This document shows positions 1 through 53,129 of a DNA stretch of 53,129 nt, piece by piece. Every line of letters begins with the position of its first letter. The stretch's first letter is position 1. The notes under the pieces were generated by a model. That model was not told the origin of the DNA. It saw only the letters and a list, made by a program, of their open reading frames with translations, and made no database searches. The translations under genes and the position numbers were made by a program. Source of the DNA: Porogramme epimiltina (Eukaryota; Basidiomycota; Agaricomycetes; Polyporales; Polyporaceae); contig FTLJ01001024.1 in assembly GCA_900155495.1 (NCBI GenBank), forward strand, positions 1-53,129. Reading direction: 5' to 3'.

Positions 1-1073
1 AGTCATAGGGAGTCAGGGTGAGTCACAGACTCATAAGGTAAGCAGGATGACGAGAGAGGGAAACTGAGACAGGATGAGGTAATCATGATGACGATGTTGG
101 GATCGCCGTGGGAAAAGACAGGGGTTAGGCCCTAAGGAAGGAAAAAGGGAATAAGTCCGTGGTTCGTAACACAGACAACACGAGAAGACATCAGGGACCA
201 GGGTGTCGCCGCGGCCTCGTGTGCGTTAGCATATGTCCCGAAGGCTCTGGGGGCGAGTGCATGCGAGATCGAGGTGGGCAGGGAGTGGCAGAACCACAGT
301 AAACCGTTCAAGTGAGTCTTCGTTGCGAGTCATCGGCCTGAGGTGACTGGGAGACTGGCGTTGACGTGATGTACTTCCCTGCTCAAAGCAAAGCAGTCCC
401 CCCGCTTGCTACGTCTGTGAGTAGGTTCGTTTCTCCCTCGCAGATCCTTGCTCATCCGCTTTTGGTGTTTTCCTTTCGTGCCCCCTGCTACATTCAACAG
501 GTCTGTTCGGCGTCACGATCCACCAGGCGCTGTTCATCGTGCCATTCCCCCGTGTGTTCCTTTACAGGTGCGTTCAGCCACTTCTAGAATCTCACCATCC
601 CGCGTTCTCGTGACCCCCTATACAGAACTTTTGCGCATCGAGGAGCACGTGGGGGCCGAGATCGAGCAAGATTTCTGCACCACCTCGCTCGCGGTCATCC
701 CTGCAGCCATTGCCGTCGCGGCGATGATTATGAACGGCAGGAATTTCCAGCAGCAGGGGTGTAGGCACGGAGATGGAAGTCGAGGCCGACACAGGTGCGA
801 GCTACCTAGGATCTCGAGGGTGGGTGGGTGGCACCGTGCAACGTCGTCCCCACCCATCCGTTGGTCGTTCTAATATTGTAGTTGTTTCTATGTTGGTACC
901 GTTATGTATACGTCATCGCCTGCTAGTGCAATATATTTTGTATGCCTAAACCCCGCGCCTGCGACCTTATGCTGCCAGGCGGATGTCTGCTTGCCGTACT
1001 TAAGATCGCTTAGGTTGCTTAGGTTGCTTATTGCAGCGCGCCAAATGTTGCTTAGCACGGTCGGAGGGCGTGC
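1..1073. other. Intergenic, no supported gene
   Basis: No reading frame here looks like a real protein. The open frames between 366 and 873 overlap on both strands, lack domain signatures and mostly begin at non-ATG codons. The right end (about 1000-1073) is rich in short GCTTAGGTT and TTAAG-type repeats that continue into the last exon of the next gene. Confidence 0.5.
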
Positions 1074-2257
1074 TTAGTCCTTAGTGCTTAAAGCGCTTAA
1101 AAGCCTATTTAAGCGCGTTAAGCTGTGTTTAAGTGCGTTTAAGTGATTCCGGGAAGTACTGATGCAGGTCATTCGAATGGTCTGCAGTAGCGGTGGAAGT
1201 ATCGGGTTACCTTTGAGGAGCTGTGAGATGTTCCAAAGCGCAGTGTAGGAGCTCGTATCGACCCCATAAGTTGGGATAACTGTGAGGTCGAGCGTGAGAT
1301 GTAACCGTATCAGCATCCGAAGCTGATATAAATCAAGCTTCGGGAGCCCGCCTGTAGACGCGTGTTAGCTACGACTCCTGAAACGAAATATTTGGTGCCA
1401 GTAGCTCTCATACCTTTGGCTGACTCCCATCCCCGAATCTGCAGATTTAGATGAAGGAGAGTGTCTTTGCAAAGGGCCAGTATACCAAATGTGAGTAGTG
1501 CATTATTGGGGGTGCAACAGATCTAACAAATGTTGTCAGACCGCCCCAATCCCACATATTGCATGATGTAGAGCTTACTTACAGTTATCTCGCGGAGATG
1601 AATGTTATCCTGGAGACGGGTTTTCGCCATCGCGAAGGCAGGGTTGTGTTGAAAGACGTCTTCCGGAGGGTGGTTCCCTCCTGATAGTCGAAAGTCACCA
1701 ATGCATTCGAGCGACATCAAGTTGGGCAATGCCAAAAGAAGTCGAATGAAGTCGACTGGTCTGTCAAAGCTGATGTTGCGTAGACTGAGGGTTTGTACGG
1801 TGAAGCACACTCGGAGGCATTCACGGGCTCGCCTATCAAGAGAGAGTTTGGGATAACGATGCACGAGTGTGGATGGCTGGAGTATATCGCCGTAGTGCCA
1901 TGCGATGATGTTGGGAACGTGGCGCGCAAGCAAAATTGCCACGGCATCGCGAAGTGATTGGCCAGCTGACTTATCAGGGTGCATCTCGATATGAACGCCA
2001 TGTACGAAGCTTCGGAGATGGGGTTTGGTTTCAAAAGCTCGGAGGATTGATTCCAGATAGAGATGATTCCGGATGTACACGATGTGGAAGAGGGTGCGTT
2101 GTGCATGGTAGAGCCACTCCTTGCAGACCAGGCAACAGCTGTTGAGAGTTCTAAGTTGGTGGGCGTCCGAGTGGGGGACCAAAATGGATTCTATATCGAC
2201 GCGAAGCTGGTCGATCGTGTTGATACCCAGGTCCCCGGGTAGAGTATGGCGAGTCAT
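1074..2257 (-). CDS. F-box/LRR-like protein
   Basis: Three exons read 2257-1583, 1522-1414 and 1351-1074, giving 353 residues. The intron at 1523-1582 has a GTAAGT donor. The intron at 1352-1413 has a GTATGA donor, a GCTAAC branch site and a CTACAG acceptor. The start is the first in-frame ATG. Residues about 8-50 (LPGDLG, then DIESIL, then CCLVCKEWLYHAQRTLF) resemble a degenerate fungal F-box, followed by leucine-spaced stretches like weak LRRs (FTVQTLSLRNISF, LPNLMSLECIGDF, DTLLHLNLQI). By family knowledge such proteins can act as substrate receptors of SCF ubiquitin ligases; the substrate cannot be told. The last 25 residues come from the TTAA-rich repeat and may not be functional. A plain LRR protein without a working F-box is the alternative. 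Confidence 0.72.
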
Positions 2258-2603
2258 GGAGAAGAGTGAGTGAGTAGATAGTAGCGCTAGCTGCCTGTTG
2301 GCAAAACTCGAAGGTAGCCCAGGGGTTCCGTTTCCATGGTACGGTCGCACGTGACCCACAAACCAGCATTTCCACGGGGAAAGCAGATTGTCTATGCAGG
2401 ATCACCAGCATGAATGTATTCGTAAGCATAGAAGTCAGTGACCCAGGAGCGGCAGTCAATTGTTCCACAGGGTTGGGAACAGTATGACACAATACAACAC
2501 GAGGAGTTGGTATTCACCATCCCGAAAGATGTTCATTCAGCAACCAGAGATACCGTAAAGAGAAAAGAGAGACAACAGGAAGAGAACGGATACAGGTGCC
2601 GGA
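2258..2603. other. Short intergenic region
   Basis: This holds the 5' flank of the F-box-like gene and the 3' flank of the GH92 gene; both genes are on the minus strand. No convincing coding frame or structured element was seen. Confidence 0.4.
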
Positions 2604-5600
2604 TTAGAACCCAAACCCGCCCGTAGACAGCGACGGCGGGAGCGCGTCCGTCCCATTCCCACTCGCCCCGCCGCACGTGACGTTAATGTCGTCTGTGAGC
2701 GTAAGCTCAACAGTCGCCCCGCGCTGGAACACGTCCCAGTCAAGGAAGCAGTTCGACGGCGCGGGCTTGCCGTCGATCGTCACGTTCTGCACGAAGACGG
2801 TACCGCCCGTGCCGTTCGCAGGGTTTCCCACAAAGTTGGTCGCGACGATCGTCGTGGTCGTGTTGAAGAGTGGGTTGAAGAACGAGATGGAGGGGAAATA
2901 AGGCGAGGAGAGGAGATACTGGCGCGTTGCTGGCACTGGGTAAAGACCTGCGAGGTAAAATGCGGCGTAGCTCGCCATGGCCCCTGAATCTGATCGGACT
3001 GTGAGCAAAGGGTGCGATGTTTACGTCGAGGAACAGCATACCATCGTTACCAGGGAGGCCGTTCGTGGCTGTTGTGAAGAACCTCGAGATAATCTGGCGC
3101 GAGCGCTGTGTGCTATGCCCGGGGGCATTCGCATAGTGATACATGTATGGAATCTGCTGCGAAGGTTCGTCCGTGGCGTCGAAGTAGTTCTAAGGAAGCG
3201 TTAACCAGACATAAGGCACAAAGCGTTAGCAAACGGGTGCTCGCCTGATCGAAGATGAAGTCAAGGCGGGAGATGAAAGCTTCCGGTCCGCCTTGCAGCT
3301 TCACAAGCGTTGCTGTATCATGGGGGGCAAACTGTCATCAACCGTGAGTGGCGCCAAATCACACATGAAACGTTTGTGGTACCTGTGAATACTACAGAAG
3401 ACGTCGAAATTAGTTAGTTGCAAAGGCACAAGTCGACAAATACGCACGACAACCGGGGACGCCTCATAGTAACCATCGAAGTTTGTGTTGAAAAGGAAGC
3501 AATTCGCGCCGGTGGGGTCATTGACACTGCAGTGGCGAGGATCCGTGAAGCCGAAGCTCCCGTTCTGGAATCTAGGCTAGAGAACCCCACCGACCTCGTC
3601 AACATCTCATCCGTCGACAACATACAAGCATTAAGCTCACCTGCATCATGCCGACGATTGAAGGCTGGTCGGGCACAGTCGTGTTAGGGTTCCAGTTATT
3701 GACGAAGTTGCCCGAGCGCTTCGCATACTTGGCTGCGTCGGCTGTCTTGTTGAGCAGCTTCGCGACCTGCGCAACCGCGAAATCGCCGAACGCATACTCA
3801 AGCCCGCGCGAGACCTGCTTGGTGTTTGCGCCGCCGGGCTCGATAATGTCTTCAGGGATGTAGCCCATCTGCTTCCAGATGTTTACCTGCCGGCCCTGCA
3901 AGTTCCAATCTGTTGGCTGGTCCTCGGCGTCGGCCAGCAAGGCGTTGTAAAGATCTTCTGCAGAAACATCCAGGGACGCAGCTTGGTCGGCGTACCTGTT
4001 TGGCTGTGAAAATGACGTCTAAATTGTGACTGAGGTGCCAGTTGCTTACTTAACAAAGAATTCGCCCAGAATGGGGTCTCCGTCTGTGGCGCGGATGTCA
4101 GAAGGGGACAGGGTGAGCTATATGCGAAAGACGTACTGCTTCCTCCCTGGATCCATTGCTTGGCTGTAGCGCCTCGGCATTCAGGAAGCCACCCTTCGTG
4201 CTGCTGAATGTTGATCATTCCGCGAACGATACGAGAGAAGTTCTCAGGGTCATGCAGCGACATGAGGGGATAAAGTGTTCTGAAGGTATCCCACTATCGA
4301 ATGGTCAACACATCTCTGGGGCCAAACGGAAAGAGTGGCATACGTTGCAGTAGAAAGAGTCGTAGTAAGGTTCAGTTGAGTTCCAGAGTGGATTCTCTCC
4401 CGAGTCTATACACCATGTTAGCACGTGACACAAGAACTGAGCAGAGCTCGCAGAACTCACAATCTGCAGGGGAGATGTGCGTCCTGTACAGAGAGCTGTA
4501 AAAGAGCTCGATCGTGTCGTCGTCCACATTCTCCGTCTCGACCTGAACGCGGCCCAAGAGCTCGTTCCACTCCGCGCGCGCAGCGGCGCGTACTCCGTCA
4601 AAGTCAAAGTCGGGGATTTCGGCCTCGGCGTTCGCGCACGCTTGCTCGGTCGAGATGAATGACACGCCGGCGCGGACATAGATCGCTGTCTGCCCGCTGT
4701 CGTCCTGCGCGAAGCCAAGGATTGCACCGAGCTCGGAGCGGTATCCGGTGTACTCCTGGATGCCGTCGTTGAGCCCGCGGATGGGCGAGTTGCCGAGGTA
4801 GGTCGCGAACTCTGCAGGCTTGCCGAGATCAAACCCGTCACCCTTGAAGTCGATGCAGGTGTAAGCGCGGTACGTGCCCGGTCCGAAGCTGGCGGCGAAC
4901 GTAGACCCCGCTGTGGAGCAATCGGTGCGTCAGTGACGTCTAACAAAAGGAAGAAGTACAAGAAGCACCTGTCACACGGCCGGTATCGGGGTCTATGTGC
5001 ACGATGGGGTTCGCGTTGCTCTGCTGGCCATCGTTGGTGACGTCAACGACGAGCCGCGGAATAGTCACGTTCGAAGGGAAGGTGTATCTGCAACAGGTTA
5101 CATTTCAACGGGGATGGATATACTGATGGGATGCACCATGCCTACCGATGGAGGGCCGCGCGTCTCGTAGCAGTCAACTCGACGCGGATGTCCGTGGACT
5201 ACAAGCGCGTGTCACGGGATGCTATGGTGACGTCACGAGTGGACGGACTGACCAGGTTAGAAGCGAAGTATCCCGGCTCAGCAGCATCATCGGGAGAACC
5301 TGTCATCATATGGGAGTTGAGTTCGGGTGCAATGGGAGCATCAGCAACGGAATTAGACGGACCGTTCGGCAGCGTCTTGCGCAAAACCTTGCGGGAATTG
5401 ATGTCGCAGTTACACACTTCGAGCCTGTTGTCGCTACCGCTACCGCAAGAACCAAATGGCCAAATCTTCCAAAGAGAGAGCGGGACAGACTAGTGAAGAA
5501 TAATTAGCTTCAAGCTTCGAATCACGAAGCGTCATGTACAAACCCCTCCAGTGCCGTCGTCGTGGAGCTGAGAGAAGCCCGTTGCTGAGAAGCTGGGGTT

Positions 5601-5977
5601 GGCGTCATAACCAGCGTGCTGGCGAAGTGCCTATTAGGACATCGCGATGATTATAGGCATAGGGTCCTACGTACGTTGTCGGGTGAGTCGGTATCCATAC
5701 CCACTTTGACCATGCCGTGAGGGAGGGTCACACCTACACCGAAAAGGAAGTCATCAGCTAATGACCCAGACGCATACATGACGCGTTAGAACTCACCAGG
5801 GAATGCGTGCCCAGAACTGGTGGTGCCGATGAAGAGGTTAACGCGGCTAGCAGGGTCAGGGATGGGCACATTTGCTCTCTTCCCATTCTCCTGCACAGTC
5901 GCGTCGAGGAAGACAGTGGGCGAAGAGCGCGAAAGGGCGGCTAAGCCCAGGAGGGCTACGAGGAAGGAACGCATCAT
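2604..5977 (-). CDS. GH92 alpha-mannosidase, secreted (copy 1)
   Basis: A many-exon gene whose pieces match glycoside hydrolase family 92 in order. The start (5977) opens with MMRSFLVALLGLAALS, a signal peptide. Then come NLFIGTT and GHAFPG, HGMVKVGMDTDSP, HAGYDANP and GFSQLHDDGTGG, DDAAEPGYFASNL, PLWNSTEPYYDSFYCN, RGMINIQQHEGWLPECRGA, NWNPNTTVPDQPSIVGMMQ, GNDDSGAM and SSPYFPSISFFNP, ending in SLSTGGFGF. GH92 enzymes are Ca-dependent exo-alpha-mannosidases, often alpha-1,2-specific, that trim mannans or N-glycans. The GNDD and WLPECRG blocks fall where the family keeps its catalytic base and acid (assigned from family knowledge). Introns are about 50-60 bp and every block joins in frame, so the gene looks intact. 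It has a paralogue on the opposite strand at 15.6-19.3 kb. Whether the enzyme works on host, own or plant glycans is not visible. Confidence 0.9.
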
Positions 5978-6020
5978 GGCTCCGTCGGTGCAGCCTGCAG
6001 AGGTCCCATATTGCGACGCT

Positions 6021-6030
6021 CTTTATATAC
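6021..6030 (-). promoter_or_regulatory. TATA box of GH92 copy 1
   Basis: GTATATAAAG on the minus strand, about 44 bp upstream of the ATG at 5977. Such a short spacing implies a very short 5' UTR. Confidence 0.55.
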
Positions 6031-7278
6031 CCGCGACGTGCGTTAGTGAAGGAAGGAACGGAGAGAACACGGAGACTGTACTGACGGGGAAGCGGTCTAG
6101 AACGGCGCACGTCCAGCGGTGTGCACAAAGAGACGTTCCTTGACGCGGCTAACTTCGAAAGCCGTCGGGCTGCCTGCCTAAACCGTCTTCTCTAGGGCGG
6201 GGAGACGCGTGGTAGGCGGCTCAGATGATCGAGTGTTCGCTTCCGCTCACGACATCGTCGTACTCGTCTCCCCGTGCTACCGAGGGGCGGGGAGACCTCC
6301 CGGCGCGCTGGCCCGGCCGGTGGGCGAAGGGCACCCCCGAAGGCGCGCGCGCTGCCACGTGAGGAGGCACGGAACAAGGAGTGGAGAGGGAAGAGAGCTG
6401 GCCGCGGCGGGACGAGCGGGCGGGCGGGCGGGGACGAGCTTCGATGCGCCGCCGGCGGAGGATCAGAAGCGGAAGAAGCAGTGGAGCCATGCGCGGCGCT
6501 GCTCATCGGGCGCCCCCGCCTGACGCGACCGTCGCGACCCGTGACCGCGGCAGCGTATGTGTCGACGCGCTCCATTGAGGGGACGACGAGCCGTTGCGCC
6601 ATTCAACGCTCGGCGAAGGCGGCTGGCGCGGGACGACATTTGCGGCGGGTGCGGGTCCTCTGACGTCGGTGCCGGGATCAGAAAGCTCGCTACCAGCAAG
6701 ACGACGAGAAGAGGGCCTTCGTGGAGTAGCCACATGAACGCATATAGCGCATATTGGAAACTGGAAAAAGACGTAAGCATACAACAGCCAGAGAAATTCT
6801 GGGTGATTGCATACAATGCGAGAACTCGCCTTATTCAATGCAAATGCGGGTCGAAAGAGTAATGGAGAAGCATGCCACTAGGAGGAGGCTCTCTCGAAGG
6901 AGCTCGAGATGCGTATATGTGCATATAGTCGAGGCGAGAGGAGCACATGTAGGGCGGTCCGTAGTGCAGTGTTGGGCGGCACATCAACGAAGGAGGCAAG
7001 AAATAAACAAGCGCCGCCGGACACCGGGTCCGTGCGCGCCCCGTGAGCTGACGCGACAAGTCACTCTCACCTGACCCTGGTCACAGATGCCCTGTCACGT
7101 TGCTGACATTGCGGCGAACAAATCGTTCCAAGGACCAGGATACCTCGATTTCCCATCCCTCTTAGCCAAGTTTCAACAGGTAGCAAGCAACCTCTATATT
7201 CATACATATCAGCTACAAACTGACAAATCACAGATGGTCCCCGACAAATATGTACCACGCGCCAACTCGAACTCCCGC
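6031..7278. other. Intergenic, GC-rich
   Basis: Lies between the 5' end of GH92 copy 1 and the 3' end of the MFS gene. Several overlapping Arg/Pro/Ala-rich frames at 6.2-6.8 kb on both strands are what GC-rich non-coding DNA gives. No domain was recognised. Confidence 0.45.
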
Positions 7279-9872
7279 CTACAACGTGTACCGGAAGTCG
7301 GGCGCCCGGTCACCCATCCGCCGCAGCTCCTCGGGCGTGTACTTCAGCCCGCGCTCGTTCGCCACCTTGACGCTCTCGTCCCTGCGCGCGTTGATGCGCT
7401 TGTACGCGATCACGGTCGCAGGGAGGGCGATGAACCCGATCCCGACGAACATCAGCTCAATCCCGTCTATAAATATAAATACAGCGCGCCAGTCAACGTA
7501 AGGACGCAGAAAAGGGGCGCAGCGGGAGTGGCACGTACGGCCTAGAATGTACCGCGGCGCGTCCTGGGAGCGGTAGATGTTGCTCGCGATGGCGCCGCCA
7601 AAGTTGCCGATGCCGATGTGCAGCGCCATGCCCACGCCGCGCTTGTAGTGCCCCGCGAGGTTGTTGCCCAGCCTGTCCGCAGGACGAGCTCAGCCATTCC
7701 AGTAATGGGTGTGTGTGCGCAGGATACGCACCACGCGACTACTCCCGGGAACCCGGCGTATGCGCCCGCGACGATGAGGAAGGTGCCAAAGTACTTCGCC
7801 CCGATGGGCACGTCTGCGATGTTGATCGCGAACCCGACCAGGCAGTAGACGAGCCCAGCGAGGATGAACGGGTACCGTTTCTTGATGCGGTCGGACCACA
7901 CCGCCCAAACGATCAGCGTCGCGGCTAGAGTGGGGACGGCACGGTGAGCCAAGGTCATCGGGAAGGGGAGGAAGAGCCGGTGGAAATGCAGCGGCGGAGA
8001 GGGGAGCGCCAGGTACGGATCCGGGGATATGGAGACTTACTGGCGAAGACGTAAGGAGGCACGGTGAGCAGCTGCGAAATGGCAGTGCTGAACCCGAAGC
8101 TGGCGTAGAAGGGACGGGCCGTCAGCACTTTACCCGAAGTGCCCGTTTCGGGCTTGACGGCGGTATTCAACGTACCCGTTGATGATGGACCTAGGTCGTG
8201 ACGCATAAGTAAGCTCTCGCTAGACAAACGCAGCCGTCATTCAGCGGCACTTACGGAAGGAAGAGAGAGATGCCGTAGACTAGAAAGGCAAGGTGAGGAC
8301 GACTGCGAACGGGCCTAGACCGAAGACAGAGACGCACGCGGGGCGATGATGGACATGTAGACGAGAATATGCGCGTAAACCTGCCAGTCGAGCAGCGTCT
8401 CCCAGATGTGGCGCATTTCAAAGTGCTCCTCTTCGCCGACGGACGAATTGTCGTACTCTATAGTTACGTCCATGTAAGTGGGCGTGCAATGGAAGCAAGG
8501 TTCTGTAGGCGTACTCTTCCGGTGTACGACATACGCCCGCTCTTCCAAGGTGAGGAAGCTCGCGGTGTGAGGGAAGTCCACGAGGACTACAAGCGCGCGC
8601 TCGCTAGTCAGAAAACGAGTTCTCCCAAAACGCCGACCGGGACTCACTGAAGAACGAGATGAATCCTACCACGACCGTCAGCATACCCTCAATGATCTAA
8701 GCCATATTTGGTCAGCATCGCGCAATCCGGCCATGTGAGCACGAAACAGGCACTTACGAAGATCCAAGACCACCCTAGAAGACCGGCCGTTCCGGACATA
8801 AACGAGATGCCGAACGCAAGCAGACCGGAGAATGCGCCCGCCAAGGTGGCACCGCCGAAAAATACGCCAACGCGGTATTGGAGCATGTGGCGCGGGTACC
8901 ACAGGGATAGGCTGTGTACACCAGGGTAAGATCGCAGAACGCAAGTCTAGAAGTAGCAGTGGCGCTCACTAGTATACCACTCCAGGGAAAAGACCAGCTT
9001 CTGCTACCCCAAGGCATATACGTGTGCCGACGAGTTGGGGGTAGCTATCGAATCATCACGTCAGTAGGTTCTAGACTAGCTGGTATGATTCGGAATGACA
9101 TACTTCTTGACTAGGCCCATGAGCGTCCTGAACAGACAGTTAAGCTCCTGCTCCGGCATATGACAGCAGGATGATGAATATGCTTACATAATAGTACCCC
9201 AGACAAGCTGTGGCATCTTCAGTTTCTATCACTTAAGACATATAATAAAAACGACATACGGTGATTCCTGGTAACCACCTTGACGGGCGAAACTTCTTGA
9301 GCACCAAGCTGCATGGGAAGCCGGTGAGAATCTATTCAAATGTTTCTAAATCGGGGGACGCACTTTGCTGGGCACTCAAACAAGCAGTACGGCTGCGTGT
9401 ATCAGGGGGAATTAGGCATGGGCGGCTTGAACGGGTATCATTCGCTGCTTACCACAAAGTACATTGTCTGATGGCATGTGTTAGATCACATTAGTCTCGT
9501 AAATGAAACCAGAGCTCACAAGGGCAATGTTGTACTTGTCCCCCGTGAGGTTGAGCTGGGTCGTGAGCCCCTGAAGTTTCGCATTACCTATTCCCCCGTC
9601 AATCACTCTCCGGACCCTGCATGGTAGAATGACTCACCGATATTCCCTCGATCCAGGAACGAACACAGATACATGAGCGTCAGGATGGGCATAAGCTTCA
9701 TGTCGATTTTGCGCCACAGCTTCTTCTCTTCCTCTGGGGTGAGCGTGGGCGGGGGTGGCAGCGTATCATCACCACCATAGGCTAGCGCTGCACCCTTGAG
9801 CGGCGCGCCCGTCTCCTCCAACGACCCCTTCTCCGCACTCTCCACGTGCGATTGGCTGCCCTTCTCTGACAT
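7279..9872 (-). CDS. MFS transporter, Dal5/allantoate-permease type
   Basis: A many-exon gene for a 12-helix major facilitator. The ATG at 9872 gives MSEKGSQSHVES; a longer frame upstream uses TTG and is not needed. The N-terminal cytoplasmic segment (TPEEEKKLWRKIDMKLMPIL) leads into helix 1 with LCSFLDRGNIGNAKLQGL, the D-R-x-N-I-G-N-A signature of the anion:cation symporter (Dal5-like) family. Later pieces are CSLVLKKFRPSRWLPGI, FGGATLAGAFSGLLAFGISF, FYASFGFSTAISQLL, the loop SDRIKKRYPFI, GNNLAGHYKRGVGMALHIG, and a last helix (FVGIGFIALPATVIAY) before a charged tail ending PDFRYTL. Relatives import allantoate, nicotinate, pantothenate or similar carboxylates; the substrate here is not predictable. 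Exon boundaries between 8.0 and 9.6 kb were only partly traced. It sits next to the GH92 gene, but joint regulation is only a guess. Confidence 0.85.
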
Positions 9873-11948
9873 CGCGTCCAGTTGGATCGTCGTTGGTCGT
9901 GAGTCGTAAGTCGCGGGGCTTCCGGAGTGGTCCAATCCGACGAGGCGCGGATAGCGAGCGAGCCGTCAACGTCGAGACGGGGGCACGCGCGCCCATAGCG
10001 CGGCCCTCCCCGGATCTTTATATGCGCCCTTCCCTCCCAAGGTTCCAGGGCCCCAGCCGGGCTCCTACGCGCGGGGGGTCAAACTCCTGTCCTGTCGCAC
10101 ACACGCCAATCAGCCGGGCGGACGGAGCCCGGCGCGCAGCGGTGTCGCAATCGCCACTCGGGGTCCGTTTTCGCGCACGCGTGCGTTGTCGCAGCGGCGC
10201 GCGCGCGTAAAAGTAGAACGTTGGGCAGGGACGGGAGCCGCGTTTGGAAAGCGGGGCGACGCACATCCACGGGGGCTTCTCATGTGAACGCTTCCCAGGA
10301 CGCGCGGAGGGGCGGGGAGTGGTGGAGCTGCGCGCGTGTTGTTTTGGAGAGGCGTGACTGGGGGCGGTTGGAGGGGGAGATACGCTGGCGCAGATTCGAC
10401 GCTGGCGGCGCCCGGATACTAAGCGGTTCGGCGCATCGTGAGTGGCACTGTTGGTCCGGGCAGGTGAGCACGATTGGGGTAGATAAGGGGCGAATGTAGA
10501 TGGGAATGCTGGAGGCGAACCTTGGCTGGGACCCGTGACTGTTGACGGATGTGTATGCCGCTGTTTCGGAAGGTTCAGCGGCTGTTTAGGAGCGGGTGCA
10601 TTGACGACGCCTTTTGCGCTAGAGCAGTCGTGTCTTCAGCCTGTGAACATCACGGACTCAGTGGGCGAGTTACATACCTTCCATTAGGACGCCTGACGTT
10701 AATAGCAGAGAATTCTGATCCATTGAGAGCATCGAGCGAAGAGAAAGACTCCGACGAGATGAATTGAGAGGGGTCAGCTGACGTAGAGGCAAACGCGGGG
10801 GTGTCATGTCGCGACAAGGCTGACGGAATGGTTTGACGTTTCTGCGAAATGCGGGTGGTCTACAGCCGCGTGTGTGAGTAGGGTGGATCAGTATCGGAAG
10901 ATGCAGAGCGTGCACGGTTCGCGGCTTACTTGCCGCGATGCAGTGCTGCATTCGACGTAGTTTTTCTGCGCAGAGGGACTGGACGTATCGAAGCGCCGTT
11001 AGCACGGATGATAGGCAAGCGCGATTACTCATCAAACGGCCTCACCTCGTCCACGGAGGCGGAGGCAGAGGCCTGTGGTGCCTGCGGTGCCGATTTGTGG
11101 TCCCCCAGCGGGCAAGGGTCCAGGATGGCTCGGTGGCGAGTGACGTGAGCCGTGGGCGCTCCACGGGCCTTGCACACAGCCAACCCGACGTGCGTGGGAG
11201 ACTGCCAATTATGGAGAGGCGGGAGCGACGCGCCCTGGGACGCGCGTCGCTCTTGCCACCGCTCCCCGACCTCCGCCCGTCGTCTGTCCCGACGCCGCGT
11301 CCACCGGAGACGCGCGACTAGGACTGGTATCGCCGCCCGCTGCGTCTCCAAGATCCGCATCCGACGTCAGTTGTGCTCGCGCGTGCCTTTGTGTCGCCGC
11401 TTGTCGCCGCTGCCTCCCTGCGGATGGTGGACCAGATACTTCTCGCCAGTACGTCACTCGATTTGTGCGCGTGGCTGACTTATCAGCTCATCTGCGCCCT
11501 TCGCGTGTACTTAGCATAGATCGCCTCGTTGACGGCCTTGCGCACCGCACCCCTCACGATCCCGCGTCTCTCCCGCAGCGCCCTAGGATTGCGCGGCCGC
11601 TCCCCCCATCTCCGCCCATATTTCCGCACTCATACTCCTTAACACGCCCCTGGCGTTGCAGTCAAGCGCGCCACGCAACTCCACCCCAGCGCTGTCCTCC
11701 CATTGTTGTTGTCACACTCCGCGCACCTCCAATCTGCAGGCGAGATTCTCGTACGTGGCACGCAGTCCCGTCATCTGTTGCTCGTCGTTGACACGAGGCT
11801 TATATATCACCCAGCCCCTCCACATAAGACAGCGCGCACAGGCGTTTACTCTCTCAATCTCTCCCTCTTTTCCTCTTCCCCTCCTCACCTCGCCGCGCCA
11901 CCACCCGTCCCCGCTGGATGTCCAAGATGAGAGGAACTAGAGTACACC
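9873..11948. other. Divergent intergenic region, about 2 kb
   Basis: Separates the MFS gene (-) from the AAA ATPase gene (+), so it holds both promoters. A minus-strand ATATAAAG lies at 10016-10023 (about 145 bp before the MFS ATG) and a plus-strand TATATATC at 11801-11808. Overlapping GC-rich frames at 10.0-11.5 kb lack recognisable domains. Confidence 0.45.
11801..11808 (+). promoter_or_regulatory. TATA-like box of the AAA ATPase gene
   Basis: TATATATC, about 141 bp before the ATG at 11949 and followed by a pyrimidine-rich CT stretch typical of fungal transcription start regions. Confidence 0.4.
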
Positions 11949-12048
11949 ATGGCCACCGCTTTCGTATGTTTCTTTTCTTCTTCATCGGTCCCGCCACCCA
12001 CACCCCATAGCCGCCCAAGCCGGCCGCACCAACTTCCTTCCCCCAGGT

Positions 12049-14804
12049 ATGATTAATTATTTCGGCATGCCAGCTGGACTCCTCGCACACGATGAAGGCA
12101 CCCCTGGCTTTGCCATGCCCGCCCTATCCGGCGAGAAGGTCGAATTCGATCCCTCCAAGGAGGGCCCTCCTGCGGTCGAAGAGGTCATTCCAGAAGGTTT
12201 GCCGGGGAGCGTTCTCGAGATCAAGCAGCTCCACGAGATTCACGACCCCTTCAAAAACCAATGGACGATCCGCCCCGCCCCTCCCGCCTTTGACGACGGC
12301 TCAAACTCCAAAGATGACGCGGCCAAATATAACGTGTACGCGTTTACCGTCATCCGCAAGTTTAATCATAGCCAGGACGGGAAGTCAAACACGTTCACCG
12401 TCACAACAGTTCTGCAGATCAACAGCCCCGAGTTGATCAAAGTCGGACAGGATGTCATTGGCCACGTGCCGGGCATCTCCTGGACAGCCAAGCCACTTCG
12501 GGTTCGTTCCTTAGCGGAGGACTATTGCCGCAAACGCTAAAACGTTATCTTCCCTGTCAGATTGATCCGCAGACTCTCCTCGCCTGGTTCCCGGAACTCC
12601 ATGCGCATTCCGAGGACCTCGCCTCGAAGGTGGGGAAGGAGCCCGAAGACTCGCCTCTGGCTCGCACCCATGCGCACCTGGTTCATCTTCTCGCTTATCT
12701 GAAGAGTACGTACTCCAGTACGCTGGACAACCTCGCCTCGCTCCTCCAGCACGACGAGATCACATTTGACCTTCTCTGGTCACTCTTCGTCCCCGGCAAG
12801 ACAACGCTGTACACGTTATGCCCCATCACATCTGAGCCGCGCTGCGTCCGCCTCGTCCAGTCGGAGCTCTGCCAGAAGGCCGATAACCAGGCACCGGTCT
12901 CCGCGGCATACGACCCGACCGGGCTACTCGCGTCCAAGAATCAGGAACACCAGCTCCAGTACTTCTGGCGCCTCGTCGTCGAGTACATTGAGGTCGACAT
13001 CGGCTCGCCTGCAGACAACCTCACGGCTGACAACGCGCCTCCCGCGAACCAGAAGCCCGCGTTCGGATACGCGGGCCTAGGCCGCGTGCTCGATGTCCCG
13101 CGCTTCAAAGGCACAAAGAAGATTTCCTCTCTAGTCGCATTCCCGATGCAGTACTACGCAGGTCCCGGGGGCGTGGAGGGCCTGAAGGCGCGGCTTATAG
13201 AGCGCGGGAAAAAGTGGGTCACGCTCGCCGGGGGTATGCACCACGTCGCATACCGTGGGCTGGCGTTCAAGTTCAAAGAAATGAGCCACGTCAAGTACAG
13301 CGTGAGTCTTCATTACCGCGGTATGAGCGTTCTTATTTGACTAATGTTGATGTAAATAGGTGAACTCGCGTATAATGATAGACCGAAGTACGTACACACC
13401 CACGTACTTTCCGCGGGTCCGAGTGCCAACTAATATGCGCGGATGTTCTCACAGAGACATTTGCGGACACGGTCCCGAACTACCCAATGCTCCCAAGGGT
13501 GGCCAAAAATCTCGCAGGACAGGACATAGATAGGCACGCGGCACGCGCGCAGGGTATCACCGGCACGGAATCGCGTGAACTCACAGAAGACGAGCTGCTA
13601 CTCACGTCGCCGATTGTCTACGGCTTCAGCTTTGGCGATAAGCAGTGGTGTGGGTGACATTTTACTTTTTGCGTGCTTTTGTCTCTGGCCGCCGCGACTG
13701 ATTACGTCTGTGGACAGTTGAGTTCATCGTCGAGCGCGTCGAGAGCTTCGAGTGGAACGACGAAGCGTTCGAACAGCTCGTTATTCCGCCGAAGCACAAG
13801 CAGGTCCTTCAGACCCTCGTCGAATCTCACAACGCCGGCTCGGCAAAGAAATTCGACGACTTCGTTTCCGGAAAGGGGCACGGGCTCGTCATCAACTTGT
13901 TCGGGAACCCGGGTACGGGCAAGAGCCTGACGGCAGAGGCGATGAGCGAATGTGCGTTTTCCTGCGCACCGCCCAAAATAGCGCGCGTATACTAATGGGA
14001 TCTGTGTTCCCCTAATAGACGTGCGAAGTGAGTACCAGCCCTGCGTGGTGTACCACCCCTTGGCTCGGTCGTTACCACATTTACTGACCCCCGTGCGCAC
14101 CCGCGTATCCAGAACCGCTATACGTGGTGGGAGCGGCGGACCTAGGCACCCACGCCGAAGCACTGGACAACAACCTCACGAACATCCTCAAGGTTTCCGC
14201 GATCTGGGGTGCGGTCGTGCTCATAGACGAAGCGGATGTGTTCCTGGAGGAGCGCACGCTCGCGCACCTCGAGCGGAACGCCATGGTCGCCGTGTTCCTC
14301 CGCCAGCTCGAGTGCGTTCTCACCCCCCTCGCGGGCCGTCCCCCGTGCCGTCCTTGTTCTCGCTAATGACGTCCTCCCCCTGACCGGCAGGTACTTCCGC
14401 GGGATCCTCTTCCTCACGACGAACCGCGTGCGCGTGTTCGACGAGGCGTTCCAGTCGCGCATCCACGTCTCGCTCCGCTACGCGGACCTCTCGCCCGACG
14501 CGAAGCGGCACATCTGGCTCGCGTTCCTCCGGCGCGTGAACGGGCCCACGATCCCGAACGGCGGCCTGTCCTCCGAGGAGCTGCGCGCGCTGGGTGAGAA
14601 GAAGGTGAACGGCCGGCAGATCAAGAACATTGTCAAGACCGCGGGCGCGCTCGCACAGGGCCGCCAGGAGACGCTCGGGTATGCTCACCTGGAGCAAGTG
14701 CTGGACCTTATGGAACAGTTTGACACCGCGTACGTATTCACTAGTCGCCGGTTATGTAGCTTTGCTGATTTCCCCTTCCCCGTAGACATATTATGTATCA
14801 ATAG
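12049..14804 (+). CDS. AAA-family ATPase with DUF7025-like N-terminus
   Basis: Nine exons (12049-12501, 12561-13301, 13360-13387, 13455-13649, 13718-13951, 14019-14027, 14113-14311, 14391-14729, 14786-14804) sum to 738 codons in frame. Residues about 90-260 (YNVYAFTVIRKF, KPLRIDPQTLLAWFPEL, DEITFDLLWSLFVPG) match the N-terminal domain usual in this fungal AAA group. The C-terminal half has Walker A GNPGTGKS, Walker B AVVLIDEADVFLEER, a sensor-1 like FLTTNRVRVFDEAF and an SRIHVSLRY segment. Such proteins hydrolyse ATP to remodel partners; no pathway is known for this group. Exon 6 is only 9 nt. An ATG at 11949 in a strong CACCATGG context may be the true start, joined through an intron ending just before 12047, but the join needs a weak donor, so the safe start is given. 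Confidence 0.85.
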
Positions 14805-15605
14805 AGATGACACCGACACGACAACTGCGATGACCCTGTATACAAGTTACTGGATGGATATGTTTGTAGTACTCTAGTAGTTCCGGGACGCGGACGTGTA
14901 TAGACTTCCCATACTTGCTTCAGCTATCAAGCTCTTGACCCCATATCACCCGCCCGACGTTTAGCCGAGTGCTTCGTGCGGGCCGCGCTACCGCAGCGAC
15001 CACTTTGCAGGTGAGCGCGGCCGGTGCTGGCGGATGCTGACTGCGTTCTGGGCTCCGAACAGTGGCCTCCCCCATGTATTTTCGCTCTACCGTACGTAAC
15101 CTTTTTACTTTTCGCGTTCCCTCTCTGACACCGAAGATCAACAGACTGTCCCCGGCGAGCATTCGACGGCGCCGACTCACCAATCGCCGCGCTCAGGCGG
15201 CTTCTTTCGCCTCGCGGTGCGCCAGTCACGTGTGCAGCGTACCCGAAAGAAGCACTCGCCTCGGGCAACGCGTCGCGCCTAGACGCGCGGCCCCCCCGCC
15301 TTGCACCCGCCCCCGCTGCCCGTCCCGCCTATCGCCCTGCCGAGCCCTGCTCACATGCCCGGCGCGGCCCCCCGCGCAGGCCCCTACGGCGCGGTCGCCC
15401 CTTGTGCGCGGCGCGGTCAGGTGCCCGACGTCCAGGGGCGAGAACGACGAGCGCGGAGCCCCGCCTGACGCACCGACGTCTGATCGACTTCGATGCCGAG
15501 AGGGTCTGTCTTTTTGGCTGCATGCTTGCATCCTCGCTGGCGCGGTATAAAGCGGCGGAGCGCGGCGGAGGGGCGGGTTCTTCCCTCCTCGCCCGCTTGC
15601 TCGCT
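14805..15605. other. Intergenic between AAA ATPase and GH92 copy 2
   Basis: Contains the 3' flank of the AAA gene and the promoter of the second GH92 gene. Frames at 15.06-15.55 kb are Arg/Pro-rich and overlap on both strands. No supported gene. Confidence 0.45.
15546..15552 (+). promoter_or_regulatory. TATA box of GH92 copy 2
   Basis: TATAAAG in a GC-rich context, about 54 bp before the ATG at 15606. Confidence 0.55.
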
Positions 15606-18600
15606 ATGCTCGCTAGGCGCGTCTTGTTTGGGGCGGGCTTCGTCGCATCTGCGATTGCCCTTGCGGGGGCACTTGAGACGTCGGTCGCGTTCGCGAGTAC
15701 GGGGCTTACTACAGCTAGTAGCGCCGCGCAGCCTTCGGCGTCGGCGTCCGCGGTGCCCGTATTTGTTCCCGATGCAGCCAGTCGCGTAAACTTGTTCGTT
15801 GGGACGACGAATGGAGGCCATGTCTTTCCAGGTGAGTTCCTTGAGCTGGGATGGAGAAGCGCTGAGGACATTCTGACGCGTTTCTATGGTTCAGGAGCTA
15901 CGATCCCACACGGGATGGTGAAGGTTGGAATGGACACAGATTCCCCAGGAAACGTGAGTGGTGTCTTTTGTAGGCTTTGAAGACGTGCTGATCTCGCGAG
16001 GGCAGCATGCGGGATACGATGCCAACCCGATGTTCAACGCTACAGGCTTTTCGCAGCTCCATGACGACGGAACAGGCGGAGTAAACTTGTTAGACTCCTT
16101 ATATACTTCATAGCTGATGGGATTGCTTCATACAGGCGGTTCCTCTGTCTTTGTTCAAAATATGGCCTTTCGCCTCTTGCGGTAAAGGCAACACATTTGA
16201 AGAGTGCCAAACGTCCATTGCAGGGCGCAAGACTTTGAGGAAGGTGCTAGCTGATGGTGAATCATGCGATGCAACGGTTCTTCTCAATGTGACTGACTGG
16301 TTGTGTAGGTACCCCAGATGATGCGGCAGAGCCGGGGTACTTCGCGTCGAACCTTGTAAGCGCCCGTCTGACCGTATTGCCACCAGAATCTAAATCCTCA
16401 CCTAATACTAGTCTACTGGTGTCCGGGTAGAGCTGACATCAACGCGTCGAGCTGCGCTTCACCGGTGCGGCTTTTTCCATAGTTCCACATTCCTGTTAAT
16501 GTTCATTGTGTTTACCAGCTACACTTTCCCTGAGGGAACTAAGACGCCTCGTCTGGTTGTCGACCTGACCAACGATGGCCAAAAGAGCAGTACCGACCCA
16601 ATTATGGACTTGGATCCGGATACGGCACGTGTTACAGGCTAGTCATTTAGCACATACTCATATAACATCACTCACTCACTCGATCATGTAGGTGGGGCGT
16701 CTTTCGCAGGATCTTTTGGACCAGGGCGATACCGTGCCTTCACATGCGTCGACTTCAAGGGAGATGGATATACTCTGGTACAGCCCCTCACGAGCTCTCC
16801 TGCGCCCATTGACTTACCATCATTCCTAGGGTGCTCCAACGGAATTCGGCGCTTGGCTAGCCAACTTCCCTGTAAAGCAAACTGTAACACTTACTCAGCT
16901 TTATACTAGTACGTCTCCCTCGATCTGTATGATCTGCGACGGCGTAATGATAAGCCTTACTACCAAGGTTTTACTGATGAGCTTGGAGCACTGTTCACGT
17001 TCGCACGCGCACCACGAGGTACCATTTTCCCGTTTTCTACAATATCTCAATTATTGAAGAATTTCACGTTGCTAGGTCGTACCACCATTCTCGTTCGTGT
17101 CGGAGTCTCCTTCATCTCATCCGACCAGGCATGTGCGAATGCCGAAGAGGAGATCCCCGACTTTGACTTCGAGGGCGTTCGGGCCGCGTCACGTGCTCAG
17201 TGGAGCGAACTCCTAGGGCGCATCCAGGTTGATACGAGAGGTGTGGACGACGAAACGGTCGACTTGCTATACAGCTCTGCATACAGGACGCATCTTTCTC
17301 CAGCTGACTGTAAGCCAGCGTTTCGATATGCCGATGACGTCACTGATGACCTTTGCAGATACTGGTGAGAACCCACTGTGGAACTCGAGCGAGCCTTACT
17401 ATGACTCGTTCTACTGTAATGTGAGGTTTTTCCACGGTCTGCAGTGCTATTCTGACTGGCGATACTAGTGGGATACATACCGCACCCTGTTCCCGTTCAT
17501 GGGATTGCACGACCCGGCGACATTTGCTCGGATCGTCCGTGGAATGATCAATATTCAGCAACATGAAGGTGAGCACTACGAGTCCTATCCGAGTGACCTT
17601 CCTGAAGTGCCATTCTTTCTAGGTTGGCTTCCGGAGTGCCGCGGTGCCACCGTAAAGCAGTTCATCCAGGGTGGTAGCAGTATGTATTGGGCTGTGAAAT
17701 GCGCCACGTCCACTGTTGACACGTCTCGTTTCGTAAAGATGGAGACCCGATCCTTTCGGAGTTCTTTGTCAAGTAAGCTTTCTCCCTATATCTCTCCAGT
17801 GAAAGACATGCGACTTAATACTGTACACAGGTTCCAGCAACAAGCGGAGGCTTTGAGTGTCCCCTCCGATGCTCTCTACAACGCGCTGCTCGCAGACGCG
17901 GAGCTCCAACCTCCTAACTGGGATCTGCAAGGTAGACAGGCGAATATGTGGAAATCTCAAGGTCTATTAGGTTTCCAAAGTACCGATAACTCTTGCACTT
18001 ATGCTCATCATACAGGATATATCCCTCAAGATGTCTGGGAGAGGAGCGGCACAAACTCAAAGCAGGTTTCCCGCACTCTGGAGGTGAGTTTTATCCATCT
18101 TCGTCGTATTGTGCAGAGAAGCGAACTGCTTCCGTCAGTATGCATTCGACGACTTCACCATCTCGCAAGTTGCCAAAGCACTAGGTCGTTCTAGCGATGG
18201 GAAGAAGGTACTACATGGTCATTGTACTGCTCCTATGACACTAGCTTGACTTCTATCGCATAGTACGCCCAACGTGCTCAAAACTTCAACAACGTGTGGA
18301 ACGAGAACACCACATTCCCAGGCAGGGATGACATTGTGGGCTTCATGCAAGTACGCATCTATACAGACGTTTGTATATTGCGCTGGTGCTTATTCACCAT
18401 TAGCCTCGCTTCGCCGACGGAAAATTCAACTTCACGGATCCTCGCCACTGCAGCATTCATGACCCACTGCATGCGACATGTTTCCTGAATGCTCAGAACC
18501 ACGACGGGTACTACGAAGGCTCACCTATCGTGGTACGTCGAGTGATATTTATCGCCAGGTCTACCCTCTAAGTCATTGTAGTATACACAATACGTTCCTC

Positions 18601-19318
18601 ACGACACTGCACGATTAATCGAGCTTCAAGGAGGGGACCAAAAGTTCATTGATCGGCTGAACTTTATTTTCGACGAGGGCTACTTCGACTCCACGGATGA
18701 ACCTTCCCAGCAAATTCCGTTCATGTACCACTACGCGAACAGACCCGGTCTCAGTACTCAACGATCGCGACAAGTGATAGCAGAGTTCTACAACACGTCG
18801 ACCAATGGGCTTCCTGGAAACGACGGTTTGAATCTTCTACTTAGACGATCGGCGTTTAGTTACTGATAGGACGTCGCTTCTCCCAGATTCCGGCGCAATG
18901 GGGAGCTACGTCGCATTCTACCTCGCGGGGTTGTACCCCCTCCCGGCTACTGGCCAGATCCTTCTCTCCTCCCCATACTTCCCCCAGATCTCTTTCCGTA
19001 ACCCGGTATTGAACACTACGACCACTATACGTGCGAACGGTTTCCGCGGGAACCCTGCAGACGGAACCGGGGGTCATGTTTTCGTCAAAGTGAGTGTCGC
19101 TACGAAGCGCTTCTACCTTGTTTCACATCGTTGAGCGCATCACAATACAGAGTGTCAAGATCGATGGGCAAGCATGGAAATCCAACTGTTTCATACAGTG
19201 GGACGTATTTACTAAAGGTTCCCTTGTTGAGCTCGAGCTCACGGACGACATCAACGTCTCGTGTGGAACAAGTCCGGACGCTCTCCCTCCCTCTCTGTCC
19301 ACAGGCGGCTATAATTAA
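15606..19318 (+). CDS. GH92 alpha-mannosidase, secreted (copy 2)
   Basis: Paralogue of the gene at 2.6-6.0 kb with the same order of blocks. The N-terminus MLARRVLFGAGFVASAIALA is a signal peptide, followed by a Ser/Ala-rich linker and NLFVGTTNGGHVFPG, HGMVKVGMDTDSPGN, HAGYDANP and SQLHDDGTGG. Then come LFKIWPFASC, DDAAEPGYFASNL, GGASFAGSFGPGRYRAF, PLWNSSEPYYDSFYCN, RGMINIQQHEGWLPECRGA, DPILSEFFVK, GNDDSGAMGSYVAFYL, SSPYFPQISF, and a C-terminus SLSTGGYN. All key GH92 blocks are present, so an active Ca-dependent exo-alpha-mannosidase is expected. The intron at 16638-16691 appears to begin with GC instead of GT, where copy 1 has a normal GT. Copies 1 and 2 point away from each other with an MFS and an AAA gene between them. 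Confidence 0.9.
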
Positions 19319-19500
19319 GAATAACCCATTCGAAATGAACTTGGTTCCTTGAGCGGCGATGCGGGTCCGCACGCCAATCCGATTCTCTAGGGAGTAGCTG
19401 AAAGCCACGTATTATAGATTCTAATAGTTCTAAAGGCTTGCTACATATCCTCCTTCTTCGACCACTTCTCGTCGCTCGCGTTGTTCACCACTGCCGCGTC

Positions 19501-21148
19501 CACCACTTCCAGCAGCTAGGCACCCGCATCAGAGTCCGCGTCCACGTCCGCCTCATCGGGGTCTGCATCGGCGTCGACCTGCCCGTCAACCTCCTCCCCG
19601 TCCGCATCGACGTCCATCAAATCTGACGACTTGGACTTGCCGTCCGACCCGCGCCCCCGATCCAGCCCCCGACCCATCTTTCCCGCGCAGCGTCGGCGAG
19701 CGCGACGAGGAGCGGCTGCTTCCGCTCATGCTGCCGCTCCCGCTAGCGTGCCCGTTCGCACCGTTCGCCTAGTGCACCGTGGCGCGCGAGCGCGGGTGCA
19801 GGTGGTGGTGCTCGTCATCCTCGTTCACGCTCGGCCCGGGCAGCGTCACGATTCCGGGGGGCGTCGGCCCGCACTGCGTCGAGCGCGAGGAGGGGTGGTA
19901 CGGCGGGCGGACGTCGCGGTCGTAGTCGCAGTCGTGGCGTGTGTAGCTGCTAACGACACCAGGTGCCGCGTGCCCGCTGGGTCAGGTGCACGGCGAGCTG
20001 TGGGGAATGGTGCCCAGAGTGACCGTTGATATAAGCGGGGTCGGGATAATTTGAGTGCTGCAGGGGGTCATGAGACGGGCTGCAGGGCAGACGAGAGGAG
20101 GCCACTTACGGAGAAGCTGTAGTAGCGTCCGTGGTTGCGGTCGTCTGCGTCGCGGTCGTTGCGTGCGCATTTTGCGAGAGGTGGCGCGCCTGGGCCGGTG
20201 AGGGGACTGCCGTAGCCGGCGTCCATGCTGCCCGCGCGGGCGCGGACGCGGCTGGAGGTGGCAGAGGTGGGAAGGGGGAGTGCGATAGACAAGAACTGGG
20301 AGCCAAAGGGGAGCCTGTGGCTGTTGGAGCGCGAGGCGTGGGGGCAGGAAGGCCGGGAATGGGAGCCGTGCTGTTGCAGCGACAGGAGGTAGGCGGCGGC
20401 GTTTGCGGAGGGGATGGAGCTGACCTGGATGGGCTGGCCACCACTGTCAGCAATAATGCGGGAGAACCGAGCGTAGACGTTGGCGGTGCGGACGTTGGCT
20501 TGAGGGAACTAGTGTTCGAACTCGGCCCACTGCTCTTGGAGCATGTGGAGGCGGGGTCGCGAGCCTGTTCCGCGAGTTCCGCGCGGCTGTCGGAATCGAG
20601 GATGCCCTTGCGGGCTGTCTCGGAGAGGTCGAGCTTGGAAGAGGAGCCCTGAGAGGATCTCAGGGGGACATGGTGGGGGGTGACTGGGCAGAGGACTGGA
20701 ATGTGGCCAGGAGTGGCTCGGCCTTCCCTGCGTGTCGCCTCATGAGTGCGAGCTCATTCTTGACGGCTTCGGACTCTTGGTGAGGCATTTGGTGGGCTGG
20801 GACAGCAGAGACAGAAGCGGGGGGCGAGCCATTGGTGTGGGGAGCAGCGTCGGCGGGCATCGTCACAGTATCCAGAAATAGTCTGTGTTGGGCGTTGCGA
20901 AGACACTTTTTGACTTTTTGAAGTTCGGACGGAGGGTCGGCAAATGCCGGGAGAAGGGTAGCACGTGAGGGACTTTTCGGCTTTCTGAAGGTCGGTAAGG
21001 TGAGTCGGCATATGCCGGGATAAGGCCAGCACGTGATAGGCTTTTCGCACTCTGAGTGTTGGTCCGTGCGTCGGCATTTGCCGGGAGAAGGCCAGCACGT
21101 GTTACGCATTCAAGTCGGAACATAGAGACCGATTCTTAGAGAATCGGA
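19501..21148 (-). mobile_element. Decayed dispersed element, copy 1
   Basis: This segment, read on the minus strand, matches 51516-53129 almost base for base with small indels, so it is one of at least two copies of a repeat. The outer end at 21148 is sharp: homology stops at the same base in both copies, right after a hairpin (CCGATTCT-CTA-AGAATCGG, 21129-21147). Next come three tandem units of about 66 bp, then a Pro/Ser/Ala-rich reading frame (MPADAAPHTNG, ESEAVKNELALMR, DLSETARKGILD, ARFSRIIADSGGQPIQVSS) and an acidic Asp/Ala-rich end. The frame is broken by stops and shifts, some shared by both copies. No transposase, reverse transcriptase or helicase was seen, so the class is unknown. 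The left end may extend some bases below 19501. Confidence 0.75.
20962..21101 (-). repeat. Three tandem ~66-bp units with CACGTG and a second palindrome
   Basis: CACGTG lies at 21096-21101, 21030-21035 and 20962-20967, spaced 66 and 68 bp. Each is followed (minus strand) by CTGGCCTT or a close variant and a CGGCAnnTGCCG motif. Only the middle second palindrome is perfect in this copy. Confidence 0.8.
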
Positions 21149-22434
21149 ACGTGTATGTAAGGGGTGGCGTATAAAGTATTTTGCATCCCTTGAGCTATTG
21201 GTTTAATGCGTGGTCGGAGTGGCAGGCAGGGGAGTCGAACCCAGGTCCGTTGGAAATGGTGACGTAATCGTAAGTATTGACCTGGCGGAGATCGCTTGGC
21301 AGGGATTCCGCAGCCCAGTCTTTGAACAATCGTCCGACCCGACGTGCACCGGGACATCCACCACACTGACGTTTAACTTCAAATATTCCCCTCAGAGTCG
21401 CACATGGGGCTCTGCCTCGTGTATACAAATATCAAATCTATTGTATACTCGCTAGAACGGAGGCCGGTACCATTGCCAACGGTCTACAGGGCACTTCAAA
21501 TTACACGTCCGTGTATGTACAGGGTCTTCGTGTATGACATCTTCTCCAGTATTGGCACACTTACACGAGTCGCAGGAGCCGTCAAAGAAGTAGTATACAC
21601 TTCTGAGATTATCTATAGAAGTTGGGATACCCTCGCGAATTCAGGCGCGGTCCTCACTTCGGAGGTCCGAAGTCTCCATCGCCACGGCGTTGGCTGAACG
21701 AAGGGTCGGTTATTCAACATGGGTTATCGTCATAGCTGTGCCCAGAGCTACTCTGCGCAGCAGCAGTACGTGTGCTCGCTGCGCACCATCTGCCAGGAGT
21801 TTTGATCTAACTACCTCCAACAGGATGCCCGGACCTTGGATTCGACGAGAACATCCGACGTCCAAGAGCATGCCATAATACGCGTAGAGATGGACCTGGC
21901 CGTCCAATACCACTTTAGGGCATCTCGGCGATATGTCATTCCCCTTGCTATGCATGCCCGAAGCCGAGATCTCTATCCCACACAGTCTATTCATTCACCA
22001 CATGCTGCGCAGCACCGATCCGGACACTCGCATCTCCAAAAAGCGACGCCACAGCACACAAACCGACGGGTATGGTCTTCCTGTGTGTGAGTTTCCCTAC
22101 CGCTTAGCCATTGTGTATTGTGATGGGTGTATGCCAGCGTCAATCCTCTCAGGCGTCACGTCAAGCCGGCTTCCTGTCGTGTCTGATCCAAATGCCCATG
22201 GTCGCGTATCCCCATTCGCTCACCTGTGCATTTCGGCACCTACACCGATAGGTCGTTTTCAATGTGCACTGTGCCGCAGCCGATGCAGACGTCTAAGCGC
22301 CAGGACACCGACCAGGTGCAGCCCAGGCGGCGGCTTGCATTCCGCCAAGAGGCAACTCGGCTACCCACCCATGTTGTATTGGACTAAAAGGAGTTACAGA
22401 AACGCGCATACACGCACACAAACGCCCTTGGTGG
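21149..22434. other. Intergenic, no supported gene
   Basis: Left flank of the P1 gene. A stretch near 21224-21250 recalls a tRNA T-arm on the minus strand but does not fold as a tRNA. Open frames up to 168 codons lack domain signs and splice logic. Confidence 0.45.
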
Positions 22435-22442
22435 TATAAAAG
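22435..22442 (+). promoter_or_regulatory. TATA box of P1
   Basis: TATAAAAG, 75 bp upstream of the ATG at 22517 and followed by a CATCC/CTCATC pyrimidine-rich leader. Confidence 0.6.
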
Positions 22443-22516
22443 ACGTGGGGTGAGGGGTTCAGGACAGCATCCTACCTTTACTTCTCATCGCTCTCACCAG
22501 CAACCGTTTCTCAATC

Positions 22517-23213
22517 ATGCAGTTCATCACTCTTGCTACCATTCTCATGTCTATTGCCGTCGTGCAGGGTATCGTCATTGACACCCCGTACGTGGCATCT
22601 CCCACCTCTGTCTCAATTGGTACTCACGGCGACTCATTGAATACACTAGGCCCTCCCCTGTTCAATGCACCGACACTGAGGTCGATTGGCAGGGTGGTGT
22701 TGGTAAGCTTTACACCCATCGTTCCAGCTTCCCCAGGGTTGACATTTCCTCCTAGCTCCTTTCACTCTGGTAGGCGTCGGAACCTTCATAAATATCTTAG
22801 AGGTCGCTCACTCACTCTAATAAACGCATCTTATGGATTTTATAGAAGTAAGCATGCATTATTCGGTATCACACTACAACGAGGTTTATAACATCACTCT
22901 ACAGGATCTTTGAGACCGCCACCTCTGGCCTTACTTTCCCGGACATCGAGGGGCAGAGCTTCGTGTGGAACACCGACTTCCCTGCAGGTATGTTCGGCAG
23001 GATTTATCTGACAGTACACGTGACAGTATACTCAAGTTGTTGCCTGCAGGCACCTCCGCCTTCGCGGAGGTCATTGATAGTGCTGGGGACTCGGCCTCTA
23101 CCGTGCACTTCGTCATCCAGCCCAGCTGTACGTCCCGCCCCCCCACGCGTTACTAAATTATATCTGACGTTCTTCGCATCTATGTGTACACAGCGGATAG
23201 CTCCTGCCTTTAG
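22517..23213 (+). CDS. P1: small secreted Kre9/Knh1-type Ig-like protein
   Basis: Seven exons (22517-22587, 22650-22702, 22756-22769, 22846-22847, 22905-22987, 23050-23127, 23194-23213) total 321 nt, 106 residues. Signal peptide MQFITLATILMSIAVVQG, then VIDTP, QCTPTEVDWQGGV, APFTL, then a W-N-T-D segment and DSAGDSASTVHFVIQ, ending SSDSSCL. The pattern (W-x-G-G, an aromatic residue before T-D-x-P-x-G-T, then D-S-x-G) is that of the Ser/Thr-rich GPI-anchored Kre9/Knh1-like domain, but here with no stalk or anchor. The mature protein has two cysteines (QC and SC), well placed to tie the two ends of the fold. Exon 4 would be just AA, completing a Lys codon with the next exon. The role is probably extracellular or in the cell wall; no function can be assigned. 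Confidence 0.85.
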
Positions 23214-24052
23214 GATGCAATTTTCAAGCCGCCATGTGCATAGCTGAATGCCTAGTTCCGCTCTCGTACATTTGCGGACTAGTTCCCCGGTCGCTGGCTC
23301 ATGCAAGGACACTCCTATGTATCTAGAATCTACGTCGTTGTGAATGTGATCTGGTCGTCGATGGTGACCCTATACTTACATTTGGGACCCAGTTTGAAAT
23401 CAAGCTTACGGCCTCCTACTGTTCAAAACGCAGGGTTTCGGGCATGAACCACATGCGCGTTCGGAAGCTCCCTGCGATGCCGATCACATTAACTTCTTGC
23501 AGCGTGTATCTGCTCAACAGCGTCACGCGGAATACACTACGGCACTTCAGAAGGTCCTCTACTGAATAATACCCGAATTTGTACCTCCTCTGTGAGACCG
23601 AAACTGTCGTCTGATCATTTTTCTAGTATTCTCCGTCTCTGCCGGCCTCGATTCTGACCCCTTATCCCTCCACTCACAGCGTCTGAAGCTGACCTCGAGG
23701 ACGGCAAACTTACGTCGCCATGGGAGAACCCTCCGGAGCGTAAAGTATGCGCAGCATTTGTTTGGAGTGTCGGATGTGCATGCCAATCGTGTGCGCGCAC
23801 ACACGGCCATAACGCGCAGTCGAAGTGAAATTCAGTTCACCGCTCTATTTCATTCGCTAGAATTCCGCAGAGAAAGGCCCTTTGCAGAGACACGCATCGC
23901 CGATAGCCATGCTCTGCTTGGCTTCCCGAGCCGCCAATACATAGCCATATATAAGGACTGGTCCCCTTTGGGGGGCCGTCAGCTCGCAGCGCACGCGTTC
24001 TACTTGCTCTTGAGCACTCCCCCTCAATCCCTGCATTGTTCGCTGCATTAGT
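23214..24052. other. Intergenic between P1 and P2
   Basis: Holds the 3' flank of P1 and the promoter of P2. No coding frame was supported. A TATATAAG box near the right end serves P2. Confidence 0.45.
23948..23955 (+). promoter_or_regulatory. TATA box of P2
   Basis: TATATAAG, 105 bp upstream of the ATG at 24053. Confidence 0.55.
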
Positions 24053-24759
24053 ATGAAGCTTGGGACCTCTTTCGTAGCCTGGGCCTTCTTTGGAGCTATT
24101 TTCGCGGCCGGTCAAGAGGTCTTTGAGATTGACACTCCGTACGTGATACTATCATCGTGTATCTTCGATATTCGCTCAGTGTCGGCATGGACCACAACTT
24201 AGACCCCCGCCTCCTCAATGTGTTCCTACTACCATTCATTGGGAAGGAGGTGTCGGTGAGCCATGTGGATGATCATATTTTATGAAAGACTAATGCGTAA
24301 CTTCCATGACAGCACCATTTTCTCTGGTAACGATAACGAAAGTTTCGGCCACCATCTCTCCTATTGACGAGCACTGTCACATCCCCTTAATAAATTATAG
24401 ACGTAAGTTCTATATTGAATTCACGGCCCATTACTAGGAGCTCATTATTGTTAATGCAGCTTCTTCAAGAATTTAGAACCCACAGAGGAGTTCACTGGGA
24501 TAGAAGGGCAGATCTTTATCTGGGCCACAGACTTCCCGGCCGGTATGCCGTCTTTAGTATCAGATTGCTAGTCAAAATTCCGCCTTACGCATTGCTAGGG
24601 AGCACCGCTTCTATTGAGATCGAAGACAGCACTGGCGCCACCGCTTTTACGGCCTTCTTTGAGATCGTGAATAGCAGTACGCCCCGTCTTCCGACACATC
24701 CCATAGACCGTCACTAACCGTATGGCGTGGTGCACAAAGCGGACAGCAGCTGCCTTTAG
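24053..24759 (+). CDS. P2: small secreted Kre9/Knh1-type Ig-like protein
   Basis: Seven exons (24053-24138, 24203-24255, 24313-24326, 24401-24402, 24460-24542, 24599-24676, 24740-24759) total 336 nt, 111 residues. Exons 2 to 7 have exactly the lengths of P1 (53, 14, 2, 83, 78, 20). The protein reads MKLGTSFVAWAFFGAIFAAG (signal peptide), FEIDTP, QCVPTTIHWEGGV, APFSL, then FIWATDFPAGSTASIEIED, ending STDSSCL. Two cysteines as in P1. Exon 4 (AC) completes a Thr codon. Skipping it shifts the frame, and retaining the intron before it also leads to an early stop. P1 and P2 are a direct tandem pair about 0.8 kb apart and clearly arose by local duplication. Confidence 0.85.
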
Positions 24760-25753
24760 GGTATCCCACTACACCCGGATTATCAAACCGGTTCCTACGC
24801 CGTAGCTTCTGAGATTTCCTTGGCTCGGGACCCGTGTCGCTGGTTTCGTCTGTACTGTTCAATGTTCCGTATGAATGGCGCTCGCTCAGGTAGCGCTTTG
24901 TATCCAACGAGCCACTGCTCCGACCCCACTTTCCGGAGACCAGGTGCGCCAGTGAATCAGCGCCGACGCTGTGCTTCCCAAAACGCCGGGCTCGCTGCGC
25001 GTCCACCGAGCGCGGGCGCGGTGTGGTTTGAATACAACAGCGCCGCTTTGGCGCCTTGGAAGACGCTTACGGGCATCTTTGCCCGTACTGTGTCCGTGCA
25101 TCTGTCCCCAGCAGCGCGATGGCTAGATAGGATTGCGGCCTGTTGCGGCGCGCCTCCTATAGGGTCTGCGGACGTTCCGGAGATCGCTCACCTGTCGAAG
25201 ACAGGCTTGGAATTCATCGTCGAGCGACCATGTTACCAAGTGTCCTGTCCGTGATATCAAAGGTTATGTGCGCGTTGGAACTGAGGCCGTCTACGGGCGT
25301 CGGGCGGTGCCGATTAAGAAGAGGTCCCATCTTGAGCACACCAATATTGATACGATATTCTCTCCCCAGATGGGTTCCAAGCCGACGGATCATTTATGTT
25401 ACCAACACAGTAGTCATTCATCTCTCCGGGCTAACGTGGGCCCCAAAGCTTACCGTCTCGGAGTCGCTGGCGGTGGCTAGAACGGACAGAGAAGGTCGAG
25501 TCGAGCACCAGCCCGGCCGATGTTGATATCTCTCGCTCCGCGGGACACGGACCCCGGGTAAACGGATGAACTAGCACCCGGCGTGGCGCCCATCGTCGGG
25601 GCGCGCGGGGCGGGGCCACACGTGATCGTGACTGGTGCGGCGGGCGTCGCGTGCGGTGCGATCGGCATCAAGCGTCGACTTTGCGTCCTTCTCCACCGCC
25701 CTGCCCGCCGTCCTCGCCGTCGGCCGCCCCCTCGTCATCGTGCGCCGCCCACC
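24760..25753. other. Intergenic between P2 and the PH-domain gene
   Basis: Overlapping frames on both strands (144 codons on plus, 119 on minus) have no recognised domain. The last part is the promoter of the gene at 25754. Confidence 0.4.
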
Positions 25754-28700
25754 ATGGCAGCCGACGACAAGTCGCTCAAGATCGCCTGCCGGCTCGGTGC
25801 GTCCTATTCTCGTCCCCGCCTGATGGCGCCCATCTAATCAATTTCGGCAGTGTGCACCGACCAATGGCTCCTCACACACGTCGACCCCACCTGGACCGTC
25901 GTCCAGCTCAAACAGTTCCTCCTCACCAAGTTCTTCGCCGACCCGGACGCAGTGGAAGACCCCCGCGCCATCCCTGTTTCCCCCCGCAAGGCTCGTCGCC
26001 GCTCTTTGTCCCCCATCACCTTCGCCGCTCCACCCCCTCGCAAGCCCCAGGTAGCATCCGCCTCCAGCTCGGACGAGGAGTCCGCATTCACCGACCTCTC
26101 TGCCGACGTAGATGGCGAAGACGATGTCAACATCACCCAGCTGTTTACCGACGCACACAGGTACAAGTACAATGCTCGCCCGTCCACATCCTCAGCCTCC
26201 GACTCCGTCTCCCGGCTTCTCTCCACCTCCGAAGCGGCACAGGAACCGCACGCCTACGTTCTGATCTCCTTCTCGACGACGCAGATCCTGGAAGATCGGT
26301 TCTCCCTCTCGTGGTACACCATTAGCCCAAATGAGCTTCTAGAGCTCCACCCCGCCTCGATGTCGTTCGCAAGCCTCACAAGATGCTCTCTAGACGCATA
26401 TATCATCCCCTACTTCTCCGCACGCGTTTGGGGGCTCCGCGTCGTCCCCAGCAAGATCGACGCTTCTCGAGCGTTTGGCAAGAGCCGGAGAGGGGAAGAA
26501 GACACCCCCGGGGAGGCGAGGGCATCAGGGACGAGGGAGAAGGGGAAGAGGAAGGTCACGATGGAATGGAAGGAACGATGGGCAGTCATCCACCAGGGTG
26601 TTCTCTCGCTCTGCAAGGACCGTCATGTGAGTGCAACCTTCTGCCTTCATTCTGTGAGAACGAGATCGGGGACTTGGCTTCAAGTATGTCTGGTTTGGGC
26701 TGGACACGAGGCGTGGATAACGCGTGCCGCCCGGCGAAGCTCTCTATTCAGCGATCGAGTACAAGGCACACTCATCCATCGTGCATCACGGCGCTGGGGG
26801 ATGTTGTTGTTCCCTTTCTGTTGACCCTCATGGCGAAGGAAATGGCCAGCAGCGAGTTGCCTGGGGGGTCCGTGCCCCCAACTTGTTGCGAGTTTTCTCC
26901 AGAGACATGGAGAGCCGGTCCATGACCCATAGCGCCATGTTACGAGCGCGTCGGGGGCCAGGCGTGTCCTCCTTGCCGCCAGGCTCGGACAAGATCGCGC
27001 CCAGGCACAAGGAGAGGAGCTCATTTGGGTATCAATGTTCACTTGACTTCCTATCTGCGTTCCCGCCGGAATACAGGCGCATATAAGCAAACAGTGTTCG
27101 TGATACTTACCTGCTCGCTCAACAGGATGCACATCCCACCTTCACCATGCCTCTCTCCGCCCTTCAATCCATACGAGATAGCTCCCAGCTCAACCTTCCC
27201 CTCCACGGTCGGCGTCTTAGACAGAAGTCGTCTTCGAGCCCTTCGAACATTATCTCCCTCAAGTTCAAGGGCGCACCCCGTGCCCGCAACGGCAAAACCG
27301 CGGAAGACCCGTCCACCTCCATCTTCGAACGCCAGGCATCAGATAACTACGCGTCCCCAACCCCATCGCCACCAAATTCAGCCCAGGGAGGATGGTGGCG
27401 CCGAGGTTCAAGAGACGTCTCCGCCTCGCTTAGTATGGGCTTAACTTCAAGCGCAAGCGTGCTCGTCGGTGCAGGGAATGGGGCTGGATTTGCTGAAGTG
27501 TGGGACGCTTTTGCGCGGCGGGGAAGTCGAGCAGGAACAGAAGATTCGGACGAAGAGGGGCGGGCGGTGAGGGACAAGGGCAAGGACAGGGCGCGCGAAG
27601 AGGAGACGGTATTGGTCGTTCTCGACATGCTCGACACATCTGGTGAGCTTTCTATGGCGTCGTTGCCGGTCTTCTCCTGATGCCGAACACTGGAAGCATG
27701 CTCGAACATCCTACGCGTCCTCCACCGTCATGCCCCGTCAACGTGCCACTCAACCTTCCTCCCGTCTCGCACCCCCTCATACTCTCCTGCTCCTTCCCCA
27801 ATCATCTTCAGCTCTCGAGCCTCGACTCCAGCGGTGTCAGGAACCCCGCCTTCTGGTCCTCCATCAAGCTACACCTTCCCTCCGCCATCTTCATCTTCGC
27901 ATTCATTGGATTTACCGTCTTCATCACATTCGTCAACCGCTATTGCGACATTAAACGATACACGACCATCCACGCCCGTCCTCCCCGGTCCTTCAGCCTC
28001 CATCGGTGTACCATACCCGGCCTGGCGCCTCAATGTAGTCCGGACGGCGCGGCGCGCGGGGCTTGGTGCAGTAGGCCGCGCCATGGAACTAGTCATGTTT
28101 GGCGACGAGGACGACGACGCCGACATCGAGGATGCCGACGAAGATGATGAACTGGCTATCGAGTGGGCACGTCGAAATAGCAGCCTGGATCCCTCGCCCA
28201 TCGAACCCCCGCCAACGTCGTCGACATTCCCTTTGATGACCCCGCGCGCCCCCGAAAAGAGCCTTTTACCTCTTTTCACGACACCTTACGATAGCACGAT
28301 GACACCGATAACGACACCGACGACGACAGACGAGCCGCAAGACACGCCAAGCGAGCGCCCCAGGCCAGTCCGCCGTCCATCTCACCCCCTTGTGGACCTC
28401 TCCTCGGAGATTTTACCCTACCCTGAGGACTCCGACAAGAGTGAAGCGGAATGGGACAACTGGCTGGACGCTGTTGTGGTCCAGCGTGAGCAAGAGGCTC
28501 TCCTCAACCAGGTTCGCGCCCAACGCGCCGCTCTCGCTCGATCGGAGACCATGGAGACGGCCGTCCCTGACTCTAGTACACTGCCCATGTGGAGCTCCGG
28601 GTGGTCCATGCAGTTTGGGGGCTCTAAGGGCTCACTGAACTCGGACAGGGATCACGATCGCTCACACTCCCATCCCGGCGTGTGGCCCACACGCCGCGAC

Positions 28701-29603
28701 AGCGACGGCGAGACGTCGTCTGCGCACAGCTCGGACGCAGCGAACGCGCTCCCCGCGCGCCGCACCGCGTCCGGACCTGCTGCGAGCACCAGCTCGCGCG
28801 GACGCACCACCCACGGGCACGGACACCACCACGGCCGAACGCTGTCCACCTACTCTTCAGTCGATTCACTCCTCCGGCGCACGATGCGCACGAACATGCA
28901 AGGCATCGGGAACACGTCTCGGCAGGCGTCGATCCACGCGCTCTTCCCCTCCGCGTCCGCGTCCGAGGTCAACCTCGCCTCGTCCCCGTCTCCGTCTACG
29001 AGCAGCCCCGGGGGCGCGGCCGCGCGCTCGTCGCCCTCGCCGCCTCCGCACCTCTCGCGCCCGTCGATAGGGAGCATGCGCAGCGCGGGCTCTGCGGGCG
29101 CTCGCGCGCGCCCGTTGTCGCCGTTGTCGACGCAGCTGCGCGATGCGCGCGCGGAGGACTATGGATACGGCGGTGGCGATTACGACGAAGACGACAATGG
29201 CGGGGCGGAGGACGACGCGGACGTGGACGTAGACGACGTTGAAGAGGACGACGGGGAGGGCGGGGCGGGGTATACGGAGAGCGAGCTGGGGCACGGGCTC
29301 GCGCTTGGCGGGGCGCATCCGATCCCGCTTCCCGGGATGTCGATGGTGCCTGCGGGGTACACGACGTTCCAGCACTCGGCGCTATACGGCGGTGGGCCTG
29401 GGAGTGGGGGCCCAGGAAAGAGGGGGTCCATCGTGGGCGGAACGCGCAAGACGCGCAAGAGCGAGGAGATGCACGCGGGCGTGGCGCATGGGCAGTCGAT
29501 GCAGCGTCTGCCGATGGGTATGTCAGGCATGATGTCGACGGTGAGCAGCACGGTCAGCGTGGGTACGAATACGAGTGGATCGCGGCGTGGCGGCACGCGG
29601 TGA
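25754..29603 (+). CDS. Large PH-domain-like, Ser-rich cytoplasmic protein
   Basis: Four exons (25754-25796, 25851-26626, 27126-27642, 27697-29603) sum to 1080 residues in frame. The ATG sits in ACCATGGC. Residues about 8-60 (LKIACRL, then DPTWTVVQLKQFLLTKFF) look like a ubiquitin-like or Ras-binding fold. A pleckstrin-homology-like segment follows at about 250-320 (KRKVTMEWKERWAVIHQG, VLSLCKD, then DAHPTFTMPLSALQSI). The rest is long, Ser/Pro-rich and low in structure, with acidic runs (FGDEDDDADIEDADEDDE) and a Gly/Asp-rich end. PH domains usually bind phosphoinositides or proteins at membranes; a scaffold or polarity role is a guess. The second intron (26627-27125, 499 bp) is about nine times the local norm and splits the PH segment. 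No signal peptide. Confidence 0.8.
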
Positions 29604-30109
29604 GTGGTGGAATACTGGGCGCGTAGGCGTCCGTCAACAGTCTGTAGTAGTAATGCTGGTAATCACGGTAGAGGGCGACGCCCTCGTAAGCACTGCTGTA
29701 ATAGTGTATCCATGTCGCTGGCTCGTTCATCTCTGTGCAGTGTACTGTAGTAATCACATCATCTTGGAAGACTGGACCCGGCATGGCTGAGCAATGTCGT
29801 TCTGAGTTACATCGAAGAAAGCTCTCCGCAACTTTATAAAGCATCCAGGGACGATGTGACAGTACTCCACAGAAGGGGTTTCCAACTACTTACCGATGGG
29901 TTACTTTGTCTACTCTAGCACTCAGGTTGCTAACGCAAGACCTTCACGCGCTTTTCCTCCCTTTCTTATCTCTCAGCTGTTTTGCTCACTCCGAGCACTT
30001 TGATCGAAGTATGCTTGATTGCCATATACATTCCCTACACGTTCCATTTACATAGTGTAGTTCATTCGCCTACGTACGCTTCGATATCAATACAGCTACT
30101 TTCCTCACT
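29604..30109. other. 3' flanks of the PH gene and P3
   Basis: Convergent 3' region. From about 29760 it is similar to the stretch from about 37470, the left end of a duplicated block that also contains P3 and P4. No separate gene seen. Confidence 0.4.
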
Positions 30110-30866
30110 CTAATCACACGCTAAGACGAGTTTGCGGTCTATCCCCAGCGTCATTGCGCAACCCGGATAATGCGTCGAATGCAGGCAGCTTGTATCCACT
30201 ATGTAAGGCGATCAGTTGGGTCTTCTGTTCATGATATAAAGAGTGGACATACAGCTCGCCGACACGTTGAACGGTGCACTCCGAACTATAGAGTCGGTAC
30301 TATCCTCCAGTGTGAGTTCGACATCAGAGTCTTGCGGAGGCGAGATTCAGTCAGCGGTGATTGCGTAGATAGCTCGTAGCTTAGTATTACCTCCCAGAAC
30401 ATTCGTCGCCCATACGAAGCGTTCCTTCGATGTAGTAATGATCTCTTCCCTACGTTCGGGGACAGAGATTCTATAAAATGTGGTCAGCATCTCATGAAGA
30501 ATATGGGAAAGCGCAAAAACCAGGATCTTACGTCTGTCCAAGACATTTCGTAATGAAAAAGAGTGGTGTTGAAGGATAATCAGTTAGAGTAGGGGAGACA
30601 GTTGAGACTCGACATTATTACCAAGGTATAGGGGGCTGAGAGAACATCATGTAAGCCACGCACGGAACAAGGGCTAACTGTAGTGGCACTCACGAACGCC
30701 GCCTGTCCAAATAATCTCAGTTGGGGCGCACTGAGTAGCCGACACCCTGCAGGAATAAACATAATCAGCGGCCGCATAATCTACTGCTAAATAGCACTTA
30801 CGGCGTGTCGATGACGAGGGGCTCTGCTGCCAAAGCAGCAGCCATGAGAACAACCATGGGCTGCAT
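30110..30866 (-). CDS. P3: small secreted Ig-like protein with extended C-terminus
   Basis: Seven exons (30866-30802, 30746-30694, 30635-30622, 30533-30532, 30470-30391, 30330-30253, 30198-30110) total 381 nt, 126 residues. Signal MQPMVVLMAAALAA, LVIDTP, QCAPTEIIWTGGV, PPYTLTISVPER, FVWATNVLGG, DSIVRSAPFNV, then LDTSCL. This is the copy closest to the textbook W-T-G-G-V-P-P-Y-T-L form. Exon 4 is AC. Where P1, P2 and P4 stop right after S-C-L, P3 reads on for about 20 residues and gains two more cysteines. Sister of P4 by segmental duplication. Confidence 0.82.
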
Positions 30867-30939
30867 CGCGAGGATTGAGTGGAGAGGGGGTGGGTCAGTG
30901 GGCCGATGTGCAGCCTGCGATCTGTGGGCAGTCACGATC

Positions 30940-30952
30940 CTTGCGCCTTATA
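30940..30952 (-). promoter_or_regulatory. TATA box of P3 with shared flank
   Basis: TATAAGGCGCAAG on the minus strand, 74 bp before the ATG. The identical 13-mer lies at the same spacing before P4. Confidence 0.6.
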
Positions 30953-32611
30953 AGCGTCCTATCCGCTTCTCGCTCGCATGCCGCGACCGCCGCAGTAGAT
31001 GATCACACGTATCATCGGATACAATGATACTACCTCAACTTGAACTCTGTTGAATGAGTCATGTTCGGCATACAGTTACGGCAATGCAGAGCGCGTTCAC
31101 TAAACCTATGCGAGTGGTGATTGTATGGGCGTCGTATCCACAAAGATCGAGCGTAGGTCTGTGAGCTGGATCACTGAGTAAATGCAATATTAATTGGAGT
31201 GGGGTCACGCAAAGGCGAGTCATGATACCCACACAGATACAGCTATTTATAGTGCTGTCAGCTCCTGGATCCGAAGAGGAGGGCAAACATGCGTCAATTC
31301 GTGTCGAAGACCGCGCCTCTCAAGGACAGATGGACGCCGAGAGACAGCGATTATATGAAAGCACGCGCACCGTATTAGCGCATCTAGGTTGAATTAGGCT
31401 GTGGATGTGCGCGTACAGGTAGCAACCGCGATACCTCAGGCCTCAAGCTTCGAAGTATGAGTTATTCGGCTATATGCAGATCGCTATAGCATTTACGGAG
31501 AGTTCGTATGAGAGCGTTAGATGGTGAGCGGAGGGCCTGGAGCATACAATAAAAACTTGGACAGAAAGGAAAAGTCCGAGTCGGTGCTGTGAAGAGTGAC
31601 GTCACCATAAACATCCCCCACGATCACGTGGATAGGTCTAGGTCTCAACGTTCAACCGGCCCCTAGGTCCAGACCCTCGCCATCTGGAACGACGTGATTT
31701 TCATGCTTTCAGAATGTCCTTCACGTCCCTCTGGACCCGCTTGGCAACTGCTAGTCGTAGACATGCTCCCCTCAATCGACTGCTATACTCTGTCCTCGTC
31801 ACTACGTGACGCTCGCTTAGCTCATGAATGCCCGCCATATTTCAGTGAAGCTATGGAGGACGAAGGGCTAATCAGAACGTCGAATGGTGCGTATGTGTCT
31901 TTTCGCTTTCTCAGGCTGTCGTCGTATACACGTCTGGAATCATCGTGAACAAGCACTCTGTTCATGGGGTGGTCTCTGCTTCTAAACTACTGGTATGGTC
32001 GCGGCTCGCCCTCTCAATATACAGTGGCTGATTCACCTCTTGCAGTTGTGAAATTCTTGTCGGACTGTGTACGCATCAGGGTTCTGGGAGTGCAATTTCA
32101 CTCATTTCTCAGTATTATCGCACCTAATCTTGTGAAGAGATGAACCACTCAGACGTCACGAGCGCATCTACTTCAAGATACCGCAGCACCGTTCAATCGC
32201 CTTGAATCGCCTGCCAGCGGGTACGGACATACGCGTTGTCCTCGAACGGTGTGGCTACCTATGGTTGCGGGACGACACTCCTTCGGCGAGGCTATACCAG
32301 AGGATTTTACCATTCGAATGAGGAGTCTCCCCAGCACAGAGAAGTCGTTTTCTAGTCGTGTTATGCTAATTATTTCTTCCGGTGGCTATGATAGGAAGCT
32401 AGGAGCCTTGGACCTAGCAAATGTCGCGCGACTCTGACCCCACCAAGCATTGCGCTCATCATCGCGGGTGATAAATGCTCTTGGATAATCTTTATTAGGG
32501 CTCTCCCCTGCAGACAATCTTCCATAGTACGACGCTACATTCCATGCAGAGCATCGATAGCGTCATCGAATTGGAGCAAATTTTCAAAACATTCTACTAT
32601 CAATATACAGA
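30953..32611. other. Intergenic with gene remnants
   Basis: The left part is the duplicated upstream flank of P3, with a TGACGTCA palindrome near 31600 that is also present upstream of P4. From 31694 to about 32440 short frames such as an 84-codon piece (WQLLVVDMLPSIDCYTLSSS) and LNRLPAGTDIRVVLERCGYLWL look protein-like but are broken by stops, which suggests an old pseudogene of unknown type on the plus strand. Confidence 0.3.
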
Positions 32612-34274
32612 TCAAGGGTAGAATATGGAGAGGTAGGGAGGAGGCAGCGTGACTGAGGTCGTATCCGAGTCGCTCCTTTCTGGTTCTTCATCCTCTCCTG
32701 GTCTACCTCCCGCGATAGTAACCCCCCCATCCACCTCATACCTCACGCCCCTTCTACCAGGAATGCTGGAGGGGGAAATCCCGCAAACTCTGGAATCTGC
32801 CGCGGGAGCAATCACGTTTGTTTCCTCGAATCCGTCAAGGACACTCCTTCTCCCTTCAATCGGCTCTTCACCTCGGACAAAGACTTGCTCTGTGCGGGGA
32901 TCTTGGGAGACGGGAAGGAGACCACGTTGGATTTTCTCCAGTGCAGTTGTCTGACTCTTCAATACAACCTGAGAAGTGTTTACTTCCGCCAGCGAGCCTT
33001 GTAATTCCTCCACGTTTTGAATTGGCCTTTGCAGTACCTGATCGCTAATATGAGGAGGAGTACGAATATGTACTAGTTTTCCAGGGCCGTGATGAGCCGA
33101 TGGGAGACCGCTCCCCTCTTCTGAAAAGACACAGGGGTGTGACCATCAGTTATGACCCTAGGCTAGTATACACCCTCCGTTCCTGCGTACCATCAGCCAG
33201 AACTGCACTTTCGGCTATGTGCCTTTCACTTTGACGGGACATCGCTGCGAAGTACGATTAACTCGCGTCGACTACCCTTACCGGGACTGTCACAGAGATA
33301 CTTGCGCTGTACTATCAGACGTGATTTGTTCCTTTGCAACGCAGCCCTTCTGAATAAGTAGAGAAGAATGCCTGCCACAACGAGACTAGCTACTGAGCAC
33401 ACCACGACCCCTATTGTGGCTCCCTTAGAGAGATTTTGGCGGTGGGGGGTACTGCCGCCAGCTGCTTGTGTATTTGTAAATGCCTTCGAGGAAGACAGCA
33501 CTGTAAAGAAACTTGTGGATTGCGACGGAGTCTCACTCAATGGCATGGTAGAGTGACTTGATGTGTCTATAGAAGATGATGTTGCAAGACTGGATTTAGA
33601 GCTAGATCCCACGGAAAGGTTGAGATGCTAGATACGAAGCGAAGTGCGAGGAACATCGCATACCTTGAGGAAGGATTTGCAGATGTGCTGAAGCCACTTG
33701 TCCCCTGGGTCGGTGATAATGTGCTAGGGGCGGGGGGGACAGGGATACTTGGTCGAATCTGGGTCTTCGAAGATGAGGGCCTTGGAGTTGTGGTCCCAAT
33801 GCTGAAATTGACAAGACCCAGGGTTACTCCACCGTTGACGACGGTGAGAGTATGTAAAGAATTTTCCAGGCCGGAAGTGCTAAACAAGACCACTTCCAAA
33901 GAAGGCATCGTTGTGGGCATATTGGTATTGATTGAGGGTTCGCCGCTATCAAGGATGTAGGTTGAGCCTTCGTTTATTTGTTCTTGGTTTCTTAGCTGTC
34001 CTCCCCATACTTCGAGAGATACTCCTGCAAGCAGGCGTGTCAGCGGAGTAGCATAGAAAGGGGTGATATGAATGGTGCCTTGAAAAGCAAATGTTGCACT
34101 GTCACCAATGGTTTCCGATACTATACAACTTCCCGAGACATCCCAATGCCCGTTGATCACCAGTCCGGTTTTCGACCGGCTCGGGACGGCTCTTTTATTG
34201 CTTGGGGGAGGGCTAAGCGTGCACAGGCTGAACTCCACAGACGCTTGCCTCTTCTCAGGCGTATCAAAATGCAT
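32612..34274 (-). CDS. TM-C: single-pass membrane protein, jelly-roll-like ectodomain, PPPY tail
   Basis: At least three exons: about 34274-33664, about 33603-33275, and a tail exon from about 33120 to the stop at 32612. The outer part (GHWDVSG, SATFAFQGTIHI, YILDSGEP, then SLHTLTVVNGG) follows the beta-rich pattern of basidiomycete jelly-roll surface proteins. A Ser/Thr/Pro-rich stalk follows, then one membrane helix (ATIGVVVCSVASLVVAGILLY) with FRRAALQRNKSR as stop-transfer. The cytoplasmic tail has a coiled-coil-like stretch (VEELQGSLAEVNTSQVVLKS), then RYEVDGGVTIAGG and finally VTLPPPYLSIFYP. The N-terminus is unsure: 34274 is the nearest in-frame ATG, but no signal peptide follows it, so an upstream exon may be missing. 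Confidence 0.7.
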
Positions 34275-36322
34275 GAGCACTTCTGTAAACTGGTTTGGGA
34301 GCTAGGTGAAGGGGCTGAAACTTCTCTAGAGATTTTTCGTTGTAGAATGTATGGAGAGATAAAGTAGCTTGAGAGTTTAGCGCTTAGAGAAGTGCTGCTC
34401 TTTGTAGGGCCCCATAGTATATGCGACAAGGTTTTTTGTCGACTGATGTTCGGCGTCCCTGGTAGCGCTGCAACCTTGGGAAATTATCTTTTGTCAGCAT
34501 GATTATTCAACTCGATATCGCGTGCGATACGGGCTCTATAGTGTCTTTATCTCCTTCGACGCAGTATCATACCGTCGTAAAACAACACTGCGATCTGAAC
34601 TCTATGCGTGGTAGTGCTATCCAAGAGCAGAGACATCTCTACCGATGTCTTTGGGCCCCAAATATGTACGTCAACACACTATTCATGAATGATTTGAGAT
34701 GAACCTCCAGGAAGAAGTGAAAACATCAAATTGCTTGAAGAACACTTCCAATGCCATACAGCTTGGTACGAACAAGAGAAATGATAAACCCATCTTTGTC
34801 GAAAAATATCTACGCCACTGCGCTAGCACCGCGCACGTTGTAGAAAAGCTAGCTATAGAAGCATATGCACAGCGTCGAGGTCAACCCTGGCAACTGTGGC
34901 GACGGTGCCGACGAAATCTATGCGTCCCAAGCGTTCTGATCGGGGTTGCGTGCTACGTCGTCCAGCGAAGCTGTGCTAGAACGGAGGCGAACTTACCGAG
35001 AGTGATACATCTCGGCCTTCCAGGAGGAAACCAGAAAGTAGTATCCCAAAAAGCCACAAGGGTGGCGAGGCAGCCTGTGAACAGAAAAGACGTATGCGAG
35101 CGAGCAACGTGGAAGATGCACCTTCTATTGTTGCTATTGTTCGAAGCATGCGCGATCTTGCGACCGTGACACAGCCGAGGAAGATAAATGGATGGAATGT
35201 AGAATTTGGTAGCCACGGCTACCACAGATACCAGCGTTGCCATCGTCGCAGGTACCACGACGCACCAAACGAGGGCTCTAGGGGCGATAAGGGAGCCGTC
35301 CATTTGAAGGGATCTTGGCGACACGTTGGCAGCGAGCGGGGCGAAGGGTTTCCGGAGAGTGAGCCTAAGATGCAACCAGTGCGGTGCCGCACTTCCCGAG
35401 AGTGATAAATTGTGAATAGAAGGTGGATGGCATCCGACTCAGAGCTTGTGGGAGTGATAAAGAAGATGGCTTTCACGATGCCCTCTACGATCGCGAAACG
35501 AGCATAAGACGGCTACAGAAGTTGGAATAGCATTGTGGGCGCACCTGGGAGGCATTAGAGGGCGGTTGGAGATGTTCTTGGTTGCGACTCGCCGGAGACA
35601 GATGTGAGCCCATGGAGGAGTCGATCGCAGCGTTCCCTGTCAGTGTCGGATACGAAAAGCCCTCGCGGCCTAGAACATGACTAGGTGCACTATTAATGAC
35701 GACCTTACGGTCCACTGCCTCAGGATTTGCTACCAGTCGAGATTACATAATCCTCGCTCGTCAGCCAGAGTGACGTCATATTGGATTAGTAAGCCTAAGC
35801 GCCCACTAGCCCCCTGGCGCGGCGACTCGGATACTCTACACGCCATACACGGAACCACGAGCATGATCAAGTGAGTTTTCCATCGTGTTCGTCCCATCTT
35901 ACAGGAGCAGTGTCGTACATACCCGTGTCGAAGCCCCAGTACTGCCTCCACATTCGGCACGCAGAAATGGCATCCGATCAGGGCGGGAGGGGGGCTCGAA
36001 GTCATTGCAATTGCGTCCGAGATCCTTCTTGTAGTCTAGAATGTGCGCATTTGTTCTATTATACAGTTTTTCACCTCTTTACCGCTTCTAACGGAGCTCT
36101 TCAATTGCAGAATCACATCATTTCAACGTTATACGACTGCGACCCATCATGAATCTGTCAACACGCAGGCCCGAAGACGTATTTCTACCATTCCGTCGTG
36201 CCTAGCCGTACACAAGGCATTGACACCGCCGTCGCGCCGTGAGCGGCCCACCGCGGTGGCGCGTCCTTCAAATACGACCATCTTCGTAACCTCTCCGTCG
36301 CGGTATCGCACGCATCCTAGCC
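34275..36322. other. Intergenic with a hydrophobic reading frame
   Basis: A minus-strand frame from an ATG at 35303 to about 34956 starts with a hydrophobic segment (LVWCVVVPATMATLVSVVAVA) and contains a second one (FLFTGCLATLVAFW). It may be a small membrane protein or a fragment, but no family was recognised and splice limits are unclear. The rest shows nothing firm. Confidence 0.25.
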
Positions 36323-37208
36323 ATGGTAGGACGCGTCCCAGATTGCGTCCCCGACGCATCTACGATCTGTATCCCAGCCCGCTCGTCGGAAATCCAGTAC
36401 GGGCCTACCGGCGCACAAGCATGGGAATTTTCAGGCTCCATCCAGGACCCCGCTGGCACGGAGCAGCCCATTGTAGAAACGCATGCTCAGGGCGCAACTG
36501 CGCAACTCTCATTTAACGGTGCGTTGGCGTCCCATCTTCACTCTCTTCCCCGCTCACTGTTGAACTTGATTTTTCCTCGCAGGGACCTCCATCGCCGTCT
36601 TTGGCTCCCAGTTGCACCACGATAAGGACTCTGGCGGCGTCTCCTACGCAGTCGACAGCGGCCCGCCGACGACAAACGCGACACTCGAACTCCAAACGTC
36701 ACCGACGATATTCCAATTCCCGCTTTTTGACGCGAATGGCCTCTCGGATGGAACGCATACGCTCAAAATCACCAACATTGGATCAACTTTCATCCTCACC
36801 TACTTCAAGGTCGGGAAGGTTGACGTCATGGAGACCACCACTCTCAGCATCCCAATAGGCACCACGTCCAGCGCTCAATCGCTGAGCTTGTTGACGCCGG
36901 GGAACCGGACGACGGCTACTATTCCCCCAGCGTCGAGCGCAATCATCACCACGGAAACACCGACCACGATCGTGAAAACCGCTTCCATATCCTCCTCACC
37001 CTCGTCGACCTCGTCCACTGCATCCTCCTCATCGCTGTCGACTTCGTCCACGCAGTCCGCTAGCGTCACCACGTCGAGCGTCACCACCTCCGCCACGGGC
37101 GCCGCCTCGACGGGATCTGCTGCTCGTGCACGAACGGGCTTCTCGTTGCGCACGGTGGGCGTGATCGCGTTTGGGGCGTGGCTCGTCTTGGGCGGGCTCG
37201 CCCTCTAA
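36323..37208 (+). CDS. GPI-anchored jelly-roll-type surface protein
   Basis: Two exons (36323-36518 and 36583-37208) give 273 residues. The body (QYGPTGAQAWEFSGS, ATAQLSFNGTSIAVFGSQ, SYAVDSGPP, then GLSDGTHTLKITNIGS) is the beta-rich domain common in basidiomycete cell-surface proteins. It is followed by a long Ser/Thr stretch (about 150-235) and a C-terminal hydrophobic segment FSLRTVGVIAFGAWLVLGGL with no cytoplasmic tail, as in a GPI-anchor signal. A single-pass protein without a tail is the alternative. No signal peptide follows this ATG (MVGRVPDCVPD), so a short upstream exon may carry it. It sits between TM-C and P4. Confidence 0.72.
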
Positions 37209-37640
37209 GCTCGGCTCCGAGGGGTGTTACACGATCATCTCTAACACATACTATTAGTAAAAACCCTCCGTCTGATCACGTTGAAGCGAGCTACATGAGC
37301 CCGTATACGCAGCGAAGATTCGTCTGTTCCTCTACGAGCACAAAGTCTATGTATTACATATTCAATACATCGTAATTGTGCGGCAATGTCGGCTTCAACG
37401 GAAGGTCTGGGGAGCGCACAGCCGAGACGCGTTGTCTAGTGGGTAGTACGTAGCTCTGGAAGAAGCTGGACCATCTTGTAGGACGGGATCAGGCATGGCT
37501 AATAAGTGTTGTCCTGATTGGCACGAAAGGGTTTCGTAGCTGAGTTCGGTTTACAAAGATTCCAAGGACGATATAGAGACATCCCTACACGAATATAAAC
37601 CTCTTAACGTACATGACATTGCTCATGTGAGATTGCAAGA
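37209..37640. other. 3' flanks of the GPI protein and P4
   Basis: Convergent 3' region. From about 37470 it resembles the sequence downstream of P3 (from about 29760). A short piece at 37398-37445 also resembles 40648-40692. No gene seen. Confidence 0.4.
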
Positions 37641-38348
37641 CTACAGACAGCTTGTATCCGCTATGCAACGCCATCAGCTTGGTTCTCTGCTAATGACACG
37701 AAGGAGTGCACGTACAGCTCTCTAGCACCTGGAACGGCGCACTCTGAGCTACAGCGCCGTCATTGTCCACGAGTTTAAGCTGGGCCTGGGAGTCTGCGGA
37801 GGCAGAGTTGGGTAAGCAGAGATCGTGTGGAAAATGTGCAGCGCGGTCGTACTGCCTAAGACATCCGTCGCCCATACAAAGCTATCTCCCGTTAAACCGT
37901 CGAAGACTTCGTCCGCGTGTTCGGTGTCAAAGATACTGTAAGTTACGTTCAGCCCGTGTTTTGTAACACCGCCTAGTTTAAACGTGGAGGTCTTACGTCT
38001 GTCAGAAGAGTCCCCAGGGAGACGGGTCAGTGAAGCATGTTCGGTAAAAGTAAGGGAGAATAGTGTAAATTGAACGTCATTACCAAGGTAAAGGGAGCTG
38101 AGCAGCGAGTTAGTGACAAATGGGACGAGCACTGACTGTAGCTGTACTCACCGACACCGCCACTCCAGAGAAGCTCAGTAGGAACGCATTGAGTAGCCGA
38201 AACCCTGTGTTCACGAGCATGGTCAACGATTATCGGATCAACGGTGTAGTGGGGGCTCGCACGGCGTATCGATGACAAGAGGCTCCACCGCATAGGCGGC
38301 GGAGACCATCAGAGCACCCACCGCGGCGAAGGACAAGATGAGCTGCAT
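37641..38348 (-). CDS. P4: small secreted Kre9/Knh1-type Ig-like protein
   Basis: Seven exons (38348-38263, 38204-38152, 38097-38084, 37998-37997, 37935-37853, 37793-37716, 37660-37641) total 336 nt, 111 residues, the same length as P2. Signal MQLILSFAAVGALMVSAAYA, LVIDTP, QCVPTELLWSGGV, PFTLTIFD, FVWATDVLG, DNDGAVAQSAPFQVL, ending SSDTSCL. Exon 4 is AC and makes Thr with the next base. Two conserved cysteines in the mature protein. Close sister of P3: signal region, introns, promoter and distant flanks all align. Confidence 0.85.
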
Positions 38349-38423
38349 GGTTATGGTCGATATGGGAGGTGGTGGGTGAGTGGAGCGAAGGGTGGCCTGC
38401 GATATTTGGGTACTGTCGCGCGT

Positions 38424-38436
38424 CTTGCGCCTTATA
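38424..38436 (-). promoter_or_regulatory. TATA box of P4 with shared flank
   Basis: TATAAGGCGCAAG on the minus strand, 76 bp before the ATG at 38348; the same 13-mer as before P3. Confidence 0.6.
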
Positions 38437-39645
38437 TGCGATCTACGCGTCCGCATGCCGCAGTAGATCATGCATGCTCCATCGGATACAACGGCGCCTG
38501 AAGAAGCGTCCGGTAGTAATGATACCTGGATTTCACTGAATGAGCGGTGTTCGGCGTGTGCAATTCACAGTGCGCAACATGCTCATTTAGGGTGAAAGAG
38601 TACCGGTTATAGACTTCCTAAGTCGGACCTGGCCATGTTCTCGACGAATTTCGTCGCCATAGGGGCACGAGTACAACAGCGCTGGTATGTACCATGATTT
38701 CCGAGCGTTCTACTATGAGTTAAATCAGTTCGTTAGTGAGGGATGCGATCGGCAACATTGAGAAGGCTCACACAAAGGCGAATGATACCCGCGAAGACGT
38801 AGCCATTGTGCCGTCAGCCTCTCAAGTCGAAGAGAAAGGCATGCACGTTTCAATTCCCCGAAGGCGCCTGTTGAAGACAGATGACCTCCATGAGGTGACA
38901 GTTCCCAGACGATATGAAAGGACACGTACGGCAACGATGCATAAAATTGGGACAGGCTGTGTACGCGCAGGCGCAACTAAGTAGTAACTGCCACACTCTG
39001 AGTGTTGGGCCACCTAGGCATAAGGTGCTTCGACAAATGCGTTATGGACTAGGCCCAATGTGTATGCCGGAGGGTTTACTTGTGTATGGCCCATAGTTCA
39101 CGCACATCATTCGCGAGAGGAATTGCAGTACAAGTAGGAGTAGAGGCTTGCCAAGGTATGTGTCACGTCCTGAGCGAGCAAATTGTTGATAGCATTTAAG
39201 AGATAAATTGACAGTCCAGTGTGACGCAAGATGAGGTGACCTATTGAATGAGACGGAAGGGCGCTGGATAGTGAGCGGGCTGTCTGGAGTATTGGCATGG
39301 TAGACTTGTTGAAATTTGAGTTCGACCAGAATGACGTCACCATGGCTTGTTCACACAGTCACGTGTCAGAGTCTAGACTCTCACAGCCGTCTCAGCTGAA
39401 GCTGCTACTACTTACTACACATGTCATCTCCAACGGAAACTGCAGGTACTTAGAAGGCCTCTATGCTCATATTCTGTAAGTGAGTGGCGTAGGCCAAGGG
39501 ATGGCATAAGCTGACTCGTCTTTCTCCAGCCCTGCTTGTTGTCGGTCGAAAATGTTACAAGTATAATAACATGATCGTCATGCATTCGCCAAATGGGTAG
39601 TATTGGTACTACACGTCGCATCCCATTAAGAACAGGCTTCCACTC
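38437..39645. other. Upstream flank of P4 and 3' flank of P5
   Basis: To about 39390 this aligns with the upstream flank of P3, including a TGACGTCA palindrome near 39331. Frames here are short and overlap on both strands; none is supported. Confidence 0.45.
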
Positions 39646-40413
39646 CTACGGGTTCTCCACCGAACAGCTGTCGTTGCCTGCGTAGAGCCGAGTTAGCATG
39701 TGCGCCCGCCACCGCATAGACGACTAAGCTCCGATGGAGTACGCACCTTCGCCCACAACGATCGGGGCAGTCGAAGCCGTCTGACCGGAGGCATCCGTAA
39801 TAACTATCTGGAGCACGGTTCCTGCAGGAGGGGGACGGGGTGAGTCATTCGCATCGATCCGCTACTGAAACGCTGACACGCACCGCGGCGCACGTCGGTG
39901 GCCCAGTCGATGTGATGCCCCGTCAGTCCTAAGAATTCCGTGAATCCGGGCTGGCCGTCTTCAATGGTCCTGTTCGAACACACCGGTGAGCCTGATACAA
40001 GTTTCAACCCCCCCTTGAGGTGCTTACGTCTTCGACGTATCGATTTCGCGCAGTGGGCGCGTATTGAGTGATGCAGCTCATTTAGGATTCTAGAGTACTC
40101 CTCACCAAGTTGAAACGCGCTAGAGTGCGCCTCGTTAGTAAGAATTCCCTCCATCGTGACAACGAAGCTGAAAGCACTCACGTTCTCCTCCATGCCACTG
40201 AATGAGAGTAGGCACGCATTGCTCGACGTCCGCACTGCTCCAGGGATAGTGTTCCCGTGGAATGGTTAGCGACTTCTATCAAGTGCCGGTGCTTAGAGGT
40301 GGAACGCACGGCGTGTCGACAGTGAGGGGAGTTACGGTCGCGACAGGGCTGGCAAGAGCCCCTCCAGCAAACGCAGCGGCGAGGAGGGTGACGGCGACCT
40401 TCGTGAATATCAT
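39646..40413 (-). CDS. P5: small secreted Kre9/Knh1-type Ig-like protein
   Basis: Seven exons (40413-40310, 40234-40182, 40119-40106, 40029-40028, 39969-39884, 39821-39747, 39677-39646) total 366 nt, 121 residues. Signal MIFTKVAVTLLAAAFAGGALA, LTVDTP, QCVPTLIQWHGGE, PRFNLTTIED, IDWATDVRRG, TDASGQTASTAPIVV, ending GNDSCSVENP. Exon 4 is AC. The core exon lengths 53, 14 and 2 match P1-P4, while the later ones differ by multiples of three. The tail runs four residues past the closing cysteine-serine. Domain and two-cysteine pattern are as in the other copies, but sequence divergence is larger. Confidence 0.82.
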
Positions 40414-41408
40414 GATCGTATTGAAGGGTGGTAGAGGAGGGAAAGGAAAACAGAGATGTCGGAGGAGGGTGGATGTCCGCCCAAATCGAACATTTCAAAC
40501 GTTCATTTTATACGTACGTCGGCCCCGGGTCTCCTCGCGCGCCACGCCCGTCGCTCACGCGCTGATGCGCACCCCTCCCTTGACAGGCTGCGGTGCGACG
40601 TAGGACGAGAGACATACGCGCCTCTGGATTCTATCCAGTGCGCTTCGACGGCCGGTCTGGGAAGCGCGCGGCCAGGACATGCCGTCTATTGGATATGCAA
40701 CTTTGAATAGAGGCCGAAAGAAGTCATCAGTGAATACAAAGTTTAGACAAATGTCTGGGAACGTACACTGCTCTGGAGAGCTCGAGGGACGTAAAACGTG
40801 CGCGACCTTTCGAGATGATCGGCTTTATGATCCTTGCCCTGCTCAAGTCAGTTATTTATAGGACAACCGGCGATTACTTCGGGGGCCTGTGCCAAGTACG
40901 AGGTGCATCGCGGGTATCGATGCCCATGTGTGCTTTGACGATGGATTCGATCACGATATAATGAGTATTATGTACTTCCGAACATGGGACCACGTATGGA
41001 ACGTATACGAGTTCTCCGGATGGGCCAACCACGGCCAACAAACTCGCGTATGCGTAAATCGCCCCATTGTCCCACCAGCAGCGTCTTGCACGTGCTCCGG
41101 CCTCTCTTACGCATGGCCGCACAGACTGCGCGGTATCACCTCCAGTCATCGATCCATCCCAGGCGAGGTTTCCTATGATACACGAGGCTGGACGCCTCCT
41201 AGTCGTACACCGGGCCTGGCCTGCTATATGACCGCTCGCCGCACAGCGTGGGGTGCCGCTGCAGGCGCCCTAACCACCGCCCTGCAGTCCACCCACCACA
41301 TATCCGTATCCTGGCATCCCGGGCTCTCCGCGACGTAGCACCGGCACTACAGGGCCAATCCTGCCTGCTGGATGAGAAGCGACGTGCTCCCTGTCTTCGC
41401 CATGAGAA
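40414..41408. other. Intergenic between P5 and P6
   Basis: Contains the P5 promoter, with TATAAAA (minus strand) at 40506-40512, 93 bp before its ATG. The plus-strand frame at 40889-41338 has no recognised domain. Confidence 0.4.
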
Positions 41409-42106
41409 TCACCACAGGCAGATGTCGCCTGCATGTCGAAAGGTTACTACCGCCCACCAGTACGAGGTAGATATGGGGAGTACGCACGGCCGGACTGCAC
41501 AGTGATGGGCGCACTCTGCGCTAAGGCGCCTGCCCCGTCAGAGATCGAAAGCGCTAACGCGGTGTCTGCGCGTCGGGAGATGAGGTGAGTCAGTGACGTC
41601 ATCGGGTATAAGCGAGACGGGGAGGAAGAGGATGCGCCGCACCTTCTGGGACACGGGCAAGCCATTTGAAGGCGAACGTGCCTTGGGAGAACTCAAATGC
41701 GTCGACAAGGCTTTGATCGGATATGCTGTGTATGCTGTAAGAGCACGAGAGCCGATGTCAAGAAGGTGGCTTGAGAGAAGGGATTTAAGCACACCTCTGA
41801 ATGGCCAGGTGGGCAATTTCGTGGTCGCGTGAGCTGATGTGGATTCAAACGTTCGGTGCAGAGCTCACCAGGGTGACTGGAGCTAAACAGATGCCATTAT
41901 CAGAGCTAAATTGGCGAAAAAAGGGGCGGAGGAAGACGCACGGGTACAGCCAGTCCATGACAGCTCCGTGAAAGCGCACTGTCCAGGCGGTTTTCTGGCC
42001 TGCCATTCAGTCTCGCCGCAGCACCCCTCGAGCGCAAGACCACCTACGGCGTATGTATGACGCAACTCGCGATGAGCAGCGGGATGGCAGAGCCTCGAGG
42101 AACCAT
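41409..42106 (-). CDS. P6: divergent small secreted Ig-like protein
   Basis: Seven exons (42106-42048, 41994-41942, 41882-41869, 41796-41795, 41734-41643, 41565-41488, 41428-41409) total 318 nt, 105 residues. The N-terminus MVPRGSAIPLLIASC is short and weakly hydrophobic. Then VIHTP (His where the others have Asp), QCAFTELSWTGCTPP (Cys replacing the second Gly of W-x-G-G), VTLSIHSISD, FAFKWLARVPED, SISDGAGALAQSAPITV, ending GRDICLW. Exon 4 is AG and makes Ser. Exon lengths 53, 14, 2, 78 and 20 match P1, P2 and P4 exactly, so the model is sound even though the protein has changed at conserved points. It may be diverging in function or starting to decay. Confidence 0.75.
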
Positions 42107-43115
42107 GGGGGAGGGTGCGTGAATGGCGGTCGTGGGACGTGAGGCTCGGAAGGGTAGTGGGGCAGCCGTCTGGTGCTCAAGTACTTCCCCGCTGGCGCCT
42201 GCGGCCCAGCACGGGGCGGCTGGCGTGCTGAATAAGTGACCGAAGTGGGGCGGCGCAAGCACGGTGGGAGCCCTGGTGCCGCGCGAGGACACCTCGGAGC
42301 GGGCGCAGGGCGGCCGGGGGCGTGTGCCGGACGCTGGCCGAGGGCGAAGCCGCTCTGGCGACGCGCGACGCGGCAGGAATAGCAGGTGAAGTCCGCGCGC
42401 GGGGCCCGTCGGAACGTCTGAGGAAGCTATAGGCTTTTGCGACGAGGACGTTGCTAGGGGAGGGCCGATCAAAAGCCTCTGGGGGAGCCCTGCGGACGTC
42501 ACCCGCGAGAGCTGGTGGCGGGGGCGGCGAACAAACTCTTCTCATACACACGCATGGTGGCGGGCGGGGAACTGGGGTGCTTCATCAAATTTACGCTTCG
42601 CATCAAGCCAAGTTGGCTTTCTGAGCTAGTTTTCATCAGCCCTGAGGCGGGGAGGATGGGAACACGACTCACCTGAGGTTTAGATTTGTAGACCTTCAAG
42701 TTGGTTTGATTACACCGGCGAGGAAGCCTGCGTGGCACTGTGCGGCAGAGTGGCTCAGTACCAAACCGTTTGCGCGCGGACACGCTCATCTTCCAAGGTA
42801 TCGCCCGGTGCCGGCGAGTGTCGTGGCGAACAATGGAACGCCGTCTGGGCGAGGGACGGCGTGGGCGAGGCCACTTCCACGCTCGATCTGCGACTCGGAA
42901 GGCCCTCCTAAAAACCTTATCGCGATCCCCCGGAAAATGCCGATTGGCCCCCGGTCATACCGTGCACGTAAGGACTCCCCCACCTAGAACGCCGCGCACG
43001 CCTTGGCAGCCACCGCAGCGGCGGAAGGCCGCTCTACGCACTGCAAAACGTTACACATAACACATAATTTATAGACTTCTGTACACACAACAGATGCATA
43101 CACCCGCGCGCACGC
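42107..43115. other. Intergenic between TM-A and P6
   Basis: GC-rich, with overlapping Arg/Pro-rich frames on both strands (42.04-42.55 kb and 42.7-43.06 kb). No supported gene. Confidence 0.4.
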
Positions 43116-45249
43116 CTACGCCTCGCGCTCCAGCGTCGTCCCATACGGCGGCGGCATCGTCCGCGCCGTCGCCCCGCCCGCGCCCGAGTACCCGTACGGC
43201 ACCACGTCCGCCTCGTCCGACCCCGGGCGCCCACCCGCGAGGCGCACGCCCCCGTCGACCGAGTACTGCGTGCTCGCGGCGCCGACCGACGCTGCGCTCA
43301 TCCGCGGCGCGCTGTCCAGGAACCCGAACTGCGCCGCGCTCGCCGCGCTGTCGCGCGCGCCCCCGTCGCTCACCGTCATGCTCGCCGTGCGCGCGCCGTA
43401 CGAGCGCAGCGTCGCGCCATACAGCGCCGAGTACGCGCTGTCGCGCGCGCTCCCGCTCGTGCCCGCCGCGGTGCTCGCGCGGTACTGCCCGAGGAGCGCG
43501 CCCGCGGAGCCCGGCATCGGGATGGCGGGGTAGACCGCGAACGGGTCCGGGTCGGGGGAGGGGGCGAGCTTGTCGCGCGAGGGTCCTGCAGCCGCGTCCG
43601 CGCCGTGCGCGAGGGTCGTGGTGGAGCCGTAGTAGCTCGACGCGATGTCCTGGTACGTTTTCTCACGCACAGGGTACGGGCTGAGCTGGGGGGCGTTCGA
43701 GGACATGGGCGACGAGAGCGTACTCGTGAGCGCGCGGAACGTCGCCATGAACCAGCTGGGCGAGGGAGAGCGGGCGCCGAGCAGAGGGCGATCGGAAACG
43801 CTGGGCGTCCAAGACGAAGCCGAGGTGATCGACGTCCGGTCGGCTTCGAGTGGGCGCGGCGCTGCGGCGTTGGCTGGCGGGACCGAGTATGGATCAGCTA
43901 GGGGACGGAGATATCGTAAGTCACTCCGAAGACGTACCTTCCTGACCGCGCGTTGCCTGGTTCTTGCGCTTCTTGCGACAAACGAGAAGGAGCAAGAATA
44001 GGAGGAGCGCCACGAGAATGACGGCAGCAAGGATAATCCCTGCGAGAGACCCTTTGCTCAGCGCGCCTTGAGGCGTAGGGGACGGAAGGCCCGTGATAGG
44101 GCCTCCAGTAGGATCCACGGAGGTAGAGCCAGTTGAGACTCCTGCCGCGCCCACTACGCTGGCGGAACCGCTCGAGCTACCATCAGCACGAGTCGATGTG
44201 CCGCTTGTGGCAGAGCTAGTCGTACCCGACTGTGCATTGACAAGAGGGGTCTTCGTCGCGCTGGCGGAGTCTGTGGAAGTACTGACCCCTTGAGACGCCG
44301 AGAGGGTAGACAGACTGGAAGTGAGGGTCAAGCTGCTCGAAGTGATGCCGGTGGTGCGGATGAGCAATGGAACCGACGAGAGGGATAGGGACGAAGTTGT
44401 AGTCGTGGTCGTCGAGGAGTCAGATGACGTCGTGTTTACGATGGCAGTAGTGGTAGAGGTCCGAGCGGTCGGAGCGGTATCTGTCCCCGTGAAGGAAGTG
44501 GTAGATGTTGAGGTAGCTCGCGTCCGGGTTACCCGAATCCTCGAGAGCGTCCGAGTAAAACTTTCTGTAGATACGGTGGAGGTTGTAGTGGTTATTGACG
44601 ACGATGATGTGTTGGAGGTATTGCTGGAAGATGACGAGGACGATGCTGAAGTAGAGTTCGTCGAGGCGATAGGGGTGAAAGAATCTGCTCTCGATGAGTC
44701 GGTGGAGGTAGCGGTCGAGGAAGCTGTTGAAGAGTCGGTGGAAGTGGAAGTGGCTGAATCGGAGCTAGTGGAAGTCGCAGAATCGGTGCCAGTGGACGAA
44801 GGTGTTGACGTGCTCGAGGACGTGTCTGTGTCCGTGCTAGTCGTCGATGACGTCACTGTCGCCGTTGCTGTCTCCGTATCACCACCACTCGCGGTGGCCG
44901 ATCCGCCGCCTCCAGTTAAACAGCTACTATCTGACCCATCCTGAACCGTGAACGACGTCGAACCTTGCAGGTGCTCGTCCGTAATGGTTACGGAGACGGC
45001 TGTGCCCCCGGGGAGATCGACTCGCCAGTCCGCGGACGTGTCGTTGATGCCGCTCATGACTTCGTTCCCAATCTGTAGCTGGTATGGCGGAGCCCCGCCT
45101 GACCACGTTAGGTGTGCCGTCTCGCACTGAACCGCGCTACTTGGGGGGTCGATGAAGATCGTCGCGCGTGTTGGAGAGGCCAAGAGCGCTAGGCCGAAGA
45201 GGGCGAGGAGAGGTCGATGAAGTACATTACGCGACCGTCGAGTTTTCAA
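43116..45249 (-). CDS. TM-A: membrane-anchored Kre9/Knh1-type protein with PPPY tail
   Basis: Two exons, 45249-43938 and 43897-43116, joined by a 40-bp intron (GTACGT donor); 697 residues. Order: signal peptide (VLHRPLLALFGLALLASPTRA), ectodomain about 30-115 (FIDPPSSAVQC, LTWSGGAPPYQLQIGNE, ADWRVDLPGGTAVSVTI, then SDSSCL), Ser/Thr-rich stalk about 115-400, membrane helix SLAGIILAAVILVALLLFLL, then CRKKRKN and a tail of about 260 residues. The tail has YSVDGGVRLAGG and ends MPPPYGTTLEREA. The ectodomain is the same domain as P1-P6 but has no introns. The start is odd: the codon in the right place is TTG (CACCATTGAAA), where one T fewer would give CACCATGAAA. The nearest true in-frame ATG is at 45435, about 62 codons earlier. 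A wall sensor or adhesion role is plausible but unproven. Confidence 0.82.
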
Positions 45250-46743
45250 TGGTGAAGGGGGAAACCTAGTACAAGGACGAGGGTATAAGGTTTCTTTCGG
45301 CTGGAGAGGGGATATAAGAATGGGACTGCTCACTGTGCTGAGAGCGCGTCGACTGCGCTGATAAATAAACTTGCTTGAGGATACATGGTTTTGTGCGATG
45401 ACGAGAAACTGCTGAAGCTTGCACTCCGCATACATAAAGATATTGAAGCCATTCAAAGGAGCGTGGGGGTGGAAGGGAGGAGGCCAAGGGTAGCCATACA
45501 CCGGGCAGCTCGCGGGCGCGAGGTGCGAGTGGGAAGAGGGAAGAGGGACGAAGGCGGCCACTTCACCGAGGGAGCGCGCATCAGGTAGGGCGCTAATGGG
45601 TGAATGAGAATCACGGCCTGCGCTGATACCAGGGACGCGGTGCGTGGGCACATACGAAGGTGCTGATGGTCCGCCCTGTGGGCCACGTCGGATATGGACG
45701 ACACCGATAGGGTCGATTAGTAAATTGATGGGGTGCTCCTCAAGCACTCGTAGCAACTGAACCCGAGGGATAGCTAGTAGTGGAGAGTTTAGGGCGCCGC
45801 TCGAGACTTGACGCGTTGTCGAGGTTTTCCGTGGACAAACGACGAATCGAGCACGTTCGTATGGCGTCCAGGGTCCATGATGCGAGATGAGGTCCTATCG
45901 CCCGGATGACCAAAGGCACGGGAAGCATATTAGAAGGTGACGACTCACCAGCGAAGCAGGGGGTACATGGTGCCCTCTGTTCACGCATAGCATTCACCGC
46001 GGGCGACTGCACGCGCTCCGTGGCGGCAAGTCGAACTGCATTCACCAGCACGGGGGGTGCAGGGATGGATGAGGGTGGTTGATTGCGTGTTGGTCTGACA
46101 AAGTCCATCAAGCACGCACCTCGCTCCGAGCCCACCCGCGTGGACGAGAAGGCCACCGACGGCGATGTCGACTTCAATACCGAGGGAGAAGCATCAACGT
46201 TCGCTATCTGGTGAAGAGCTCTGATAAGATTGCCGATGCCATGTAGCCCAGAGCCAAGATGCCGGATGTTGGGGAGACACTCTGTGCGCGATGGGGATCA
46301 ATGATCAGCTAGGGATGGATAGAAACTGAATGGAGGACGTACTTGAAGGCTATTTAGCCTTTGAAGATATCACCATAAATGCACGGCCATTGTGGCCAGT
46401 CTTCGTACCAGTGCGTGTAAGGTTGTCTCGAGATCTTGAGCACTGGCTTTCGAACAGGAAGACAGAAGAAACTGATTGCGCAACACAGGACACGGAGGCA
46501 GACGGAGGGAGGCAAACGGTCAAGCGCCGAGGCACAGACTCCGGAATTCGATGATCTCATTCGAGGTGATTACATCATCAACCTGTCTCGGCTCTCACTA
46601 AGCCGGACTCCGAGTCGATGCCAGCGAACCTCCTTGAAGTCGTCCATCAGTTCTCGTATGTGTGATTATGAGCGACCAGGAAGTCGAAATATCATAACAA
46701 TGGCATAGCTTCATTCACCTCGATATCCCAGTACATCCCAACG
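45250..46743. other. Intergenic upstream of TM-A
   Basis: A minus-strand open frame at about 46260-45740 (HGIGNLIRALHQIANVD and onward) is long but has no recognised domain, no clear start and no splice support. The rest holds the TM-A promoter region and the 3' flank of TM-B. Confidence 0.3.
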
Positions 46744-47900
46744 TCACGACCTCGACAGCGAAAAATATGGAGGTGGCAGAGTGAGGCTCGTACCACTCTC
46801 TCCTCCCTCGCCGGCATCCTCATGGTAATCACGATCACCACCAGCCAGTCGCACACCACCGTCCACTTCGTACCTAATCCTCCTCCCGTTGCTCGCATCC
46901 GCCATTCCGTCTTTCACTGCTGGCGTACCGGGCGCTCTGACCTCCTCCAGGAGGCTCGTCGGTGGATCTCGTGGTGCCCCGCTCCTCTCGTTCGGCTCCC
47001 TGTGGATGCGGCGTTGTTCATGGGGCCAACCCCCCTTTTCGGACGGCCAGGAGTGGGATGAACCCGTCGTAGAGCCCTCCAAGTCCGTAGAAGAAAGCGG
47101 GAGGAGCTCTATGTCCCCTTGCACGGCAAGATGGCTGTTCCACCTGTTGGCCCCTTTGTGCATGTCACGCGGAGTAGAGGTCGAGTCCGTCGATGTTCCC
47201 AGACTGCGTGATGCCTGGCGCACTTCCGAGGTTCCTAGGCCGGGTGTTTCATCCCTTCTTCCCTGAGCCTCGGGTGGTTCTCCAGTAAGATCTAAAGTCT
47301 GTGAGATGTGGTGCGATTTATCATGACTTGAAAAACAAGGGCGCACCGACTATGTTGATGCGATTTCCATACGACCTCGCCCGCCTCTTCTTCATACAAA
47401 TGTAGAATGTGAGTGCAGTGCCCAGACTCGCACCGACCCCCACGACGACGGCTATCCCCGCAATCGCGCCGGGGCTGAGACCTCTGCTAGTAGCCGCGCC
47501 AGGGCTGGGTGTGGAGTTAACTGCAGGCGATGAAGTAGGCCGCAGGGTAGTGCTTGGACTGAAGACGGAGGAACTACCGGTAGTAAAGGGCTCAGCGGAG
47601 TTGACGGAGAAGGTGCTAGTGGAAGAGCCCTGGGCCGTTGCGACAATGATACTATCGGAGACGAAAGTGAAAGAGCTGTCGACTACTGGAGTGCTATTTG
47701 GAGTAGCGGGAAGAGGTGCCTGAGTTGGACGACTTTCAGGGAGGGTAATAGTGGTGAATGACGTGATACTTACAATTGTGAATGAACGGGGCTGTATTAC
47801 ATGGAGTTGGCGGGCCAACGCATCTCCCACAAGGGTAGGAAGTGGTACGCGTTCACCCCTATGTGCATTATCAGTTATCGGTCCGTGAACCAAGTCATGA
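46744..47900 (-). CDS. TM-B: single-pass membrane protein with PPPY tail (5' end unresolved)
   Basis: The C-terminal part is clear: an exon ending at 47774 (RSFTI), an intron 47720-47773, an exon 47719-47347, an intron 47292-47346 (GTGCGC donor, TTTAG acceptor) and a last exon 47291-46744. The protein has a Ser/Thr/Pro-rich stalk, a helix AGIAVVVGVGASLGTALTFYI, basic stop-transfer MKKRRARS and a tail of about 190 residues with RYEVDGGVRLAGG, ending LTLPPPYFSLSRS. Tail layout matches TM-A and TM-C. The ectodomain is unsolved: frames at 47.8-48.1 kb and 48.5-49.1 kb could hold it, including a hydrophobic stretch near 48115-48060 (LVLLIVFVCNAAGAAGLVV) that could be a signal peptide in another frame. 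The left limit given here is approximate. Confidence 0.62.
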
Positions 47901-49302
47901 AGCACGATACACGAACCCAAAGGCACAGTTCGGCCTGAGCAAGGGCTTAGCCTCTGACGTTGCGGGGTTCGGAGCTGCTTGTGAACCATGCGAAGGGCCT
48001 CTGACGGCCGCGAATCCATTCTCCGGGTGATGACATCCTAAGAGGTCGGGGTGTCTTCCAACAACAAGACCAGCGGCCCCTGCAGCGTTGCATACGAAGA
48101 CAATGAGAAGGACTAGCAAGGCTCTGGCGGGTATGGGCCGTTTGGGGAGGCAACACGTTGAACATTTGTAAAGGGGCAGCTTGAGAAGGGTGACTTACCG
48201 AAAGCTTTGGACATTAAACAGGACATAAGACGCCCCCTGCGAACTCCGGGGGTCGCACTCAGGGTGTACTATCCGAGAAGACACATGGGTTGTGTCTTGG
48301 CTGCTGACTGTATGCTGATGTGAGTTGGCTGGAGGATATTCTCTGGGGCTGCACTCACAGCCTATTATGGAGTTATTCGTATGCTTCATACAATACTAAA
48401 CGAGTGGACTGCCGGCGAACACGAAGTGGCAAAATCGGGGGAGGTGGAGAAATAAGAGAAGACAGTGTCCCTCAGCCTGTCCATCTATCTACATACTGTT
48501 TTTAAGACGCACTCACGCGGATCTCGTGAGAGCCGCGCCCGTCGAGACATTTGACATGGGCGTTGGAGATTGCTTTAGGAGCCCACCTTCCGGGGACCGG
48601 GGCGGTGGGGATGACATTCAAAGCGCCGGACAAAGTGTCCACAGCCGGCCATCCCGAGTCACTGCCGCGCTCGTAGGCGCGCGTCTCGACATGTCTGAAA
48701 CGTCGGCCGAGGGCCTCGAGTCGCCGTTCCTCTGCCTTCACCCACGCCGTCCTGTTCCCCAGACCTCCGGCAACCAGATGATAGTCCGTGTTCAGATGGA
48801 CCGTTCGACTTTCCTCCCGACCCACGCATTGTAGCGAAGGCGAGGACGTGAGGCCCTCACTGCGACCCAGCATCTACAGTTGAAGAGGCGGCGCGTCCCA
48901 AACAAAGACGTCATGGGTTCCGACACACCCAAGGTTGTAGACGAGATGTATCGCCGCGAGGCATATATAGGATGTTCTGCGTGATGGCGCTGTGTATGGG
49001 TCAGCGTTGAGGTACGTTTGATTCCTATTCTGCGCGCAACCGTACCGAGTTCGTAGTGGCACAGGAAGCAAATGCGCGGTGATCAACATGCTGTAGGACC
49101 CAAGGTTAGTAACATCTGCACATGGATTGTTATAGGAAACATATCACGGGCACGACATGTCGACGGACGAGCATATGAACGCAGGGTCGGGGGTGAGGTT
49201 ATGCGATCTCTTAGAGGGCTTCAGTGCGGACTGATGGACATGCTTGGTTTGTCCTTGCTCCGGCTTGGTACTATATCCTCCACCTCGACATCACGGGTTA
49301 CC
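47901..49302. other. Possible 5' exons of TM-B or a separate minus-strand gene
   Basis: Minus-strand frames at 48873-48502 (about 120 codons, ending before a GTGAGT donor) and at 49089-48877 (from an ATG, 71 codons) look spliced but match no domain I know. A TATATAG-like box lies near 48962. Whether these belong to TM-B cannot be decided by eye. Confidence 0.25.
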
Positions 49303-49352
49303 AGGCTAACTAGCCTGTCATACGCCCCCCGGTATGACAGGCTAACTAGCCT
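49303..49352. repeat. Long inverted repeat (hairpin)
   Basis: Arms of 21 nt (49303-49323 and 49332-49352) pair except for two positions in the AACT centre, around an 8-nt C-rich loop. Each arm also contains GGCTAACTAGCC, itself nearly palindromic. Confidence 0.8.
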
Positions 49353-49559
49353 CCAATCTCCTTGTACACCAGCTACGCAATAAAAGTGAACAAATAGCCC
49401 TTAGATAAGCCCGGAAGAACAGCGGCAGAGGCTCCTGCCGCGTGCCCTGCCGCCCCGCCTGCCGCCCCGCCTGCCGACGGCCTGCCGAACGGCGGAGGGC
49501 GCGCCGAGCCCCCGACGCCGCCCGACCACTCGAGCTCGCTGTCTGGCATCAGGAAAACC

Positions 49560-49635
49560 GGAAAGCTCTAGCGCTCTACGGGCTCTACCGGTCCGGCCGC
49601 TAGAGGTCGCAGAGATTAGAGCGTAGAGCTTGCAC
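49560..49635. repeat. CTCTA-rich inverted repeat
   Basis: Repeated GCTCTA on one side (GCTCTAGCGCTCTAC, GGGCTCTACC) and TAGAG on the other (CTAGAGG, TTAGAGCGTAGAGC) make an imperfect palindrome. A similar CTCTA-rich stretch lies at 51410-51515. Confidence 0.55.
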
Positions 49636-49766
49636 CGCATCTTATCTTCAAAAACGCTAAGTCCACAGGCGCCTGCGCTGGTCGCAGGCATTTCCAGCGC
49701 TTACGGCATGCCAGCTCACTGCGGCGCCCGCCCCAGCATTCCCCGTCTTCCTCCTCCATCACAACC

Positions 49767-50395
49767 ATGCCCACCGTACCTCCCACCATTGACCACGCAT
49801 CACTAGACTCCGCCTTACATAGCCACGCTACGCTCAAGGTATGTGCACTGTCCCTTACTTCCAGTCCCGGGTCGCTTCAACGAGTCAAACGAGCAATGAG
49901 TGAAGCCCAATCAGTATGCATTTCACACCCTTCTTCCCGCGGCTGACCGACGTATGCCATCTGGTCAGATTGGGGGACATTGGGAAGCTGAAGCGGGAGG
50001 GAAGCATCTACGAGAGGTGCGCGATTAGGGATATGTGTGCTCACACTGACCGACCTCACAGGGTGCTTGTGCAAACTAACAGAAGGATGCTGCGTCCGAT
50101 GCCCCACCGGCCGCTGTCGTCCTAGTCTACTCAGGGCTTTATGGTGTGTGTGCTCCTTCCGTACACTTCTTCCCCTTCTCTATCAATCCCCATACCGCAG
50201 CCGCTGCCCTCGTCCCGTTCCTATCCCCTCCCTATCCCCTCTAAGACGTCTACTCACATCATCGGGACCCGCAGAACTGTCCCTCTGACGCCCAACACCG
50301 TCTTGGTGGCCATGAATGTCGCCATCGTGAAGGTTTACGTCCTTAGCAACGTTATCGGGTTGGGACAGAATGTTGGGGTGCGGTGGTGAGTGTTA
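49767..50395 (+). CDS. Possible spliced gene of unknown function (low confidence)
   Basis: An ATG in CAACCATGCCC opens a 24-codon exon (MPTVPPTIDHASL, then SALHSHATLK) that ends at a clean GTATGT donor (49840). Later pieces bounded by plausible splice sites include FTPFFPRLTDVCHLVRLGDI and LTPNTVLVAMNVAIVKV, but I could not join them in one frame without stops. It may be a real gene with an unusual structure, or a decayed copy. No family recognised. Confidence 0.25.
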
Positions 50396-51409
50396 TACTA
50401 TGTGCATTAAGCGACAGAGTGCACTGGAGCTGACGGCCGTGCCGCTCGTCAAGCACAATGCCTGGCATGCTCGTCCTCTTCTATGGCACTACTAGCAGGG
50501 TTGGGCGGCAGCTCGCCCATGCTCCCTGGTGGCTCGCGTCCCCTCTTCCCCGCCGATGCCTGCAGTGGTCAGATCGACCTCCCCGTACCGCCTCGCGAAC
50601 CGCAACTCCCCCGGACCCTTCCGCAGAGGCCCACTTCCGCCTGTGGTACTCGGCCATTCTCGATACGTCCCCTCACACCCCCGCTGGCTCCGATGGAGGT
50701 CGACAGGCCGCGCCCGACGCGCGAGCACCCGAACACGTTCCCCTGTCCTCCTGGACGCGACCTTGGTCCGCGCAGCCCCGCCAGCCAGGGCATTCCCCAC
50801 CATTCGACGCCTCTACCACAGGGCCCGAGCGAGGTCCATGCGTGTGCCGTCCGCGTCCGCGTCACTGCCCCCGCCCATTCGCCCCTGGCCGCCGCGCGCG
50901 CCCTCAGGCCGACTGCCACAAGAATGCGGCTCGTCCCCCGCAGGCAGGCGCCACTACAGGCTGGGCGCGTCCGACCCGCGTGGCTTCGCTCAGCGGCACA
51001 CGTCGCCCGCGCCGACCTCGAGCATGTCAACGTGCGTTGCCGTCTGTGCGGCCGCGAGTTCGCGCTGGGCGCACTCCCACATGAAGCCGTCGAGCGAGCT
51101 CAGCGGCTGCGCGCGCGTGAGGTGCTCCGTGCCACAAACAAGGTGTGCGATGTGGGTGCCACCGGCGTCGCGTCGGGCGGCGAGAGTGGAGGTGCGGGTC
51201 TGCCACGGCGAGGAGGGCGCGCTCGAGCTCCTGGAAGAGGTCGCGGCGCATCGCGTCCTGCGGGACGAGCACGGCGAGCACAGGCATGTGCCGTAGGAAG
51301 ATGGGTAGGAGGGACCGGTCTGCACAGGTGACGCGCAGCGTGCGAGGTTGCGAACCCGTATATACACCTGTAACTATATATTACATCCAATATAATATAT
51401 TTGTGTCAA
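50396..51409. other. GC-rich region, possible gene remnant on the minus strand
   Basis: Long Arg/Pro-rich frames on both strands are typical of GC-rich non-coding DNA. On the minus strand at about 51330-50990 two frames share protein-like pieces (MPVLAVLVPQDAMRRDLFQE in one; THIAHLVCGTEHLTRAQPLS in the next), which would fit a frameshifted fragment of unknown type. Confidence 0.25.
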
Positions 51410-51515
51410 AGTTCTAGGGGGTCTAGGGGCTCTAGGAGCTCTACCAGGCGACCCGGTCACATACGCGCCCGACCTCTACCGTGGTCTCTACCGGGTCTAA
51501 GGTCTACGGTCTAAT
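51410..51515. repeat. CTCTA/GGTCTA-rich stretch at the edge of element copy 2
   Basis: Many GGTCTA, CTCTACC and GGCTCTA words in about 100 bp, ending exactly where homology to copy 1 begins. The flank of copy 1 lacks it, so it is outside the element. Confidence 0.5.
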
Positions 51516-53129
51516 TCCGATTCTCTAAGAATCGGTCTCTATGTTCCGACTTGAATGCGTAACACGTGCTGGCCTTCTCCCGGCAATTGCCGACGCACGG
51601 ACCAACACTCAGAGTGCGAAAAGCCTATCACGTGCTGGCCTTATCCCGGCATATGCCGACTCACCTACCAACCTTCAAAGTGTCGAAAAGCTGCTCACGT
51701 GCTGCCCTTCTCCCGGCATATGCCGACCCTCCATTCGAACTTCAAAAAGTCGAAGTGTCTTCGCAACGCCCAACACAGGCTATTTCTAGATACTGTGACG
51801 ATGCCCGCCGACGCTGCTCCCCACACCAATGGCTCGCCCCCCGCTCCCGTCTCTGCTGTCCCAGCCCGCCAAATGCCTCACCAAGAGTCCGAAGCCGTCA
51901 AGAATGAGCTCGCGCTCATGAGGCAACACGCAGGGAAGGCCAAACCACTCCTCGCCACATTCCAGTCCTCTGCCCAGTCACCCCCCACCGCCTCCCCCTG
52001 AGATCCTTTCAGGGCTCCTTTTCCAAGCTCGACCTCTCCGAGACAGCCCGCAAGCGCATCCTCGATTTCGACAGCTGCGCGGAACGCGCAGAACAGGCTC
52101 GGGACCCCGCCTCCGCATGCTAAGAAAGAGCAGTGGGCCGAGTTCGAATGCTAGTTCCCTCAAGCCAATGTCCGCACCCCCAACATCTACGCTCGGTTCT
52201 CCCGCATCATCGCCGACAGTGGTGGCCAGCCCATCCAGGTCAGCTCCATCCCCTCCGCAAATGCCGCCGCCTACCTCCTGTCGCTGCAACAGCACGGCTC
52301 CCAATCCCAGCCTTCCTGCCCCCACGCCTCGCGCTCCAACAGCCGCAGGCTCCCCTTTGGCTCCCAGTTCTCGTCTATCGCACTCCCCCTTCCCGCCTCT
52401 GCCACCTCCAGCCGCGTTTGCGCCCACGCAGGCAGCATGGACGCCGGCTACGGCAGTCCCCTCACCGGCCCAGGCGCGCCACCCCCGCAAAACGCGCACC
52501 CAACGACCGCGACGCAGATGACCGCAACCATGGACACTGCTACAGCTTCTCCGTAAGTGCCCTCCTCTCGTCTGCCCTGCAGCCCGTCTCATGACCCCCT
52601 GCAGCACTCAAATTATCCCGACCCCACTTGTATCAACGGTCACTCTGGGCACCATTCCCCACAGCTCGCCGTGCACCTGACCCAGCGGGCACGCGGCTCG
52701 GGCCGACGGGCACGCACCTGCTGTCGTTAGCAGCTACACGCGCCACGACCGCGACTACGACCGTGACGTCCGCCCGCCGTACCACCCCTCCTCGCGGCGC
52801 GCGCTCGACGCGGTGCGGGCCGACGCCCCCCGGAATCGTGACGCTGCCCAGGCCGAGCGCGAATGAGGATGACGAGCACCACCACCTGCACCCGCGCTCG
52901 CGCGAGCGGAAGCAGCCGCTCCTCGTCGCGCTCGCCGACGCTGCGCGGGAAAGGTGGGTCGGGGGCTGGATCGGGGCGCGGGTCGGACGGCAAGTCCAAG
53001 TCGTCAGATTTGATGGACGTCGATGCGGACGGGGAGGAGGTTGACGGGCAGGTTGATGCCGATGCAGACCCCGATGAGGCGGACACGGACGCGGACTCTG
53101 ATGCGGGTGCCTAGCTGCTGGAAGTGGTG
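51516..53129 (+). mobile_element. Decayed dispersed element, copy 2 (runs off window)
   Basis: Inverted relative to copy 1 (19501-21148). It opens with the same hairpin (51517-51535) and three tandem units, with CACGTG at 51563, 51629 and 51696. A broken frame with MPADAAPHTNG, ESEAVKNELALMR, DLSETARKRILDFD and ARFSRIIADSGGQ follows, and the copy closes with an intact acidic stretch (SSDLMDVDADGEEVDGQVDA) before a stop near 53114. Its right end is outside the window. No known transposition enzyme is encoded. Confidence 0.75.
51563..51725 (+). repeat. Three tandem ~66-bp units in copy 2
   Basis: CACGTG at 51563, 51629 and 51696 (spacing 66 and 67) with a perfect 12-bp palindrome in each unit: CGGCAATTGCCG at 51581-51592, CGGCATATGCCG at 51647-51658 and 51714-51725. 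A frame runs through the repeats as SRAGLIPAYADS-like peptides, probably by chance of the 22-codon period. Confidence 0.8.

Follow-up and report, generated by a model that had tools for sequence, protein, structure and literature searches.

In six paralogous genes of Porogramme epimiltina (P1 to P6), and in a seventh gene of identical architecture located on a separate contig (C99), only two nucleotides separate predicted introns 3 and 4. The reading that best explains the whole of the evidence, to which we assign a probability of about 0.92, is that these two nucleotides would make up a constitutive exon, supplying positions 1 and 2 of one codon. Without them none of the seven genes keeps its reading frame, which is why they are predicted to be retained in the mRNA as an exon that would rank among the smallest known. 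The window (the whole stretch of DNA analyzed) is contig FTLJ01001024.1 of assembly GCA_900155495.1, with a length of 53,129 nt, and P1–P6 are located between nucleotides 22,517 and 42,106. The initial annotation had proposed a 2-nt exon in P1–P6, and it was recovered at the same position in all six genes, a confirmation made from sequence only. The proposal that an exon of this size is kept across the family is supported by uninterrupted relatives, by a scan of exon sizes, by shuffled sequences, by the stops that appear under four other readings and by the C99 gene.

The six models are complete and contain seven exons each, with GT-AG introns and a 2-nt exon between introns 3 and 4; GT-AG introns throughout and identical exon phases are common to all seven genes. 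On the plus strand, P1 (22517..23213, 106 aa) comprises exons 22517-22587, 22650-22702, 22756-22769, 22846-22847, 22905-22987, 23050-23127 and 23194-23213, and P2 (24053..24759, 111 aa) comprises exons 24053-24138, 24203-24255, 24313-24326, 24401-24402, 24460-24542, 24599-24676 and 24740-24759. The other four genes are on the minus strand: P3 (30110..30866, 126 aa, its C-terminal end being uncertain) with exons 30866-30802, 30746-30694, 30635-30622, 30533-30532, 30470-30391, 30330-30253 and 30198-30110; P4 (37641..38348, 111 aa) with exons 38348-38263, 38204-38152, 38097-38084, 37998-37997, 37935-37853, 37793-37716 and 37660-37641; P5 (39646..40413, 121 aa) with exons 40413-40310, 40234-40182, 40119-40106, 40029-40028, 39969-39884, 39821-39747 and 39677-39646; and P6 (41409..42106, 105 aa, possibly decaying) with exons 42106-42048, 41994-41942, 41882-41869, 41796-41795, 41734-41643, 41565-41488 and 41428-41409. 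The coding sums had been said to be divisible by three, which is the case in all six genes; P1, P2, P4 and P5 need no adjustment, while the sum of P3 fits only when the last exon runs to the next in-frame stop, and that of P6 only when exon 6 is ended at 41488 and the last exon is placed at 41428-41409. The constancy claimed for the neighboring exons was also found, exon 2 being 53 nt and exon 3 being 14 nt long in the six genes, with 80–92 nt for exon 5 and 75–78 nt for exon 6.

The 2-nt exon of P1 is AA (22846..22847, plus strand) and begins the Lys codon AAG, the third base of which is the first base of exon 5. It is AC in P2 (24401..24402, plus strand; codon ACC), P3 (30532..30533, minus strand; ACA), P4 (37997..37998, minus strand; ACT) and P5 (40028..40029, minus strand; ACG), AG in P6 (41795..41796, minus strand; codon AGC, Ser) and CA in C99. 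From P2 to P5 the exon is therefore always AC, and exon 5 supplies C, A, T and G, respectively, as the third base, giving four synonymous Thr codons. As previously described, AG precedes and GT follows the exon in the six window genes, and the encoded motif (Leu, then Thr, Ser or Lys, then Ile, Phe or Thr) reads L-K-I, L-T-F, L-T-I, L-T-I, L-T-T and L-S-I from P1 to P6. P6 also offers a second 2-nt reading two bases further downstream, where the exon would be GT in place of AG.

The strongest support for the predicted exon, and an independent one, is provided at the sequence level by relatives from the same genome that are uninterrupted at the site. In twelve of them the spacing matches exactly the one obtained with the 2-nt exon included, with exactly one residue at that point; eleven of eleven align through the site without gaps in one alignment, and C459 does so separately. 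One such length marker is in the window itself, a paralogous domain at 44917..45186 (minus strand) within a long open frame (657 aa), where PPYQLQI is read straight through. The weak matches C604:21508, C677 (four), C59 (two), C295, C552:51306, C552:57969, C869 and C455 were excluded from the markers. The landmark pattern was not matched at C604:21508 (locus L055), the C295 locus, one C59 locus and two further C552 loci gave no confident alignment at the site, and three C677 loci gave local alignments only. In a family tree built to date the exon, where only one of 15 inner branches is well supported, the seven tiny-exon genes do not form one group, and three label changes are needed. A genome-wide pattern search was too unspecific to be used (3821 forward and 3666 reverse matches).

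When exon sizes from 0 to 30 nt were scanned, only a size of 2 nt gave a site in all seven genes, the next best size reaching three of them. None of 2000 shuffles went above five of seven genes under a loose criterion or two of seven under a strict one; six of seven was never reached, and the recurrence of the site is thus above chance. Loss of frame without the exon had been claimed for P1–P6: skipping does lead to a premature stop in all six and also in C99, and the same is true in all seven genes when intron 3, intron 4 or both are kept. We considered whether one larger intron, with its splice sites elsewhere, could join exons 3 and 5 with the addition of a few residues, the AG-NN-GT arrangement being accidental. 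Readings of this type that keep the frame and are free of stops exist in five of the seven genes, ten in total (one in P2, two in P3, one in P4, two in P5 and four in C99), and one reading each in P3 and P4 starts from a donor located 8 bases downstream, with two residues added. However, none was found in P1 or P6 (donor searched from −8 to +45, acceptor from −45 to +9); eight of the ten depend on a GT or GC that is not the normal intron 3 donor, the donor used by the remaining two; and the inserts, of 2 to 14 residues, differ among genes, whereas the 12 uninterrupted relatives have no such insert but exactly one residue. As the recurrence of AG-NN-GT in the seven genes would also be left unexplained, we regard a single larger intron as very improbable.

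More improbable still is that skipping of the exon, or retention of an intron, is the normal outcome, so that the bulk of the transcript is truncated and the arrangement acts as an on/off switch or decay signal instead of as a constitutive exon. The early stop found in every non-inclusion product tested, in all seven genes, is what a regulated poison event would give, and P6 and P3 look partly degenerate; against this, exons 5 to 7 are conserved in the frame that depends on inclusion, a frame also kept in 19 of 42 database relatives, and inclusion must therefore be productive at least part of the time. That the genes are decaying copies whose frames agree by chance is hardly credible: although the first exon is shortest in P6 (59 nt) and the usual stop is missing from P3, the models of P1, P2, P4, P5 and C99 are complete and open, the AC exon is common to four synonymous Thr codons, and none of the 2000 shuffles reached six of seven genes. 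Two further splicing modes were rejected. In a stwintron no exonic letters would remain, but the zero-length join equals skipping and thus meets a premature stop in seven of seven genes; for recursive splicing through a zero-length exon (AG followed directly by GT), a site leaving both halves at 45 nt or more is present in only one of the seven.

The product is probably a small secreted protein. The N-terminal portion, some 90 residues long, is a domain in which C, W-x-G and L-x-I serve as landmarks, as seen in alignments and in the strands predicted for P0002, and the residue completed by the tiny exon likely lies in the middle of a beta-strand; in the predicted structure of P0002 it falls within strand 47-53. 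A Pfam scan of four of the six window proteins and four relatives gave no family above the cut-off, and a fold search against the PDB returned nothing at an E-value of 0.001 or better, the weak matches including many fibronectin-III-like and other beta domains. From the source names of P0011 and P0020, we take the family to be the basidiomycete Ser-Thr-rich, GPI-anchored-like secreted proteins. C99 carries a Ser/Thr-rich tail with a hydrophobic C-terminus. P1, P2 and P4 have SCL as their C-terminus; P5 and P6 extend a few residues beyond the matching cysteine, and P3, which has no such tail either, runs on for 24 residues past SCL. Since the tail is absent from P1–P6, the window genes are, judging by their predicted products, tail-less relatives of the Ser-Thr-rich family.

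The best matches of the tiny-exon paralogs are from basidiomycetes; relatives were searched for in viral and prokaryote contigs and none was found. Among 42 database proteins matching the C99 product, the motif is present in 22, of which P0007, P0009 and P0041 have the wrong downstream spacing; the predicted spacing is thus intact in 19 of 42 and the junction disrupted in 23. An alignment-based count of length changes gave 22 of the 42 proteins at the tiny-exon junction versus 7, 9, 0 and 9 at the remaining four junctions; it counts P0032, probably through an alignment artefact, and overlooks P0007 and P0041. On the strength of the 19 intact and 23 disrupted junctions, it is probable that the exon occurs widely among Agaricomycetes and is often annotated wrongly, as judged outside this genome from protein models only, and such exons are likely missed by annotation software. 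We are evenly divided over a broader reading, in which the exon would be an old, fixed trait of a family of secreted proteins that occurs throughout Agaricomycetes, and perhaps in other Basidiomycota as well, maintained by selection since before the family expanded, dependent on obligatory two-step splicing and the cause of more than half of the annotated members being wrong here.

The exon had been called unusual. This stands for a 2-nt size kept across a multigene family, which is what is new here, but not for the size as such: exons of 1 nt have precedents, and the exon of P1–P6 and C99 fits the known ultra-short exons. With the APC11, VPS55 and CYP621A type it shares a size of 1–5 nt, AG/GT flanks, introns of ordinary size, the need for frame and uninterrupted relatives. 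According to the available part of the respective report (PMC12940212), CYP621A, a Fusarium P450, has a 1-nt exon in 20 orthologous genes, confirmed by RNA reads in two species; as here, fungal nuclear genes have a frame-required ultra-short exon between two ordinary introns, an intronless relative served as length marker, and most annotated models are wrong at the site. That exon is the central codon base, in orthologs of one gene across species, whereas in P1–P6 and C99 2 nt are predicted to fill codon positions 1 and 2 in at least seven paralogs of one genome. Plant APC11 and VPS55 have single-nucleotide exons, as far as described in the accessible portions of PMC4674806 and PMC8831610, which are likewise flanked by AG and GT, required for frame and missed by annotation, and intronless APC11 homologs exist; VPS55 has a conserved GTRAGT donor, and when a TT exon was engineered into APC11, Arabidopsis included it but rice mis-spliced it. 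Those cases differ in being 1-nt exons of low-copy plant genes, studied with cDNA and reporter constructs. P450 genes of Phanerochaete chrysosporium, a white-rot basidiomycete, have short exons and introns of 45–55 bp, the shortest micro-exon reported in the available part of PMC1184071 being 6 bp. Stwintrons (PMC6616335, as partly available) are similar in that two nested or adjacent introns are excised by consecutive reactions, and differ in leaving no exonic letters between the parts, whereas a zero-length join breaks the frame in the seven genes. Exons too short for any recognition sequence would show that introns by themselves can determine splice-site choice; gene finders and short-read aligners fail on them. 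At least seven of them in one genome, beside relatives without them, would be natural replicates for splicing order and fidelity, and recognition of 2-nt exons would correct many annotated proteins.

The flanking introns, initially put at about 57–88 bp, measure 72–88 nt (intron 3) and 57–61 nt (intron 4) in P1–P6; with C99 included the ranges are 67–88 and 52–61 nt, and the 28 other introns of the models span 49–77 nt. Both being near the ordinary size for these genes, each may be recognized alone, by intron definition, although intron 3 of P3 (88 nt) and of P4 (85 nt) exceeds all 28. Some signals are weak: among all GT sites of the window the intron 3 donor of P2 ranks at the 44th percentile, among all AG sites the intron 3 acceptor of P5 ranks at the 52nd, and a search for YTNAY branch sites gave none in intron 3 of P5 or intron 4 of P4. 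Because the intron 3 acceptor falls inside the footprint of the intron 4 donor, the two introns would be removed one after the other, in line with the stepwise splicing that the initial annotation had proposed. Intron 4 may usually be removed first, as it is shorter than intron 3 in all seven genes and its donor scores higher in five (lower in one and tied in one). The intron pair would predate the duplication of these genes and could have been retained by the need for correct splicing, given that any other splicing yields a truncated product. In four gene pairs, the similarity of intron interiors is not clearly above that of shuffled sequence (z −0.6 to 1.9). The exons of P3 and P4, the closest pair, are more alike than shuffled sequence (z 3.6 to 5.6), while those of the other three pairs are hardly above shuffled DNA (z −1.6 to 2.6), and conservation in these pairs therefore rests on protein, not on DNA.

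The genome of Porogramme epimiltina searched here comprises 41.9 Mb in 926 contigs, of which the window is contig C758. Six paralogous genes (P1–P6) lie in the window, two on the forward and four on the reverse strand, and each is predicted to have seven exons and six GT-AG introns. The initial annotation had claimed for these genes a 2-nt exon with neighbours of constant length (53 and 14 nt), and our models agree: exon 2 (53 nt), exon 3 (14 nt) and exon 4 (2 nt) have the same length in all six. The predicted products are small (105 to 126 aa), and their N-termini resemble a signal peptide. Once spliced in silico, they can be aligned end to end, with 30 to 46% identity to P1; T-P, Q-C, a W, a G, the L preceding the tiny-exon residue, a second W and two D are invariant. 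In P6 (41409–42106, reverse strand) the first exon is 59 nt long and there is another candidate for the 2-nt exon; this gene may be decaying.

By using a self-composed query, we reached a seventh gene on contig C99. Its model has eight exons and includes a 53-nt exon 2, a 14-nt exon 3 and a tiny exon CA (bases 668–669 of L046, a stretch of C99) flanked by introns of 67 and 52 nt, followed by exon 5. As the same exon pattern is thus present on another contig, the architecture is not limited to the local cluster. The C99 product is complete at 204 aa, has a tail rich in Ser and Thr, and ends in a hydrophobic stretch. Its top database match is a Lentinus tigrinus protein (87% identity, 56% of the query covered), and the remaining matches are mostly proteins from polypores or other basidiomycetes.

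We considered whether the 2-nt exon could be a chance arrangement of splice sites or be replaced by another splicing pattern. When the sequence between exons 3 and 5 was scanned for AG-Nn-GT with n from 0 to 30 and both introns of at least 45 nt, n = 2 was the only size found in all seven genes; the runner-up, n = 6, was found in three and would leave the frame shifted. Across 2000 dinucleotide-preserving shuffles, the n = 2 count peaked at five of seven, once, and when consensus sites were demanded it was at most two. In every one of the seven genes an in-frame stop follows if the exon is skipped, if intron 3 or intron 4 is retained, or if both are; the outcome of skipping bears out, and extends to C99, the earlier claim that the frame is lost in the six window genes without the exon. 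Single-intron readings that keep the frame number 10, in five genes, and insert 2 to 14 residues; within the donor and acceptor ranges searched, P1 and P6 have none. When both strands of the entire window were scanned for a 14-nt exon of matching type with a 2-nt exon after it, five sites came up, all belonging to the six known genes; P5 was not recovered because its acceptor is AAG.

The length of the protein at this site can be read from family relatives in the same genome whose coding sequence is unbroken there. Leaving out weaker matches, we aligned 11 of them (C293, two on C458, four on C604, two on C76, C552 and C758 44917–45186) with the seven genes, and all 18 rows are gap-free around L-x-I. 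A twelfth relative, on C459, has introns elsewhere and reads APYYLSLIPG unbroken at the site. In all 12, L/V is followed by a single residue and then by I, L or V (11 relatives) or by A (C76b, one of the two on C76). Exactly this one residue is encoded when the 2-nt exon is joined to the opening base of exon 5. The 1-nt exon in CYP621A of Fusarium was argued for in the same way (PMC12940212). The relative at 44917–45186 (reverse strand) is, after P1–P6, a seventh family member in the window and lies within a 657-aa open frame. The four on C604 are clustered, with a weaker fifth, at 21508–41251, which suggests a local expansion elsewhere in the genome.

In P2–P5 the tiny exon is AC; the codon is completed beyond intron 4 by C, A, T and G, respectively, giving four synonymous threonine codons. 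Intron interiors, compared in four gene pairs, show similarity not clearly above that of shuffled sequence (z −0.6 to 1.9). Between P3 and P4, the closest pair, exon similarity does exceed that of shuffled sequence (z 3.6 to 5.6); in the three more distant pairs it barely does (z −1.6 to 2.6), so that the case for conservation there is the protein alignment and the splice sites. Database protein P0043, an unspliced frame from another source that spans the P4 counterpart, is identical to the window around the tiny exon (DRRKTSTF). Within intron 4 it departs from the window at 5 of 20 residues, and within intron 3 at 1 of 28.

With a cut-off of E 1e-6, 42 database proteins match the C99 product. 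In 19 of them the spacing further downstream is normal and exactly one residue separates L/V from the hydrophobic residue that follows; in the other 23, residues are inserted, deleted or replaced at the tiny-exon junction. Aligned to C99, 22 of the 42 change in length at this junction. The corresponding counts are 7, 9, 0 and 9 for the four remaining junctions, and between 1 and 3 for five within-exon control positions. Proteins P0006 and P0009, from Trametes maxima and T. meyenii, are very alike overall; at the junction, the sequence is FFLAIKPGG in one, and six residues are added in the other. Judged from protein sequence, the natural reading would be that the 2-nt exon is present in many species and mishandled by gene finders. 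The 19 intact proteins may come from genes with the exon or from genes that have lost the introns. In the annotated P0001 of Pyrrhoderma noxium, extra residues, probably translated intron, lie exactly at the junction. Annotated relatives of the compact window proteins are almost absent: a six-protein profile retrieved one protein and P4 alone three, namely P0043 and P0044, which run through unspliced intron, and P0045, a short frame that surrounds exon 6. The whole compact subfamily may have been missed by gene finders.

The introns flanking the tiny exon are 52 to 88 nt long in the seven genes, and every one has a separate donor and acceptor; recognition across each intron would therefore suffice for splicing. 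As the intron 3 acceptor and the intron 4 donor are only two bases apart, two spliceosomes are unlikely to sit there together and removal should be sequential. Intron 4 would be expected to leave first, since its donor outscores the intron 3 donor in five of seven genes (a tie in C99, lower in P6) and it is the shorter intron in all seven. This order would match the one reported for potato invertase, where a pair of introns flanks a 9-nt exon (work cited in PMC4674806). When intron 3 is removed and intron 4 kept, the tiny exon leads directly into TAA in six of seven genes, and half-spliced messages would therefore be truncated. In the predicted structure of the relative P0002, the tiny-exon residue falls within strand 47–53; averaged over blocks of ten residues, pLDDT is 88 to 96 between residues 21 and 110 (mean of the whole model 64.9, tail unordered). 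Going by this model, length errors at that residue would probably break the fold.

Ultra-short exons are already known; what is unusual here is a predicted 2-nt exon fixed across a multigene family. The initial annotation knew of no report for this family, and the best open-access literature matches on 2-nt exons and fungal or basidiomycete micro-exons likewise gave none for this family or for basidiomycetes.

Elsewhere in the window, around 19.4–20.6 kb and 52.1–53.1 kb, parallel and nearly identical translated matches lie on opposite strands, as from an inverted duplication. Similar coding stretches (EIPDFDF.GVRAA) at 4516–4626 (reverse strand) and 17144–17254 (forward strand) suggest a duplicated gene.
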